DNA of 64,000 nucleotides from Balneola sp. EhC07 (GTDB lineage: Bacteria; Bacteroidota; Rhodothermia; Balneolales; Balneolaceae), in contig NZ_LXYG01000004.1 in the NCBI RefSeq assembly GCF_001650905.1, forward strand, positions 1-64,000. Direction: 5' to 3'. The notes beneath the pieces are model-generated. The model did not search any database. It had not been told where the DNA came from and was given only the letters and a program-made list of their open reading frames with translations. Shown piece after piece: positions 1 to 64,000 of the stretch; the stretch's first letter is position 1; each line of letters starts with the position of its first letter. The position numbers were made by a program, and so were the translations under genes.

Positions 1-39
1 TTCACGGCGGTAGCACGGGTTCAAATCCCGTACGCGGTA
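1..39 (+). tRNA. tRNA-Glu (TTC), 3' part only
   Basis: The window opens inside a tRNA. Positions 1-3 (TTC) fit the anticodon. They are followed by the 3' anticodon stem GGCGG at 6-10, a 4-nt variable loop, the T-arm (ACGGG, TTCAAAT, CCCGT at 15-31), the 3' acceptor strand ACGCGGT at 32-38 and discriminator A at 39. The pattern TTCAC-GGCGG before the T-arm is typical of bacterial tRNA-Glu. No CCA is encoded, so it must be added after transcription. The 5' half lies outside the window, so the amino-acid identity rests on the anticodon position and the arm pattern. Confidence 0.85.
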
Positions 40-42
40 CAC

Positions 43-76
43 AAAGCACTAATTCGAAAGAGTTAGTGCTTTTTTT
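43..76 (+). terminator. Rho-independent terminator of the tRNA gene
   Basis: A perfect 10-bp stem (AAAGCACTAA at 43-52 with TTAGTGCTTT at 63-72) closes a 10-nt loop and runs into a T-tract ending at 76. It starts 4 nt after the tRNA and ends 4 nt before the stop codon of the convergent regulator gene. It may also slow transcription from that side, though the A-run on its left is short. Confidence 0.85.
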
Positions 77-79
77 ATG

Positions 80-2806
80 CTAAATAGTGTTCAAAAAACT
101 ATTCAGATCTGCATCCGAGCTCAGATTCAATTTCTTCCTTAACCGGGATCTGCTTATGTATATACTGGATGGCATTATATTTAACATATTTGCAATTTCT
201 TTAGAATTGAATCCAAGCTTTATATATGCGCACAAACGAAGATCGTAATTTGTTAATTCAGGATAACCATTTCTCAAATTCTCAAAAAATTGTTGATGAA
301 GTTCGTCCATTTGAATTTCAAAGGTATTGTCCTCAATGCTAAGATGAGACTCAATTATATTTTGGATCTCTTTCATCCTGCTTTTCAAAGAATTGGGATT
401 TTGCTCTAACTTTTCGAACTTTACTTTCAACTCTTGCAAAACCTTGTTTATTTCTTCGTTTTCTTTGGCTTTTGTAGCAAGCTCAATGGTTTTATTTTTT
501 AGCTGTGCTTTAACCTGATCAAACTCTAGTCTCAGGTTTTCATCTTCAACGCGCTTAAGCCTTCTGTTATAACGTTCTGCTTGCTCACGCAAGTTTGCTT
601 GCTGCTTTATCAGGAGGTCCTTTTTAAGTTTTTTTAAGGATGATTGACGCCACTTGTAAAACGCATAAATAAGGAAAAACAGTGCTACCAGATACAATAA
701 CAAAGCGTATATAGTAAGGTACCAGGGCGTAGCAACACTGAATATGAATTTTTTTGATGAGATAATTACGCCATTCAACTTAGCTCTGACATTTAGTTCA
801 TGACTTCCATGACTAAGATCTACTAACTCAAATTCATTGTCAGGAGTCCATTCACTCCAAATATCTGAACCATCCAATTTAAACTGATAAAGTACCAACT
901 CCTGATTTGGCACAATACTCTCAATTATCAGGTTATTATGTGTGTATGGAATTTCTGATCCGTTGTGAACCGAAATATGATCTTCATTATTAAACGCCTT
1001 TATACTCCTGAATACCAGCTTATAAGATGATTTACTTTTCTTGCTCCCAATTCGTAAATCTTTCAGTGCAAACCCATTGTAAACGGGATAGAATTCAAAG
1101 TTATCATTTAATTGTACAGACTGTGCATTTCTGAGTAATATACTTTCACTTTCCGGCTTAAACTCTGTGCTTGAGTCTTCTATAAATTTGTCTTCATCAG
1201 AATCGTAAGAGTAGCTTTGTGTACCTGTTTGAACTTGGATTCCATTTTCATTTTGAACCAAAAAATAATCCTCTCCCTTAAACTCTTCAGAAAAAAATGT
1301 TTTTCTTTCTTCAGGATATAAATCTTCATTTAAAACAGCTTTTATTATTCCGTAATTTGGAATATTCACCCATAAAGTATTCTCACCCTCAATTATTACT
1401 TGATTACAGGACCCGATAAAAAGATCCATTTGTTTCATAAACTGCCAATCACCATCGCTTTTATTAAATATTGAAATTCCGTTATAAGTACCTGCCAGTA
1501 AGAATTCCTTATAAGGTTGAACATCCCAATAACCAGTCTTATTACTGATACTTTTTATGCCATCGTCACTTATAACAAATAAGCCTCTATCGTGTCCCAT
1601 CCAGGTTTGGTCAAAGAGAGTTTTTAATGTCCATACCTGCCCTTCAGTTCCGGGAACTAATCCAAATTCGTTAAAATCTGATCTGTTATTTAAGTCTTCC
1701 CATTTTATTTTATAAAGTCCTTGATTGCTCCCTAAATAAAATGTGTTTTTCTTAATTACTGCAGTATACCCCGTTCCAAACTCCCCACTAAAATCATAAA
1801 AAAAAGTGAAAGCACTATTTAGGTCCAGAAAAGAAACTCCATAATCCATACCCAGCCATAATCTACCTGATTCACTATAATTCAGACTTAATATAGTATT
1901 GTTCTGTATTCCTTTGTTCTTATTGATATGATGTACAATATTCCCACTCATATCAGCGATAAATAATCCATCCAGAATAGTCCCAAATGCTATATATGAG
2001 CTGTCTATTTGTTCCAGACTAAATACATTAGCAACTTTTAAATTCTCAGATAATGGTGATTGGACCTGGGTAAGTGTGTTTGAAGCAAATCTATATAATC
2101 CATTTTGATTTGTTACAATTACCAGTCCTTTTTCATCATTATAGAGTCCCGCTATTTCAAGATTTATTTTTTCATTTAAATGGAAAAGGTGTTCAGGAGA
2201 AAGATTATTTAGTTTATATAAGCCTTCTTTTTCATCTATAAAGTAAATTTCATTATCAACTTTAAAGCTATTAACTATCTGGTTTGGAGCCGGTATCTTT
2301 GTAAGATTATTATCTTTATAGACATAAATATTATCTGATGAAATAAACAATATGCTTTCATTTACAGAATGAATGTCCCAAAACTCTTCATTGAGTGTAT
2401 TTAAATCTTCTTTAAATGGATAAAGAGATCTGTATTCCAAACTTTGGTATTTATCTTTGGTCCAAATTCCAAAATCAAGATCTGAACCGGTGTAAATAAC
2501 CGAATCACTTGCTACATAAACAGATCTCGTAATCCCATCACTTCCTGAAAAGCTTTTCCAAGTTCTACCATCATACTCCAGTAATCCCTTGTCAGAAGCG
2601 AAGTAGACAATTCCATTTGGAGCTGTATCAATAGACCAAACTTTTCCTTTATTTTTGTATTCCGAGGGTGTAAAATTTCTGAGTGCCGGAACTCCTTTTG
2701 TTGGGATATCCTGAGCATTAGTTATTGAAATGCTTACAAAAAGAAGCGAAATATATGTAAGAGCTCTTTTCAAATAGAAATAAGTTTTATAAGTCCTGAT
2801 ATTCAT
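80..2806 (-). CDS. Membrane-bound Y_Y_Y/LuxR-type one-component regulator of the glucan locus
   Basis: 908 residues. An N-terminal signal or anchor segment (about 10-31) is followed by a periplasmic two-component-regulator propeller (about 40-580, with repeats such as GIVYFASDKGLLEYDG and GRLWLGMDYGVSFLD). A Y_Y_Y domain follows at about 625-695, then one transmembrane helix near 700-722 and a coiled coil at 730-815. The C-terminal LuxR/GerE-type helix-turn-helix has core NSKEIANMLNIMPSSIYISR. There is no histidine-kinase or receiver domain. In Bacteroidota such proteins sense sugars in the periplasm and bind DNA from the membrane. The gene lies downstream of the glucan operon on the same strand but behind a terminator, so it is probably transcribed separately. 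That it controls this locus is inference from position. Confidence 0.85.
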   Translation of the reverse strand: MNIRTYKTYFYLKRALTYISLLFVSISITNAQDIPTKGVPALRNFTPSEYKNKGKVWSIDTAPNGIVYFASDKGLLEYDGRTWKSFSGSDGITRSVYVASDSVIYTGSDLDFGIWTKDKYQSLEYRSLYPFKEDLNTLNEEFWDIHSVNESILFISSDNIYVYKDNNLTKIPAPNQIVNSFKVDNEIYFIDEKEGLYKLNNLSPEHLFHLNEKINLEIAGLYNDEKGLVIVTNQNGLYRFASNTLTQVQSPLSENLKVANVFSLEQIDSSYIAFGTILDGLFIADMSGNIVHHINKNKGIQNNTILSLNYSESGRLWLGMDYGVSFLDLNSAFTFFYDFSGEFGTGYTAVIKKNTFYLGSNQGLYKIKWEDLNNRSDFNEFGLVPGTEGQVWTLKTLFDQTWMGHDRGLFVISDDGIKSISNKTGYWDVQPYKEFLLAGTYNGISIFNKSDGDWQFMKQMDLFIGSCNQVIIEGENTLWVNIPNYGIIKAVLNEDLYPEERKTFFSEEFKGEDYFLVQNENGIQVQTGTQSYSYDSDEDKFIEDSSTEFKPESESILLRNAQSVQLNDNFEFYPVYNGFALKDLRIGSKKSKSSYKLVFRSIKAFNNEDHISVHNGSEIPYTHNNLIIESIVPNQELVLYQFKLDGSDIWSEWTPDNEFELVDLSHGSHELNVRAKLNGVIISSKKFIFSVATPWYLTIYALLLYLVALFFLIYAFYKWRQSSLKKLKKDLLIKQQANLREQAERYNRRLKRVEDENLRLEFDQVKAQLKNKTIELATKAKENEEINKVLQELKVKFEKLEQNPNSLKSRMKEIQNIIESHLSIEDNTFEIQMDELHQQFFENLRNGYPELTNYDLRLCAYIKLGFNSKEIANMLNIMPSSIYISRSRLRKKLNLSSDADLNSFLNTI

Positions 2807-2911
2807 ATGTTAATTCAGATACTAATATTAAATGTTTTTATCCACATATACATTCCTCATAGAGACACTTCAAAGAAATAAATATTGAACTACTTTATAC
2901 ATTATCTGAAC

Positions 2912-2943
2912 AAAAAAAAGCCGATCCCAAAAATGAGATCGGC
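2912..2943 (-). terminator. Terminator at the end of the glucan operon
   Basis: Read on the minus strand, a 7-bp GC-rich stem (GCCGATC at 2920-2926 pairing with GATCGGC at 2937-2943) closes a 10-nt loop. It is followed by eight T residues (A-run at 2912-2919 on the plus strand). It sits 24 bp beyond the stop of the multi-module protein and separates the operon from the regulator gene. Confidence 0.88.
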
Positions 2944-2966
2944 CTTATTAATACCATCAGATGTTT

Positions 2967-5900
2967 TTATTTAATTAGTAACATCTTTCTTACCTGTACA
3001 GAATTTTTAGATACCAACCTGTACATATATACCCCTGAAGCTAGATTTGAAGCGTCAAAAGTAACAGTGTATGATCCTGCACTTTTCTGCTCATTTACAA
3101 GAGTAGTCACTTTCTGTCCCTGAATATTATACACTTCAAGTGAAACCTTTCCATTTTCAGGAATACTATATGAAATATTCGTTGAAGGGTTAAATGGATT
3201 AGGGTAGTTTTGATCCAAAGCAAATGTTGCAGGCACTTCATTCGGGTCTTCAATGCTTACAGTCATACCTTTATATAAATACACATTGTCAACATAAACC
3301 ACATCCAGATTAGATGTAATCAAGAATTGTGCAATATCATCTCTGGTTTGAGGTGCATTTGTCCAATCCGAAATTGGCACGTCTACAGAGATCCACTTTC
3401 CGGATTCAACTGCCGGCGAAGTACCTGTGTTTAGAGGTAATTCAAATGCTGATACTTCTCCGTCAGTCCCTCCCCATTGAGAGAACTTCAGGTTAAATAC
3501 TTTACCAATCAGGTCTTCTTCCGCTGTCCAGAAATCCAAATGGAAATGGGTCATTTCAGAAGCATCCTGCTTGTTACCTGAAAAATCAACTCCTACAAAA
3601 TTTGTGAAATCAATTTTCAGTGTATTGTCGCCTTCTATCATAATCTGCTCAACGAAAGAGTCATCAAAAGTAGCAGACAAGGTATCTAACTCAATATCAG
3701 TATAAGCATCACTATATAAAGAGATAACGTCTTCTGCGTTTCTTTGAGGTGGCGCCGGAGCAGCGACCATTGGTGCAGGGTCTGCTGTACTTCCATCATC
3801 AACAATAAGAGAAACATTGTCGATTACAACAATACCTGTTTCCGCTCCCATGTCAAACAACACACGACTATTTGCAGAACCAAACCCGGTAGCTGTAAGT
3901 TCAAGAACAAATGTTTGAGTTGTTTCTGTAAGGTTCACCGTCTCTATTGCGGCAGTAAAATCTCCTTCATTTAATCCAATACCGGCAATTATTGAACGAG
4001 TATTTCCAGGCGAGGTTGATGCATCGAAGGTAAGAATGTAAGATTCACCTTGGGTGATCGCTACTCCGTTGCTGAGGTTTACATCAAATGCATTTCCGGC
4101 TGTGGCTACATCAGCAAAGTTGAAGCTGTTTCCACCTTCCGTTTGGATGTTGAATGCATTCCCGAACCAAGAACCATCGTCTCCCAATTCAAAATCACCA
4201 TTGGTGAGAAGCTCGCCGCCTGTATCCACTTTCACATCAAGTGTTACATTATCGATTACTACTATACCCGTTTCAGCTCCCATGTCAAATAACACACGGC
4301 TATTTGCAGAACCAAACCCTGTAGCTGTAAGCTCAAGAACGAACGTTTGAATTGTTTCTGTAAGATTCACTGTCTCAGTAGCTGAAGTAAAGTCTCCCTC
4401 GTTCAGTCCAATACCTGCAAGTATAGAACGTGTATTTCCTGTGGACGTGGATGCTTCGAAAGTTAAGACGTATGTTTGTCCCTGAATGATTGGTACACCT
4501 TGACTTAGGTTTACGTCGAACGCATTTCCTGCTGTGGCTACATCAGCAAAGTTGAAGCTGTTTCCGCCTTCCGTTTGAATATTAAGAGCATTTCCAAACC
4601 ATGATCCATCATCTCCCAATTCGAAATCACCATTGGTTAAGAGCCCTTCGGTAGGATTTTCATCTTTCTTTACTGTTAGAGAAACATTGTCAATTACAAC
4701 AATACCCGTCTCAGCTCCCATATCAAATAACACACGGCTATTAGCAGAGCCAAATCCGGTAGCAGTTAACTCGAACATAAAAGTTTGGGTTGTTTCTGTA
4801 AGATTCACTGTTTCTGTAGCTGAAGTAAAGTCTCCTTCGTTCAGTCCAATGCCTGCAAGTATAGAGCGTGTATTTCCTGTGGAAGTAGATGCATCAAAAG
4901 TTAAGATGTACGTTTCACCTTGAGTAACTTCTACTCCCTGGCTAAGATTTACATCAAAGGTATTTCCTGCAGTAGCAACATCTGCAAAGTTAAAACTGTT
5001 GTCGCCTTCCGTTTGAATGTTAAATGCATTTCCAAACCATGAACCGTCATCTCCTGATTCAAAATCACCGTTGGTTAACAGTTCACCACCAGGCTCAACT
5101 ACAGCTTCTTCTTTATACAGATAAACGTTATCAACATATACTGTATCTAAATTTGATGTAATCAAAAACTGAGCAATATCATCTCTTGTTTGAGGTGCAT
5201 TTGTCCAATCCGAAATCGGAACATCTATAGAAATCCATTTACCTGATTCTATTGCCGGTGATGTTCCGGTATTGATTGGTAGTTCAAAAGCAGAAACTTC
5301 TCCGGATGTTCCACCCCATTGCGAGAATTTGGAGTTGAATACTTTTCCTGTCAAATCAGAACTGGAGCTCCAGAAATCCATATGGAAATGTGTCATAGCA
5401 GATGCATCTTGCTTATTACTTGAAAAATCAATTCCAACAAAATTTGTGAAGTCTATCTCAAGTGTTGAGTTTCCTTCAATCATAACTTCAGCAACATCTG
5501 AGTCGTCAAAACCCGCAGATAAAGCATCCAGAGCAATGTTTGAGTATACATCACTATAAATGGAAATTACATCTTCTGAATCTCTATCCGGAGGTACCGG
5601 AGCAGCTACCATCGGCTGGTTTCCAACAGAACTTCCACCCTCTTTGTATAAATAGATATTGTCTACATAAACTACATCCAAATTTGAAGTAATCAAGAAC
5701 TGAGCAATGTCATCTCTGGTTTGAGGCGCGTTGGTCCAATCTGAAATAGGAACATCAATAGATACCCAGGAACCGGAAACAATAGCCGGTGAAGTTCCGG
5801 TGTTGATTGGTAACTCAAAAGCAGAAACTTCTCCTCCTGTTCCTCCCCATTGCGAGAATTTAGAATTAAATACTTTTCCAGTTAAATCATCACTTGATGT

Positions 5901-6956
5901 CCAGAAATCCATATGGAAGTGAGTCATTGTTGATGCATCTTGTTTGTTACTTGAAAAGTCAATTCCAATGAAGTTTGTGAAGTCTATCTCGAGCGTAGCA
6001 TTTCCATCAATCATTACTTCTGACACGTCAGAATCATCGAATCCGGCTGACAAAGCATCTAATGCAATATTCGAATAAACATCACTATAAATAGATATTA
6101 CATCTGCAGCATCTCTAGCAGTTGGCGCCGGGGCGGCTGAACCAGGAGAAGTGATAGCATAAGAAACAATATAAGTAGTTGAATCAGTTTCATCTTCGGA
6201 AACTACTTTTACTGTAGCATCACCGGGAATACCTGAAGCTTGTGTAATTGTGACTATGGCGTTAGCGTTTGTTGAAGTCGCTGTAGTGATCTGTGGAACT
6301 GTAGTTGTACCTGCTACTAAACCATATCTATAACTTTCTACACCAGCACTAAAGTTTTCAATAGTTTCCCCATCAACTTTCAGATCGCTTAATGTAGCGT
6401 CACTTTGAGGATTTGTTGCATTTTTCCAGAAGTAAATATTATCAACATAAATAGAATCAGTACTTCCATTTCCGCCGTCAAATTTCAATTCTTTAACCTG
6501 AGTTGGGTCACCTGTAATTCCTGAAACGGGAATATCTACACTTATCCAAGTGCGTGCCCCCGTATTTGTAATGCTATGAGCTATTTCAGCGCCAGAGCTG
6601 ATTGCAAATACATTTGGATCAAAAGTGCTGTTTACCCAAATATCAACATGCATAAACTCCATTGATGAGATATCCTGAACGCTTCCTAGCACGTTTCCTT
6701 GATAATTAAAGTTTGGGTAAGCCAATACAATATTTCCGGTTCCCGGGTCAAAACTGGTATTTGCCGTAGAAAAGCCGGATTGCCCCCAGTTAGGATTATA
6801 GTTGCTTCCCGATACATCAGTATATGCACCACTGAATATTGAGATCACATTCTCTGAATCTCGAGCCGGTGGGTCTGTTGCATTATCTGTTGGTGCTTGT
6901 CCGAAACTGCTTACAGCAGCAAACAGGAAAGCGATTAAAAATGTTAGATGTTTCAT
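2967..6956 (-). CDS. Secreted multi-module carbohydrate-binding protein, T9SS substrate, no catalytic domain
   Basis: 1329 residues. A signal peptide (about 1-19, ending SSFG before QAP) is followed by a first sugar-binding-like module (28-178). Next come a cadherin-like beta-sandwich (about 180-270), two near-identical modules (about 279-439 and 446-618), three tandem CBM4/9-type domains (about 628-763, 773-911, 915-1054) and a fourth copy of the first module type (about 1069-1229). A type IX sorting domain (about 1240-1329, with QNYPNPFNPSTNISY and a basic end) closes it. The long modules begin RDxxDVISIYSDxY and end VVYVDNIYLYK, and the 491-residue lipoprotein of this operon carries a related one. 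No glycosidase motif is visible. It is the last gene of the operon, 48 bp after the GH17 gene. It probably captures or holds laminarin at the cell surface; ligand and surface attachment are inference. Confidence 0.82.
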   Translation of the reverse strand: MKHLTFLIAFLFAAVSSFGQAPTDNATDPPARDSENVISIFSGAYTDVSGSNYNPNWGQSGFSTANTSFDPGTGNIVLAYPNFNYQGNVLGSVQDISSMEFMHVDIWVNSTFDPNVFAISSGAEIAHSITNTGARTWISVDIPVSGITGDPTQVKELKFDGGNGSTDSIYVDNIYFWKNATNPQSDATLSDLKVDGETIENFSAGVESYRYGLVAGTTTVPQITTATSTNANAIVTITQASGIPGDATVKVVSEDETDSTTYIVSYAITSPGSAAPAPTARDAADVISIYSDVYSNIALDALSAGFDDSDVSEVMIDGNATLEIDFTNFIGIDFSSNKQDASTMTHFHMDFWTSSDDLTGKVFNSKFSQWGGTGGEVSAFELPINTGTSPAIVSGSWVSIDVPISDWTNAPQTRDDIAQFLITSNLDVVYVDNIYLYKEGGSSVGNQPMVAAPVPPDRDSEDVISIYSDVYSNIALDALSAGFDDSDVAEVMIEGNSTLEIDFTNFVGIDFSSNKQDASAMTHFHMDFWSSSSDLTGKVFNSKFSQWGGTSGEVSAFELPINTGTSPAIESGKWISIDVPISDWTNAPQTRDDIAQFLITSNLDTVYVDNVYLYKEEAVVEPGGELLTNGDFESGDDGSWFGNAFNIQTEGDNSFNFADVATAGNTFDVNLSQGVEVTQGETYILTFDASTSTGNTRSILAGIGLNEGDFTSATETVNLTETTQTFMFELTATGFGSANSRVLFDMGAETGIVVIDNVSLTVKKDENPTEGLLTNGDFELGDDGSWFGNALNIQTEGGNSFNFADVATAGNAFDVNLSQGVPIIQGQTYVLTFEASTSTGNTRSILAGIGLNEGDFTSATETVNLTETIQTFVLELTATGFGSANSRVLFDMGAETGIVVIDNVTLDVKVDTGGELLTNGDFELGDDGSWFGNAFNIQTEGGNSFNFADVATAGNAFDVNLSNGVAITQGESYILTFDASTSPGNTRSIIAGIGLNEGDFTAAIETVNLTETTQTFVLELTATGFGSANSRVLFDMGAETGIVVIDNVSLIVDDGSTADPAPMVAAPAPPQRNAEDVISLYSDAYTDIELDTLSATFDDSFVEQIMIEGDNTLKIDFTNFVGVDFSGNKQDASEMTHFHLDFWTAEEDLIGKVFNLKFSQWGGTDGEVSAFELPLNTGTSPAVESGKWISVDVPISDWTNAPQTRDDIAQFLITSNLDVVYVDNVYLYKGMTVSIEDPNEVPATFALDQNYPNPFNPSTNISYSIPENGKVSLEVYNIQGQKVTTLVNEQKSAGSYTVTFDASNLASGVYMYRLVSKNSVQVRKMLLIK
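3797..5075 (-). repeat. Three tandem CBM4-like coding repeats
   Basis: Three copies of a roughly 430-440 bp unit lie head to tail inside the preceding gene. Matching points at 3815, 4247 and 4685 are 432 and 438 bp apart, both multiples of three, so the frame is kept. Long stretches are nearly identical at the nucleotide level, including silent positions, which points to recent duplication or ongoing gene conversion. Each copy encodes LLTNGDFExGDDGSWFGNA at its start and GIVVIDNV near its end. Confidence 0.9.
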
Positions 6957-7004
6957 AATTTTATAATTGTTGTTGAGGATTGTATCGTTTTTATATTTCT
7001 ATAC

Positions 7005-7979
7005 TTATCGTTTGTTGTTTTTTGTTTTTGTAACCATATCTGATTGTAGGTTCTTGTTTTGCAAAGCGAGCTTAGAAGTTCTGTCTATTTTAAAAAGCCC
7101 CCAGTGTTTTTCAGGTTCCAGCGGATCAGGCGAACCCTTCCAAGACTCGTCGAAAGCCTCGAAATAAAACGTCAAAATATTTTCCTGAGTCGTCCATTCA
7201 TTTAGCTTTTCGAAATACATTTTTTGGAACATCTCATTTACGTTCGAAGGATCTATCCCATTTCCATTCGACTGAGTTGTCCATCCTGCTTCGGTAATTA
7301 CAACAGGTTTATTCGGATATTTTTTGGCTACGGAATAGTAGTTCTCTTTAGTAAATTCGAGCGCTTCATAAATATTCTTGTATTCCCAAACCGGATAGGT
7401 ATGAATCGAAATGAAATCGACCGAATTACCCAACTCTTCTAGATTTGATAACCAGGGAGCATAGTTTTCACAAAAAGTTACTGGTTGAGATGTGCGTTCC
7501 TGAACTTGTTTTACATAGTTAAGAACTTTGTCTTCAGGGACGTAGTGATCGGTCCAATCTACACACGCTTCATTTCCTACTGATAGAGCACAAATTATTT
7601 CCGGGAATTGATTTCCTAATTCTATCAGCTTTTCAATTTTCTTTTGATTACTGATCTTATTTTTTTCTAACTGTGGCTTTGGATAAACACCGCCATCCCA
7701 AGGGCAGTTAAAATTGTTTTTCTCAGCCACTATATAAGCACCCAGCATTACCTGAAAATCAAAGCCTTCGTTTTTAATTACTTCTAAAACTGTTTTTGCA
7801 TGTTGATCACAATCATACAATCGAAGGTATTTCCAGTGACCCTCTAGTAGAGTTAAGTCTTCTTTAATCTCTTCATAACTTGGGAATGCCTTTCCAGGTT
7901 GTTGTCCATCTCTGAATCCGGAATAACAAATAGCTTGTCCCGGCTTAATACCTATTCTATGAAATGTGTTCATATTCAA
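7005..7979 (-). CDS. GH17-family beta-1,3-glucan hydrolase-like enzyme, predicted cytoplasmic
   Basis: 324 residues and no signal peptide. It is a clan GH-A (beta/alpha)8 barrel of the GH17 type. The likely acid/base is Glu137 in SVGNEACV and the likely nucleophile Glu230 in VITEAGW; FYFEAFDESWK near 270-281 is typical of the bacterial/fungal GH17 branch. Family members hydrolyse or transfer beta-1,3-glucan chains. The gene overlaps or directly abuts the stop of the upstream GH17 gene. The TTG at 7979 has a GGAGAG 8 nt upstream, while an ATG at 7973 gives a protein two residues shorter; either could be the start. A cytoplasmic location suggests action on imported oligosaccharides beside the phosphorylase, which is inference. 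Confidence 0.82.
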   Translation of the reverse strand: MNMNTFHRIGIKPGQAICYSGFRDGQQPGKAFPSYEEIKEDLTLLEGHWKYLRLYDCDQHAKTVLEVIKNEGFDFQVMLGAYIVAEKNNFNCPWDGGVYPKPQLEKNKISNQKKIEKLIELGNQFPEIICALSVGNEACVDWTDHYVPEDKVLNYVKQVQERTSQPVTFCENYAPWLSNLEELGNSVDFISIHTYPVWEYKNIYEALEFTKENYYSVAKKYPNKPVVITEAGWTTQSNGNGIDPSNVNEMFQKMYFEKLNEWTTQENILTFYFEAFDESWKGSPDPLEPEKHWGLFKIDRTSKLALQNKNLQSDMVTKTKNNKR

Positions 7980-8884
7980 AATTTCAGCTCTCCGTTTTTA
8001 TCCCAAACACCCCAATAAGCTCCAACTTCACCTTCGTCACTCACTTTCCATGATTCATCGAATGATGAGAAGTAAAAAATTTCGATATCTTCATCATGAC
8101 ACCATAGATTGGCATTAATGAAATACTTCATAGCATGTTCTTTTCCGGGTAACGCCCCACCTAAACCTTCACCTTGACTTGGCCAACCGGTTTCAGTGAT
8201 AATGATTCTCTTATCATCTCCGGCTGCTTCTTTAGCCTGATAGTACATTTGCCTCATATGCTGGAAAGAGTCTTGAAAACTGGTTCCTTCCCAGTATGGA
8301 TAGCAGTTGCATAATATCACATCGCACAGATCGGTAATAGCCGGCCTTTCCACGAACTCGTAATATGCGTCTACATAACCAACGGGTATGTCTTTCAGCT
8401 CACTTTTGACATATTGAATATATTCTATAAGCTCTTCTTCACTCAGATCGTCTCTGTAAAGCACTTCATTTCCTACTGCTGCTATATCTACATAGCCCTC
8501 TTTCGCAAGCTTGATCAGACCATCGATCTCTTCTTTATTCTTCTCCTTATCACTGCCCAGCCAAGCACCAACTAAAGTAGTCATCCCTAATTCTTTAGCC
8601 ACAACAGGAACAAGCTCATTTCCTTCGGTACATGAAAAAGACCGAACTCCTTGTGTATGCGGTTCCAGCTTAAGCATTCTTCTGTGGATCTGATCTTTTG
8701 ATATGATATCTCCCGGCTTTTGCCCCTCTTCATACATACTGAAGCAAAATCCATTTATTCCATCATTTAAAACTTCATGGAATAGGTGTACAGTCTCGTC
8801 ACCGGTAAGCTCATCGATATAAGCCAGTTTAGCTACACTATCTGATTCTTTATATTTGAGATATTTTTCTTTTCTGAATGACAT
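7976..8884 (-). CDS. Second GH17-family enzyme, predicted cytoplasmic
   Basis: 302 residues, starting MSFRKEKYLKY with no export signal. GH17 hallmarks are AAVGNEVLYR (likely acid/base Glu140) and IITETGWPS (likely nucleophile Glu231), with FYFSSFDESWK near 270-280 and a closing AYWGVWDKNG. It is clearly related to its neighbour at 7005-7979 but diverged through most of its length, so the two may differ in chain length or linkage preference. It sits 24 bp after the sugar symporter gene and is translationally coupled to the next gene. The family assignment is firm; substrate (beta-1,3- or mixed-linkage oligoglucan) is inferred from the locus. Confidence 0.83.
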   Translation of the reverse strand: MSFRKEKYLKYKESDSVAKLAYIDELTGDETVHLFHEVLNDGINGFCFSMYEEGQKPGDIISKDQIHRRMLKLEPHTQGVRSFSCTEGNELVPVVAKELGMTTLVGAWLGSDKEKNKEEIDGLIKLAKEGYVDIAAVGNEVLYRDDLSEEELIEYIQYVKSELKDIPVGYVDAYYEFVERPAITDLCDVILCNCYPYWEGTSFQDSFQHMRQMYYQAKEAAGDDKRIIITETGWPSQGEGLGGALPGKEHAMKYFINANLWCHDEDIEIFYFSSFDESWKVSDEGEVGAYWGVWDKNGELKF

Positions 8885-8908
8885 GTTTCTATTACTCTAA
8901 ATTAATTT

Positions 8909-10339
8909 TTACAGCTCGCCGCGTCTTTCTACTAACCTGTTCTGAATTTCCCTTGCTCGTTCTTCTGTCAGGTCATAAGTATGCATAACCCAAATTGCTA
9001 AACCAGCAGTTATTGCAGGGATGGCTATATCAGCGATTCTTAAATTTGTTAATGTTGCAACTGTTTGAGTTGCAGAATTCTGATCGAAACCAACCAGTTC
9101 TAATACCAGACCGCCCAGAACCAATGCCAATGCCTGACCTAGCTTTACCATCCACCAATAAATGGCACCAAAAGTGCCTTCTTTTCTCGGCATTCCATTT
9201 TCAAGTTCATCTAAGTCACATACATCTGCAGTCATACTCATCATGAGTGTGAAAAGCCCACCAAGACCAAAAGCCATAAATGGAATAGGCATAAAAATTA
9301 ACCATGGATTTTCGGGGCTGAATCCCCACCATTTCAAAATGTAACCTACAATAGATAATGCTGTAGAGATCGTGAAGGCTTTACGTTTTCCAATTTTATT
9401 TGAAATCCAGGAAACTATAGGAATAACCAGGAAGGCTGTAGTAACTGCGGTTATAGTAGAGAACCAAGCCGGCCAGTTCCCTGCCAACCCATAATCCCCA
9501 TTAAACATGTAAAACACGATTATGAAATAACTGAATGAAGCTACTAGCTGAAACCCATTAAATACCAGAAATGTTGCTGCACAAAGCTTTACAAAAGGTT
9601 TGTTCTTCGATACTTCTACAATACTTACAAAAAGATCTTTAAGATTAGAAAGCGCCGACTTAAAGTTGATGTCCTTTCGATTCTCCATATTCGAGGCATC
9701 AATTCCCTTACAAAAAATTGCAGGTAATAACCCCATAAGAAGACAGATGACTCCTACAACTACCGATAATTGTCTGACTCCTACTGCCTGACTTTCAAAT
9801 AAATCTGGATCAGCAATTAATACCCAAAACCATGGGACGATCATCCATGCTATTTGTCCAACCGTTTGAGAAAAAGCCATTAGTCGAGTTCGCTCGTTAT
9901 AGTCAGATGTCATTTCATAACCTAGTCCAATCAATGGTGTTGCGAACATGGTATTCCCGACTAAAAATACCATCGACATGATGAGGAAGTACCAAAAATT
10001 GTAGGTTTGAGAATTGGTTTCATCCAACTGCCAGAGCAAGATGAAAAACAGACCACTAAGTATTGCACCAACAAAAATGTAGGGTCTTCTACGTCCCCAA
10101 TTAGATTTAGTGTTATCAGAAATAAACCCCATTATCGGGTCTGTAAGAGCATCAAAAATTCTAGGAAGCCCACCTAACAAACCAGCCAAGAAAGGATTCA
10201 TTCCAAATGCTGTCAGCAAGAAAAACATAAATACTCCCAATGCTCCGGGAAGTAAATTGAGAACCAAATGACCTGCACCAAATGCAGATTTTTGTAAAAG
10301 AGGTACTTTTCCTCTTGCTGATGCTTGTTGATTAGCCAT
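8909..10339 (-). CDS. GPH-family (MelB-like) sugar:cation symporter
   Basis: 476 residues with about 12 membrane helices. The GPH signature DALTDPIMGFISDNT (Asp63 and Asp67, matching the cation-site aspartates of MelB helix II) is followed by the basic loop WGRRRPYIFVG. A second conserved region, TADVCDLDELENGMPRKEGTFGA, is typical of glycoside and oligosaccharide symporters. It imports sugars across the inner membrane using a Na+ or H+ gradient. Lying between glucanase genes, it most likely carries laminari-oligosaccharides to the cytoplasmic phosphorylase and GH17 enzymes. Confidence 0.88.
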   Translation of the reverse strand: MANQQASARGKVPLLQKSAFGAGHLVLNLLPGALGVFMFFLLTAFGMNPFLAGLLGGLPRIFDALTDPIMGFISDNTKSNWGRRRPYIFVGAILSGLFFILLWQLDETNSQTYNFWYFLIMSMVFLVGNTMFATPLIGLGYEMTSDYNERTRLMAFSQTVGQIAWMIVPWFWVLIADPDLFESQAVGVRQLSVVVGVICLLMGLLPAIFCKGIDASNMENRKDINFKSALSNLKDLFVSIVEVSKNKPFVKLCAATFLVFNGFQLVASFSYFIIVFYMFNGDYGLAGNWPAWFSTITAVTTAFLVIPIVSWISNKIGKRKAFTISTALSIVGYILKWWGFSPENPWLIFMPIPFMAFGLGGLFTLMMSMTADVCDLDELENGMPRKEGTFGAIYWWMVKLGQALALVLGGLVLELVGFDQNSATQTVATLTNLRIADIAIPAITAGLAIWVMHTYDLTEERAREIQNRLVERRGEL

Positions 10340-10356
10340 TAACTTTTGCTCATTTT

Positions 10357-11841
10357 TTAATTGATCACTACCGTTTGTACAGCATTAGCACTTATTGCGA
10401 ATTCTGCTTTCTTTCCTTTCAACTCTAATTGGAGGCTCTTTGCTTCATTGCTCTGGTTTAGAATTACTACTACAATTGATTTGTCCGGGTTTTGAACTGC
10501 TGTCAATAAAATCTCTTCATCGTCGTGAGAATGACCTATTCTCATCGCGCCGGGTCTTATGTATCTGCTGAAGTGAGACATGGTGTAATACAAAGGCGTG
10601 AAGTAAACCTCATCCTGTTCCGGATCGACAATAACCGGAGCTAAACACCAGTTCTTTGCCCAGTTTGGTCCACCTTGTCTGTCCAGAACCATATTCCAGT
10701 CAACCCAACCATCTACCCAATTATTCAAAGTGCCGATCATATCTCTTGCGTATCGGTAAACAGGCACATATTTCGGGTGTAAATATTTCTTGTCTTCAGG
10801 AGCCCAGTCCCAACCCCAATCTGTTGCTTCTTTGCTCCAGTACCATTTATCATCTTTCCATACCGGAACTTCAGCGTCAGCAGTTGCTTCGGTTTGGATC
10901 AGGTATTTATCCGGTGCGGCATTGTGTGCATATTGAAGAGCTTCCGGGAATACCTCATAAGTACTTCCATACCAATGCACGGCTGCTCCATCATAATATT
11001 TCTTCGCTTCTTCATCTCCGTACATAGCATCGATCCACTCGATCATTTCGGAATCACGGTTTTGATCGTATCCCAACAGAACAACGTCTTGCGCATCTTT
11101 TTCTAACTGTGGCCCCAAATGGTTGATAACAAACTCATTCATTTCCTCTGGAGAAAAATGCATGCTTTCCCAGTTGCTGTCGTTGCCAAGCGGTTCATTT
11201 TCCACGGTAATTCCCCAGATGTCAATACCTTCTTGTTTGTAAGCATCTAAGTATTTTGAGAAGAATAGCGCCCATGTATCATAATATTCAGGAAGAAGTT
11301 TCCCGCCTTTCCAGTCGTTGTTGTCTTTCATCCATGGTGGAGCAGTCCATGGCGATGAAATGATCTTAAATCCATCTTTTGAAACTTCCATTGCATCTTT
11401 GATCATCGGGATAATATCATCCCGGTCTTCTTCAATAGAGAAATTCTCAAGCTTCAAATCATTCTTTACAGGCGCATAAGAATAATTACCCAAAGAGAAA
11501 TCACTTGAGTTCATATGAGTTCGGGTAAGCGAATATTTTGCACCCGATTCTCCGAAATAAGCTTCAATGATCTTATCTCGATTTTCCTGACTTAATTCAT
11601 TCAATAAGTAAGCAGAAGCTTCTGTGAAAGAACCTCCGAAGCCGGTGATCTTCTGAAATGTTTCTTCAGGATTGATCGAAATGTTCACAACTTTATCTGC
11701 TTCAGGAAAACTATCCAGTTTGGTTAAGCTGTTCCCTTCTTTCGATGTTTCATATACTTCAATATCCATAGTTTCAGTATTTGAGCAACTTAAAGTGAGC
11801 ATTAAAAAAAGCAGGAATATGTAATGTGTTATTTCTTTCAT
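10357..11841 (-). CDS. GH30-family glucanase lipoprotein (probable beta-1,6-glucanase)
   Basis: 494 residues. A lipoprotein signal ends in the lipobox LTLSC (Cys19). The GH30 barrel starts at KITGFGGSFTEASAY. The likely acid/base is Glu216 in ITVENEP and the likely nucleophile Glu318 in IQTEAT, with SSPWTAPPWMK at 162-172. A small beta domain closes the protein (about 420-494). GH30 members in laminarin loci typically remove the beta-1,6-linked glucose branches; glucosylceramidase-like activity is the less likely alternative in this context. It lies 9 bp downstream of the GH17 lipoprotein gene. Confidence 0.88.
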   Translation of the reverse strand: MKEITHYIFLLFLMLTLSCSNTETMDIEVYETSKEGNSLTKLDSFPEADKVVNISINPEETFQKITGFGGSFTEASAYLLNELSQENRDKIIEAYFGESGAKYSLTRTHMNSSDFSLGNYSYAPVKNDLKLENFSIEEDRDDIIPMIKDAMEVSKDGFKIISSPWTAPPWMKDNNDWKGGKLLPEYYDTWALFFSKYLDAYKQEGIDIWGITVENEPLGNDSNWESMHFSPEEMNEFVINHLGPQLEKDAQDVVLLGYDQNRDSEMIEWIDAMYGDEEAKKYYDGAAVHWYGSTYEVFPEALQYAHNAAPDKYLIQTEATADAEVPVWKDDKWYWSKEATDWGWDWAPEDKKYLHPKYVPVYRYARDMIGTLNNWVDGWVDWNMVLDRQGGPNWAKNWCLAPVIVDPEQDEVYFTPLYYTMSHFSRYIRPGAMRIGHSHDDEEILLTAVQNPDKSIVVVILNQSNEAKSLQLELKGKKAEFAISANAVQTVVIN

Positions 11842-11850
11842 ATTTCAGTT

Positions 11851-13134
11851 CTACTGATTTTTCTTAGCTTGAATTTCTGCATTTGTCGGTGGCACTTTTA
11901 CTGTTTTCATCAACTCTTCGACATCCCCACCGAATGTTTTTGTGATCGGCTTTCCGTCTCTGGTTAAACCTTGAAATACTCCTGCATCCACCATTTCCCA
12001 AAGTGGATATTTTGCTTCCGATTGGAGGTTTATTAATCCAAAATGATTTTCTGATCCTAATTGATTCTGAGCGTCTTTCCATTTCTCATCAAAAGCCTCG
12101 AAATAGAACACAGAAACTTTATTCTCATCTGACCATGCTCGAATCAGGTCGTGATAGCGACCCATTTTAAATTCGTCTGTAGCTTTTGATCCGTTATCTC
12201 CATAAAAACCATTCGATATGGTAGCCCATCCTGTTTCTCCAATATGTACCGGTTTGTTGACTCCGATACTTTTCATGTAATCGACTACGCTTTGATACTG
12301 AGATGTGGCATAGTTCAATGATCGTTGCATTGCGGCTTCGATCTTTTCTTCGTCAGAAAGATCAATCTGATTTTTTCTCACTCCCCAAAAATCCGGATTG
12401 TAATGAGTGTCGTGCATCGGGTACGTGTGCATAGAAATGTAATCTACCGATCTGATCAGCTCATTCAGGTCTTCTTTATGGTATTCTTCACCGCCACCGC
12501 CCCATGAAGCGAAATTATCTGAACTTGTGATCCACAGATCTTTCGGAAGTTTTCCTTCTTTCTTTAAATTTTGAAGGTGATTTACCCAATGCAAAATAAT
12601 TCCCGGTTCAACCCAGTACTCTTCCTGCCAATGAACCATTGCTTCATTTCCAACTGCTATGATCTTTACGATGTCAGGATATTTAACAGCTAAATTAACG
12701 GCTCTTTCAATTTCTTTGGTGTTTCTCGGGCTATCTTCATCACGAATTCTATCAGGCTTTTCAGTCCATGCATTTTTTGCATCGATCCAGGCTCCCATCA
12801 TCACATACATCTCAAATTCGGGATCTTCTTTTTTCAGCTCAGAAATTGCCTCCAACAATCTTGGAACAGCTTCGAGATATACGTTATAAGTTCTAACTAT
12901 CTTGATGCCCATTGCTTCCAGCAAAAGCATGTCTTCTTTTAGTTCCTCTATGGTTGGAACTACATCTCTGGAAAGTTCTCGGTAGCCACTGTATGAAATT
13001 GCCTGGTATTCCGGATTTCCCAGAATCTCTTTTGCTGAAATATCTTTTGAACTCATTTTTTTATCCGTTCTATTACCGCAAGCCATCAAAAGCGTAGAAG
13101 CCAGAAGTGTAATTACAGTTAATAGTTTTGTCAT
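11851..13134 (-). CDS. GH17-family glucanase lipoprotein
   Basis: 427 residues. The signal peptide ends in the lipobox LLMAC (Cys19), so this GH17 is anchored in an outer membrane leaflet, unlike the two unexported copies in the same operon. The likely acid/base is Glu164 in AVGNEAMVHW and the likely nucleophile Glu300 in HIGETGWAT. FYFEAFDEKWKDA and ENHFGLIN follow as in the other two copies. The C-terminal tail of about 60 residues is an extra, ending in a lysine-rich segment. It probably cuts beta-1,3-glucan at the surface or in the periplasm. Confidence 0.86.
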   Translation of the reverse strand: MTKLLTVITLLASTLLMACGNRTDKKMSSKDISAKEILGNPEYQAISYSGYRELSRDVVPTIEELKEDMLLLEAMGIKIVRTYNVYLEAVPRLLEAISELKKEDPEFEMYVMMGAWIDAKNAWTEKPDRIRDEDSPRNTKEIERAVNLAVKYPDIVKIIAVGNEAMVHWQEEYWVEPGIILHWVNHLQNLKKEGKLPKDLWITSSDNFASWGGGGEEYHKEDLNELIRSVDYISMHTYPMHDTHYNPDFWGVRKNQIDLSDEEKIEAAMQRSLNYATSQYQSVVDYMKSIGVNKPVHIGETGWATISNGFYGDNGSKATDEFKMGRYHDLIRAWSDENKVSVFYFEAFDEKWKDAQNQLGSENHFGLINLQSEAKYPLWEMVDAGVFQGLTRDGKPITKTFGGDVEELMKTVKVPPTNAEIQAKKNQ

Positions 13135-13164
13135 TTGTTTACGGTTATTATTTCTGAGTGTGGT

Positions 13165-16100
13165 TTATCGAAGATCTTTTTCTTGTATTGAAACAGTGAT
13201 CTGTTTTACTCTTCCTGATCTTTCAAATACTTCGCCCGACAAATTTTCATCTAATTCCGATGTTTTAAAGCTTTTCGAAGATCCATCGCTTAGCTCTACA
13301 TCTAATCCACTTTTGTCTGAAATCCGGTAGATCACTGGAACCTGGCAGCAAGTAAATCCTAGGGCGTTTTCAGGTAATTCGATCTTATATTCGTTCTGAT
13401 CTACTGATACCAGATCGAATGATTTCTTTTCTGTTGAGAACTCTTCTTTTTTCAGAAATGAAGGATCAAAACTTAGTTTTCCATCTTTGATCTGAATTCC
13501 CAGTTCTCCGATTCTTACCAGAATATCTTCCTTAACCTGACCCGTCATTCCCGGTTGCTGAGCTCCACGATGTGCAGGTGTATGCGAGTATGGATCAGTA
13601 GGAAAAGCTCCGTATAATTCCGGAGATTTGTGAACACCAATGCCCTCTCCTATTTCATCGAAGTGTTTCGCAAGTTTCTTTGCAACATCTTTATCAACAT
13701 TGGCTTCATCAGCTCTCTCACATACTTCATAGACTGCGAGGTGTAGTTTAGAAACCATGTGCCAATAAATAGACCCAAGTCCTTCATATCCGAAGAAAGT
13801 ACCTGATCTGCCGGTAAATGATTTGTGATCAAATACGTTCTCAAAAACCTGAAGGATCAGCTTTTCTTCTTTTTCTACTAGTGATTTGTATTTATCTGAT
13901 AAGTCAGATAATCCCTTTTTGAGATCACGGGCATTCCTGAAATTTCCATTAAAATGGTACTCACCATTAACATCTTTTGTTATGATTCGATGATTACCAT
14001 CCGCTTCAAGCTTTTTAAGAAGCTCTGACTTACTTATTTCTTCTTTGGGAATAGTATTTTTATCGAGAAAACCAGGTAATTCTTTATTTGGATATAGTAT
14101 GTAACTCTGTTGATCATCACGATACAACGCACTAGCACGGAGTGCATCCAGAACTTTAAGCTCGTCTTCTGAGCTTAGATAACCTGAACTAAGCACTGCA
14201 ACCTGACCTTCCAGCATTTCATCCAAATGAGAAATAGAAATTCCATCATCATCTATGCTCATCAGGTTATAGGCATGATACAGATCGTCTTCTCTTTGGT
14301 TAGCTTCTATAGAATGCTCCAAAAATTCCAGCGCTGTACTTACAAAACCCTTGATCTGATCTAATTCGATTTTAACCGACTCACCACCAAAACCGTGATC
14401 ATAAATTTGATTTCTGAATTCGCTACCGACAAGTCCAAGTTTGTCAGTAATCTTTTTTCGTTCTGAATCACTGATAGAGCTGTTTAATAATGTCTGATTG
14501 TTCACCAGTACATCATTAATGGAGTTAAATAATTTTGCTAACTCTTCAGAAACTGAATATGAATTGGATTCCACATCATCCAGAACAGGTTCTAAGAACT
14601 TCAAAAATCTTCTCAGGTAATAAAGCGTAACCATTGATACGCCATTACCCACTAAGGCGTTGTTTGCATCATTCCACTCAGGACGCTGAGTGTTCATCCA
14701 GATGCCTGCTTCGGGAATAAAGTTGGAAACTTTCGCCAATACAGTAACAAGGATCTTCTCTATAAAATTAACGTGGTGAATTTCCTCTTTTTCGCTGCTA
14801 AGTACAGCTCCGTCCGCTCCTCTTTCTGCTACTTTTTGACGAATTGATTTGTCTGACTCTTCATCGAACTCAATTGTGTCTTTTGGATCACTTACAATAT
14901 CCTGATAAGACTTAATTCGATAAGGAACATTTGCATATACAAAGCTTTCTTCTCCGAATAATGTCCTTAAAGCTTTGGGATCATATTTCTCGTAGAACTC
15001 AAGGAACTTCAACAAGTAGATGATCTGATGATCACCCCAATAACCAATGTAAGACCAAGGATCATCCGGTTCTATGGTTTCCCAATCAAAACCATCTTTA
15101 GTAACCCGATAAGGATTGTAGCCGTCAAAAGTGGTCGCGTTTAAAAACTTGAAGATCATCCCTTCTAAAAAATCCGGGTATGAATAAACCAGTGCTTCCC
15201 AATTTTGGAAAATGTCTCTCCAGTTTCCTTCGTAGTCTAAGATCTTTGATCCATCAATTTCACTATGCGTATTGATAGAAAACTGATTCCACGGTCTGCT
15301 CGGATCACCATGTCGTCTACTGAACTTTAGTGGCAAATATTCTTTGGAAAGCCTTATCAGATCTACATCTGAAATATTTTCCAACCATTGATTTAACTCA
15401 TTTTTATCAAAAGAATCTTTTAATTCATTTATAAAGTCGGAATTCCTTTCAACTACTTGCTTACTGGCTTTTCTTAAATACGCAACAAAGTCATTTTTTT
15501 CGATCTTATAATTCTCATCAAAAGTTCCGCCTCGCATTATATTGAACAATACATTCGAATAATGACGTGTATCGTTTAGGACATCACTGGTAAGTTGAAG
15601 CCCGTCAGCACCGGCTACTAGTTGCTTTAATTTTTGAGTACCTCGTTCTATATCCTCATCTATCACTTTGGTTAAACCTGAATCATTTGTGATTTCGTGA
15701 TTCAACCTTACCACATGAGCTTGATCCAGATTTACATTTGCAACAAAAGACCATTTCTTCTCAGAATTTCCGGACAGATCGATCTCAGATTCAATAAAAT
15801 AAGCGCCTTTCTCGCCTTTTATATCTGTTTCTTGCTGAATTCTTTTGCCGGTTCTGAATTCATCTAATTGCTTTGAAGAAAGCAGGTATTTGGCGTTTTC
15901 TAATCCATATGACCAAACCGCATTTGCTTTCAGAGCTTCACTTGGCTCTGCTTTATCAACTATAATTGCACTCAAGGCAAAAATCCCCAAACCCGAGCCT
16001 TGTACCAGTTCACTTCTTTTGTAAGCATTTACCAAATTACTGGCCCTTGTTTGCAGATCGGCGCTAACGCCATATGGCATTATATTTTGCAAGCCATCTA

Positions 16101-16575
16101 AAACAGTAACTTTTCTGTTTTTTGAACCGGAATTGATCAAAGTAGATTTTTTCACAAAACCGTACAGGTTACTGGTATTCCATTGATATCTGAAAGTTAA
16201 ATCCAGGTCATGGTTGATCTCCTCAAACATGATCTTATTGCCAAATCGATTCTTATATAAATTTCTGGTCGTTTTAAACTTGCTCTCATTTCTAACTGAA
16301 AAAGGCTCCCAGATCTTAACATCATCTTCAATAGCAACCTGAAAAATAGTTTTGTTCCCTGTAATGTCTTCTAGGTCAGTGATCTTATCATCGGTATAGT
16401 ATGGAAACAATGCGTATTCGGAGTTCTTTCGTCCTGCTGTAAGTCCTCCATTACTTGAAATAAACATCCAATGGTTAGAATCACTCACTATGCTCATAAA
16501 AAATGGACGCATCGAATCATAGTCTGTTATTTTAAACCAGGATTCATTGCTAAGATTTTCAAGGGAAATGGACAC
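13165..16575 (-). CDS. GH149-type beta-1,3-oligoglucan phosphorylase
   Basis: 1136 residues, no signal peptide, hence cytoplasmic. Length and motifs fit GH149, a family of about 1100 residues related to GH94 and GH161 phosphorylases. N-terminal beta-sandwich motif: MFISSNGGLTAGRKNSEYAL (about 37-56). The helical barrel carries HGDPSRPWNQFSINT, NWRDIFQNWEAL, WGDHQIIYLLKFLE and SGTFFGYEGLGSIYWHM. GH149 enzymes split beta-1,3-glucans with phosphate and release glucose-1-phosphate, saving ATP. The Asp in WGDHQ is my candidate general acid, not verified. Starts ATG at 16575, 51 bp after the GH16 gene. GH161 or another GH94-like phosphorylase is the main alternative. Confidence 0.78.
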   Translation of the reverse strand: MSISLENLSNESWFKITDYDSMRPFFMSIVSDSNHWMFISSNGGLTAGRKNSEYALFPYYTDDKITDLEDITGNKTIFQVAIEDDVKIWEPFSVRNESKFKTTRNLYKNRFGNKIMFEEINHDLDLTFRYQWNTSNLYGFVKKSTLINSGSKNRKVTVLDGLQNIMPYGVSADLQTRASNLVNAYKRSELVQGSGLGIFALSAIIVDKAEPSEALKANAVWSYGLENAKYLLSSKQLDEFRTGKRIQQETDIKGEKGAYFIESEIDLSGNSEKKWSFVANVNLDQAHVVRLNHEITNDSGLTKVIDEDIERGTQKLKQLVAGADGLQLTSDVLNDTRHYSNVLFNIMRGGTFDENYKIEKNDFVAYLRKASKQVVERNSDFINELKDSFDKNELNQWLENISDVDLIRLSKEYLPLKFSRRHGDPSRPWNQFSINTHSEIDGSKILDYEGNWRDIFQNWEALVYSYPDFLEGMIFKFLNATTFDGYNPYRVTKDGFDWETIEPDDPWSYIGYWGDHQIIYLLKFLEFYEKYDPKALRTLFGEESFVYANVPYRIKSYQDIVSDPKDTIEFDEESDKSIRQKVAERGADGAVLSSEKEEIHHVNFIEKILVTVLAKVSNFIPEAGIWMNTQRPEWNDANNALVGNGVSMVTLYYLRRFLKFLEPVLDDVESNSYSVSEELAKLFNSINDVLVNNQTLLNSSISDSERKKITDKLGLVGSEFRNQIYDHGFGGESVKIELDQIKGFVSTALEFLEHSIEANQREDDLYHAYNLMSIDDDGISISHLDEMLEGQVAVLSSGYLSSEDELKVLDALRASALYRDDQQSYILYPNKELPGFLDKNTIPKEEISKSELLKKLEADGNHRIITKDVNGEYHFNGNFRNARDLKKGLSDLSDKYKSLVEKEEKLILQVFENVFDHKSFTGRSGTFFGYEGLGSIYWHMVSKLHLAVYEVCERADEANVDKDVAKKLAKHFDEIGEGIGVHKSPELYGAFPTDPYSHTPAHRGAQQPGMTGQVKEDILVRIGELGIQIKDGKLSFDPSFLKKEEFSTEKKSFDLVSVDQNEYKIELPENALGFTCCQVPVIYRISDKSGLDVELSDGSSKSFKTSELDENLSGEVFERSGRVKQITVSIQEKDLR

Positions 16576-16626
16576 GGGAAATATTTAAATTTATTTAACT
16601 TATAATGTTTACTTAATTGACTCCGA

Positions 16627-17460
16627 TCACTCTGAGTATATTCTTACATAATCGATAGTCATACTTTGAGGAAATCTGGTTGACTGATTTGGCGAACCTA
16701 CATAATTGCCCCCAACAGCTACATTCAGTATCACAAAGAAGGGATCATTGTAGACCCATTCATTTCCTGCGTTTTCAATCTGTTCTTTTGTAACTGTATG
16801 ATGAAGAAAGCCATCTACATAAAAGTCGATTTTATCTGTAAACCACTCGGCTGCAAAAACATGAAACTCAGTATCAAAACGACTATTTGTTAGATTATAA
16901 TCGCCGGAGATACCGTTTCCTGCTGAATATCCCGGACCATGAACCGTACTGGCAATTTTGGTTGGCTGTTGTCCGCGGAGTTCCATAACATCGATCTCAC
17001 CTATTTGTGGCCATATCTCTCCACTATTAGATGTTCCCAGTAACCAAAAAGCAGGCCACAAACCTTGTCCAAAAGGTGTTTTAATACGCGCTTCAATACG
17101 CCCGTATGTTATCTCCAGTTTATCCTGAGTAGTTATTCTTGATGATGTATAATTTGCTCCCTCAAAACTTTCTTCCCGAGCCGTAATCACAAGATTACCT
17201 TCACCATCTAAAGCGGCATTCTCTGTTCGGTCAGTATAGTATTGAAGCTCATTGTTTCCCCAGCCATTCTGCCCTCTGCCAATTTCAAAATTCCATTTTG
17301 ATTGATCCAGAGAAGCGCCTGTAGCACCATCAAATTCATCACTCCAAATCAACTGCCAGTCAGTTCCTTCATTCGAAGAGGAACAGTTCAAAATAAAGGT
17401 CAAAGGTAATACTACCGCTATTAACGCTTTAAATTTTATTTGTGATCGCATTGATTTCAT
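16627..17460 (-). CDS. GH16 endo-beta-1,3-glucanase (laminarinase) lipoprotein
   Basis: 277 residues from the ATG at 17460; a TTG-started form from 17478 is possible but less likely because the longer N-terminus adds nothing to the signal peptide. The lipobox is TFILNC. The GH16 jelly roll covers the rest, with the catalytic GEIDVMELRG (nucleophile Glu, helper Asp, acid/base Glu in the ExDxxE pattern of laminarinases), WPAFWLLG before it and STVHGPGY after it. It ends directly after the domain (MTIDYVRIYSE), with no extra module. It cuts internal beta-1,3 bonds of laminarin at the cell surface. Confidence 0.92.
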   Translation of the reverse strand: MKSMRSQIKFKALIAVVLPLTFILNCSSSNEGTDWQLIWSDEFDGATGASLDQSKWNFEIGRGQNGWGNNELQYYTDRTENAALDGEGNLVITAREESFEGANYTSSRITTQDKLEITYGRIEARIKTPFGQGLWPAFWLLGTSNSGEIWPQIGEIDVMELRGQQPTKIASTVHGPGYSAGNGISGDYNLTNSRFDTEFHVFAAEWFTDKIDFYVDGFLHHTVTKEQIENAGNEWVYNDPFFVILNVAVGGNYVGSPNQSTRFPQSMTIDYVRIYSE

Positions 17461-17480
17461 AATTATCTGATTACCCAATC

Positions 17481-18899
17481 TTAATTTTTGAAGAAGTAAA
17501 TGTTGTCTACAAAAATGTTTGAAACTGTATTGTCGGAAACGAAGAAAATCAATCCGATCTCAGAACGGTCACTGAGTCCGGTAAAGCTGCTAAGCGGTAT
17601 GTCTAATCCTAACCATGAATCTTGTAGCAATATGCTTGAGCTTATTGTAAATGAACCTGAGGTCTCACCATCTCCAACTGAATTAAGTAAGAGCAGTCTG
17701 ATAAAATCACCTGATTGCACAGCTTCATTAACCTTTATGTCTACATGAAAATGAGTCATTTCGGTTGCGTCAATGCTTGGGACGCTATCGAACATTCCGA
17801 TGCCTACAAAATTTAGTTGTGTATAGTTTATTACACCATTTCCGTCTACGATAAGATCTGCACCGCCTGTCCCTGTACCACCTTGAGTAGTTTGTCCATC
17901 GCCATTAAAGAACCCATTGTAATAATCTACATCTACATTATCGTATGCATCACTAAAAACAGAAATTACATTTGCGGCATCTCTTGTTGGAGTGGGGGCT
18001 GAAATAAAAGTCCCACGAGATTCTACAGTCAATGATCCATCTGCATCTATCCCTCCAACAGAAGCCGTAATTACAGCTGATCCCTGAGCTCCTACTAATA
18101 TATTTCCCAACGCATCAACTTCAGCGGTTGAAGTATTACTAGATGTAAACTCAAAGTAAGCTGCTGCTGAACTAACAGATTGATCTGTACCATCAGCCAG
18201 ATTATAGATCGAGTTTAACCCCGATAACGAAGTTGTAACACCTGTAAAAGTATTTGTAGTTTGATCTTCCCCATTTAGCATTTCAAAGCGTGGTTGACCA
18301 ATTGTACCAAGAAATTCAAATTTTACTTCGTCAATCCAAACTGTATATCCTTTACCATCTATAGGACCAAAAGAGTAGAAAAACATTCCTTTTTCTGATG
18401 TTAGTTTAGAAGCATCAGGAATTGGGATAATGTATTTCTTCCAGTTTGTGTTAGCTCTGAAATCAGTAACCTCAGCAGTAAATTTATTCTGATCCAGATC
18501 ATTCCCAAAGCCAATAACCCCTAGAGGTACTGATTCGGTTGCTTTTGCATAGAAGGTTAATGCATTATACTCTGATAGATCTCTTGGTGTCGTAGTAAAA
18601 AATGTACCGCCGGCATAAGAGCCTGTTGGATCGTTTACATCGGGAACTGCAAATCTCATAGAAGAACCTGTTCCATCAGATGTAACTTCGGTATCTACTT
18701 GAAAAGCATTAAGAACAGCTCCTTGAAAAACTGCGTATTCTAATCCTCCACTAAATCCGTCAACAAAAACATTAGGATTGTTTGACAGGTCTGCTTCTTC
18801 TAGACCATCCACTGATCGTTCGCAACCTGTTGTAATTAAAATTAGCAATAAGCCTGAAAAAATAACCTTTGTCATAATTTTTGTAGTAATTGTATTCAT
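17481..18899 (-). CDS. Surface glycan-binding lipoprotein
   Basis: 472 residues from the ATG at 18899, which has an AGAGGC-like ribosome site just upstream and puts the lipobox LITTGC close to the N-terminus; the longer open frame to 18956 overlaps the preceding gene and is rejected. An N-terminal beta-sandwich binding domain (PRDLSEYNALTFYAKA ... GYTVWIDEVKFEFL) is followed by a BIG2-like Ig domain (SSNTSTAEVDALGNILV) and a C-terminal module starting PTRDAANVISVFSDAYDNV and ending NIFVDNIYFF. That last module is related to the repeated modules of the 1329-residue protein. No catalytic residues are recognised. It follows the barrel-glycosidase gene by 14 bp, the place a SusD gene holds in classic loci. 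Ligand is inferred. Confidence 0.78.
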   Translation of the reverse strand: MNTITTKIMTKVIFSGLLLILITTGCERSVDGLEEADLSNNPNVFVDGFSGGLEYAVFQGAVLNAFQVDTEVTSDGTGSSMRFAVPDVNDPTGSYAGGTFFTTTPRDLSEYNALTFYAKATESVPLGVIGFGNDLDQNKFTAEVTDFRANTNWKKYIIPIPDASKLTSEKGMFFYSFGPIDGKGYTVWIDEVKFEFLGTIGQPRFEMLNGEDQTTNTFTGVTTSLSGLNSIYNLADGTDQSVSSAAAYFEFTSSNTSTAEVDALGNILVGAQGSAVITASVGGIDADGSLTVESRGTFISAPTPTRDAANVISVFSDAYDNVDVDYYNGFFNGDGQTTQGGTGTGGADLIVDGNGVINYTQLNFVGIGMFDSVPSIDATEMTHFHVDIKVNEAVQSGDFIRLLLLNSVGDGETSGSFTISSSILLQDSWLGLDIPLSSFTGLSDRSEIGLIFFVSDNTVSNIFVDNIYFFKN

Positions 18900-18913
18900 C
18901 TTTTTGCCTCTCA

Positions 18914-21900
18914 TTAATTTCTTATGTCGATTTGGATATAAGTACTGATTTGCCACTCAGTTCCATTATCAAAGCCTGGTGCAGTTGGCTCCGGAACACG
19001 TTCCCCAGCATCATTTCTAGTGTAGGTTGGAGCATAGCGAGGTGAAAAATCATTAAGCGTTCTGAAAGTCCCTCTTACACCTAATCGAGTTTGCGGAACA
19101 TTGAACCAATCCGGTTTACCTAAACTCATTGACAGATCTGCCATCAGCTGAAGTGGATATGTTAGGTTGAAATCTCTATGATAATCGTATGGACCCCAAT
19201 CATTAACTTTTACCGAACTATTCAGCATCAGCTTTTTTCTTATCATTCGCACATCAGCGCCAAATCTTTCCAACATTCTTGGATCACTTCCATTTGCTTG
19301 TGCATTCCCACCATATAAAAGAGCAATTATTCCCGTTTCTCTGTTAAGTTTTGATACGATTCGGGCATTCACTTCAATAAGGTCTCTTGCAGGCGGAGCT
19401 CCATCAAACGGGAACAATGTCCTTCCATCAGGCAGAATACCTATTGCAGCATCCTGTGTAGTTGGCAGGTGACGATATACAAAACCAAGACTTGCAGAAA
19501 ACTTTGATTCTTCCATCATATCGTTATTCCATTCATAGAAGAATGAGCCCGGAGTTTGATCATAGGTAAACAGGATCTCTCCGCCTATTTGCTCTCGGTT
19601 TGACCTTACAATAAAAGGATCTGCCAAAATATTTCGTGGACGCCCGGGAGCACCAACATCACTAGGAATTGGTCCTTCGATAGGTTTTTGCCACAAAAAA
19701 TTAGGAGCTATCTGAAGGTTTCCAATTGAATAAGTAAAACCTGTCAGGAAATTATATTGGTTACCACTTCCACTGTCTTTCAACCTCCAGCCTGTGTATG
19801 TAATTGTTGGATCTGTACCACCGTTAGCAACTAAACCCATGATTGCTGATTGAGCATACCAATTAAAAGTACCTCCGGTATAAGTAAATTTTAACTTTCC
19901 ACCGAAATTATCCATTGGCTTGATCTCATCCTGATACACACGAGTGGTATCGCCTTCTTCTCTTATGAGTTGAAATTCACGTCCGTTTAGCGGTTGACCT
20001 GCCCATAAACCTCCAACTTCCACGCCCACTTTTCCAAATTCTCTATCCGCATATAATGAAAGTCTACGAGTTTTAGGCTGAGGAATAGCAAAAGAACTAT
20101 TCACATCCGTTCCCTGCTGCTCAAGATCTTCATGGAAAATTCCTGTAAAATCTGTCTTTCCTAATGTTTTTGAATACTTCAGTAAGAAAGCAGGATTGGC
20201 TCCCCACCAAAGTTCCGGTCCAAATGCTAACTTCAATCCATCAAACTGTTTCTTTCCTTCTACTTCTACTCCGGCCGGAGCTGCCCCGTTATATATATCT
20301 ATATTAGGTCCGTAATTAGCTTCAGGATACAAACCAAAGAAATCACCTTCGTAAGCCCAGTGATAATGACCTGTTCTGTAAAACCCGGTAAGATTGAAAT
20401 ACTCCTGATCCCAGTTAAAACTTGAGCTGTAGATAGCAAGCCTATTCATGGACTCATCTGTAATTAGCCCGTCTCTGCCTTCAAGTTGAACCGGCCGACC
20501 TCTGTTTTCATAAAAAATCTCGTCAATCGGATTCAGAGGAACATTTCCTAATACATTGAAGTCTACATTAGCTCTAACGTTAGGCGCAGGATTGGCTTCT
20601 ATTCCGAAGTAAATAGACTGCATATGGTCAAAACCCTGCTCGTTTGGATACACTTGTTCTGTGGCATCTGGATCTTTCGGAGTGGTGATCAAAGTTCCAC
20701 CTGTATTGTATGTTTCGAAATCAGCTGTAAATCTACTTAGCTTTATAGCACCGCCTGACTTTCCCTCCAAAGCTGCTTTATCTGCTCTGGCTTTCAGTTG
20801 TGCATCTCCCAGTGAAATATCACCGAAATATTGATTTAACCTGTTTTGGGTTACTCCTTCTTGAAAAGGATCGAACTGATGAACCTCTTTTAAAACGTAA
20901 TAAGCTGCTCTTGGAAACAGTTCGTAAAACCCTTGTGAGTTGGTAGGACCTTTTGCTGTAATTCCAAACCATTCCTCATTCATATTGTTTTCACCTTCCT
21001 GGAAATCAAACTGATATCCGCCATTTGCCCAGGAAGCATTTACATCATGAATGCTCAAATTTACTGTTTGTCCGTATTTCCACCATCCATCACTGAACTG
21101 AAAGGTATATCCACCTAGCGAGTTGTCTGCGCCACCAAGTCCCGCAACATTTTCGTAAATAGCTTTCCAGTTATTAAGCTGATATCGAGCCTGAGCCGCT
21201 TGATCTTCCTGTACCGTTCTTGCATTAAAGGCATCAGATCCAAACTCAGTAAGTAAAACGGGTTTTCCATATTCATCAGCTACTCTGTCAAACAGATCGG
21301 TAAAAGTTAACCCTCTGTAAACGTTCGTACCAAAGATATCAGCATCAGGTACTTCTTCGGCAATAATATCCATGAATAATAAATCACCGTTACAAATTGC
21401 TATCGGGTGACCTGTATCAATCTTCTTCATCTCTACAATTGCATCGTTGAACAATTTGTACATTGCTCGTGCTCTTACTGTAGATCTGCGATCTTCTATC
21501 GGAATATCTTCTGTTTCAGCTCCATCCCAGAAAAGTCCGTAGTTATTTTCATTTCCTAAAAGAAATAACAGTAAGCCCGGTGTATCTTTATATTCCTGAA
21601 CTAATTCTGTAACCTCATCAATTAAAAGCGCTTTCACACGTGGATCAGAATAATCTGTATTGGGTTGCCAAACTCCATCAATGGTTAATCCATATCTACC
21701 AAAAGAATGGTTAAGCATGGTATAGATACCATAAGTTTCATAGATGTAAGTGATCCATTCTTTAGGAATGCCCGTGTATACACGAATAGAATTTACACCC
21801 ATATTTTGAAGCAAAGCCATCTCATCATCAAGTGCTTGCTTGATAAACTCAGGAGTTTGATTCCATAAACTATAGTTAAAGTTTGTGCCTATTGGAAAAT

Positions 21901-22060
21901 AATCCCAATTCATTCCATTTATTACCTTCGGTTCGCCATTTACGTGTAGCTCCCAACCCTCATTTGTATTTTGGACAACCACCTGTTCAGCTTGACCAAT
22001 TACCGAAGTAGCAACACCTAGCAAAATTGTTAAAATCAAGATGGGTTTTTTCATATTCAT
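18914..22060 (-). CDS. Clan GH-A glycosidase fused to an outer-membrane beta-barrel
   Basis: 1048 residues. A signal peptide (about 1-22, ending SVIG-QAE) is followed by a TIM-barrel glycosidase of the GH2-C/GH-A type (about 30-400). The likely acid/base is Glu171 in LLGNENNYG and the likely nucleophile Glu272 in LLTEFGSDA, 101 residues apart as usual for clan GH-A. From about 435 to the end runs a chain of alternating hydrophobic/polar strands with aromatic girdles and short turns, for example FNLTGFYRTGHYHW, GKVGVEVGGLWAG, LQIAPNFLWQKP, KFSASLGFVYRHL and WQISTYIQIDIRN. This is typical of an outer-membrane barrel, with no TonB plug or TonB box seen. First gene of the operon. I infer an enzyme attached to its own pore. 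The GH family (GH2-like, GH158-like or unnamed) is uncertain. ATG codons at 22060 and 22054 are both possible. Confidence 0.75.
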   Translation of the reverse strand: MNMKKPILILTILLGVATSVIGQAEQVVVQNTNEGWELHVNGEPKVINGMNWDYFPIGTNFNYSLWNQTPEFIKQALDDEMALLQNMGVNSIRVYTGIPKEWITYIYETYGIYTMLNHSFGRYGLTIDGVWQPNTDYSDPRVKALLIDEVTELVQEYKDTPGLLLFLLGNENNYGLFWDGAETEDIPIEDRRSTVRARAMYKLFNDAIVEMKKIDTGHPIAICNGDLLFMDIIAEEVPDADIFGTNVYRGLTFTDLFDRVADEYGKPVLLTEFGSDAFNARTVQEDQAAQARYQLNNWKAIYENVAGLGGADNSLGGYTFQFSDGWWKYGQTVNLSIHDVNASWANGGYQFDFQEGENNMNEEWFGITAKGPTNSQGFYELFPRAAYYVLKEVHQFDPFQEGVTQNRLNQYFGDISLGDAQLKARADKAALEGKSGGAIKLSRFTADFETYNTGGTLITTPKDPDATEQVYPNEQGFDHMQSIYFGIEANPAPNVRANVDFNVLGNVPLNPIDEIFYENRGRPVQLEGRDGLITDESMNRLAIYSSSFNWDQEYFNLTGFYRTGHYHWAYEGDFFGLYPEANYGPNIDIYNGAAPAGVEVEGKKQFDGLKLAFGPELWWGANPAFLLKYSKTLGKTDFTGIFHEDLEQQGTDVNSSFAIPQPKTRRLSLYADREFGKVGVEVGGLWAGQPLNGREFQLIREEGDTTRVYQDEIKPMDNFGGKLKFTYTGGTFNWYAQSAIMGLVANGGTDPTITYTGWRLKDSGSGNQYNFLTGFTYSIGNLQIAPNFLWQKPIEGPIPSDVGAPGRPRNILADPFIVRSNREQIGGEILFTYDQTPGSFFYEWNNDMMEESKFSASLGFVYRHLPTTQDAAIGILPDGRTLFPFDGAPPARDLIEVNARIVSKLNRETGIIALLYGGNAQANGSDPRMLERFGADVRMIRKKLMLNSSVKVNDWGPYDYHRDFNLTYPLQLMADLSMSLGKPDWFNVPQTRLGVRGTFRTLNDFSPRYAPTYTRNDAGERVPEPTAPGFDNGTEWQISTYIQIDIRN

Positions 22061-22072
22061 AACTGTTTGGAT

Positions 22073-22082
22073 TTAGCGCTTA
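22073..22082. promoter_or_regulatory. Possible second, imperfect operator copy
   Basis: TTAGCGCTTA shares the AGCGCT core with the perfect palindrome 118 bp away (centre to centre) and lies 13 bp before the start codon of the barrel-glycosidase gene. Two spaced sites would allow repression by looping. The copy is short and could be chance. Confidence 0.35.
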
Positions 22083-22171
22083 CGTTTTAGCAGTTCCTGA
22101 TTTTTTACGACAACTATTTCATTTATTTATTGGAGTGTAAAATCAGCAGAACAGATTTCCAATATTTACAA

Positions 22172-22296
22172 TGTATATACAGCTATTAGAAAAGCGCTTT
22201 TCTGATGTTTAAAATGGGTTTTATTCTTAATAGGAGTGGATTTATTAAATCAAGTTTATTTTAAAGCTCTCTCCATTTTAAACTGCTTGTATATAC
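22172..22296. repeat. Pair of TGTATATAC sites
   Basis: TGTATATAC occurs at 22172-22180 and again at 22288-22296; the inner GTATATAC is self-complementary. The pair flanks the perfect AAGCGCTT palindrome on one side and sits between the two divergent genes. It may be a binding site for the Y_Y_Y/LuxR regulator, but in AT-rich DNA this is only a candidate. Confidence 0.35.
22188..22203. promoter_or_regulatory. LacI-type operator palindrome
   Basis: AGAAAAGCGCTTTTCT is a perfect 16-bp inverted repeat with a central CG. The core AAAGCGCTTT matches the general pattern of LacI/GalR-family operators, including CcpA cre sites. It lies 128 bp upstream of the minus-strand operon start and 236 bp upstream of the GH81 gene. 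The regulator itself is not in this window. Confidence 0.65.
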
Positions 22297-22439
22297 TTTA
22301 TAAAGGTAAGTGCACAAATATTTAGCTTATTTATTAGAGACCTTAACAATCAAAGACAGAATTTTATCTCTTTAGTATTACCACAGAAGTCATGAAGTTT
22401 TAAGAGGTAGAAAGTCACTTAATTATTGGATAAAAATTT

Positions 22440-25019
22440 ATGAAGTCTTCTTTCTATTCACATCCCACTTCCCGGTTTAAGCTTTTTAAAAACTCACGAT
22501 TTGCTACTGTAATTTTCCTACTCTCCTTTTCCATTATAAACTCAATGGTAAATGCTCAATCAGTAAACATCGGCGAAGGAAGTTACAGCACTGCGTTACC
22601 TGCCGCAGCAGTGGGACCACAAAATGTCCATGGACAAAATCTTTCGCCAAAAGTAAGCTCTGATTTTACTAAACCTATTCAGACAAACGATTTTTGGAGC
22701 AGCCTGATATTTCCATTTTTTGATGACGCCCACTCCGGCGTTCTGTATGCACATCCTTTAAATGCAAAGGCTATCAGCTCGGGACTTCAGATTGGATATA
22801 CAACAAACTCTTTCTTAGCCGGTGGGGATTACATTTACCCATTTTCACCTCAGCTCAGAGTTGGCGTTGACGGACTAGCCGTTTCCGAAACAAAAACATC
22901 TGACTATGACGACTGGACCGTTACAGCTCGCTGGGAAAATGACTCGAAATCCATGGAAGCGACTCTGGGGCATGGTTTACCTTTTGTGTTTTTTAAAATA
23001 ACCGGCGGGGATGCGGTCGTTGCTTCTCAACAAACTCCTTTCATATGGTACAGACAAAATGAAGTTTTAGGTTTGACTATAGATGGCAAACACTATGGAA
23101 TTTTTGCTCCATCGGGCTCTACTTGGTCAGGCTCATCAACTTTTCAGTCTTCTCTGAATGGCAAAGATTATCTAACTGTCGCTCTACTACCCGATTCCCA
23201 AACGGCAACAATAGAATTTTTCCAAAAACATGCATACGCTCATGTCACTAATAGTGTGATAGAATGGAATTATGATGAAATTTCTTCCGAATTAACCAGC
23301 ACATATACTTATGAGTCAGAACTTGTGGACAGCGCTGATGGTAACGTTAACGAAACTCTTACCGCCCTATACCGCCACCAATGGAAGCATTCTAACGATG
23401 AACTAACCAGCTATTCTTACACTTCTCCAAGAGGTGAAATGAAGCTTAAGCAAGGAAATGTATTTTCGACCGAACTTAAGTTTTCCGGGATTTTACCCGC
23501 ACTTCCTGATCAGGGAGATTATGACCGATCTCAATTACTTACTTATGTAAAACAAGTGGCCAATGAATCTTTGCCGGTAGGCCCAACTTATGAAAATGGA
23601 AAAGCTATGGGACGTTTTTCTCACCTTGTTCATATAGCTGATCAACTGGGAGCAACAATCGAAAGAGATCATTTTATAGACCAATTGAAATTCAGATTAG
23701 AAGATTGGTTTACATCCGGGGGATCTCAGGAATATTCTTACAACGCCGAATGGGATGTGCTAACTGGATATCCATCCGGTTTTGGAGCAGACAATCAAAT
23801 TAATGATCATCATTTTCATGCAAGTTATGCAGTTATGAGCGCTGCAACTATTGCTCAATATGACAGCAGCTGGGCAGCTCAGGAAAATTGGGGAGGCATG
23901 GTAAATCTTCTTATCAAGGATGCCAACAACTGGGACAGAACTGATACGCAATTCCCTTTTTTAAGATCTCATGATATTTATGCAGGTCATTCCTGGGCTT
24001 CAGGCCATGGAGCCTTTGGAGATGGCAACAATCAGGAATCCAGTTCTGAATCTATGAATTTTGCTGCTGCAGCTTTCCTTTGGGGACAAGCTACCGGTCA
24101 GCCAGAGATTCGCGATCTAGGAATTTTTCTTTATTCTACCGAGGCAACTGCCATCGATCAATACTGGTTTGATGTTGAAGATGAAGTGTTTCCTCAGAAT
24201 TATCCCCACAAAGCATTAGGAATTGTTTGGGGAAGCAAAGGAGTTCACGGAACATGGTTTGGCGGTGAACCTGAATTTATTCACGGAATAAATATCCTTC
24301 CAATAACCAGCGCTTCCATGTATTTGGGAAGAAACTCTGACTATGTAGTAGAAAACTATAATGAGGTTGTAGCTGAACGAGGTGGCCAACCTACCATCTG
24401 GAAAGATGTGTTCTGGGAATATCTGGCACTTGCTGATCCCGATCTTGCATTGAGCTATTATTTAGCTGATCCTAATTATCAACCCTTTGATGGAGAATCC
24501 AGAGCGCACACTTTGCATTGGCTTTACAATTTGAAAAAGATGGGAACTCCGGTAATGAATGTATTTGCTGACACACCATCTTACTCTGTCTTTAAGGATG
24601 AAAAAGGGTTCCTCACCTATGTTGCTTACAATCCATCTACATCAGAACAACTGGTTACTTTTTCTGACGGCTTTTCAATGAGAGTCCAGCCAAAATCGAT
24701 GAACACTGCAACCGGTGATACTCCTGTTTCAATAGATGATTTTGATGAAAAACCACAGGATTTTAGTTTATCTCAGAATTATCCAAATCCATTCAATCCT
24801 GAAACAACCATTTCTTATTCACTTCCAAAAGCCGGAAATGTGACCCTTGAGGTTTATTCTTTATTGGGACAAAAATTAAGCTCTTTAGTCAGTAAGAGAC
24901 AATCAGCAGGAACACATTCAATTCAGTTTAATGCTTCTTCCCTATCAAGTGGAATATATTTTTACAGATTGAAATTTGATGGTCGGGTTATGATCAAAAA
25001 GATGACTTTGTTGAAATAA
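22440..25019 (+). CDS. GH81 endo-beta-1,3-glucanase with T9SS sorting domain
   Basis: 859 residues. The signal peptide ends near 40 (SMVNA-QS). The GH81 domain covers about 50-755: N-terminal beta-sandwich with QTNDFWSSLIFPF, then the helical barrel. Catalytic motifs are NDHHFH with Asp456 (general acid) and NQESSSESMNFAAA with Glu533 and Glu537 (base region). DFSLSQNYPNPFNPETTISYSL at about 780 begins the type IX sorting domain, which ends in a basic tail at 859. GH81 enzymes cut beta-1,3-glucan internally by inversion, also on insoluble or triple-helical chains. The gene is divergent from the main operon and 55 bp ahead of the permease gene. It complements the GH16 and GH17 enzymes outside the cell. 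Confidence 0.93.
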   Translation: MKSSFYSHPTSRFKLFKNSRFATVIFLLSFSIINSMVNAQSVNIGEGSYSTALPAAAVGPQNVHGQNLSPKVSSDFTKPIQTNDFWSSLIFPFFDDAHSGVLYAHPLNAKAISSGLQIGYTTNSFLAGGDYIYPFSPQLRVGVDGLAVSETKTSDYDDWTVTARWENDSKSMEATLGHGLPFVFFKITGGDAVVASQQTPFIWYRQNEVLGLTIDGKHYGIFAPSGSTWSGSSTFQSSLNGKDYLTVALLPDSQTATIEFFQKHAYAHVTNSVIEWNYDEISSELTSTYTYESELVDSADGNVNETLTALYRHQWKHSNDELTSYSYTSPRGEMKLKQGNVFSTELKFSGILPALPDQGDYDRSQLLTYVKQVANESLPVGPTYENGKAMGRFSHLVHIADQLGATIERDHFIDQLKFRLEDWFTSGGSQEYSYNAEWDVLTGYPSGFGADNQINDHHFHASYAVMSAATIAQYDSSWAAQENWGGMVNLLIKDANNWDRTDTQFPFLRSHDIYAGHSWASGHGAFGDGNNQESSSESMNFAAAAFLWGQATGQPEIRDLGIFLYSTEATAIDQYWFDVEDEVFPQNYPHKALGIVWGSKGVHGTWFGGEPEFIHGINILPITSASMYLGRNSDYVVENYNEVVAERGGQPTIWKDVFWEYLALADPDLALSYYLADPNYQPFDGESRAHTLHWLYNLKKMGTPVMNVFADTPSYSVFKDEKGFLTYVAYNPSTSEQLVTFSDGFSMRVQPKSMNTATGDTPVSIDDFDEKPQDFSLSQNYPNPFNPETTISYSLPKAGNVTLEVYSLLGQKLSSLVSKRQSAGTHSIQFNASSLSSGIYFYRLKFDGRVMIKKMTLLK

Positions 25020-25074
25020 CTTTAGTGAGTACTTTCTGGAACTTGAAAATCCTGAAATAAGAACTTATTCCCTG

Positions 25075-26406
25075 ATGAGTACAACCAACAATACCAATCG
25101 CTCCGCATTTATCATTGTTACTACCCTCTTTTTTATGTGGGGATTTATCACTGTTTTAGTTGATGCTCTTATTCCCAGATTAAAAGAAGTTTTTGAGCTT
25201 AGCTATTTTGAAGCAGGGCTGGTTCAGTTCGCTTTCTTTACGGCCTACGCTGTTTTTTCGATTCCGGGAGGGAAGATCATTTCCAAAATTGGATACAAAA
25301 AAGGAGTAGTGATCGGACTACTTACAATGGGATTGGGTTGTTTTTTGTTTTACCCCGCTGCTGATTTCAGAATTTTCGGCATTTTTCTTTTAGCAATGTT
25401 TGTACTGGCGGGTGGCATTACCATTTTACAGGTTGCGGCTAATCCTTACGTAGCAGCTCTGGGGCCCGAAAGTTCTGCTTCCAGCCGATTAAATTTATCG
25501 CAAGCTTTTAATTCTCTCGGAACATTTATAGCACCGTTGGTTAGTGCCGCTTTTATATTGAGCAGCAGTGTTTTGAGTTCCAAGGAAGTTTCAAATCTAT
25601 CTTCATCAGAACAGGAAGCTTATTATGTAGCAGAAGCTGCCGCTGTACAAAGCCCATTTCTGATTCTTGCCGGAGTGATCATATTGTTAGCCATAATTTT
25701 CGCAATTATAAAACTCCCGAAAATCCTTGAAGGTGATGAAGACAAAAACGGCAGTTACAAGATTGCTTTAAAAACCCGCCATTTGATGCTCGGCGCTGTT
25801 GGTATATTTGTTTATGTAGGCGCTGAAGTAACTATTGGTAGCTATATGGTGAACTATTTCCTGACGCTCGATATAGTTGAATTAATTCGGAACAGCGGAT
25901 TTATGCCCGGACTTGCAGAGCTGCTTTCCGGAACAGGAATCGATCAGGCAACACCGGCTCAACTTGCAGGTTCTTTTGTTGCACTTTACTGGGGTGGAGC
26001 TATGGTTGGTCGATTTATAGGCTCGGGTTTACAACTGATTATCAAACCATCAAAACTTCTAGCATTGTATGGCTTAATTAATGTTGGATTATTGATAGTT
26101 ACAATGAACTCATCAGGATTATTTGCTGTCTGGACTGTTCTTTGTATCGGGCTTTTTAACTCCATCATGTTTCCAACCATCTTCACTCTTGCAATTAGAA
26201 AACTTGGAAAACATACCGCTCAGGGATCCGGTATTCTTTGTACAGCAATAGTCGGTGGAGCTTTTATTCCACCTTTATTTGGCTTTTTTGCTGATACTTG
26301 GACGTTACAAGCCGCATTTATCGTTCCGATCCTTTGCTATCTGTACATTAGCTGGTATGCGAAATTTGGTTCTGAAGCGCCTGTTATACCATCTCCCGAA
26401 TCTTAG
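25075..26406 (+). CDS. FHS-family MFS sugar permease (FucP/GluP-like)
   Basis: 443 residues with about 12 membrane helices. Motifs of fucose/glucose-galactose permeases: FFMWGFITVLVDALIPRLKEVF near 20-41, the ILQVAANPYVAALGP segment near 121-135, SRLNLSQAFNSLGTFIAPL, and FNSIMFPTIFTLAIRKLG in the second half. The family co-transports a monosaccharide with H+. Downstream of the GH81 gene on the same strand, it probably takes up glucose released by extracellular hydrolysis. The last 23 bp overlap the convergent glycosyltransferase gene. Confidence 0.88.
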   Translation: MSTTNNTNRSAFIIVTTLFFMWGFITVLVDALIPRLKEVFELSYFEAGLVQFAFFTAYAVFSIPGGKIISKIGYKKGVVIGLLTMGLGCFLFYPAADFRIFGIFLLAMFVLAGGITILQVAANPYVAALGPESSASSRLNLSQAFNSLGTFIAPLVSAAFILSSSVLSSKEVSNLSSSEQEAYYVAEAAAVQSPFLILAGVIILLAIIFAIIKLPKILEGDEDKNGSYKIALKTRHLMLGAVGIFVYVGAEVTIGSYMVNYFLTLDIVELIRNSGFMPGLAELLSGTGIDQATPAQLAGSFVALYWGGAMVGRFIGSGLQLIIKPSKLLALYGLINVGLLIVTMNSSGLFAVWTVLCIGLFNSIMFPTIFTLAIRKLGKHTAQGSGILCTAIVGGAFIPPLFGFFADTWTLQAAFIVPILCYLYISWYAKFGSEAPVIPSPES

Positions 26407-27334
26407 GCTTCTGCTTTTTCACATGATTGATGTTGATTAATTCTCCGATCAATCCGGTGGATAGTAATTGAATACCAAGTACCATCAACAGAATACCCAA
26501 GAATAGTAATGGTCGGTCGCCGATTCCTTTGTTAAGAAATAACCTAAGTACTGCCAAGTATGCATTGATTCCGGTTCCTACGAGCAAGAGTACTATTCCG
26601 AATGTACCGAAGAAGTGCATCGGCTTTTGGAAATAGCGTTGTACAAAAAGAATAGTTATAAGGTCTAAAAAGCCATTTATAAAACGAGACAATCCGAATT
26701 TAGTAGTACCATACTTTCTTGGATGATGCTTTACGATCTTTTCACCGATTCGTGCAAACCCCTCCTTCTTTGCCAACATGGGAATATATCGATGAAGCTC
26801 TCCGTACAAGTAAATATTGTCGATAACCTCACGCTTGTAAGCTTTTAATCCACAATTAAAATCATGCAGATGTATACCTGCAGCTTTCCGTGTCACATAA
26901 TTGAAAAACTTTGAGGGAACTGTTTTTGAAATTGGATCAAAGCGTTCTTTTTTCCACCCACTCACCATATCCAAACCGCCCTTTAGCATCTGGATCATAT
27001 CAGGGACTTCATTGGGGTCATCCTGAAGATCTGCATCCATGGTAACAACATACTTCCCTCTCACTTCCTCGAAACCGGCCTGTAGCGCTACACTTTTCCC
27101 ATAATTATGACCAAAACTTATACCTCTTACTTCCTCGTGTTTTGCACCAAGATCTTTGATCACTTGAAACGAACTATCGGTTGAGCCGTCATCCACAAAA
27201 ATGACTTCGTAAGAATATGTTTCTGAAATGGATTCCTCAATGGCCTGAATTAATTCGGCTAAAGATTCCTCCTCATTAAACAATGGAACTACTATGCTGA
27301 TATCAACTTCAGGGCTTTCTTTTGATTTTTCCAA
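26384..27334 (-). CDS. Family 2 glycosyltransferase, polyprenol-phosphate sugar transferase (GtrB/DPM1-like)
   Basis: 316 residues. The GT-A domain (1-225) starts DISIVVPLFNEEESL and has FVDDGSTDSS and the MDADLQDDP nucleotide-sugar/metal motif. GVKAYK-like FNCGLKAYKREVID and HHPRKYGTTKFG follow, as in undecaprenyl- or dolichyl-phosphate hexosyltransferases. Two membrane helices (about 240-262 and 278-300) form the GtrB-type anchor. It loads a sugar onto polyprenyl phosphate for glycan or lipid modification outside the membrane. The 3' end overlaps the permease gene by 23 bp in the convergent direction. Sugar donor unknown. Confidence 0.87.
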   Translation of the reverse strand: MEKSKESPEVDISIVVPLFNEEESLAELIQAIEESISETYSYEVIFVDDGSTDSSFQVIKDLGAKHEEVRGISFGHNYGKSVALQAGFEEVRGKYVVTMDADLQDDPNEVPDMIQMLKGGLDMVSGWKKERFDPISKTVPSKFFNYVTRKAAGIHLHDFNCGLKAYKREVIDNIYLYGELHRYIPMLAKKEGFARIGEKIVKHHPRKYGTTKFGLSRFINGFLDLITILFVQRYFQKPMHFFGTFGIVLLLVGTGINAYLAVLRLFLNKGIGDRPLLFLGILLMVLGIQLLSTGLIGELININHVKKQKPKIREMV

Positions 27335-27411
27335 AATGCTTTCTTTTAAAATAGTTCAGAAATGATTTTCTTTGGTGAATTAAAGATGACAAAATACACT
27401 TTATACCCACT

Positions 27412-27741
27412 ATGAAAAAATTGTATTACTCGATGGGCGAAGTTAGTAAGCTTACCGGACTTGCTCCACATGTTTTAAGAAGTTGGGAAAAAAATTACAA
27501 CGAACTTAATCCCAAGAAAAACAGCGCCGGAAACAGAGCTTATAAAGAAGAAGAAGTAGAACTCATATTCAAGATCAAGGAGTTGCTTGAGGAGAAAAAA
27601 TATACTTCTGCCGGTGTAAAGAAAGTTCTTAAAAAAGAAAAAGAACCGGAATCTGTTTCTTCAACGGAGATACCATCCGACGTAAGAAAAGATCTGAATG
27701 AAGTAAAAGTATTCCTAAACGATCTGTTAGAGAAGCTTTAG
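27412..27741 (+). CDS. Small MerR-family transcription regulator
   Basis: 109 residues. The MerR winged helix-turn-helix fills the first 70 residues: YYSMGEVSKLTGLAPHVLRSWEKNY, then NRAYKEEEVELIFKIKELL. The rest is a basic, coiled segment ending NEVKVFLNDLLEKL, likely for dimer contact. There is no metal-binding cysteine set or ligand domain. Such short MerR proteins are common in Bacteroidota, and their targets are usually unknown. The stop overlaps the stop of the heme A synthase gene by 4 bp. Confidence 0.85.
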   Translation: MKKLYYSMGEVSKLTGLAPHVLRSWEKNYNELNPKKNSAGNRAYKEEEVELIFKIKELLEEKKYTSAGVKKVLKKEKEPESVSSTEIPSDVRKDLNEVKVFLNDLLEKL

Positions 27742-28790
27742 TCTTCTTTGGTATTACTTTTACGAGTCATCAGGATCATCAAAAACTGACAACAGATCAT
27801 TAATGCAATTCCCACAAGATGAAGAACCTGCAGAACTTTAGGTACATCCAGATAGGCTAACCCAATCCCGATCAAAATCTGTGCAAAGATCAAAGCCACA
27901 TTAGTAATTCCCACTTTTTTAAGTTGACCGGTCATCTCTTCTTTCCACAAAACAAATCCCAGATAACCACCCGAAATTGCAAGCAACCATGAAAAGGTTC
28001 GGTGTATTTCAAAGATCTGACCAAGTGAATTGATCCAAATTGAACGAGGCGGCACTGTATCTGTCAGGCTGTTTTTTATGACATCAATTTCTTCCCTTAC
28101 CTGAGTTCCGAGTATCATTTGTAACACTGAAAGCACCAAAATGATCAACGTAGTAACGTAGAGCTTTTTTCGTAGCGAATTATCTATACTAATTTTGACA
28201 AGATCTTCGCTTGTTTTATAAGCACAGTACAGCAGTAGAGTTACTATCACCATGGCTAGCACCATATGCAGAGAGATCATACCCGGCAATAAGTTTGTAC
28301 TTACAACAATAGATCCTAACCATCCCTGAAATCCTGTTAATAAAACTGCGGAAGCAGATAAAAAAGTTATGGATCTCTTCGTGCGCCAATAACTAAGAGA
28401 GCGTAAAAATGTTAGGAAGACCAGAATTCCGATTACCGCACCTACTAGTCTATTTAAATATTCGATCCAGGTTTTGGTAGCATTGAATGCTTCTTCTTTT
28501 TTAATGTTAGGATCATTTTCGATCTGATGAGCGATTTCATTAAATCCTAAAGCTTCAAGATAGCTTACAATTTTTTCGTTCTTTTCTACTCGTTGCTCTA
28601 CGAATACTTCTCTGTAGTTGCTTGGAAGTTCATCCACTGAAGTGGGTGGAATCCAGCTTCCAAAACATTTTGGCCAATCCGGACATCCCATTCCTGAACC
28701 GGTGCTTCTTACTATTCCTCCGACAAGTATCAGAAACAGTGTTGCAAATACGGTAGTTATGGCTGTTTTTTGATAGGAATTTAATTTCAT
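27738..28790 (-). CDS. ctaA: Heme A synthase (COX15/CtaA)
   Basis: 350 residues from the ATG at 28790; the frame is open to a TTG at 28847 but the extra 19 residues spoil the N-terminal helix start. About eight membrane helices. COX15 motifs: GGIVRSTGSGMGCPDWPKC near the N-terminus, WIEYLNRLVGAVIG, LGTQVREEID and EIHRTFSWLLA with histidines that bind heme. It oxidises the C8 methyl of heme O to the formyl of heme A for the caa3 oxidase encoded at 52242-55965. Divergent from the heme O synthase gene 73 bp away. Confidence 0.93.
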   Translation of the reverse strand: MKLNSYQKTAITTVFATLFLILVGGIVRSTGSGMGCPDWPKCFGSWIPPTSVDELPSNYREVFVEQRVEKNEKIVSYLEALGFNEIAHQIENDPNIKKEEAFNATKTWIEYLNRLVGAVIGILVFLTFLRSLSYWRTKRSITFLSASAVLLTGFQGWLGSIVVSTNLLPGMISLHMVLAMVIVTLLLYCAYKTSEDLVKISIDNSLRKKLYVTTLIILVLSVLQMILGTQVREEIDVIKNSLTDTVPPRSIWINSLGQIFEIHRTFSWLLAISGGYLGFVLWKEEMTGQLKKVGITNVALIFAQILIGIGLAYLDVPKVLQVLHLVGIALMICCQFLMILMTRKSNTKED

Positions 28791-28822
28791 ACTTAAAGGT
28801 AACAATACTCCTTGAAAATGAT

Positions 28823-28830
28823 TAACTTTG
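28823..28830 (+). promoter_or_regulatory. Candidate -7 box of the heme O synthase gene
   Basis: TAACTTTG fits the Bacteroidota -7 consensus TAnnTTTG and lies 33 bp before the ATG at 28864. No clear -33 TTG at the usual distance was found, so this is a moderate call. Confidence 0.5.
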
Positions 28831-28863
28831 CGTGCTAAAAATTTCAAGATTTTCTGTTTTTCT

Positions 28864-29766
28864 ATGAGTTCTATTGAAGAAAAAATTCAGATCGAACGTT
28901 CGTTCACAGATGTAATTTCTGATTATCACCAACTTACCAAACCCGGTATTACACTGGCGGTTTTGGCTAGTATGTTGGTAGGCTTTGTGTTAGGCAGTGG
29001 CAGTTCGTTCAATTTCATATTGATGATCCACGCGATCATCGGTACATATATGATCGCTGCCGGAACCGGAGCGTACAACCAATTTATGGAGCGCCGACTG
29101 GATGGTTTGATGAAACGAACGGCAAAACGACCACTTCCCGACCATAGAATAGCTGCTTCTTCCGGAATGTTTTTCTCTTTGATCTTAATTTTTTCGGGGC
29201 TCGTTTACCTGTTCATATTGGTTAATCCATTAGCCGGAGCCATTTCTTTTGCAACCACTTTTATTTATTTGATCGCCTATACACCTATGAAGCAGGTTTC
29301 TGCTTTCAATATTGTGATCGGTGCAGTTCCCGGTGCATTACCTCCGGTTGGCGGTTGGGCTGCAGCATCCGGAACTATCGAAAGCCCCGGAATGTGGCTT
29401 TTATTTGGAATCGTTTTTCTATGGCAGGTACCGCACGTTATGGCAATCGCCTGGAGTTTAAAAGACGATTACTTTGGCGCCGGATTTAAAATGCTTCCAA
29501 AAAATGATGAGACCGGGCGTAAAACTTCTCTTTGGTCTTTGATTTGTACCATTCTTCTTTATCCCGTTTCAATTGCTATGTTTGTGATGGGAATTTCGGG
29601 AATGATCTTTCTGGTTCTAAGTTTAATTCTTGCGACCGGATTTCTTTACTACAGCATTAAATTCCTGAATGAAAGAACAAAAGAAAATTCCCGTAAACTG
29701 ATGTTTGCCTCCATCGCTTACCTACCTCTTGTTTGGGTAGCGGTATTTATAGATAGATTGGTTTAA
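28864..29766 (+). CDS. ctaB: Protoheme IX farnesyltransferase (heme O synthase)
   Basis: 300 residues from ATG 28864; the frame runs back to a TTG at 28828 that lies inside a likely promoter box and is rejected. UbiA-family prenyltransferase with about nine membrane helices. The first Asp-rich motif region is GAYNQFMERRLDGLMKRTAKRPLP (too long to be chance), the second is LKDDYFGAGFKMLP. It transfers a farnesyl group to heme B, the step before heme A synthase. It works with the divergent ctaA and supplies the caa3 oxidase. Confidence 0.93.
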   Translation: MSSIEEKIQIERSFTDVISDYHQLTKPGITLAVLASMLVGFVLGSGSSFNFILMIHAIIGTYMIAAGTGAYNQFMERRLDGLMKRTAKRPLPDHRIAASSGMFFSLILIFSGLVYLFILVNPLAGAISFATTFIYLIAYTPMKQVSAFNIVIGAVPGALPPVGGWAAASGTIESPGMWLLFGIVFLWQVPHVMAIAWSLKDDYFGAGFKMLPKNDETGRKTSLWSLICTILLYPVSIAMFVMGISGMIFLVLSLILATGFLYYSIKFLNERTKENSRKLMFASIAYLPLVWVAVFIDRLV

Positions 29767-29775
29767 GTACAATAT

Positions 29776-29807
29776 CGAATATCCAATAGTGAATGTTCAA
29801 TGCTGAA
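29776..29807 (+). repeat. 32-nt intergenic repeat, copy 1
   Basis: This segment matches 57570-57601 at 26 of 32 positions by eye. Both copies lie within 10 bp after a plus-strand stop codon. The unit is rich in GAATATT/AATATTC words and partly self-complementary. Confidence 0.6.
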
Positions 29808-29864
29808 GTGCAGTATTATGAATTATTCCTACCACGTCATTTAAACATTGACCTGAAGCAACAT

Positions 29865-30098
29865 TTATTTAACGAATTCCTTTGAAATTTCTCTTTTGAA
29901 GTATTCAATACTTTCTTCTACTAGTTTTAAAGGCAGGGCTTCCTCAAAAAGAGTGATAGTAAAGTCTGCATTTTCATCATCTCTGAATATCTCAATCAAT
30001 ATTTTTTCCTTTGACCATACTTCAATTCCCATTCCATCTCTTTCAGAGATATCACTTACGACTGTAACTTGTAACTCTTTCAGAAGGTTGGTTTCCAT
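29865..30098 (-). CDS. Small conserved-looking protein of unknown function
   Basis: 77 residues, acidic and probably soluble, starting METNLLKELQVTVVSDISERDGMG and ending YFKREISKEFV. No signal peptide, membrane helix or motif that I recognise. Alternating strand-like segments (QVTVVSDI, IEVWSKEKILIEIFRD, DFTITLFEE) followed by a helix suggest a small alpha/beta fold. It follows the RDD gene by 30 bp on the same strand and is probably co-transcribed with it. The matching frame on the other strand has no plausible product. Confidence 0.6.
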   Translation of the reverse strand: METNLLKELQVTVVSDISERDGMGIEVWSKEKILIEIFRDDENADFTITLFEEALPLKLVEESIEYFKREISKEFVK

Positions 30099-30128
30099 AA
30101 CTGATACTATTAAACGGGGTCTTTAACC

Positions 30129-30875
30129 CTAAACCTTATCATCATAAAGCCGGTTATAATCTTCGATAATGGCTGATAAATATTCGTGAGATTTCATTTC
30201 CGGTTTAACAACTCCGGTCTTTTCTTCAATGGCTTTTCTGGTTTTGGTGACCATTACAAACCAAGTATTGTAATCGTAGGTTTTGCGAGCGTTCAGAACT
30301 TCTTTAATGATGCCTACATCTTTGTCAGACAGATCAATTTCTGAACTGAAATTAGCTTCTGTGTCGTCTTCAATTTCTGCAAAAATAGTGTCGGACAGTT
30401 TTGTTTTTGATTTGTCTTTAACTACTGCTGTTTTAGCAACAATGTCTCCAAGCCTTTGTCCTTTACCGTTCAAAAGAATAGTTATAATGGCAACACTTCC
30501 TGCCATTAAAGTCACTTCAAATAATCTGAAAAACCATCGAACCAGATAATCTCCTAATCCCGGCCTGCTGCCATCAACTTTAACTACACGGATTCCTACT
30601 AGTTTTTTTCCCACGGTGTAGCCTTTCCAAAGTGTTTCGATAACCAAATAGTATAAGAACACAGGAATTGTAACCAATAAGAACATCACCCAGCCATATT
30701 CACTTTTCCATGCAAAATCCTGAGGAGTAACTCCGTCCCAAATAAAATTCACCACAAAGGTGTAGGCAAGCAGAATAATACCATCAACCAAAAAAGCCAG
30801 TAACCGTTGAAAGATATCGGCCGGCTCATAGTTAATGAGTACATGCTGGGATGTTTCTAAACTAATTTTGTCCAT
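30129..30875 (-). CDS. RDD-family membrane protein
   Basis: 248 residues. The RDD domain covers about 15-160: the first helix begins with the family pattern FQRLLAFLVDGIILLAYTFVV, then VFLYYLVIETLWKGYTVGKKLVGIRVV and the third helix region. The 85-residue cytoplasmic tail is helical and charged. The role of RDD proteins is mostly unknown; some act in Na+/H+ exchange. It is divergent from the SpoIIM-like gene 96 bp away, a pairing often seen next to MoxR/DUF58 clusters. Confidence 0.85.
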   Translation of the reverse strand: MDKISLETSQHVLINYEPADIFQRLLAFLVDGIILLAYTFVVNFIWDGVTPQDFAWKSEYGWVMFLLVTIPVFLYYLVIETLWKGYTVGKKLVGIRVVKVDGSRPGLGDYLVRWFFRLFEVTLMAGSVAIITILLNGKGQRLGDIVAKTAVVKDKSKTKLSDTIFAEIEDDTEANFSSEIDLSDKDVGIIKEVLNARKTYDYNTWFVMVTKTRKAIEEKTGVVKPEMKSHEYLSAIIEDYNRLYDDKV

Positions 30876-30971
30876 GGGTTTTAATTTATACTTAAATCAA
30901 CTACTATTCCTTTTTAAAATAAGCGTTTAAAATAGCGCCTAAAGCAGTAATTCCAAAAGCAAAATATAGCA

Positions 30972-31949
30972 TTGCGAGAAGTAGTTTTTTTAAGAAAAAA
31001 TGCCGGGAAATGGAAACACTATGAAGAAATTCTGAAAAAGAACTCTTCTTTTGATCCTGATAAACTTGCTGAATTATATATAGAGCTTACCAACGATCTG
31101 GCATATGCTCAAAGCCAATATCCCGGCACAAAAACAGAGTTATATCTCAACGAACTTTCAGTTAAGATCCATGATTCCATTCATAAAACTAAGAAAGAGA
31201 ATTACAGCCGGATCATAACTTTCTGGTCCCGGGAATTACCTGCTCTCTATGCTTCTAAACAGAAAGAACTTCTCTATGCGTTTGCACTATTTGTTGTTGC
31301 CGTTACAATAGGTTGGTTGTCTCAGAGCTTTGATCCTGATTTTGCCAGAGTTATTGTCGGGGATGAATATGTAAATATGACCATGACCAACATTGAGAAA
31401 GGCGATCCACTAGCAGTGTATAAAGATGCCAAGCAAATGAATATGTTTTTTGGCATTACTTATAACAATGTCCGGGTTTCTTTTAACGCTTTTCTGTTCG
31501 GCTTACTCACTGTTTTCGGCACCGGTTATTTTATGCTTGCAAACGGAGTGATGTTTGGCTGTTTTATGAATCTCTTCAGCAATGAAGGATTATTATATGA
31601 GGCCATCAGAGTTGTCATGATCCATGGAACTATAGAACTTTCGGCAATTGTAATAGCCGGAGCTGCTGGTTTCGTACTGGGGAATAGTTTTATATTTCCA
31701 GGCACTTTATCCAGAACTAAAAGTTTTGTTAAAGCAGCTAAAGAAGGGCTAAAAATGATCATTGGACTAGTTCCTTTATTCATTGCCGCAGGTTTTTTAG
31801 AATCATTTGTTACTCGCTTAACAGAAATGCCGCACTGGCTAAGTTGGACTATTATACTTTTATCGGCCGGTTATATACTTTTTTACTTTGTGCTGTTCCC
31901 GCAATATCTAAACAAAACTAACAAAACAAAGCTTTATGCAAACTCTTAA
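30972..31949 (+). CDS. SpoIIM-family (stage II sporulation protein M-like) membrane protein
   Basis: 325 residues. The start is TTG at 30972: the family usually opens with MREVxFxxxN and here reads MREVVFLRKNAGKW. A soluble N-terminal part (1-95) is followed by five or six helices with the SpoIIM/DUF95 features SFNAFLFGLLTVFGTGYFMLANGVMFG and HGTIELSAIVIAGAAGFVLG. The organism shows no sign of sporulation; in Gram-negatives this family travels with RDD, MoxR and DUF58 genes. It overlaps the next gene by 14 bp. Confidence 0.85.
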   Translation: MREVVFLRKNAGKWKHYEEILKKNSSFDPDKLAELYIELTNDLAYAQSQYPGTKTELYLNELSVKIHDSIHKTKKENYSRIITFWSRELPALYASKQKELLYAFALFVVAVTIGWLSQSFDPDFARVIVGDEYVNMTMTNIEKGDPLAVYKDAKQMNMFFGITYNNVRVSFNAFLFGLLTVFGTGYFMLANGVMFGCFMNLFSNEGLLYEAIRVVMIHGTIELSAIVIAGAAGFVLGNSFIFPGTLSRTKSFVKAAKEGLKMIIGLVPLFIAAGFLESFVTRLTEMPHWLSWTIILLSAGYILFYFVLFPQYLNKTNKTKLYANS

Positions 31950-32826
31950 ACTAGACAAGCCAAGAGATATTGGCCAAATTATTAGTGATACTTTTGCCTA
32001 CATAAGGGTGCATCATAAGACATTGCTTAAACCATTTGCAGTATATGTATTGCCGGCACTGCTTCTTTCCGTTGCACTTCTGGGTGGTGGTTTTGGAAGC
32101 ATGTTTGCAGATATCACTCAAAATTCCACTCTTGTTGAAAGTGATCCCTCCATGTTAATTGGCTCAGGAGCGGCTCTTTTCTTAGGCTTTCTTTTTGTGA
32201 TCTTAACAAGCTGGCTTTTTCTTTCTGTTGTGCATCAACACTTAAAGTTTGCTGCTGAAGGAGAAATCCCAACACATCTGGGAGAGTTCAGCAAAGGTAT
32301 GTTTGTAAAAGGCTTGGTTTTAGTTGCCACTTATATTGGCCTGATGGTACCTATTTACATTGCTATTTTTATTCTGGCAATGATCCTACAAGACCTGTTC
32401 TTTATTGCTATGTTGGTATTAATACCTCTGTTCTTTTATGTGATGGTTAAGTTGATGTTATTTCCTGCTGCATACTTTATTGAAGGAGGTTCTCCAACTG
32501 ATGCAATTAAAAGATCCTGGAGTTTAACAGACGATAATTTTTGGGTTACCTTTGGTGTTTACTTTGTGGTAGCCCTGATTTTTGGAATGCTATCATATCT
32601 GATAATAATTCCCGTCATGATCATACTTGTAATAGTCATAAATGTGGGTGATGCAGCCTTTGAGCAAAATATTGGCATATTGATGGGAGTATTTTACGGA
32701 GTAATGTATTTCTTTCAACTGATTTTCTCATCAGCTCAGTTTATTTCTCTGGGACTTCATTTCTTCAACTTAAAAGAAAGAAAAGACGGAACTGCGTTAA
32801 GAGATCAAATCGATCAGCTTGGATAA
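31936..32826 (+). CDS. Polytopic membrane protein of the MoxR cluster, function unknown
   Basis: 296 residues with about six membrane helices; the N-terminus LDKPRDIGQIISDTFAYIRVHHKTLLKPF resembles the cytoplasmic start of glycerophosphodiesterase-type membrane domains and similar Bacteroidota proteins. Hydrophobic blocks lie near 35-60, 75-95, 120-150, 150-175, 205-240 and 245-275. No catalytic motif. It overlaps the genes on both sides (14 bp and 1 bp), so it is tightly coupled in the operon. A membrane partner for the DUF4129/DUF58/MoxR proteins is a reasonable guess. Confidence 0.7.
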   Translation: MQTLKLDKPRDIGQIISDTFAYIRVHHKTLLKPFAVYVLPALLLSVALLGGGFGSMFADITQNSTLVESDPSMLIGSGAALFLGFLFVILTSWLFLSVVHQHLKFAAEGEIPTHLGEFSKGMFVKGLVLVATYIGLMVPIYIAIFILAMILQDLFFIAMLVLIPLFFYVMVKLMLFPAAYFIEGGSPTDAIKRSWSLTDDNFWVTFGVYFVVALIFGMLSYLIIIPVMIILVIVINVGDAAFEQNIGILMGVFYGVMYFFQLIFSSAQFISLGLHFFNLKERKDGTALRDQIDQLG

Positions 32827-33548
32827 TGTCATTAGCTAAGAAATCTTTCTTTTTTTTATTTCTGCTGTCACTTTATGGCTCGCAAACTACTTTAGGTTTT
32901 CAGATTTCTGCAGATACTTCTTCGGTAGTTGAGGTCAGAGTTCCTGGCGAAGACTCGATTGAAGCTTACCAAAATGATGAGGATTTCAATTATGAAGTCG
33001 ATCCTGAGGAGTCTCAATCCTGGATGTTGCTTTTTCTGGTTTGGATACTTGATCTCTTTGGAAAGGTATTTGGCAATACATACGGCGATATCTCATTAAA
33101 ATTTATTCTCATTCTCTTTTTCGTGATTGCATTGGCACTACTGATCAATGCTCTGTTTAAAGGAAATATGGGAAGTGCATTTACCGGACAATCAGCCTCC
33201 AAGAAACTTAAAGTTGATCTTCATAATGAGCATATCGACTCTGTTGATCTGGACGCTTTGATGAAAGATGCGATCCAAAACAAAGATTTCAGACTAGCTG
33301 CCCGCTACCTTTATTTGAAGGCTCTTCAGAATTTAAATGAAGCTAACCTGATCGTTTGGGCGGTAGATAAAACTAACTCCGAGTATCTGAACGAAATACA
33401 AAACCATCCCGGTAGAGAAGCTTTCAGCAAACTTACGTTAATTCATGATTATACCGAATATGGAGATTTTGAGATAGATGATTCCGGATTCAGTAACATG
33501 AAAAGACATTATGAAAATTTGTTAGCAAAACTTGGAAGTCGCTCATGA
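32826..33548 (+). CDS. DUF4129-domain membrane protein
   Basis: 240 residues. A signal sequence (about 1-25, ending TTLGFQ), a short acidic periplasmic region, then a hydrophobic stretch (about 66-78) and a strong helix near 88-110. The C-terminal cytoplasmic domain (about 140-235) matches DUF4129: LAARYLYLKALQNLNEANLIVWAVDKTNSEYL and FSKLTLIHDYTEYGDFEID. The start codon overlaps the previous stop by one base. Part of the MoxR-associated cluster; molecular role unknown. Confidence 0.8.
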   Translation: MSLAKKSFFFLFLLSLYGSQTTLGFQISADTSSVVEVRVPGEDSIEAYQNDEDFNYEVDPEESQSWMLLFLVWILDLFGKVFGNTYGDISLKFILILFFVIALALLINALFKGNMGSAFTGQSASKKLKVDLHNEHIDSVDLDALMKDAIQNKDFRLAARYLYLKALQNLNEANLIVWAVDKTNSEYLNEIQNHPGREAFSKLTLIHDYTEYGDFEIDDSGFSNMKRHYENLLAKLGSRS

Positions 33549-34768
33549 ATAGAAAAGAGATTATATATCTTTCTGTTATGGGAGTGGCAATTGTGCTCTA
33601 TTTGGGATTACAAATATTCGGCCCAAAGCCAATTGATTGGTCAGAAAGTTATTCTTCCTTAGATAAGATCCCTTATGGCGGATATATATTAAAACAGGAA
33701 CTACCTGTTCTATCCCCTTCGGATCAGGTTGAGATCAACCATAAACCTCTTTTCCAATCTTTGAATGATGAATTCAGCGGTTTAGAAGCTGAGCTGAATT
33801 GGATCTTTATAAATTCCCGGATCGGCTTTGACCCTTTTGAAACTGATCTGCTTTTACAAAGAGTGAATGAAGGAGATCAGGTTTTTATAGCAGCTTCAGA
33901 ATTTTCTTCAAAGTTCGCGGACACTCTGAATCTGGAAACAGATTATGAATATTCTCCCTGGGATTCGAGCATTACTAATTTTAATGTACAATCACCGGAA
34001 GATTTTTCCCTTAGCTTTTCAAATCCCGCATTGGATTCTACCAAAAAATGGACATACCCTAAGCTATTAAGAAGGTATTTCAGTTCTTTCGATTCTACAT
34101 CCACAACTATACTCGGAACAGATAATGCCTCTGCCGTTAACTTTATTAAAGTCAGCTTTGGTGATGGAGCCTTTTTTCTGCATTCGAACCCTGCCGTATT
34201 CACTAATTACTTTCTGAGGGATGTGGAATACGCCGACTATGCTTTTAAGGCTTTGTCGTACCTGCCACCTGAAAACCGAATTGTTTGGGATGAGCACTAC
34301 AAGGTTGGAAGAAGATATGAGACTTCACCGATCAAATATGTGCTGGCAAATGCCGATCTTAAAATGGGATGGTATCTTGCAATCGTGGGAATTATACTAT
34401 TTATGATCTTCCGCGGAAAAAGAAAACAAAGGATCATTCCAATTATAAAACCTCCGGTTAATTCCAGTATTGAATTCGCAAAAACTATCGGAGATCTGTA
34501 TTTAGAAAAAGGAAATCACCATACAATTGCCATAAAAAGAATAGATTTTTTCCTGGAGTATATTCGGTCAAACCTAGGACTGGAAACCTATAAAGTTGAC
34601 GATCAATTTATTTCGGATGTTTCTCGGCGATCAGGAATTAAAGAGTCAGAAATAGATAAACTCTTTTCGTTAATTGCTGATATTCGACAAAATGACAAAA
34701 TAGACACGTCCAGCCTAAAACTTTTAACAAACAGAATCGACTGGTTCTATAATCAAAGTAAAAGATGA
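33545..34768 (+). CDS. DUF4350-domain membrane protein
   Basis: 407 residues. One N-terminal helix (about 7-24), a periplasmic domain (about 25-270) holding the DUF4350 region (SSLDKIPYGGYILKQELPVL ... NRIVWDEHYK), a second helix near 280-296 and a basic cytoplasmic tail of 110 residues. Joined to both neighbours by ATGA overlaps (33545-33548 and 34765-34768). Such proteins accompany MoxR and DUF58 genes across Bacteroidota; the function is not known. Confidence 0.82.
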   Translation: MNRKEIIYLSVMGVAIVLYLGLQIFGPKPIDWSESYSSLDKIPYGGYILKQELPVLSPSDQVEINHKPLFQSLNDEFSGLEAELNWIFINSRIGFDPFETDLLLQRVNEGDQVFIAASEFSSKFADTLNLETDYEYSPWDSSITNFNVQSPEDFSLSFSNPALDSTKKWTYPKLLRRYFSSFDSTSTTILGTDNASAVNFIKVSFGDGAFFLHSNPAVFTNYFLRDVEYADYAFKALSYLPPENRIVWDEHYKVGRRYETSPIKYVLANADLKMGWYLAIVGIILFMIFRGKRKQRIIPIIKPPVNSSIEFAKTIGDLYLEKGNHHTIAIKRIDFFLEYIRSNLGLETYKVDDQFISDVSRRSGIKESEIDKLFSLIADIRQNDKIDTSSLKLLTNRIDWFYNQSKR

Positions 34769-35799
34769 GTTCACAAGATAACACACAAGATCAAAACCCT
34801 ACTGATGCTAACAATGAAGATCAAAAGATTCCGGAATTTACTTCCAGAATAGATCTTTCGGGAGTAAAAAAATTAGCTGATTCTATTCGTAAAGAGATCG
34901 GCAAAGTGATCATTGGACAGCATGAAATGATCGATCAGCTCATCACAGCATTACTAGCTGATGGACATGTATTGATCGAGGGTGTGCCCGGAGTTGCCAA
35001 AACGTTGACTACCAAATTGCTTGCACGAACCATCCATTCTGATTTTTCAAGAATTCAGTTTACCCCGGATCTTATGCCCGCTGATGTTATCGGAACCTCC
35101 ATCTTTAATACAAAAGTAAGTGACTTCGAATTTAAAAAAGGTCCTGTTTTCTCAAACATTGTTTTAATTGATGAGATCAACCGTTCCCCGGCTAAAACGC
35201 AGGCTGCTTTATTTGAAGTAATGGAAGAGCGACAAATAACCGTAGATGGAAAAACCTATCTTATGGATAAACCATTTATGGTAATTGCTACACAAAACCC
35301 TATCGAGCATGAAGGAACATACAGATTACCAGAAGCTCAGCTGGATCGATTCATCTTTAAAATTGAAGTTCCATATCCAAGTCTTGAAGAAGAAATAAGT
35401 ATTCTAAATGGTAGTTTTGATCGAGGAAATGTGTTGGACATTTCAACCCTCGAGCAAGTAGTTTCAGCGGAGGACATTGCAAAACAAAGAGCTGTGATCA
35501 ATAAAGTTCATGTTGAGCCTGAATTGATGAAATATATTGCTCAGATCATTCAGAATACGAGAAACAGCAGTTCCATTTCTATCGGGGCTTCTCCAAGAGC
35601 AGCTGTTTTCGTAATGAGAGCTTCACAAGCTTCTGCTGCAATGAAAGGAAGAGATTTTATAACTCCGGAAGACGTAAAAACCGTTATCAAGCCAATTCTA
35701 AGACATAGGATCACTCTAACTCCTGAAAAAGAGATGGAAGGAATAAATCCGGATCAAGTGATAACTATGCTGTTGGAAAAAGTAGAGGTGCCACGATAG
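34765..35799 (+). CDS. MoxR-family AAA+ ATPase
   Basis: 344 residues. Walker A GVPGVAKT (73-80), Walker B VLIDEINR, MoxR signature RSPAKTQAALFEVMEERQ, sensor motif ATQNPIEHEGTYRLPEAQLDRF and the C-terminal lid SIGASPRAAVFVMRASQASA. The first 30 residues are a polar linker. MoxR ATPases act as chaperones that help assemble or activate partner complexes, usually with the vWA-like DUF58 protein encoded next door. Overlaps the DUF4350 gene by 4 bp. Confidence 0.93.
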   Translation: MSSQDNTQDQNPTDANNEDQKIPEFTSRIDLSGVKKLADSIRKEIGKVIIGQHEMIDQLITALLADGHVLIEGVPGVAKTLTTKLLARTIHSDFSRIQFTPDLMPADVIGTSIFNTKVSDFEFKKGPVFSNIVLIDEINRSPAKTQAALFEVMEERQITVDGKTYLMDKPFMVIATQNPIEHEGTYRLPEAQLDRFIFKIEVPYPSLEEEISILNGSFDRGNVLDISTLEQVVSAEDIAKQRAVINKVHVEPELMKYIAQIIQNTRNSSSISIGASPRAAVFVMRASQASAAMKGRDFITPEDVKTVIKPILRHRITLTPEKEMEGINPDQVITMLLEKVEVPR

Positions 35800-35804
35800 T
35801 ACGT

Positions 35805-37130
35805 TTGTTCAAATCATTGCATTTAAGCACCCGTTTCTTTCAGGTGCTTTTTTCAGTTGCGATCTTATTCGTAATAGGATTTTTAGTGCCTGTTATCTCC
35901 GCTTTAGCTCAGATAGCGTTGGCGGCTTTTGTAGCGCTTACTATTTTCGAGTTTATAATGCTGTTTCGAATTCGGGATGGAATTACCGTTGACCGTTTGG
36001 TCCCGAACAGGCTTTCGAATGGTGATGAAAATGTAATTACTCTTTCCATCTTTAATAACTACGCATTCAACTGCAGGCTGGAGATCATAGATGAGTTACC
36101 TCCTCAATTTCAGATCCGCGATTTTAGCATTCGGCTTGGAATCGTCTCCGGGAAAGCCATAAAAAAGAATTATACACTCCGACCTACTGAGCGGGGCGTG
36201 TACAATTTCGGATTCACCATCTGCTATGCATCAACAACAATTGGCTTAGTATTAAAAAAGTATGAGCTGAATGAAGAAACTGAAGTCAAAGTGTATCCTT
36301 CTTTTATTCAGATGAGAAAATTTGAGCTGTATGCGATTTCAAACCGTCTTACTGATATTGGTATCAAAAAGATCAGAAGGATCGGACATACCATGGAGTT
36401 CGATCAGATCCGGGATTATGTTCGGGGTGATGATGTTCGCTCTATTAATTGGAAAGCCACTGCCCGTGCTAACTCACTGATGATCAATCAGTATCAGGAC
36501 GAAAAATCTCAACAAGTCGTGAATGTCATCGATATGGGTCGGGTCATGAAAATGCCTTTTGATGGTTTACACTTGCTGGACTATGCTATCAATACCAGTC
36601 TGGTCATTTCAAATATCGCTCTTCTAAAGGAAGACAAAGCCGGATTAGTTACTTTTTCTAATAATAAATCAGTAGTCGTTAAACCGGAGAAGAAGAGAAC
36701 TCACATTCAGCGAATCCAGGAAACATTGTATAATCTTGAAACAGATTTTCTGGAGTCGGATTATGAAAAACTGCTGATCTCACTCAGAGCTCATGTCAGA
36801 CAAAGAAGCTTGGTTTTGTTATACACCAATTTCGAGAACTACTCGTCTATGGAAAGGCAACTTCCTTTTTTACAACGTATCGCAAAAGACCATCTCTTGG
36901 TAACCGTATTTTTTGAGAATACAGAGTTGAGCACTTTACTGGAAATGTCGCCTTCCAAAGTTGGAGATATATATACCAAAACTATTGCTGAACAATTCAA
37001 CTATGAAAAAAAGCAGATCGTAAAAGCTCTCAATCAAAGAGGCATTCATACTATCCTCACTCCTCCCAAGGAGTTATCCGTGAACGCGATCAATAAGTAC
37101 TTAGAGTTGAAAGCCAGAGGCTTGATTTAG
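35805..37130 (+). CDS. DUF58-domain protein, MoxR partner
   Basis: 441 residues. Two membrane helices at the N-terminus (about 12-50), a beta-rich middle, and the DUF58 signature TMEFDQIRDYVRGDDVRSINWKAT near 195-218 followed by a von Willebrand A-like fold (VNVIDMGRVMKMPF). The likely start is TTG at 35805, 5 bp after the ATPase stop; no ATG is available near the expected N-terminus. Expected to work with the MoxR ATPase at the membrane. Confidence 0.87.
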   Translation: MFKSLHLSTRFFQVLFSVAILFVIGFLVPVISALAQIALAAFVALTIFEFIMLFRIRDGITVDRLVPNRLSNGDENVITLSIFNNYAFNCRLEIIDELPPQFQIRDFSIRLGIVSGKAIKKNYTLRPTERGVYNFGFTICYASTTIGLVLKKYELNEETEVKVYPSFIQMRKFELYAISNRLTDIGIKKIRRIGHTMEFDQIRDYVRGDDVRSINWKATARANSLMINQYQDEKSQQVVNVIDMGRVMKMPFDGLHLLDYAINTSLVISNIALLKEDKAGLVTFSNNKSVVVKPEKKRTHIQRIQETLYNLETDFLESDYEKLLISLRAHVRQRSLVLLYTNFENYSSMERQLPFLQRIAKDHLLVTVFFENTELSTLLEMSPSKVGDIYTKTIAEQFNYEKKQIVKALNQRGIHTILTPPKELSVNAINKYLELKARGLI

Positions 37131-37167
37131 TTAAACATATAATAATTTTTATCTGTAGATTTTCACA

Positions 37168-38136
37168 ATGATACGACTACTTTTACCTGTTTTATTTTTA
37201 TTGATATCCGCCACAACCCTGATTGCGCAGTCCGACTCTGCCTTTGTGAAGATTGAACTGCAAGGTGAGGACAATTTTTTAGTTATCAATAACGACTTTA
37301 ATAATTGCATCCCGTTTAACAGCTCAGATTCAATAGCAGTTAGTAAGGGAATTCATTCATTGAAAATTATTTCCAAATTTTATCAGGATATAAATACCAG
37401 TGTTCAGATCGAAGAAAATGAGACCAAAGAACTCAAACTGTACCCCATCTTTCTAGAAACGGATTCTGAACGGGAAACAAGGAGTTCTTATGCTCGGTGT
37501 TTTTGGGGTTCTAATGTTTTTATCATCTCGGATCATGATTCCGATCTATACTTTCAAGATCAAAAAATTGGTATCGAGAACAGCAGACTTATGCTTCCTG
37601 ATGGTTCATATAAGATGACTGCTGCTTTAGGGGATATATCTTCGTCAAAAAAAATTACAGTCTCTGATAATTTTCAAGTAGTTGAAAATTATATCCGACC
37701 TAAAAAATCTACTATCTACCTTCGCAGTTTGCTTCCCGGTTATGCCCAATTTTCTAAAAGAGAACAATTAAAAGGCGGCTTGTTTGCTACCTTAAGTTCC
37801 GGTCTGGTTTTCAGTGCTATATTTAATGAGCATAGAGTAAAGCAGAAAAGTTCTGACTATGAGCAACTCAGACTTCAATATATTACAACACATGACCCTG
37901 ACAGAATTCTGGAGATCATTGAAGAATCTGAGCAAACCCTGGATGACATTGACCGGTATAAAAAAATTAGAAACTATTCTATAATTGGGCTGGGAGTTAC
38001 CTACGTATTAAATTTGATTGATGGAACAAGAGCTCCCGAATTCGGTTTCCGGCCAAATACCAGAATAAAAATAAATCCCTATATAGATTTTGATAAAACC
38101 CTGTTACCGAACGCAAATGTGAAAATTGACTTTTAA
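37168..38136 (+). CDS. Exported envelope protein with PEGA-like and DUF5683-like regions
   Basis: 322 residues. Signal peptide about 1-20 (ATTLIAQ). Residues 25-185 are beta-rich with two PEGA-like stretches (GIHSLKIISKFYQDI and LPDGSYKMTAALGDI). From 185 on, IYLRSLLPGYAQFSKREQLKGG and a hydrophobic segment are reminiscent of DUF5683 proteins, followed by a charged helix and a C-terminal strand region ending NANVKIDF. Assignment to DUF5683 is tentative. It follows the DUF58 gene by 37 bp and precedes two lipoproteins by 2 bp. Confidence 0.6.
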   Translation: MIRLLLPVLFLLISATTLIAQSDSAFVKIELQGEDNFLVINNDFNNCIPFNSSDSIAVSKGIHSLKIISKFYQDINTSVQIEENETKELKLYPIFLETDSERETRSSYARCFWGSNVFIISDHDSDLYFQDQKIGIENSRLMLPDGSYKMTAALGDISSSKKITVSDNFQVVENYIRPKKSTIYLRSLLPGYAQFSKREQLKGGLFATLSSGLVFSAIFNEHRVKQKSSDYEQLRLQYITTHDPDRILEIIEESEQTLDDIDRYKKIRNYSIIGLGVTYVLNLIDGTRAPEFGFRPNTRIKINPYIDFDKTLLPNANVKIDF

Positions 38137-38138
38137 AG

Positions 38139-40310
38139 ATGCAAAGATCACTTCTTTATATTTTTTGCGGATTGTTAATGATCCCGGCTTGTTCAGATGC
38201 TCCAACTAAAATTGAAAGAGATAATCCGGGTGATCCTGAGGTATTTGGTTTTGTATTGAATCCCGTTCAAGATATTTCCACGAGTATCTTAGAGGATAAA
38301 GTGATCGAAGTAGAATGGACAGATTCCTCACTAGTTCCAACTAGCTATGTTTTAAAGAAAAAAATTCGTGCTTCTGATAATTACATAGCTCTAGATACTT
38401 TAGATAAAGATACCAGAGAATTTATTGATGAGAGCGGTGAAATCACTAAAGACACCAAGTATGAAATTATTAGTCTCCGAAAACAACAAAGTGGTGAAGA
38501 AGTATTTTCAGAAGGAATTAATTCCGGAATAGACTTTGGCGATTTAATCTCTTCATCTCACACCTACAATGCTGATACAACAGCTATTCAGATTAACTGG
38601 GAACTTGAAACTAAGTGGTCTTTTATTGCCGTCTTAAGCACAATCGATGTCGATGTTAGAGAAGATATTGATACAGTTATTAATTCAAATACTATTACTA
38701 CTCCTGCTTTTGAAAAAGATTTTTCTGAACGTATATATCAAGTTAGACTTTTTATTTCTGAAGTAGACTTAGAAAACAACAATACTTTTAAAATCGTTGA
38801 CGGCGGTTATTACCTAGGAATGAAATTCGCACCTGAAATAACAAATGTTGAGGTTATTAACGAAGGTAAAGTAATAATAAATTGGGAAGACAACTCAAGC
38901 TTTGAGGATGGGTTTAGAGTTCTCCGAAGCAAAGGGTTTAACAGAAATAGTGCAAGCGAAAGTGAAGTGATTGCTGAATTGGGTCCAAATGTTACTTCTT
39001 ATACGGATACACTGAATCCTATAACTGGGTATACGAGAAATGAATTTGGTGGTGAGACCAACATCAAAACGTACTATGGAATACTAGCTTATAAAAACGA
39101 TACACAAACAGGTACATTTGGAGCAGAAGTACAATTCACTCCACCGGAGGTTTCTTTTGAAATCGAAAGTCTTTCGGAAAATTCTTTATCTCTTTCTTGG
39201 TCTACTTCAAATAGAGATAAAACCGACACATTCATACTTCAGAAAAGTACCAATGGTACAACTTTCAGTGATTATAAATACTTTCCAAAAAATTCTACGG
39301 GGTATGTCGAGAATGATCTTGATAAATCATTGACTCATTACTTCAGAATCAAGACTCACACTTCTAAAGTTTCAAGCGAAAAAATTGTAAAACATTCAAA
39401 TTATTTGATTGAAAAACATCGATTTGATTTTTTGGATGGCCGGAATTTAAGATTTAGTGATTCAGGTGATTTAATAATTACTTCGAAAGGTTTTTTCGGT
39501 AATGATACTAACGCAGAAGAAATAGGAATTTTTAACCTCAGAACAAATAATACAATATATAACAAAGCGCCAACCGGAAATGCTATTGTTGGAATAGATA
39601 TAGACGAGCAAAACAATTTAATGGTACTCGCATCTCATGCAAATCAATCATTTACCCTATACGATTATAATGCCGATACTGTAGTTTATCAAAAAAATTC
39701 TGTAAATGTATTTGATGTTGAGTTCGGGTCAGAAAACAAATTTGCTTATACAAATTCTTCACGAGATGAGCTCTATAAATTTGATCTTGTAAATGAATCA
39801 ATACTGTTTAACAAATCACCGTTTAGTGTTACAAGTACTCTTAGAAGTATCTCAATTAGCCCAACCGGTGATTCAATTGCTTATAATACCGACGGTTTAT
39901 TTGAGCTTTATTCTTCGTCCGGAAACCAAATCAATTTTTCACATGTACTAGACTACGGAAGTACTGCTCAAAAAGTAGATTTCTCAAAAAGTGGCAAATA
40001 CATCTCAAATATAAGTGATTTTAATAAAGCAGAAATTCACTTTACGAATCCTGCGAGTAGACATCTTCTTACAGGCGCAGAACATATTTCCATTAGTTTT
40101 GACGATAAACTCTATATGACAGCTAAAGGTTCACTATTAAGGTTATTTGAACTAAGTTCAAAAAAACAATTATTGAGCCACTCTTTTTCGGGTAAAATTT
40201 TTGATCTAAGATTTTCACCATCAGAAGAATTAGTTGCTATTGGATCTGCAAATGGAATATTTTTGTATAGTATTTCGGAAGACAAAAAATGGAGTTTATT
40301 TGAAAACTAG
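38139..40310 (+). CDS. Lipoprotein with FN3 domains and beta-propeller, copy 1
   Basis: 723 residues. Lipobox MIPAC (Cys18), then the motif SDAPTKIERDNPGDPE. Fibronectin type III-like domains fill about 40-420 (for example VIINWEDNSSFEDGFRVLRSKG and LSLSWSTSNRDKTDTFILQKS). From about 425 a WD40-like propeller follows, with blades such as AIVGIDIDEQNNLMVLASHANQSFTLYD and DLRFSPSEELVAIGSANGIFLYS. Likely surface or periplasmic, role unknown. It starts 2 bp after the previous gene. Its N-terminal 33 codons are almost the same as in the following gene, whereas the rest has diverged strongly. Confidence 0.8.
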   Translation: MQRSLLYIFCGLLMIPACSDAPTKIERDNPGDPEVFGFVLNPVQDISTSILEDKVIEVEWTDSSLVPTSYVLKKKIRASDNYIALDTLDKDTREFIDESGEITKDTKYEIISLRKQQSGEEVFSEGINSGIDFGDLISSSHTYNADTTAIQINWELETKWSFIAVLSTIDVDVREDIDTVINSNTITTPAFEKDFSERIYQVRLFISEVDLENNNTFKIVDGGYYLGMKFAPEITNVEVINEGKVIINWEDNSSFEDGFRVLRSKGFNRNSASESEVIAELGPNVTSYTDTLNPITGYTRNEFGGETNIKTYYGILAYKNDTQTGTFGAEVQFTPPEVSFEIESLSENSLSLSWSTSNRDKTDTFILQKSTNGTTFSDYKYFPKNSTGYVENDLDKSLTHYFRIKTHTSKVSSEKIVKHSNYLIEKHRFDFLDGRNLRFSDSGDLIITSKGFFGNDTNAEEIGIFNLRTNNTIYNKAPTGNAIVGIDIDEQNNLMVLASHANQSFTLYDYNADTVVYQKNSVNVFDVEFGSENKFAYTNSSRDELYKFDLVNESILFNKSPFSVTSTLRSISISPTGDSIAYNTDGLFELYSSSGNQINFSHVLDYGSTAQKVDFSKSGKYISNISDFNKAEIHFTNPASRHLLTGAEHISISFDDKLYMTAKGSLLRLFELSSKKQLLSHSFSGKIFDLRFSPSEELVAIGSANGIFLYSISEDKKWSLFEN

Positions 40311-40350
40311 TACAGTATTTTCTTCAGATAAAATTGTTTTCTTTGACTTT

Positions 40351-40371
40351 GAAAATTGACTTTTAACGATG
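40351..40371 (+). repeat. Duplicated junction before the second lipoprotein gene
   Basis: GAAAATTGACTTTTAA at 40351-40366 followed by GATGC repeats the segment at 38121-38136, which codes for the last residues and stop of the 322-residue protein. Here it lies in non-coding space after the first lipoprotein stop (40310). It marks one edge of the tandem duplication. Confidence 0.85.
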
Positions 40372-42624
40372 CTTAGACCTCTTCTTTATATTTTTTGTGG
40401 ATTGTTAATGATCCCGGCTTGTTCAGATGCTCCAACTAAAATTGAGAGAGATAATCCGGATGATCCTGAAGCACCCACTTTTTCTTTAGAATCTTCTGAT
40501 AATATTTCTACTGAAATCCTTGATAATAAAGTCATCAGAATTAGCTGGGAAGATTCTGTTAAATTTGCTGACTATTATATCCTGAGCAAATCCCTTAATA
40601 ATTCTGGAAATTATACAATATTAGATACTATTGATATTCAGACAAAAGAGTATGAAGATGCGAGCGGTGAAATAAATCTACGAACACAGTATTTAGTTTA
40701 TAATGAACGTGTTCAGGAAAACGGAGCAATAATTTCATCCGATAGTATATATACTGGAATAAATTTTGGTAACATTTCTTACCCGGATACATCTTCCTAT
40801 TCATCGCTAAATTCAGATACAACTGCTATAAATTTCACTTGGGATTTCGAAACGAATTGGCCTTTTATTTCACTCGTATATTATTCGGATTTGATAAATA
40901 ATGAACCCATCATAATTGATACTCTTTATAATGGTACTACTAGTTATCTCACACCGTTATTTGAAAAAGACTTCAATGACAGAAACTACTTCATACGTAC
41001 ATATGTTAGTGAAAATGATATTTCTAATGACATCTTCATTGATGAAATGGCAGCTGGTTACTTTCCATCACAGTTATATAATATTTCTGTAGACCCGATT
41101 GAAACCATTAATGAAAATAAAACTATTATTCGCTGGAATGATAATATAGATATTGAAACAGGGTTTGAAATCTATAGAAGTTATAATAGTGCGAATAATA
41201 TGACTCTCATTGCAACACTAGATTCAAACTCTAAAAACTATACAGATACTAATACACCTTACCAACCTGAGTCTAACTCTTATACTGCAAGTAATGTCAA
41301 TTATGAATCTTACTACTTAGTTAAAGCAATAAAAAGAGAAACCTCATTAAGTTCTGAATATAAAAAATCACAAGTTACGATATCAGCGCCTACTCTAAAC
41401 TATTCTAGTTCGAATGAAACTGAAATTCAACTTTCTTGGGAGCACCCAAAACCCTATACAGTTTCTAGTTTCATTCTTCAAAGGAGCATAAATAATGACG
41501 AGTCGTTTGAAGATTATAAAACATTCCCAAATACTATTTTTGAGTTTACTGATGATAGTTTAAATGTTAATGAAAACTATTATTACAAATTAAGAACCCT
41601 GGTTAAAAAACCAGTCCAATCTCCGCTATTTTTTTCTTATGGATTTGACTCAAATGTTATTGACTCTTTTAGTTATCAAAATGCTACTTCACTAGCTGTT
41701 AGTAAAAATGACAAGTATTTAGTTGCTGCTTCTGGAAAAAATAGCCCCCTTTCGTCAAATAGAAATGAAGTAGTTATTTATGATCTGGATTCAAGAACTG
41801 AGCTATATAGGAAAAATATATTCAATACACCGATAGATGGAATTGATATCAATGAGGATAACAATCTGCTAGCCGTAGCTTCTGCCTCTTCAAAATCAAT
41901 TCGAATCATAGACTTTCTTTCCGATACGTTAGTATTTGAAATGAACAACCTAGAAGTTCACGATATAAAGATGAGCCCAGATCTATCTTTTTTATATTCA
42001 GTTGATGAAAAAAGTAATTTGAGCAAATTCGATATAAATAGTAATGAAATCTTGTTTTCTAAAGAAAGCACCGGTGCATTTACAAATTTTACTGCTCCAA
42101 GAAGAATTAGTATAAGTCCATCTGGTGACTCTGTTGCTATAAATTATAATAACACTATTCGTTTATTTGATAGTTCTGGCAATGTTATTCCATTCGATTA
42201 TAAAACAGTAGGTGGAAATACATCTGAGTGGGTTAAAATCTCAAATAATGGAAAATATATATCCTCAACTATTGATTACGCAAATATTACTAGAACTTAT
42301 GTTCAAAGTTTATCAGATGGGGATGTTAAATTTTATGTCCAAGGTAACGAGTCTTCAGTCGACTTTGATAGCAGAAATCAATATGCAATTATCATAAGTA
42401 GAGACTCTTATTATCTAATTGATATCGAAAATAGCATTACAAGAACAAGCGGACTAATTTCCGAAGCTTCAGACATGGATAAATGGTTGCTCTCAGCTGC
42501 GTCTTCAAATATTGGCCAAACATTTTTTGTATCTAACTCGGAATTTATAAAAATGATTGAATTTCTAGATAACAAAAAATGGGTCAAATCGCCTCGTCAA
42601 TTTACATTAAATCCCCGTTTTTGA
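40369..42624 (+). CDS. Lipoprotein with FN3 domains and beta-propeller, copy 2
   Basis: 751 residues, paralogue of the preceding gene. The same lipobox MIPAC and SDAPTKIERDNP motif are followed by DDPEAP, then FN3-like domains (about 40-410; TIIRWNDNIDIETGFEIYRSYN, IQLSWEHPKPYTVSSFILQRS) and a propeller (about 420-740; VAASGKNSPLSSNRNEVVIYDLD, GIDINEDNNLLAVASASSKSIRIID). It is slightly longer and richer in Asn and Ile. Function unknown. The 260-bp gap after it carries only a promoter candidate for the respiratory operon. Confidence 0.8.
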   Translation: MLRPLLYIFCGLLMIPACSDAPTKIERDNPDDPEAPTFSLESSDNISTEILDNKVIRISWEDSVKFADYYILSKSLNNSGNYTILDTIDIQTKEYEDASGEINLRTQYLVYNERVQENGAIISSDSIYTGINFGNISYPDTSSYSSLNSDTTAINFTWDFETNWPFISLVYYSDLINNEPIIIDTLYNGTTSYLTPLFEKDFNDRNYFIRTYVSENDISNDIFIDEMAAGYFPSQLYNISVDPIETINENKTIIRWNDNIDIETGFEIYRSYNSANNMTLIATLDSNSKNYTDTNTPYQPESNSYTASNVNYESYYLVKAIKRETSLSSEYKKSQVTISAPTLNYSSSNETEIQLSWEHPKPYTVSSFILQRSINNDESFEDYKTFPNTIFEFTDDSLNVNENYYYKLRTLVKKPVQSPLFFSYGFDSNVIDSFSYQNATSLAVSKNDKYLVAASGKNSPLSSNRNEVVIYDLDSRTELYRKNIFNTPIDGIDINEDNNLLAVASASSKSIRIIDFLSDTLVFEMNNLEVHDIKMSPDLSFLYSVDEKSNLSKFDINSNEILFSKESTGAFTNFTAPRRISISPSGDSVAINYNNTIRLFDSSGNVIPFDYKTVGGNTSEWVKISNNGKYISSTIDYANITRTYVQSLSDGDVKFYVQGNESSVDFDSRNQYAIIISRDSYYLIDIENSITRTSGLISEASDMDKWLLSAASSNIGQTFFVSNSEFIKMIEFLDNKKWVKSPRQFTLNPRF

Positions 42625-42818
42625 TTTTTTATCAATAAGTGTTTCTCATATTTCAGTAATCTAAATTTTTCCATTTTCTTCAGGAAACTTTACCAAATGT
42701 ATAGTATCTTTTGATGCTTTGATAAAGCTACGGTTTGAATCGGCGCTCTTTTTATTTAGAACAGTTTTAAATAGAAGGTTCTATCCATTCCTGACTTCAT
42801 ATAGATGGAAAATATCGG

Positions 42819-42826
42819 TAGATTTG
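42819..42826 (+). promoter_or_regulatory. Candidate -7 box of the respiratory operon
   Basis: TAGATTTG matches TAnnTTTG and lies 58 bp before the actA start. A matching -33 element is not clear. It is the only such match on this strand that I found in the 260-bp gap before a 13-kb operon. Confidence 0.5.
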
Positions 42827-42884
42827 CGGCGCTTCAATTAAAGGTAATTAAGCAATGTTCCGCTAACTAAATTAAGCAATCTTT

Positions 42885-43529
42885 ATGGCGCAGATTTTCC
42901 CCAAGTGGACAAATCAAGTTCCTCGAAAAATTTTGATCGGTCTTATCGTTGTTGCAAACGCTCTGATCTTTTCAGTATGGTACTTTTTCTCTCCAAGCTA
43001 CACCGATGTAGGATACGCTCCTGAACAGCCGGTTCCTTATAGTCACAAATTACACGTTGATAAACTCGGCCTGGATTGCCAATACTGCCACACCAATGTG
43101 TTTGACTCTAAGCAGGCAAATATTCCCGCAACTCAAACTTGTATGAATTGCCACAATCAGGTTAAAACCGACAGCGAAAAACTCGCTCCCATCAGAGAAA
43201 GCTGGGAAAGCGGACAACCTGTTGAATGGGTTCGTGTTCATAACTTAGCGGATTACGCGTATTTCAATCACGCCGCACACGTAAACGTTGGCGTTGGCTG
43301 TGAAAGTTGCCACGGACGAGTTGATAAAATGGAAGTTGTATATCAGGCAGAGCCTTTAAGTATGGGATGGTGTTTAGATTGCCACCGTGAACCTGAAAAA
43401 GTATTAAGACCTGTAGAAGAAGTTACGACTATGGGATACAAAGCTGAGAACCAAGCTGAACTAGGCGCAGAGTTGGTGAAGAAAAATAACGTAAGTCCTC
43501 CTCAATATTGTCAGGGCTGCCACTACTAA
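42885..43529 (+). CDS. actA: Alternative complex III subunit A, pentaheme cytochrome c
   Basis: 214 residues. One N-terminal membrane helix (about 15-36), then five CxxCH heme sites at 65-69, 86-90, 139-143, 163-167 and 209-213, the count expected for ActA. Conserved histidines between them (SHKLH, FNHAAH) can serve as distal ligands. In alternative complex III this periplasmic subunit passes electrons from menaquinol oxidation towards ActE. First gene of the operon, 31 bp before actB. Confidence 0.95.
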   Translation: MAQIFPKWTNQVPRKILIGLIVVANALIFSVWYFFSPSYTDVGYAPEQPVPYSHKLHVDKLGLDCQYCHTNVFDSKQANIPATQTCMNCHNQVKTDSEKLAPIRESWESGQPVEWVRVHNLADYAYFNHAAHVNVGVGCESCHGRVDKMEVVYQAEPLSMGWCLDCHREPEKVLRPVEEVTTMGYKAENQAELGAELVKKNNVSPPQYCQGCHY

Positions 43530-43560
43530 TTACGGATTTTAGAACTTTATACATCATCTA

Positions 43561-46500
43561 ATGAGCGAAGTTAAACAAAACACTTACTGGAAAAGCTTAA
43601 ACGAACTAGCTAAGAACCAGGAATATCAAAAATTTGTTGAACGTGAGTTCCCTGAAAATGCTTCAGAGTTGTCAGATGGATTTTCACGTCGTGGATTTCT
43701 TGCAATTATGGGTTCTGCTGTATTACTGGCAAGCTGTGATTTTGCTCGCCGTCCTGTTCAAAAAATATTACCGTATTCTAAACAACCGGAAGACATCGTA
43801 CCCGGCGTACCATTGTTTTATGCTTCCGCAATGCCGTTTCAGGGAAGTTTAACCGGACTTGTAGTTGAGAACCATGAAGGTCGCCCTACAAAAGTTGAAG
43901 GAAATGACATGCATCCCGGTAGCCACGGAGGAACAAGTATCTTCCATCAGGCTTCTGTTTTAGGAATGTATGATCCGGACAGATCAAAGAAAGTTTTAAG
44001 AAAAGGCACTGATTCTACTGTAAACGATTTTGTTGATTTTGCTAAGAAGCATTTCGCTGATACAAGTAAGAATATCGCCTTTATTTCAGAAGCCAGCTCC
44101 TCTCCTACTTTATCAGGACTAAAAGCTCAGGCTTTAAATAAATTCAGTAATGCTGATTGGGTCACTTATGAACCATTCGGCGAATCAAATGCTCTGGAAG
44201 GAACTCAAAAGGCATTTGGCAGAAGACTTCGTGCTCATTTCGATTTCTCTAAAGCAAACGTTTTTGTTTCTCTTGATGATGATGTACTAAATGGTACACA
44301 TCCAAACAGTGTGGAATACGGAAAGCAGATCAGTGCTGCTCGTAAAGTTACCAGCACTAATGATTCCATGAGTAGAATCTACGCTGTTGAGAACGGATAT
44401 TCTTTAACCGGTTCTTATGCAGATCACCGCCTGAGATTAAAAGCCAGTGAAATTGATGCTTTTGCTCATGCACTTGCAGCAGCGCTTTCAGGCAGAGTAT
44501 CAGGATTGAATGCTTTTAGTGGTTATTCGAATCAATTCAGCGATCATGAGTGGATCTCTGCTCTTGCTGATGAATTGATTGCTAACCGTGGCGAATCTGT
44601 TGTTTCTGTTGGAAACAATCACTCTGCTAACGCACACGCTGTTGTAGCAGCGATCAATAAAGCATTAGGTAACGACGGAAATACTGTAAACTACCTTGAA
44701 GTTCCTCATCTGGATGAAGAGTCCACTTCAGCTTTCAACGCTACTGTTGAAAAAATGAAAAATGGTGGTTACGATACGGTAGTAATGCTAGGAACGAATC
44801 CGGTATTCTCTGCGCAAAACAAAGATTTTGAAAATGCACTAAGCAACGTTGAGGAAGTGATTCATCTTTCTGATTATGTAGATGAAACTTCGAAAAAGGC
44901 TTCATGGCATATTAATAAGGCTTTTTATCTGGAATCATGGAGCGACGGTCATTCTTATGGTGGTGTTCGCTCAGTAATTCAGCCTCAGATCCAGCCTTTA
45001 TATAACGGTCTTAGTGACATCGAGACTTTGAACATTATTGTGAACGGAGAAATGACATCCGGATACGATCTTGTTCAAAATACTTGGAAAAATATTTACA
45101 GCTCAGGTTTTAAATCTAAGTGGGCTCAACTCCTGCATGATGGCGTTGACACTAATTCAGGATTTAACAAAGCTAACGTTCGCATTTCAAACAGTTTCAG
45201 ACCTGATACAGGCAAAGACAATGCGATCTCAGGAATTGAAATTACAGTAAGAGCTGATTCTACTTTATATGATGGTCGTTTTGCAAACATCGCATGGTTG
45301 CAGGAACTTCCTGACCCAATGACTAAGATCACTTGGGATAACGTAGCGGCGATGAGTCCTGCTACAGCTAAGCAATTAGATGTGGAAAATGAAGATGTGG
45401 TAGAGATCACATCAAACGGACAGACTATTAAGATCGCAGCCTGGATCCAACCCGGTCATGCTGATAACAGTATTTCACTAACCGTTGGTTATGGACGTGA
45501 CGGAATTGGACGTGTTGCCAATCGTTACATCGACTACACAACCGGTGGAGTTGATACTTATCCTTTAATTGGAAATCATTTTGTATCTGAAGGTTCTGTT
45601 AGTAAAACAAGCGACACTTATGAAATCGCTTGTGTTCAGGATCACCACAGCCTTGAAGGTCGTGATCTTTACAGAATGGCTACTTTAGAAGAATATAAAT
45701 CGAACCCAGACTACGCTTCTTTCAAAAGCTACCATACTTATGAAGTACCTGGTATGAAAGAAGCTGCTGAAAAAGGCGAAGATGTGCCGATTTCACTGTT
45801 TGATGAGCAAACATATCCGGATTCTGAACCACAATGGGGAATGGCTATTGACCTTAACTCCTGTTTTGGTTGTGGTGTTTGTGTGATTGCTTGCCAATCC
45901 GAAAACAATATCCCGGTAATCGGGAAAAAAGAAGTGAATCGCGGTCGCGAGATGCACTGGATTCGTACCGACAGATATTATGTAGGCGAAGATGCTGATG
46001 CTCCAATGACAGCTCATCAGCCTGTTCCGTGTATGCATTGCGAAATGGCTCCTTGTGAGCAAGTTTGTCCTGTTGCGGCAACTACGCACAGTGAAGACGG
46101 AATGAACCAGATGACCTACAACCGTTGTATTGGTACTCGTTATTGTGCAAATAACTGTCCTTACAAAGTTCGTAGATTCAACTTCTTCAACTTCCCTAAA
46201 GAGTTTTTAACAACCGGAGCAGAACCAGATATTATCCAAATGGCGATGAATCCGGAAGTAACTGTACGTTTCCGTGGAGTTATGGAGAAATGTACATACT
46301 GTGTTCAAAGAGTTAACAGAGCTAAAATAGACGCTAAGATCGAAACAGGTTCTCCAAAACCTGCTGAAGGTGCTGTTAAAACGGCTTGTCAGCAAGCTTG
46401 TCCTGCAGATGCGATCTACTTTGGTGATTTGACCAACGAAAATAGTGAAGTCGCTAAAATGAAGAGAAATGAGCGTAATTATCAGATGCTTGAAGAACTG

Positions 46501-46563
46501 AATACACGCCCAAGAACTTCATATATAGCTAAATTAAGAAACCCAAACCCAGTTTTGGCATAA
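43561..46563 (+). CDS. actB: Alternative complex III subunit B, molybdopterin-like/iron-sulfur fusion
   Basis: 1000 residues. A twin-arginine signal (FSRRGFLAIMGSA, about 40-55) is followed by a lipobox-like LLASC. Residues about 80-700 resemble a molybdopterin oxidoreductase scaffold, which in ActB carries no cofactor. The C-terminal part is a four-cluster ferredoxin domain: CFGCGVCVIACQ from Cys768, CMHCEMAPCEQVCP, CIGTRYCANNCP and CTYCVQRV with CQQACP. ActB is the large periplasmic Fe-S subunit, fused here as in other Bacteroidota. Confidence 0.95.
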   Translation: MSEVKQNTYWKSLNELAKNQEYQKFVEREFPENASELSDGFSRRGFLAIMGSAVLLASCDFARRPVQKILPYSKQPEDIVPGVPLFYASAMPFQGSLTGLVVENHEGRPTKVEGNDMHPGSHGGTSIFHQASVLGMYDPDRSKKVLRKGTDSTVNDFVDFAKKHFADTSKNIAFISEASSSPTLSGLKAQALNKFSNADWVTYEPFGESNALEGTQKAFGRRLRAHFDFSKANVFVSLDDDVLNGTHPNSVEYGKQISAARKVTSTNDSMSRIYAVENGYSLTGSYADHRLRLKASEIDAFAHALAAALSGRVSGLNAFSGYSNQFSDHEWISALADELIANRGESVVSVGNNHSANAHAVVAAINKALGNDGNTVNYLEVPHLDEESTSAFNATVEKMKNGGYDTVVMLGTNPVFSAQNKDFENALSNVEEVIHLSDYVDETSKKASWHINKAFYLESWSDGHSYGGVRSVIQPQIQPLYNGLSDIETLNIIVNGEMTSGYDLVQNTWKNIYSSGFKSKWAQLLHDGVDTNSGFNKANVRISNSFRPDTGKDNAISGIEITVRADSTLYDGRFANIAWLQELPDPMTKITWDNVAAMSPATAKQLDVENEDVVEITSNGQTIKIAAWIQPGHADNSISLTVGYGRDGIGRVANRYIDYTTGGVDTYPLIGNHFVSEGSVSKTSDTYEIACVQDHHSLEGRDLYRMATLEEYKSNPDYASFKSYHTYEVPGMKEAAEKGEDVPISLFDEQTYPDSEPQWGMAIDLNSCFGCGVCVIACQSENNIPVIGKKEVNRGREMHWIRTDRYYVGEDADAPMTAHQPVPCMHCEMAPCEQVCPVAATTHSEDGMNQMTYNRCIGTRYCANNCPYKVRRFNFFNFPKEFLTTGAEPDIIQMAMNPEVTVRFRGVMEKCTYCVQRVNRAKIDAKIETGSPKPAEGAVKTACQQACPADAIYFGDLTNENSEVAKMKRNERNYQMLEELNTRPRTSYIAKLRNPNPVLA

Positions 46564-46589
46564 GAATTTAATCAGGAATAATTCCAAAC

Positions 46590-48014
46590 ATGAGTAAATA
46601 CGATTACGTACCGGAACCCGCTCTTGTGAAAGGCGATCATGATTTTGCCAGCCTCACACGATTGGTTACTGATATAAACTTAAGACCAACTCCAAAAGGT
46701 TGGTATCTGGCAATGATTGGAGCAAATGCTTTGCTCGCCGTACTTGGAATTGCAGTAGGATACCTAATCTGGGAAGGAACCGGAGTCTGGGGACTAAACA
46801 ATCCTGTAGGTTGGGGTTGGGCAATCATCAACTTTGTTTGGTGGGTTGGTATCGGTCACGCAGGAACCTTGATTTCTGCTGTATTATTCCTTTTCAGACA
46901 GGATTGGCGTACTGCCATTAACCGTTTCTCTGAAGCAATGACTATTTTCGCCGTAATGTGTGCCGGGGTTTTTCCTGCCATTCACGTTGGGCGTATTTGG
47001 GTTATTTACTGGGTATTCCCGGTTCCTAACCAAATGGCAATGTGGCCAAACTTTAACTCTCCCCTTCTTTGGGATGTGTTTGCTGTTTCTACCTACTTCA
47101 CAGTTTCCTTCTTATTCTGGTATGTTGGTTTAGTACCTGATCTGGCTACGATCAGAGATAGAGCTACTGATAAAATCAGAAAATACGCTTACGGAATCTT
47201 TTCTTTAGGCTGGACAGGAAGTAACCGTCACTGGTGGAATTATGAAAAAGCGTATATGATCCTGGCCGGATTAGCAACGCCTCTTGTACTTTCTGTACAC
47301 ACAATTGTATCCTTTGACTTCGCCGTTTCACTTATTCCGGGATGGCACACCACTATTTTCCCTCCTTACTTCGTTGCCGGTGCAATTTTCTCCGGTTTCG
47401 CAATGGTATTAACCCTGATGATCGTTGCCAGAAAGATCTACGGCATGAAAGACATCATGACAGACGACCACATGGAGAAAATGAACATTGTAATTATGGT
47501 TACGGGTTCAATGGTTGGTTTTGCATACATGATGGAGTTCTTTATTGCATGGTATAGTGGCGTTGAGTACGAAAAAGCAATTTTCTTATTGAGAGCAACC
47601 GGACCTTATGCATGGGCATACTGGGCAATGATGACTTGTAACGTGTTATCTCCTCAATTCTTCTGGTTCAAGAAGCTAAGAAGAAGCGTTGGGTTTACTT
47701 TCTTCATCTCGATTGTAGTAAACATCGGTATGTGGTTCGAGCGATTTGTAATTACGGTTACTTCACTCGCAAATGATTATCTACCTTCTTCTTGGGATTA
47801 TTACTCCCCGACAATTTGGGATATTCTCACTTATGTAGGAACCTTTGGATTATTCTTTACGATGTTCCTGTTATTCTTAAGATTTTTACCGATGATCGCT
47901 CTTGCAGAAGTTAAGATGGTAATTCCGCAGGCCGATCCGCACAATTATGATGAGAATCATGACTATCAAGCTCCTAAAGTTGAAATTCCAACTCCTAAAG
48001 CTGTGGAGGCATAA
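46590..48014 (+). CDS. actC: Alternative complex III subunit C, NrfD/PsrC-like membrane protein
   Basis: 474 residues, about ten membrane helices in the NrfD fold. Typical segments are [43 protein letters not shown] and [30 protein letters not shown]. It holds the menaquinol site facing the periplasmic Fe-S subunit. 26 bp after actB and 3 bp before actD. Confidence 0.95.
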
Positions 48015-48017
48015 ATA

Positions 48018-48581
48018 ATGAGTGCACCAGCTAAAAAGAAAATCGAAGAGCAACCAAAGTTGCATGGCATTCTGGGCGAGTTCCGGAATCCGAAAGCTCT
48101 ATATGATGTAGCTGCTTTAACAGTGAAATCAGGTTACAATAAATTTGATACTTACAGCCCTTTTCCTATTCACGGAATTGATAAGGCAATGAACCTGAAG
48201 AAATCTAAACTGGGCTGGATCGTAATTGGTCATGGTCTTGTAGGATTTTGTGGAGCGCTGACCATGATGTATTTCATGGCTGTAATGGATTATCCGATGA
48301 ATATCAGTGGTAAACCTTTTTTCAATGCGCCTGCATGGGTTCCGATCACGTTCGAATTAACAGTATTACTTTCAGCATTTGGTGCTGTATTTGGAATGTT
48401 CTTCCTAAATGGACTTCCGAAATTGAATAACCCTCTTTTTAACGTTGACCGATTTAAAAAAGCTACTGACGACGGCTTCTTCATTTGTATTGAAGCTGAA
48501 GACTCTCTTTTCGAAACAGAAAAAGTGAAAGAATTGCTTAAAGAAGCCGGAGCAACACATATAGAGGAAGTATATGACTAA
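48018..48581 (+). CDS. actD: Alternative complex III subunit D (DUF3341)
   Basis: 187 residues. Two membrane helices (about 70-95 and 113-135) between a short N-terminal region with GILGEFRNPKALYDVAA and a cytoplasmic C-terminal domain ending EAGATHIEEVYD. The core KYSPFPIHG-like YSPFPIHGIDKAM is the DUF3341 mark. It is a structural subunit on the cytoplasmic side. Its end overlaps actE by 8 bp. Confidence 0.93.
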   Translation: MSAPAKKKIEEQPKLHGILGEFRNPKALYDVAALTVKSGYNKFDTYSPFPIHGIDKAMNLKKSKLGWIVIGHGLVGFCGALTMMYFMAVMDYPMNISGKPFFNAPAWVPITFELTVLLSAFGAVFGMFFLNGLPKLNNPLFNVDRFKKATDDGFFICIEAEDSLFETEKVKELLKEAGATHIEEVYD

Positions 48582-49608
48582 CAAGAATGAAATAACTTCT
48601 TTAATGACCGCTAAGAATATCCTTAAAATGGCTTGTTTAAGTGGAGCTGCTTTGGTTTTCGCTTCATGCCGTGGGCAGATTTCTGAAAAACCTCCTGTTC
48701 ATCCTAACATGAACATGGATCAGCAACCCAGAATGGAAGCTCAGGAAGTAAACAAGTTTTTTGAAGACAAGCGCTCTATGCGTCAACCTGTGGAAGGAAC
48801 CATAGCTCGGGGATTATTGAAATCTGATGTTGCTTACTACGAAGGTACTGACGCAAACGGAGAATGGATCGCCGACATCCCTGTAGAAGTTACTAAAGAA
48901 TTGCTTTACAGAGGACAAGAGCGTTACGATGTATATTGTTCAGTATGTCACGGCGGAACCGGTGCAGGTGATGGAATTATCATGACCGGAAATTACGGTT
49001 ATGTTCCGGCTCCTACTTACCATCAGGACCGTTTAAGAGAAGCTCCGGATGGAGAAATTTATTCTGCTATCTATAATGGTGTTAGAACGATGCCTTCTTA
49101 CGCAACTCAAATTAAAGTTGAAGATCGATGGGCAATTGTAGCCTACATCAGAGCGCTTCAGGCTAGTCAAAATGTTAGTGAAGATGAGATCAACGACTAT
49201 GATGTTGATGTAAATGAGCTACAAAATGAATATAAAGCTGAACAAGAGCGTTTAGCAGCTCTTGCTGAAGCTCGCAAACCTGAAAAGGAAACTGAAGCTT
49301 CTGTACAAATGGGTGAACAATTGGTTGGACAGTATGCATGTGGAACTTGCCACAATGAAGATGGTGCTGAAGGCGGAATTGGACCAACTTGGAAAGGATT
49401 ATTTGGAAGTACAGCTCAGGGTATTGATGCAGAAGGAAATACGATCTCTATCACAAAAGATGAGACATACATTCGTGAATCCATTGTAGCTCCCGGAGCA
49501 AAAAAGACACAAGGTTATGAACAAGGAGTTATGGCCCCTTACGATTACTTGTCTGACACAGAAATTGAATCACTAGTTCTATACATAAAATCACTGAGTG
49601 ATAACTAA
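48574..49608 (+). CDS. actE: Alternative complex III subunit E, diheme cytochrome c lipoprotein
   Basis: 344 residues; the ATG at 48574 or 48604 may be used. Lipobox VFASC (Cys32). A first cytochrome c domain has YCSVCHGGTG (Cys122-His126), as in usual ActE. After a charged helical linker (about 200-240) a second cytochrome c domain has YACGTCHNEDG (Cys256-His260). This second domain is a close relative of the cytochrome domain at the end of CoxB in the same operon. Together they could hand electrons from alternative complex III to the oxidase. Confidence 0.93.
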   Translation: MTNKNEITSLMTAKNILKMACLSGAALVFASCRGQISEKPPVHPNMNMDQQPRMEAQEVNKFFEDKRSMRQPVEGTIARGLLKSDVAYYEGTDANGEWIADIPVEVTKELLYRGQERYDVYCSVCHGGTGAGDGIIMTGNYGYVPAPTYHQDRLREAPDGEIYSAIYNGVRTMPSYATQIKVEDRWAIVAYIRALQASQNVSEDEINDYDVDVNELQNEYKAEQERLAALAEARKPEKETEASVQMGEQLVGQYACGTCHNEDGAEGGIGPTWKGLFGSTAQGIDAEGNTISITKDETYIRESIVAPGAKKTQGYEQGVMAPYDYLSDTEIESLVLYIKSLSDN

Positions 49609-49630
49609 GAAAATAGCTTAATACATTACA

Positions 49631-50851
49631 ATGAGTCATAAGCCAACTATTACAGATTCTCTCGAATTCCCGCAAAACAGCATGATACCACGTGCTGCTT
49701 TTGGACTTGGATTTGCAGGATTGATCGCCAGTTTTATCGGTTATTTCTTACAACCTGATCAGTTTTTCTTTTCTTATATCGTAAGTTTTACCTTTTTTGC
49801 AGGCATTTCCCTTTCAGCATTGATCACAGTAATGTTGCACCATATTACTAAAGCCAGTTGGGGAACCGTTTTTAAACGCTTTTTTGAAGTATTTTCTTCC
49901 AACATCTGGGTTTGGGCTATTTTCTTTATTCCGGTTCTTTTAGGAATGCACAATCTTTACCACTGGACTCATCCTGAACTTTTTGACAAAGCAAGTGCTG
50001 AGTTTGATAAGATTCTTTACGGTAAATCAGCTTATTTAAACCAAACTTTCTTCATTGTTCGTCAGGTTATTTACTTTGCGATCTGGGGATGGTTAGGTCA
50101 CAAACTGTACAAAGCTTCTGTTGAAATGGACAAAACCAGCGATTGGGGCATGACTACGCTAATGAGAAAGATCAGTGCTCCCGGTATTCCGTTGTTCGCG
50201 CTTTCTGTTGCATTTGCGGGTTTTGATTGGTTGATGTCCCTTGATCCACACTGGTTCTCAACAATGTTTGGTGTGTATTTCTTTGCGATCAACTTCCAGG
50301 CTTTCTGGCCGGTAATGATCTTGTTGGTATTCTTCCTTCAGAGACAAGGAATTTTGAAAGACACCATCAAGCAAGTACATATTTATGATCTTGGCGCATG
50401 GTTCTTTGCATTCACTGTATTTTACGCATACATCGCTTTTAGTCAGTTCTTACTGATCTATTACGCTAACCTTCCGGAAGAAACTCTTTGGTTCTATAAC
50501 AGATTGGAAGGCGGATTTGAATACATCGCTTACGGATTATTGATCTTCCGTTTTGCTCTACCATTTTTACTTCTCATCAACAGAGAAGCTAAGCGCAGCC
50601 GTTTCATGTTAGGGTTAGTATCCGTAATTGTTCTGGTTATGCACTTTTTAGAAATTTACTGGATCTCAATGCCGGCTAACCATGCAGGAGATGCTCATGG
50701 TCTTCATTTCAGCTGGATTGATATCGCTACCTTTTTAGGATTAGGTGGAATGTTCTTTGGTTTGTTCTTTAACAAGTTCAAAAAAGAAAGCATGATCCCG
50801 CAAAACGATCCTAAAATGGACGAATGTTTATCAAAATCTTATCATCATTAA
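49631..50851 (+). CDS. actF: Alternative complex III subunit F, second NrfD-like protein
   Basis: 406 residues with about ten helices. Motifs include SFTFFAGISLSALITVMLHHITKASW, MHNLYHWTHPELFDK, AFAGFDWLMSLDPHWFSTMFGVYFFA and YIAFSQFLLIYYANLPEET, which distinguish ActF from ActC. It forms the second membrane half of the complex and may take part in proton transfer. 22 bp after actE. Confidence 0.94.
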   Translation: MSHKPTITDSLEFPQNSMIPRAAFGLGFAGLIASFIGYFLQPDQFFFSYIVSFTFFAGISLSALITVMLHHITKASWGTVFKRFFEVFSSNIWVWAIFFIPVLLGMHNLYHWTHPELFDKASAEFDKILYGKSAYLNQTFFIVRQVIYFAIWGWLGHKLYKASVEMDKTSDWGMTTLMRKISAPGIPLFALSVAFAGFDWLMSLDPHWFSTMFGVYFFAINFQAFWPVMILLVFFLQRQGILKDTIKQVHIYDLGAWFFAFTVFYAYIAFSQFLLIYYANLPEETLWFYNRLEGGFEYIAYGLLIFRFALPFLLLINREAKRSRFMLGLVSVIVLVMHFLEIYWISMPANHAGDAHGLHFSWIDIATFLGLGGMFFGLFFNKFKKESMIPQNDPKMDECLSKSYHH

Positions 50852-50861
50852 TTGTTGATCT

Positions 50862-51401
50862 ATGTCGACTAAGCACAACGCAAAATTTAAAGCACAAGTA
50901 GCTATTGAAGCCTTAAATCTCTCTGCAGGGGATCTTGAAGAATTTGCTAAAGTAAAAGGGGTATCAACAGACCAAGTTTTAGATTGGGTATCTCAGCTAA
51001 AAGAAAATTCAGCAACAATTTTTGAAGAAGGTCAAGACGCTCATAGTGGTCACCATCACGCATCCGGAGAAAATGTAAATCTTGAAACAGAAGATGAGCT
51101 CCTTATAGCTGCGGTTTCTCACGGAGTTAACGATGATAACCTGAATTATAATAAGCTTTTCTTCTGGACCACTTTTGGAACAGGTCTGGTAGTTGTAATT
51201 ATTTATGGATTGATACAGTTTGCTCAGGCCAGCTGGTTTGATGCACAAAACGAAGCTGCTGTAAATAGTCAGTTTTCCGAAATAAAAGAATTGAAAGCTA
51301 AGGATGCGGAAACGCTGAATAGCTATGGTGTTGTTGATCTGGAAAACGGAACATACAGAATACCAATTGATCAGGCTATTAATAAGATAGCTGAAAATTA
51401 A
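50862..51401 (+). CDS. Respiratory-operon membrane protein with IS3 OrfA-like helix-turn-helix
   Basis: 179 residues. The N-terminus (about 7-58: AKFKAQVAIEAL, then VSTDQVLDWVSQLKENSATIF) closely follows the IS3-type OrfA/HTH_Tnp_1 pattern (FKAKVALEAL ... GVHPNQISKWKKQLLENA). A His-rich stretch (SGHHHAS) follows, then one membrane helix (about 99-122). The short periplasmic tail contains LNSYGVVDLENGTYRIPIDQAI, a pattern I associate with small proteins beside SCO and caa3 genes. No transposase catalytic domain, no terminal repeats. It sits 10 bp after actF and 4 bp before SCO, so it is a stable operon member. Function unknown; an oxidase assembly or bridging subunit is a possibility. Confidence 0.7.
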   Translation: MSTKHNAKFKAQVAIEALNLSAGDLEEFAKVKGVSTDQVLDWVSQLKENSATIFEEGQDAHSGHHHASGENVNLETEDELLIAAVSHGVNDDNLNYNKLFFWTTFGTGLVVVIIYGLIQFAQASWFDAQNEAAVNSQFSEIKELKAKDAETLNSYGVVDLENGTYRIPIDQAINKIAEN

Positions 51402-51405
51402 TTTT

Positions 51406-52242
51406 ATGAGACGCTTTGCACTGTTAGCATTTATTTTGTTTGCAGTGCTTCAACTTCCATTTCGAAGTTTTGCCCAGAGTAGTAATACGGGTACTTCGCA
51501 AGCGCTGCAAGACGTAGGCATCGAGGAGAAACTCGGAGATATTATTCCTCTTGATGCAAAATTTTCCACCGTTGAAGGTGATAGCATCCGTTTAGGCGAT
51601 TTACTCGAAGAAGGAAAGCCTGTAATTCTGAATCCTCTCTATTATGAATGCCCGATGCTTTGTGGTTTAGTTGTTGATGGTGTAATTGATGTTGTTGATG
51701 AACTGGCATGGAAGCCCGGAAAAGATTATCTGGTTATATCGTTCAGCATTGACCCACTGGAAGACCACAACATGGCAAAAGAATATCGTAGTAAGTACAT
51801 CAACAAACTTACTAATACAAATGCTGAAGAAGGCTGGTACTTTTTAACCGGTAAACAACCTCAGATTGACAAAGTAATTGATGCTGTGGGCTTCAAATAC
51901 AACGAAGTTCAGGGAACCGGAGAATATGCGCACAGTGCAGCTATTATTATGCTGAGCCCTGAAGGAAAGATCACTCGCTATCTTTACGGCATTAAATACA
52001 ACGAATTTGATACAAGAAATGCTTTGTTCGAATCCGCCGATGGTAAAATTGGCAGTACTGTTGATAAAATTCTAATGTACTGCTATCAATACGATCCTGA
52101 TTCTAACAGCTATGTGCCGGTTGCCATGAATATTATGAAGATTGGGGGCTTGGCTACTCTAATAATTCTCGGTATATTTCTCACCCTTTTTTGGGTACGG
52201 GAAAGACGTAAAAAACAATCACAAAACTTCGACTATAACTAA
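51406..52242 (+). CDS. SCO1/SenC-type copper chaperone for the oxidase
   Basis: 278 residues. Signal peptide 1-23 (RSFA-QSS). Thioredoxin-like fold with the copper ligands Cys82 and Cys86 in YECPMLCGLV and His176 in EYAHSAAII. A membrane helix near 243-263 and a basic tail anchor it C-terminally. SCO proteins deliver copper to the CuA site of subunit II, encoded next (1-bp overlap at 52242). Confidence 0.93.
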   Translation: MRRFALLAFILFAVLQLPFRSFAQSSNTGTSQALQDVGIEEKLGDIIPLDAKFSTVEGDSIRLGDLLEEGKPVILNPLYYECPMLCGLVVDGVIDVVDELAWKPGKDYLVISFSIDPLEDHNMAKEYRSKYINKLTNTNAEEGWYFLTGKQPQIDKVIDAVGFKYNEVQGTGEYAHSAAIIMLSPEGKITRYLYGIKYNEFDTRNALFESADGKIGSTVDKILMYCYQYDPDSNSYVPVAMNIMKIGGLATLIILGIFLTLFWVRERRKKQSQNFDYN

Positions 52243-53180
52243 TGGACAGACTGTTCGAATTCATGCTTCCTGAGGCGAAATCGCCTACAGCCGACAGCAC
52301 CGATGCCTTGTTTCATTTTATCAATGAAGTGAGTCTCGTTCTTTTGATCGGGATCACTATCGCTCTCATTTATTTTGCGATCAAATATCGCAGAAGATCT
52401 GAAGATGATGAAACTCCGGTAATTACTCATAACAATACTCTGGAAATTACATGGTCAGTGGTTCCACTCCTGATTTGTTTTGTGATTTTTGGATGGGGAT
52501 ACACCGGTTGGTTAAACCTTAAATCTGTTCCTGATAATGCGTATGAAATTCAGGTTAACGGTTTTAAATGGGGCTGGAATGTAAAATATGACAATGGTGC
52601 TCAAACCCTTAATGAAATTCATGTACCTGAAGGCAGACCGGTAAAGATCGTTCTTCAATCTTCAGATGTACTTCACTCTTTCTTTGTACCTGATTATCGT
52701 GTAAAGCATGATGTTGTTCCCGGGCGCTACACTTACGTTTGGTTTGAAGCTGAAGAAGCCGGAGAATCCATTGTATTCTGTACGGAATATTGCGGAACCG
52801 GGCACTCTGATATGCTTGCAAAAGTAATCGTACATACTGAAGAAGACTTCCAAACCTGGCTTGAAAAGAATGGCGGCGGAGTTTCAGGAACACCTGTTGA
52901 ACAAGGAGAGCAATTGGTTCAGCTTCAGGGTTGTACTACATGCCACTCTGACGACGGTTCAAGACTGATCGGACCTTCTTTCAAAGGACTTTGGGAAAGC
53001 GAAGAAACTCTTTCAGATGGTTCTACCGTAACCGTAGATGAAAACTATCTGCGCGAATCAATTTTAAATCCCGGTGCTAAGATCGTAGAAAGCTACGATA
53101 ACGTGATGACTCCTTATGAAGGAAGAATCTCTGACGAAGAAATCACCAATATCATCGAATATCTAAAAACGCTTAAGTGA
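52242..53180 (+). CDS. coxB: Cytochrome c oxidase subunit II with fused cytochrome c (caa3 type)
   Basis: 312 residues. Two membrane helices (about 28-47 and 70-90) and a cupredoxin domain with CuA ligands His145 (VLHSFF), Cys180, Glu182, Cys184, His188 and Met191 ([13 protein letters not shown]). A fused cytochrome c domain has heme site CTTCH at 231-235 and a likely Met ligand in NVMTPYEG. No separate signal peptide is seen; the first helix serves for insertion. The fused heme marks a caa3 oxidase that takes electrons directly from the upstream complex. Confidence 0.95.
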
Positions 53181-53181
53181 T

Positions 53182-54936
53182 ATGGCAACTGCTGAAGTAT
53201 CAAATAAAAAAACTCTAAAAGTTCAGCGCTTTAAACCATCTGATAATCCTTCCAATACCTATCTCACAGATGAAAAAGGTGTTTGGGCATGGATGACTAC
53301 TGTAGATCATAAGAAGATCGGGATCATGTATTTGGTTGCCGTTGCTATCTTTTTTGCAGTTGGTGGAGCATTAGCGCTTCTACTTAGAACTGAATTGATG
53401 ACCCCTGCTAAAACTTTTATTGAGGCAGATACATACAATCAGTTATTTACCCTGCACGGAGCCATTATGGTATTTTTCGTGCTGGTTCCTTCAATTCCTG
53501 CAGCATTAGGTAACTTCATTATGCCGATGCAACTCGGGGCAAAGGACGTAGCCTTCCCAAAACTGAACCTTGCCAGTTTTTACATCTATGTAGCCGGTGC
53601 AATTTTTACTTTTATTGCGTTAGCTCAACATGGTTTAGACACGGGTTGGACCTTTTACACTCCGTATAGTACAGAATCTTCCAGTAGTGTGATTTGGGTA
53701 ACCATGGGGGTATTTATACTTGGATTCTCCTCTATCCTGACGGGAACTAACTTTATTACTACCATCCATAAAATGAGAGCTCCGGGAATTACCTGGGGAA
53801 AACTTCCTTTGAATGTATGGGCACTGTATGCTACTTCCATTATTCAGGTATTGGCAACTCCGGTACTTGCAATCACCGTTCTTCTGTTAACAATGGAAAG
53901 ATGGTTAGGTTTTGGAATCTTTGATCCTGCTCTTGGTGGTGATCCGGTTCTGTTCCAGCATTTCTTCTGGTTCTACTCCCACCCTGCTGTATATATCATG
54001 ATCGTACCGGGATTCGGAATTATTTCAGAAGTGATCTCAACATTCTCTAAGAAAACAGTATTCGGTTACTGGGCGATTGCACTTTCTTCTTTAGCGATTG
54101 CATTCATCGGTTTCCTTGTGTGGGGACACCACATGTTTACTTCAGGACAATCTGCAGTAGCAACTACCGTATTCTCATTCCTGACTTTCTTGGTAGGTAT
54201 CCCGACAGGTATTAAGATCTTTAACTGGATCGCGACCTTATATAAAGGCTCCATTAAAATGGATACGCCTATGATCTATGTATTTATATTCCTGTTCTTA
54301 TTCTCCATTGGTGGATTTACAGGAATTATGCTTGGTGCGCTTTCAGTAGATATTCACTTGCATGATACATACTACGTAGTTGCTCACTTCCACTATGTTA
54401 TGATGGGTGGAACACTGATCGCACTGCTTGCAGGATTACATTTCTGGTGGCCAAAAATGACCGGAAAATTGTACAATGAAAAGCTTGCTAAAATAGCTTC
54501 TGTATTCATTTTTGTTGGATTCAACGTGACCTTCCTACCGCAGTTTGTGATGGGAGCACAAGGAATGCCGAGAAGATATTACAACTATGTAGATCAGTTC
54601 ACAGCTTTCCACCAAACTTCAACAATTGGTTCTTACTTGTTGGGCGTTGGATTCCTAATCATCCTCTACTACCTGATGCACTCTCTGTTCAAAGGAGCAA
54701 AATCTCCGGCAAACCCTTGGGGAAGTCGCGGATTGGAATGGCAGGCAACATCACCACCTGACTTCCACAACTTTGATCACACTCCAGTAGTAATTCATGG
54801 TCCTTACGACTACCACCAGCCGATGGAAGAATTCCAGTTAGGGTTAGCGGTAGACACCAACGGTCATGATTCCGAAACAGCCAAAGAAGTTGTTGATAAG
54901 GAACGTGAGCAGTGGAAAAACTACAGTTTAGGCTAA
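53182..54936 (+). CDS. coxA: Cytochrome c oxidase subunit I (A2-type heme-copper oxidase)
   Basis: 584 residues, 12 core helices. Heme a and CuB ligands lie in [23 protein letters not shown] (residues 263-274), [10 protein letters not shown] and [12 protein letters not shown]. In place of the glutamate of A1 oxidases (HPEVY) there is the Tyr265-Ser266 pair in YSHPAVY, the mark of A2 oxidases such as those of Rhodothermus and Thermus. [12 protein letters not shown] is intact. It reduces O2 to water and pumps protons. 1 bp after coxB. Confidence 0.97.
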
Positions 54937-54973
54937 AAAGAAATTAATTAATAAAACACACACGGAAATCTAA

Positions 54974-55627
54974 ATGTCAAATCATTCACAGGCACATCCT
55001 GCTCATCTTCAGCACCACTTCGTGGACTCTGATCAGCAGTTTGATGCAGCAAAAATGGGGATGTGGGTATTTATCGTTAATGAGATCTTATTCTTTGGCG
55101 GTTTATTTTGTGCTTACATCGTATTCAGAGCATGGCACCCGGATCTATTTACACAAGCAGCAACAGAGTTAAACACTGTTTGGGGAGCAGTTAACACACT
55201 GGTTCTTATCGGTAGTAGTTTAACGGTTGCGATGGCTATTCGGTCTGCTCAAAAAAATCAAATCAAAGGATTGCAAATCAATCTTTTGATCACTATTGCA
55301 TTAGCTTGTGTTTTCTTGCTGATTAAGTATTTCGAGTATTCTCATAAATTACATATTGGGATCTGGCCGGGTGCAGAATTGTATACTTACGAAGGAATCG
55401 ATCACCCGTTAGCTCACGTATTCTTTAGCATTTACTATGTAATGACAGGAATTCACGCCATTCACATTATTGTTGGTATTGGCTTGATGATCTGGATATA
55501 CATCCGCGCTAAGAAAAATGAATTTGGCAGCGAGTATTACACTCCGGTTGAAATGGTTGGTCTGTATTGGCACTTGGTTGATGTGATCTGGATCTTCCTA
55601 TTCCCGCTACTTTACTTAATTGAATGA
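54974..55627 (+). CDS. coxC: Cytochrome c oxidase subunit III
   Basis: 217 residues with five helices; KMGMWVFIVNEILFFGGLFCAYIVFR, a GIxHxLAHVFFSIYYVMTGIHAIHIIVGIG region and VGLYWHLVDVIWIFLFPLLYL are standard subunit III features. A His-rich N-terminus (HSQAHPAHLQHH) is unusual but common in small oxidase subunits here. Ends in an ATGA overlap with the next open frame. Confidence 0.95.
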   Translation: MSNHSQAHPAHLQHHFVDSDQQFDAAKMGMWVFIVNEILFFGGLFCAYIVFRAWHPDLFTQAATELNTVWGAVNTLVLIGSSLTVAMAIRSAQKNQIKGLQINLLITIALACVFLLIKYFEYSHKLHIGIWPGAELYTYEGIDHPLAHVFFSIYYVMTGIHAIHIIVGIGLMIWIYIRAKKNEFGSEYYTPVEMVGLYWHLVDVIWIFLFPLLYLIE

Positions 55628-55647
55628 TATTATCTGAGGACAAAACA

Positions 55648-55965
55648 ATGAGCGAACACAATCATCACGAACATCACGTTTCATCTGCCGGCCAACTTTG
55701 GGCGATCGGTATAGCATTAACACTCCTCACCATCTTAACAGTTGGACTTTCTTATGTAGAAATTCCGGCTCCTTTTGATGTTGTTGTAGCACTTACAGTT
55801 GCATTCGGAAAAGCATTCTTAGTTTGCGCTTTCTTCATGAACCTGTACTGGGATACTAAATTTAATACCATGCTTCTTATTGGAGCATTTGCATTCTTTA
55901 TTCTGATGGTAGCCGTAACACTACTTGATACACTGTATCGAAATGATGTAGTGCCATCTTTTTAA
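55648..55965 (+). CDS. Cytochrome c oxidase subunit IV (CoxD/prokaryotic COX4-like)
   Basis: 105 residues from the ATG at 55648, chosen because GAGGA lies 7 bp upstream; the frame is open from an ATG at 55624 that overlaps the coxC stop. Three helices: WAIGIALTLLTILTVGLSY, VVVALTVAFGKAFLVCAFFMNL and NTMLLIGAFAFFILMVAVTLLDTLY. His-rich start (EHNHHEHH). Small membrane subunit stabilising the oxidase; last gene before the terminator. Confidence 0.88.
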   Translation: MSEHNHHEHHVSSAGQLWAIGIALTLLTILTVGLSYVEIPAPFDVVVALTVAFGKAFLVCAFFMNLYWDTKFNTMLLIGAFAFFILMVAVTLLDTLYRNDVVPSF

Positions 55966-55986
55966 AGAATAATTATTCTTTTTCTC

Positions 55987-56022
55987 AAAGCCCGATTTAT
56001 TAAGTTGAGTCGGGCTTTTTTA
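55987..56022 (+). terminator. Terminator of the respiratory operon
   Basis: A 9-bp stem (AAAGCCCGA at 55987-55995 with TCGGGCTTT at 56010-56018) with a 14-nt loop runs into a T-tract, 22 bp after the last oxidase gene. Confidence 0.9.
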
Positions 56023-56295
56023 TTGTTAATAGATTTTATTGTAATCTCAGAAAAAGCTTCCAACTACACCGACCTTTAGAATTATTGGCGGAGCAAGAAC
56101 GTAATAAAATCGACGGCTCCGTAGGAGCAATCATTACACTTATGGCTGATTTTATGATTTGATTGATTTACCCTGAATAGATCTCCATCAGCGTAAATCA
56201 ACAAACTGACATCGTCAGTTACTAAAATCAGCGCAATCAGTGATTCCTATTTCACCTAAACTTCCTTAGCTTCTACACAACAAATCATCTTAGCT
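56023..56295. other. Intergenic region with short degenerate repeats
   Basis: No gene seen. It holds the small hairpin GGCTCCGTAGGAGCAATCA near 56134 and repeated words around 56190-56246 (CATCAGCGTAAATCA, AATCAGCGCAATCAG), a degenerate phrase also known from intergenic spaces in Bacteroidota. TAGCTTTG at 56291-56298 fits a -7 box but overlaps the next start codon. Confidence 0.5.
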
Positions 56296-56712
56296 TTGAA
56301 ACGACGACCATTAATTACCATTCTTCTCGCACTATCCTGTATAGTAAGCTCAGTGATGTTAGTGGCTACTCCTTCACATAAAGCTATAGATTACAGTGCA
56401 TCTGAAAACTTAGATTCATTGATCGCTTCGGCACTGAGCCAGGAACCATCCATTGGCGCAAACTTCAGAAGATACGATATTGAAGTCGACTCCAATTTTA
56501 CCCGAACGGTATACAGAGTTCCTGTTCATCCTGCTTTTTCAAAAACGATGTTTCATTATTCTTTGCATCAAACGCTTTCAAAGCTTAAGATCGAATCACC
56601 GGCTAAAGTCCTTTTTCCTGAAAGGGATATGAATATCTATATTTATGATAACGGGACGATAAGAAGCACGATCAGATTGATCACCACCGAACCTAAACAA
56701 GAAAGTGAGTAA
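56296..56712 (+). CDS. Exported protein of unknown function ahead of the lipase
   Basis: 138 residues from TTG at 56296. The N-terminus MKRRPLITILLALSCIVSSVML is a clear signal peptide or anchor, which supports the TTG although a TAnnTTTG box overlaps it. The mature part has TRTVYRVPVHPAFSKTMFHYSLHQTL and DMNIYIYDNGTIRSTIRLI, an alpha/beta look without a known motif. Its stop overlaps the lipase start by one base, so the two are co-translated. Possibly a periplasmic partner, but that is only inferred from coupling. Confidence 0.65.
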   Translation: MKRRPLITILLALSCIVSSVMLVATPSHKAIDYSASENLDSLIASALSQEPSIGANFRRYDIEVDSNFTRTVYRVPVHPAFSKTMFHYSLHQTLSKLKIESPAKVLFPERDMNIYIYDNGTIRSTIRLITTEPKQESE

Positions 56713-57569
56713 TGGGAAAGAGTAATCCTCCGGCATTGATAAAAAGGCTACAGCTAAAGGAATTTACGCAACCTGATATCATTCAGACAAAGTATCCTAT
56801 GTTTTTGTGTCATGGTTTCGGAGCTTTGGGTTCGTTGATGAAACCCTCTCCCCTTCACGATCCTGCTATGTTGATGAGAGAGCACGGAGTAATTGCCTTT
56901 GCACCAAATGTAGTTCCGTATGCTTCTATTGAAACCAGAGCCAAGAATTGGGTTCGATTGATCAACAAAGTGTGCGACGATCATGGATTTGAAAAAGTAA
57001 ACGTATTGGCACACAGCATGGGTGGACTTGATATGCGTTATGCTTTAACTCACCTCGGAATTGCTGATAAAGTTGCTTCGTTAACAACCTTAGCAACCCC
57101 TCATCGTGGTACTTTTCTTGCAGATCTGATTCTGAAGACACCCGAAATCATCACAGAAAAACTAAGCGGTTTAGTAGATTGGTTTGGTGATAATGTGTAT
57201 CCGAGCGAAAAAAGTCAGGTACTTAGTTCTGTTGAACAATTGTGTCGATCATACATTCAGGAAAAATTCAATCCCAAAACTCCTGATGTGGAAGGATTTC
57301 CGTATTTCTCGTACAGCGCAGCCGTCGGTAAAGGAACTGATTTTTCCCTCAACCCGGTATTCATGTTTCAGAACAATCAGATCTTTGCAAAAGAAGAAGC
57401 AAATGATTCCTTTGTATCTGTAAAAAGTGCCCAATGGGGAGAACACCTTGGAACGGTTCCGTTATCGCACATGCACCAGATCAATGTCCAGGTAAGCAAA
57501 GAATTCAAACCCATTTATAATGACTTCTGGGTGGAAGTGCTGAAAATGTTGAAAGAGAAAGGATTTTAG
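56712..57569 (+). CDS. Alpha/beta-hydrolase, triacylglycerol lipase-like
   Basis: 285 residues, no signal peptide. The oxyanion-hole motif LCHGFGALGS near 31-40 and the nucleophile elbow LAHSMGGLDMRY (Ser102) are those of bacterial lipases of the LipA/family I kind. Candidate acid and base are the Asp in EEANDSFVSVKSAQWG and the His in LSHMHQIN, in the order and context of true lipases. Length fits the family. Substrate unknown; without an export signal it may act in the cytoplasm or leave by another route. Confidence 0.85.
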   Translation: MGKSNPPALIKRLQLKEFTQPDIIQTKYPMFLCHGFGALGSLMKPSPLHDPAMLMREHGVIAFAPNVVPYASIETRAKNWVRLINKVCDDHGFEKVNVLAHSMGGLDMRYALTHLGIADKVASLTTLATPHRGTFLADLILKTPEIITEKLSGLVDWFGDNVYPSEKSQVLSSVEQLCRSYIQEKFNPKTPDVEGFPYFSYSAAVGKGTDFSLNPVFMFQNNQIFAKEEANDSFVSVKSAQWGEHLGTVPLSHMHQINVQVSKEFKPIYNDFWVEVLKMLKEKGF

Positions 57570-57601
57570 TGAATATTGAATAATGAATATTCAATGATGA
57601 A
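57570..57601 (+). repeat. 32-nt intergenic repeat, copy 2
   Basis: It begins one base after the lipase stop codon and matches 29776-29807 at 26 of 32 positions. Contains GAATATT and its complement AATATTC, so a weak hairpin is possible. Confidence 0.6.
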
Positions 57602-57617
57602 TTAATTCTAAACCTCG

Positions 57618-57638
57618 TTCCGAACGTCTCGTTCGGAA
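57618..57638. repeat. Small perfect hairpin in the lipase-surE gap
   Basis: TTCCGAAC at 57618-57625 pairs with GTTCGGAA at 57631-57638 around a 5-nt loop. No T-run follows, so a REP-like element is more likely than a terminator. Confidence 0.5.
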
Positions 57639-57751
57639 TGCAATTCGGAAGCTCCTGCTTCCTCTTTTAAATCTTCCCTCTTGAGATTTTTTTAAAAGGA
57701 GATAGATTCAAAATCATGTCCTAAAACAAGCCGAAAACCGTCGACTTGATC

Positions 57752-57775
57752 ATCTCCCTTCAAAGGGAGATTTTT
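57752..57775 (+). terminator. Probable terminator after the lipase gene
   Basis: ATCTCCCTT (57752-57760) pairs perfectly with AAGGGAGAT (57763-57771), followed by TTTTT. The two-base spacer means the loop opens the inner pairs. It is 182 bp beyond the stop, so it may instead be an intergenic repeat that works as a terminator. Confidence 0.55.
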
Positions 57776-57781
57776 AGATAC

Positions 57782-57871
57782 TATCATTTTGAACGGTTGT
57801 GAGAAATCTAAAAATTTGTTTTAAAAAACGACCTTTAGATTTCTCAGTCGGCAGGCTCCTTCGAAATGACA
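57782..57871. repeat. REP-like long palindrome beside surE
   Basis: An inner perfect 12-bp inverted repeat (GAGAAATCTAAA at 57801-57812 and TTTAGATTTCTC at 57834-57845) is enclosed by outer imperfect 12-nt arms (57782-57793 and 57860-57871). The reverse strand reads TGTCATTTCGAAGGAGCCTG, a phrase I recognise from dispersed intergenic elements in Bacteroidota. It ends 13 bp before the surE stop codon and could stop transcription from both sides. Confidence 0.6.
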
Positions 57872-57884
57872 ACACAATCAATGA

Positions 57885-58646
57885 TTACAGATCCTCTTCC
57901 CCAAACTCCTTCAACAAATTGTAATCAGTAAGATCATATTGAATTGGAGTAACGGTTGCATTTCCTTCGTTCAAAATATGGATATCAGAATCATTGCCTT
58001 CATCCAGCAACTCAAACTGCCCGGTTAGCCAGTAGTATGCACGATTAAAAGGATCTACACGATCTTCGTATTCTTCCACATAACGACTGTCCGCCATTCT
58101 GCTCCATTGAATTCCTTTGAATTCACCTTCAGGAGCATTTACGTTCAAAGTCACTCCTTTTGGAAGTCCTTTATCGAGCACAAATTTTACTACTCTGCGC
58201 GCTGCTTCCTGAGCGCCTTTCAGATCAGCCTGTTCCGGATAAGCTGTACAACTTACGGCAATAGACGGATATCCAAGAATAGTTCCCTCAGTAGCTGCAC
58301 TCACGGTTCCTGAGTATAAAATATTGATACCCGCATTACTACCATGATTGATTCCGCTCAAAACAAGATCAGGTTTTCTATCCAATAGATTACCGTGAGC
58401 GAGTTTTACACAATCTGCAGGCGTTCCGTTAACAGCAAAGCCTTTGTATTTCTTCGCTACGGTCATCTCATTAGCCCGTAAGGGCACCGACATGGTAATT
58501 GCATGTCCTACAGCACTTTGTTGTCGATCAGGCGCTACAACCACAACTTCACCAAACTCTGAAGCTACTTCTGCAAGTGCTTTTATTCCCGGGGAGAAAA
58601 TTCCGTCATCATTACAAACTAAGATCAATGGTTTGGAATTACTCAT
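57885..58646 (-). CDS. surE: 5'/3'-nucleotidase SurE
   Basis: 253 residues. The metal-binding NDDG motif (12-15, [16 protein letters not shown]), [29 protein letters not shown] and [13 protein letters not shown] are the SurE signatures. It removes phosphate from nucleoside monophosphates and short polyphosphate. Overlaps panB by 4 bp (ATGA). Confidence 0.96.
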
Positions 58647-59473
58647 GAGCCTCCGTATTGCTCTTCATCGTTTGGAAAGTCTTTAGATTTTACATCAGAA
58701 ATGTATTGTTGAACAGCGTCTGTCATGTTTGAATGCAGATCGGCATAGCGTCGCAAGAACCGTGGATTGAATCCTTTATTCAATCCCAGCATATCATGAA
58801 GAACAAGAACCTGTCCGTCACATCCGGCTCCGGCTCCAATACCTATCGTTGGAATATCCAACTCTTTGGAAACTCGTTCCGCTAACTTTGCAGGTATCTT
58901 TTCAAGCACTATCGAAAAACATCCCGCTTGTTGCAATAGTTTAGCATCGTTGATCAGATCCTGAGCTTCTTCTTCATCCGTTGCTCGCACTTTATAAGTT
59001 CCGAACTTGTAAATACTCTGTGGCGTTAATCCCAAATGGCCCATTACCGGTATTCCGGCGTCCACGATCTTTTTTACTGTATCAATGATGGGCTTTCCTC
59101 CTTCCATTTTCACAGCATGGGCGCCCGCTTCCTTCATCATACGTCCTGCATTGATCAGTGCTTCTTTTGCAGTAACCTGATAACTCATAAAAGGCATATC
59201 CGCGATCACCAGCGCTCTGTCAACACCACGTACTACACAAGATGTGTGATAGATCATATGATCTAAGGTCATAGGCACGGTAGTTTCAAAACCAGCCATT
59301 ACATTACTTGCTGAATCGCCCACTAAAATGATCTCAATTCCTGCCTGATCAATGATTTGAGCCATTGTAAAATCATAGGCAGTCAACATAGAGATCTTCT
59401 CTCCTTGTTGTTTCATCTCCACAACAGTTTGTGTGGTTATTTTTGCAGGACGATCAGAAGTATTAGTACTCAT
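58643..59473 (-). CDS. panB: 3-methyl-2-oxobutanoate hydroxymethyltransferase
   Basis: 276 residues. [44 protein letters not shown] (metal ligand Asp53), ADMPFMSY (Asp92) and GHLGLTPQS are standard. It adds a hydroxymethyl group from methylene-tetrahydrofolate to ketoisovalerate, the first step of pantothenate synthesis. The gene follows fabZ by 2 bp. Confidence 0.96.
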
Positions 59474-59475
59474 AA

Positions 59476-59910
59476 TTATTGGTTTTTTGGAACTACTGCT
59501 GCTGATGCTTCTATTTCACAAGCTACTTCGCCATCAACGGTAGCAACTCCGGTCATCACAACAAAATTTCTTCTCATTTGTCCCAAAGTAACTTCCAGTT
59601 TTAATTGGTCGCCCGGAACTACTTGTTTTCTGAATTTTGCATTCTTGATTCCGGTAAATACCATGATCGAATTTTCAGGATCTTCAACTTTTTGGGTCAT
59701 CAGCAAAATTGCTCCGGCTTGTGCAAGTGCTTCTACCTGAAGAACGCCCGGCATGATTGGCTGTCCCGGAAAATGTCCGTTAAAAAACTCTTCGTTTGCC
59801 GTCACATTTTTAAGAGCCGTAATTTTTTCATCAGTGGTTTCTAACACACGATCTACCAATAAGAAAGGGTAGCGATGTGGGAGAATTTTCTTAATGTCTT
59901 CTATATGCAT
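59476..59910 (-). CDS. fabZ: 3-hydroxyacyl-ACP dehydratase FabZ
   Basis: 144 residues, full family length. [13 protein letters not shown] near the start and the catalytic [21 protein letters not shown] with His46 and Glu60. It dehydrates 3-hydroxyacyl-ACP in fatty-acid elongation. 36 bp after the methyltransferase gene on the same strand. Confidence 0.96.
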
Positions 59911-59946
59911 GTGTTTTCTTTAATTTTTAAGTGCGTGAATATACAA

Positions 59947-60636
59947 TTATTGTACAACTCCTACATAAACGTAGGCAATTCCACCTGTTAATTTAACTGC
60001 TTTCGTTTCAGAAAATGACTTTGAGTTCTTCATCAGTTTCAAAAACTTTTTCCCGGCAGGAAAGGTAGCGCTTGTTCGGGGTAAGTAGGTATAAGCTTCT
60101 CTGTTTCCACTTAACCAACCTCCCACAGCAGGCATAATATGTTGGCTGTACAAATTATATGGGAACTTTAAAATTCCTTTTGGTTGTCCGAATTCCAGTA
60201 CAACAACTCTGCCTCCCGGCTTAACTACCCGGGCAAGTTCTGTTAATGCAACCACTGGGTCATCCACATTTCTGATACCGAAAGCAATGCTTGAAATATC
60301 AAATCTACTGTCTTCATAAGGCAGATCCATAGCATCAGCTACTTCAAAATCTATCTTGAGACCTTTCTCTTCTGCTTTTGCAGGAGCCGGATCGATCATA
60401 GGTGCACAAAAATCTGTTCCCATCACGTATCCTGAATCACCAACGGCTTTTTTAAATTCGATTGCAAGATCACCTGTTCCTGTAGCACAATCCAGTACAT
60501 GATCACCTTCTTTTGCTTCGCTTTCCAGTATCGCTTTTTTTCTCCAGGCATGATGCACTCCAAATGATAAGACGGTATTAACCCGATCGTAATCACTGGC
60601 TATATCCGCGAACATGGATCTTACTTTTTCACTCAT
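59947..60636 (-). CDS. ubiE: Demethylmenaquinone methyltransferase (UbiE/MenG)
   Basis: 229 residues. FADIASDYDRVNTVLSFGVHHAWRK at the start, the SAM motif LDCATGTGDLAIEFK and the later ISSIAFGIRNVDDP and LEFGQPKG segments define UbiE/MenG. It catalyses the last step of menaquinone synthesis, providing the quinol oxidised by alternative complex III in this window. A TAnnTTTG box lies upstream on the minus strand. Confidence 0.94.
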   Translation of the reverse strand: MSEKVRSMFADIASDYDRVNTVLSFGVHHAWRKKAILESEAKEGDHVLDCATGTGDLAIEFKKAVGDSGYVMGTDFCAPMIDPAPAKAEEKGLKIDFEVADAMDLPYEDSRFDISSIAFGIRNVDDPVVALTELARVVKPGGRVVVLEFGQPKGILKFPYNLYSQHIMPAVGGWLSGNREAYTYLPRTSATFPAGKKFLKLMKNSKSFSETKAVKLTGGIAYVYVGVVQ

Positions 60637-60704
60637 AATTTCTATTGATCGTATTTATTCTGTTCCTATAAAACCAACCTTTTCATACAATGGTTTCAAG
60701 CATA

Positions 60705-60712
60705 CAAAGATA
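60705..60712 (-). promoter_or_regulatory. Candidate -7 box of the ubiE-fabZ-panB-surE unit
   Basis: Read on the minus strand this is TATCTTTG, fitting TAnnTTTG, 68 bp before the ubiE start. No clear -33 element was seen at the usual spacing. Confidence 0.45.
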
Positions 60713-60773
60713 AGGAAGATTGACCATAGAAATGAGTATAGTTTAAATGTGGTTTACCGGAAATTGCTTGAAA

Positions 60774-61385
60774 TCAAAGCAGCAAATGACTCGTAACATT
60801 CAAATCCACAGCTTCAAAACCACTTTCTGTCCATGTAAGTGTATTTATTGCTCCATTTTGATGTTCGATCTGATGCATATTCTTCAAACCCAAGCCCAAC
60901 CATTCTGAAAGAAGAATCCTGATCAACCTTCCGTGAAGCATAAATACTATACACTCATCATCAGACAACTTCAGGATCTCTTCGACTTTTAAATTGGCTC
61001 GTTTGTAAACCTGGATCGGTGTCTCTCCATTTTTAGGGCCGATCTCAAGTTTTCCGGAACTCCAACTTTCGTGCAAATGAACCAAGTCTGATTTAACTTC
61101 ATCAAATGATTTACCTTCTAGATCCCCGAAATCCATCTCATCGAGTTCTGTATATGCTTCCGGTTTCAAGTTGAATAACCTGCACAGAGGTTCAGCGGAT
61201 TCCTTAGCTCTTTTTAAACTACTGGTTACAATTTTGGAAACCGGTTTATCCTTCAAATAAATACTGATTGCATCGGCCTGTTTGCGCCCCGTATCATTTA
61301 AAGATGCATTGATACCTCTCCCCTGCATCAAATGAGATCTATTGAATCTGGTTTCTCCGTGACGAATTATATACAGTTGTTTCAT
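60774..61385 (-). CDS. Histidine phosphatase (phosphoglycerate mutase-like)
   Basis: 203 residues. The catalytic IIRHGETRFNR (phospho-acceptor His9), a second Arg in SSLKRAKESAEPL, ELDEMDFGDLEGKSF with the acid Glu, and the later FMLHGRLIRILL His. This is the CobC/PhoE-like branch; substrate cannot be told from the sequence. Starts with an ATGA overlap to the lipoprotein gene. Confidence 0.9.
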   Translation of the reverse strand: MKQLYIIRHGETRFNRSHLMQGRGINASLNDTGRKQADAISIYLKDKPVSKIVTSSLKRAKESAEPLCRLFNLKPEAYTELDEMDFGDLEGKSFDEVKSDLVHLHESWSSGKLEIGPKNGETPIQVYKRANLKVEEILKLSDDECIVFMLHGRLIRILLSEWLGLGLKNMHQIEHQNGAINTLTWTESGFEAVDLNVTSHLLL

Positions 61386-61975
61386 AAACTGAGTGAGATA
61401 TCGAACGCATCGAAATAAAGACTTTGATACATTTTTCTAAGCCCTGTCCTGAAAGTTTCTACCTGATATTCCGTAATTCTTTTTTCACTTGGCTTCATAA
61501 ACTTGATCGGATCTTCAGGAAAAATGACTGAGGCCATATTAACTACAGTTTTTTTAGTTTCAGACGATACTATTTCACCATTAATTATAACATCGGCTTT
61601 CATTTTCATTACATAAACAGGTCCGGGTTTTAAAAAATTAAAAGTAAACCGTCCTCTTCTTACTCTGATCTCTTTTATATCAAAAATAATATCTGAAGAT
61701 TCTGTACTCTCAGCCGATTCTAAATCCCCTGTTTGGTTTTTATATCCGGTTATGACTTGACTTAAAATTCGTTTTCCAATCTCATCAGGTAAATTGAGTT
61801 CAAGAATATTTTCTTGCGCATCCTCAGAAAACCACTTCGATGTATTTCCAAGCTCAACTTCAGATGCAGTCAAAGATACCGTTCGTACACTCGCATCCTT
61901 AGAAACTACAGAAACAGTTGATGAGCAACCGACGAGAACAAGTAAACAAAAACTTACACAAAATAAATTTCTCAC
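61382..61975 (-). CDS. Lipoprotein of unknown function
   Basis: 197 residues. Lipobox LVGC (Cys17) followed by SST. The mature part has a helix-rich beginning (NILELNLPDEIGKRILSQVITGY), a beta-strand middle (IIFDIKEIRVRRGRFTFNFLKPGPVYVMKMKADVII) and an amphipathic end. No family recognised. Overlaps its neighbours by 4 bp on each side, so it belongs to a three-gene unit with the phosphatase and the membrane protein. Confidence 0.7.
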   Translation of the reverse strand: MRNLFCVSFCLLVLVGCSSTVSVVSKDASVRTVSLTASEVELGNTSKWFSEDAQENILELNLPDEIGKRILSQVITGYKNQTGDLESAESTESSDIIFDIKEIRVRRGRFTFNFLKPGPVYVMKMKADVIINGEIVSSETKKTVVNMASVIFPEDPIKFMKPSEKRITEYQVETFRTGLRKMYQSLYFDAFDISLSL

Positions 61976-62619
61976 TTGTTCTTCTTTCTTGTCTTGTGAT
62001 AATTTACCGTCTTGAAAAGTGAATCCTGCATACTTTGAATGTTTCCGGAGTAAAGTCCTTCTTTGATTCCGTACCTCAACAATAGCATATTCAGAATTCT
62101 GTCCTGATGAGTAGCTTTTTGTGCACTTCTTTTTGATGATATCCAGGTGAGCAACATTTTTAGCAATCCTACTTTAAAAAGAAAGAAAAGCCCCAATCCA
62201 ACCCAAGTAGCCGTTAGAACGCCCTGCATAGATAAGTAGATCAATGAAGCGGCTGTAGCAACATATAAGAAACCATCAAAATGAAATAACCTCGCCACTG
62301 CATTCAAAACAGGAGTTACAAATGCGCTTGTGTTATAATACCAAAAAAGGAAAAAAAGCAAAGCGATTCCCGCAGATAAAAAAGCATCAACACCAAGTAA
62401 AACGAGAACCAAATAAAGAATGAGAGAGATTCCATTACAACTACCAACCCAGTGATCTGCGTTCTTTATAATTTTTCCGATTTCATGTTTTTTCAACAAA
62501 CCGGGAATATATTGCTGAATTGCTTCACTGGTTGTATGATACCAGTTCCCGTTTGATGTGGTGATCCCGTCAGGCAGTTCCACCATATTCCATTCAAATT
62601 TAGATGCCGTTCTACTCAT
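61972..62619 (-). CDS. Membrane protein of unknown function
   Basis: 215 residues with about four helices (near 67-80, 82-102, 112-130, 135-155). A soluble N-terminal part includes NGNWYHTTSEAIQQYIPGLLKKHEIGKII and NADHWVGSCNGISLI. The C-terminal tail is basic (NYHKTRKKNK). No known motif. First gene of the unit with the lipoprotein and phosphatase genes. Confidence 0.7.
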   Translation of the reverse strand: MSRTASKFEWNMVELPDGITTSNGNWYHTTSEAIQQYIPGLLKKHEIGKIIKNADHWVGSCNGISLILYLVLVLLGVDAFLSAGIALLFFLFWYYNTSAFVTPVLNAVARLFHFDGFLYVATAASLIYLSMQGVLTATWVGLGLFFLFKVGLLKMLLTWISSKRSAQKATHQDRILNMLLLRYGIKEGLYSGNIQSMQDSLFKTVNYHKTRKKNK

Positions 62620-62650
62620 TTTTCAAATATAGCCTAAACAATAACCGAAT

Positions 62651-63349
62651 TCATGCCTGAGCTACAGTTACTATAAAAATTTTACCAGCTTTAGCTCTTT
62701 CTAACTCAGTTACCAATTCAAATGCAGTTGCTCCGGTTGTAAATACATCATCAATAATTATTATGTTTTTCCCGGAAATCTCTTCTTTTTGTACAACTTT
62801 GAAAGCCCCGGCTATATTTTCTCTTCTTTTATTAAGTGTAAATCCGGTTTGTGTTTTTGTGTTCTTAACACGCTCTACCACTCCTTTCTTCAGAATATCA
62901 TACTTCATCTTTCCTGAAAAACCTTTGGCAATAAAAAAAGCCTGATTAAAGCCTCTGAGTTTTCTTTTTTTGAGATGAAGCGGCACCGGTAAAATGCTTG
63001 TGTTCTCAGCGTTGAAAGATTTCAGTATTTGTTCTTTTTTTATGGTGTTTCCTAAAATTGCGCCGAGATCTACTCCCACTCCCGTTAACCGATGATATTT
63101 CAACTTATGCAGGAGATCTTGTAGGTATCCACCTTTATCAAATTGCCATAAAGCAAATCGTCCGGCTACAGATTCAGGTAAATTTATTCTTTCTGCTCTG
63201 CCGCTAACTGCGCGCTCAAATCTATTTTGAGAACAATCATTACATATAAAATTCTGTCTTTTAGAAAGCGAAAAGCCACAAATAGCACATACTTTCGGAA
63301 ACATTAATTCTGAAATCGAACTTCTGATATAGTTAATTACCTGTTCCAA
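62651..63349 (-). CDS. comF: ComF-family phosphoribosyltransferase-like protein
   Basis: 232 residues. The N-terminal zinc ribbon has CAICGFSLSKRQNFICNDC; then LLHKLKYHRLTGVG, ILPVPLHLKKRKLRGFNQAFFIA, and the PRPP-binding loop IIIIDDVFTTGATAFEL near 200-216. ComF proteins act in DNA uptake and recombination in competent bacteria; the enzymatic role is unproven. 31 bp upstream of the membrane protein gene on the same strand. Confidence 0.92.
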   Translation of the reverse strand: MEQVINYIRSSISELMFPKVCAICGFSLSKRQNFICNDCSQNRFERAVSGRAERINLPESVAGRFALWQFDKGGYLQDLLHKLKYHRLTGVGVDLGAILGNTIKKEQILKSFNAENTSILPVPLHLKKRKLRGFNQAFFIAKGFSGKMKYDILKKGVVERVKNTKTQTGFTLNKRRENIAGAFKVVQKEEISGKNIIIIDDVFTTGATAFELVTELERAKAGKIFIVTVAQA

Positions 63350-63448
63350 TAAATTTCATTTTAATTAACAAATATTGCTTTTGCTGTCTACTTTAATTAC
63401 TTAGTTTGCTTCAACAATTACAAAAGGAAATAATTAAGCCGTTTTACT

Positions 63449-64000
63449 ATGTCTTTGGGCAGCGATCTTGAAACCATACGGAAAGAAAAAAATCTTACTC
63501 TCGAAGATATTTTTGAGATAACTAAGATTCCTGTACATACCTTAAATTCTATCGAAAAAGACACTCTGTTTAAGAGTTCAAGCGAAAGTAAAACCTATTT
63601 ACGCAGCTTTGTACGGTCTTATGCCAAAGCCCTGAAGATTTCTGATGCTCATATTTTAACTGCATTGGAATCTACTGAGAAGGACACCTATGACCATGAC
63701 TTGATCAAGCTTATAAATCCCGAAACTTTATCAGAAGCATACAGCCTCAAGAAGGATAAAGTGAAAGTAGACAATGACAAAAGCATTGATTCAGAGGAAC
63801 TTAAAACTGATACTTATCAGGAAGAAATTGATTCCAGCAATGAAAAAATAATTAAAGAAGAACCAAAAACTACCCGACCAACGGTTGATACCATCAATTG
63901 GGCGGATATGAGCAAGAAAGTCTATGCTTCTCCTGCAAATTCTAAAATTGGTTTATTATTAATTATAATTCTGATAATTGGTACCCTTGGTACTCTTGGA
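63449..64000 (+). CDS. RodZ-like helix-turn-helix protein, 3' end cut by window
   Basis: 184 codons are present from ATG 63449 and the frame is open at the window end. An N-terminal HTH_25-type domain (SLGSDLETIRKEKNLTLEDI ... TYLRSFVRSYAKAL, about 2-65) is followed by a long acidic linker and a hydrophobic helix starting near 170 (KIGLLLIIILIIGTLG). This is the plan of RodZ and related cell-shape proteins, whose periplasmic domain would follow outside the window. Divergent from comF, 99 bp apart. Confidence 0.8.
   Translation, partial: MSLGSDLETIRKEKNLTLEDIFEITKIPVHTLNSIEKDTLFKSSSESKTYLRSFVRSYAKALKISDAHILTALESTEKDTYDHDLIKLINPETLSEAYSLKKDKVKVDNDKSIDSEELKTDTYQEEIDSSNEKIIKEEPKTTRPTVDTINWADMSKKVYASPANSKIGLLLIIILIIGTLGTLG

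Follow-up and report, generated by a model that had tools for sequence, protein, structure and literature searches.

Known systems and the Balneola locus

The examples of leader-sharing and mosaic surface genes that we have met come from host-associated pathogens. In Borrelia, the OspEF-like leader peptide (Elp) lipoproteins carry similar leaders on completely unrelated mature parts (PMC12018966). In the vmp genes of relapsing-fever Borrelia and in Anaplasma, gene conversion is anchored, with a 5' homology or invariant region serving as the conversion start site (PMC4534519). Finally, surface-protein variants of Porphyromonas gingivalis are described as a mosaic unrelated to strain phylogeny and produced by allelic exchange (PMC5266723).

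We focus here on a tandem pair of genes for predicted lipoproteins in a window of 64,000 nucleotides, the whole stretch of DNA that was analysed, from a Balneola-group genome (G000; its relatives are G001 to G007, and c1 and c2 denote copy 1 and copy 2). Like the Elp family, the Balneola genes combine a common leader with a differing mature part. Elp proteins, on the other hand, are encoded on cp32 prophage plasmids, whereas the Balneola genes lie in tandem on a contig with respiratory genes and their bodies are still homologous. The vmp and Anaplasma systems use donor or silent copies together with an expression site; no copies of this kind were found in the Balneola case, where both genes are open. 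A DNA search of G000 for an archive of silent copies gave the two copies only, in a 20-contig assembly whose gaps could hold further ones, and a more distant open paralogue lies on contig C14, broken by the contig end. Since silent cassettes were not found in G000, we do not class the locus as an antigenic-switching system. With P. gingivalis it shares a mosaic of variants, there of surface proteins, that arise by exchange; the protein families, on the other hand, are different ones, and in Balneola the patching is internal to a single gene, with a leader tract common to a tandem pair. The Balneola locus belongs with the already known mosaic surface-type genes, the surface exposure of its products being putative.

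We consider it very probable that this is a hyper-recombining lipoprotein locus, patchworked between tandem copies and diverged Balneola alleles. The pattern stands here beside a conserved respiratory operon and would indicate another pressure than in the pathogens, possibly phage, grazers or partner cells, at a locus compact enough for testing. A 5' end can be almost unchanged for reasons other than constraint; here, the relatives reveal a transferred patch. Judged by title and the start of the abstract, the literature on Balneola lipoproteins (subscription journals being mostly outside it) holds no report of this locus, and the papers listed on Balneolaeota recombination hold nothing on it. 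The literature found on DUF5683 consisted of nematode work only, and no paper was found that combines mosaic surface lipoproteins, gene conversion and leader peptides.

The tandem pair and its shared start

In the window, a DUF5683 gene is followed by copy 1, copy 2 and then genes labelled ActA to ActF, which we take to be alternative complex III (Table 1). The partnership with DUF5683 recurs: the ORFs upstream of lipoprotein genes match PF18935 at E<=0.01 in 10 of 10 cases, 9 of them above the cutoff, the ten being a hand-picked subset of the available loci. At L013, by contrast, the upstream ORF looks unlike a DUF5683 gene.

Table 1. Features of the lipoprotein locus in window coordinates
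Feature	Position	Strand	Remarks
DUF5683-family partner gene	37168..38136	+	PF18935, 33.1 bits vs cutoff 26.7; last 17 nt = left end of shared tract
Shared start tract, copy 1	38120..38240	+	DUF5683 gene end, start of translation, Cys18-bearing hydrophobic leader and the motif CSDAPTKIERDNPxDPE
Lipoprotein copy 1, predicted	38139..40310	+	723 aa; mosaic; weak fn3 and propeller matches
Copy 1 segment nearest to the G007 single gene	approx. 38151..38530	+	codons 5-135; score 149.9, null maximum 26
Stretch aligning to G004	39388..41181	+	3' half of copy 1, intergenic region, first 813 nt of copy 2; 84% over 1798 columns
Intergenic region	40311..40368	.	final 19 nt = repeat of DUF5683 gene end (alignment)
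Shared start tract, copy 2	40350..40470	+	differs from the start of the G007 gene at 1 of 121 nt
Lipoprotein copy 2, predicted	40369..42624	+	751 aa
Sharp right edge of variable region	42675..42884	.	96-97% homology with G004, G007, G002 starts at 42675

An earlier note on this DNA had described a near-identical first 100 bases or so with about eight differences, and a 17-nt junction copied from the end of the preceding gene. Both descriptions proved accurate: the copies differ at 8 of the first 102 coding nucleotides and at 1 of the 19 nucleotides before the ATG, and the junction TGAAAATTGACTTTTAA, which ends the preceding gene at 38120-38136, has an exact second occurrence at 40350-40366. 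Of the eight coding differences, Q2L and S4P account for 2 nt each and G31D for 1 nt; the others are silent and lie in codons 10, 26 and 34. In the flanks of the tract, 29 of 41 nucleotides differ upstream and 36 of 78 downstream.

Divergence along the two genes is as uneven as the note had proposed. Among identical residues, four-fold sites differ in 0 of 10 cases within the first 32 codons, as against 40 of 64 beyond, and the codons themselves are identical at 27 of 29 such residues versus 114 of 225 in the remainder. The note's claim that only the domain plan remains past the start needs correcting, since 225 of 679 aligned residues after codon 32 are still identical (33%; 14% to 51% per 35-codon block). 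Apart from the tract, no long near-identical stretch remains between the two copies. The binomial chance of at least 93 identities in 101 at 50% is ~1e-19, and a permutation test places the patch of this pair at alignment codons 3-38, with a score of 47.5, where the null reached at most 15.5 (2000 permutations). Further cassettes with the same start, which the note had suggested looking for, are absent from the rest of G000 at comparable strength: a genome search with the tract gave two strong matches, and the 29 others listed are short, with E of 0.2 or more. Among 92 family genomes, tract matches at E<=0.001 occur only in G000, G007 and G004, with one each in G004 and G007.

Relatives of the module and mosaic structure

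Of the 8 genomes of the genus, 4 carry the DUF5683-lipoprotein module next to the Bat-type cluster, with a tandem pair in G000 and G004 and a single gene in G007 and G001; in G003, G005 and G006 no such lipoprotein gene lies beside DUF58. G002 keeps a deletion relic, in which ~146 nt of a DUF5683 start and ~20 nt more are followed by ~205 nt of a copy-2-type end. The relic is located at about 7228-7960 of L056. All six lipoprotein genes have open reading frames. In G004, a metagenome-assembled genome (MAG) of ~6x coverage, copy 2 has the shared start, while the start of copy 1 differs and follows a different DUF5683 allele; the starts of this copy and of the G001 gene are just 43-60% identical to those of the others. 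The single gene of G007 is copy-1-like past the start. Between G000 and G007, the left-flank genes are ~97% and the DUF5683 genes 92.6% identical in nucleotides, and the lipoproteins only 49% in protein. A scan of genome contigs, covering close relatives only, gave 1 locus, in G004, and 0 of 32 pattern matches in viral contigs were relatives. Past about codon 271, none of the 8 genus genomes has a close DNA relative of copy 2, and a near-identical donor was found neither for the middle of copy 1 nor for the last two thirds of copy 2.

Mosaicism was assessed with a GENECONV-like permutation test (2000 permutations) on a codon alignment of six genes with 698 ungapped codons, and the case rests on the four Balneola genomes with an intact module at this locus. 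Significant patches of raised identity, above the 99% permutation level, are present in 11 of the 15 pairs of genes and at differing places, and pairwise nucleotide identity swings between ~50% and 81-98% in 30-codon windows of the six-gene alignment. Positions are given for seven pairs, and four further pairs also show patches. Apart from the two pairs described above and in Table 1, the positions are codons 3-39 for G000c2/G007 (60 of 60 polymorphic sites identical), 131-269 for G004c1/G007, 447-670 for G004c1/G001, 628-766 for G000c1/G004c1, at the end of copy 1, and 5-276 for G000c2/G004c2. Within the stretch that aligns to G004, the patches stand out most at the end of copy 1 and over the initial 813 nt of copy 2 (94% to G004). 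Some patches are weak, for example that of G007/G001, at 24.0 versus a null 99% level of 14.0, and by the same test a patch is absent in 4 of the 15 pairs (G000c2/G004c1, G000c2/G001, G004c1/G004c2 and G004c2/G001).

Trees of separate segments regroup the genes: G007 joins G004c1 in codons 151-270 (support 95), G001 joins G004c1 in 451-660 (99), and G000c1 joins G004c1 in 661-779 (85). Support is weak for the tree of the short start segment (31-70) and for the grouping of G000c1 with G007 in codons 37-150 (50). Four neighbouring genes served as controls in the same test with 1000 permutations; 5 of their 32 pairs exceeded the 99% level, reaching at most 2.7 times that value (BatA 2/10, ActB 3/10, MoxR 0/6, DUF5683 0/6; the G007 MoxR gene was left out for the Ns at its start). 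The strongest control, ActB of G007/G002, scored 71 against 26.6, and the strongest lipoprotein patch 398.8 against 22.4; relative to the 99% level, the latter reaches 17.8 times and the start patch 4 times, while the weakest lipoprotein patches fall within the control range. The BatA and ActB signals indicate that recombination is not confined to the lipoprotein locus, though it is far more visible there.

The lipoprotein genes are thus a mosaic, segmentally recombining family, with a signal well above that of the neighbouring genes. Their bodies carry stretches 81-98% identical to different relatives, and so have changed by segment replacement and not solely by fast point change. The shared start is one patch among several and not a specially conserved signal.

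Transfer of the start tract and competing explanations

Since G000 and G007 are closely related, the G007 start would be expected nearest to copy 1, its positional counterpart. Over the 121-nt tract, however, it has 1 difference to copy 2 and 10 to copy 1, whereas its flanks are of the copy 1 type, with 3 versus 28 differences in the upstream 41 nt and 10 versus 30 in the downstream 78 nt (copy 1 versus copy 2). A start of copy 2 type within flanks of copy 1 type implies that a tract of ~121 nt has moved between the two types of gene; the transfer could have gone either way. Gene conversion of the start, one of the two readings that the earlier note had offered, is supported by this copy-1-type gene with its copy-2-like tract. 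The other, an export cassette kept while the sensing part changes fast, finds no support as stated, given the dissimilar starts of G004c1 and G001, and fast point change of the body alone does not fit the permutation-tested stretches shared with different relatives.

We propose that a two-gene module, consisting of a DUF5683 protein and a predicted propeller lipoprotein, is being patched by homologous recombination among tandem copies and related Balneola alleles. The tract would first have become common to both copies when copy 2 landed behind a duplicated DUF5683 gene end of the G000/G007 type. A short, gene-conversion-like event would later have passed it once more between genes of the copy 1 and copy 2 types, which we propose because the tract is the sole long near-identical stretch left between the copies; this short start would be the stretch in which tandem copies can still convert each other. 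The exchanges may depend on RecA-type recombination after DNA uptake. The lipoproteins are probably exposed on the surface, and the varied body alleles may result from diversifying selection, with phage or grazers as possible agents.

The alternative that survives best, and which we regard as a serious though tentative possibility, is that copy 2 is the allele of another strain, which an unequal crossover within the final 17-19 nt of a DUF5683 gene placed behind copy 1, with no conversion required for the origin of the shared start. Both copies would then carry the start of one lineage in front of bodies that were already different alleles, and later exchanges are compatible with this. The 19 nt before copy 2 are indeed the DUF5683 end of G007, unlike that of G004, and divergence runs about evenly from tract into flanks both for G000c1/G007 (10/121 in the tract, 3/41 and 10/78 in the flanks) and for G000c2/G004c2 (7/121, with 4/41 and 4/78). 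The G007 start, on the other hand, at 1/121 from copy 2 versus 10/121 from copy 1, demands one later short exchange. The older sharing of the start, seen also in G004 copy 2, may date to the birth of the tandem.

Patchwork recombination might also have a more regular form, which we think rather doubtful, in which the start tract acts as a recombination anchor, from the stop codon of the partner gene to the ERDNxxDP motif, with new bodies swapped in at more than one locus. If this were true, a free-living bacterium would possess an anchored system for swapping bodies, comparable to those with which pathogens switch antigens; furthermore, the 121-nt direct repeat would allow copy 1 to be deleted, with copy 2 taking over the DUF5683-coupled position.

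It is very improbable, in our judgement, that purifying selection keeps the start (signal peptide, lipobox and translation start) while the remainder evolves fast after an ordinary tandem duplication. The export signal does fall within the tract, and the family shows, at the protein level, repeated occurrences of the motif C..xPTxIERxNxxDP or of a looser version. However, silent sites are identical too (0/10 four-fold differences), the tract extends to nucleotides before the ATG, and the starts of G004c1 and G001 are unrelated; constraint on the export signal was rejected on these grounds. Moreover, start identity has a median of 0.67 over the 300 pairs in a survey of 25 motif-bearing ORFs, which retains at least one false motif match (the cytochrome-like L060) and in which gap-tolerant alignment makes body identities run high. 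Only 7 of the 300 pairs reach at least 0.88, all of them from two Balneola loci: six are the pairings of the four genes at locus 1 that have the shared start, and the remaining one is the locus-2 pair. The bodies, with their stretches 81-98% identical to other relatives, also speak against this explanation. That assembly chimaerism of mixed strains produced the mosaic is scarcely credible. Coverage of the G004 MAG is low, and in the G007 contig the nearby MoxR gene begins with Ns, but the tandem and its junction are found in two assemblies (G000 and G004), the c1/c2 tract of G000 lies within a single contig, the right edge at 42675 is repeated in G004, G007 and G002, and the reading frame is open in all six genes.

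A second locus

A second DUF5683-lipoprotein module is present on G000:C14 and G004:C11, syntenic on the comparable side, the other side ending at the G000 contig end. The flank of this locus is 85.7% identical in nucleotides between G000 and G004 over 10.3 kb, and one neighbour, presumably leucyl-tRNA-synthetase-like, is 96.9% identical in protein. The lipoprotein genes are 90% identical over the first 105 nt, with identity stopping near the ERDNxNDP motif; their bodies are ~50% identical in nucleotides, and the partner genes 49% in protein. This suggests that the start pattern of the first locus recurs. With a flank at 85.7%, however, the 90% start is little above background, and conversion there is unproven; plain inheritance of the start between two fast-changing stretches could account for it.

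The G000 member on C14 (L091, 1-1682) is a third family lipoprotein in that genome, broken within its body by the contig end. On G000:C3 (L093, 8066-9499), near a contig end and behind a 1384-aa protein, a 477-aa protein has a similar lipoprotein start, CSEGPTFERNNSNDP.

Predicted protein features

Copies 1 and 2 are predicted to be lipoproteins with a WD40-type propeller, encoded behind a DUF5683 partner. In both, Cys18 follows a hydrophobic start, in the context IPAC in the two window copies and IQGC in G004c2, as read by eye; by the lipobox rule, it is the putative lipobox cysteine. Both copies have propeller-type Pfam matches below the Pfam cutoffs, with a weak fn3 match in copy 1, and an NCBIfam search gave no match above cutoff. 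An AF2 model of copy 2, built from four sequences and of modest confidence, has a mean pLDDT of 61.8 and is best at residues ~471-560. Read from the strands of this modest model, copy 2 may consist of four Ig-like domains and a C-terminal propeller. Patch edges near codons 38 and 131-135 coincide with linkers of the model, whereas the third domain and the propeller have other edges in their interior.

A PDB sequence match to a WD40 propeller has E=0.00055. In a fold search of the PDB, 1922 matches had E<=10; the best 50 of these are mostly WD40 propeller proteins and large complexes, with no functional lead among them. The C-terminal propeller resembles in fold prokaryotic WD40 propellers such as 5yzv (Thermomonospora), at a target TM-score of 0.76-0.77; in Balneola, on the other hand, the propeller forms the end of a predicted lipoprotein.

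Flanking regions

Homology with the G001 Act region begins at 42663, slightly before the edge found with the other relatives; as with these, it runs into ActA. The Act region itself (window 42675-50978) is 96-97% identical in nucleotides to those of G004, G007, G002 and G001, and the other compared stretches match G000 at ~86% (G004, locus 2), 87% (G001) and 92% (G002, 1 kb). The Act region may have spread recently between Balneola species, or may be strongly conserved.

The MoxR/Bat-type cluster (window 33545-37130) exists in two deep versions, that of G000 and G007 and that of G001, G002 and G004. Between them, MoxR is ~66-69% identical in nucleotides, despite the near-identical Act region in those genomes. 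In G004 (L053, 4025-6137), an intact DUF58 gene is separated by two minus-strand genes from a second relic of the DUF58 end; the arrangement looks like insertion, as a unit, of the block from the DUF58 end to Act.
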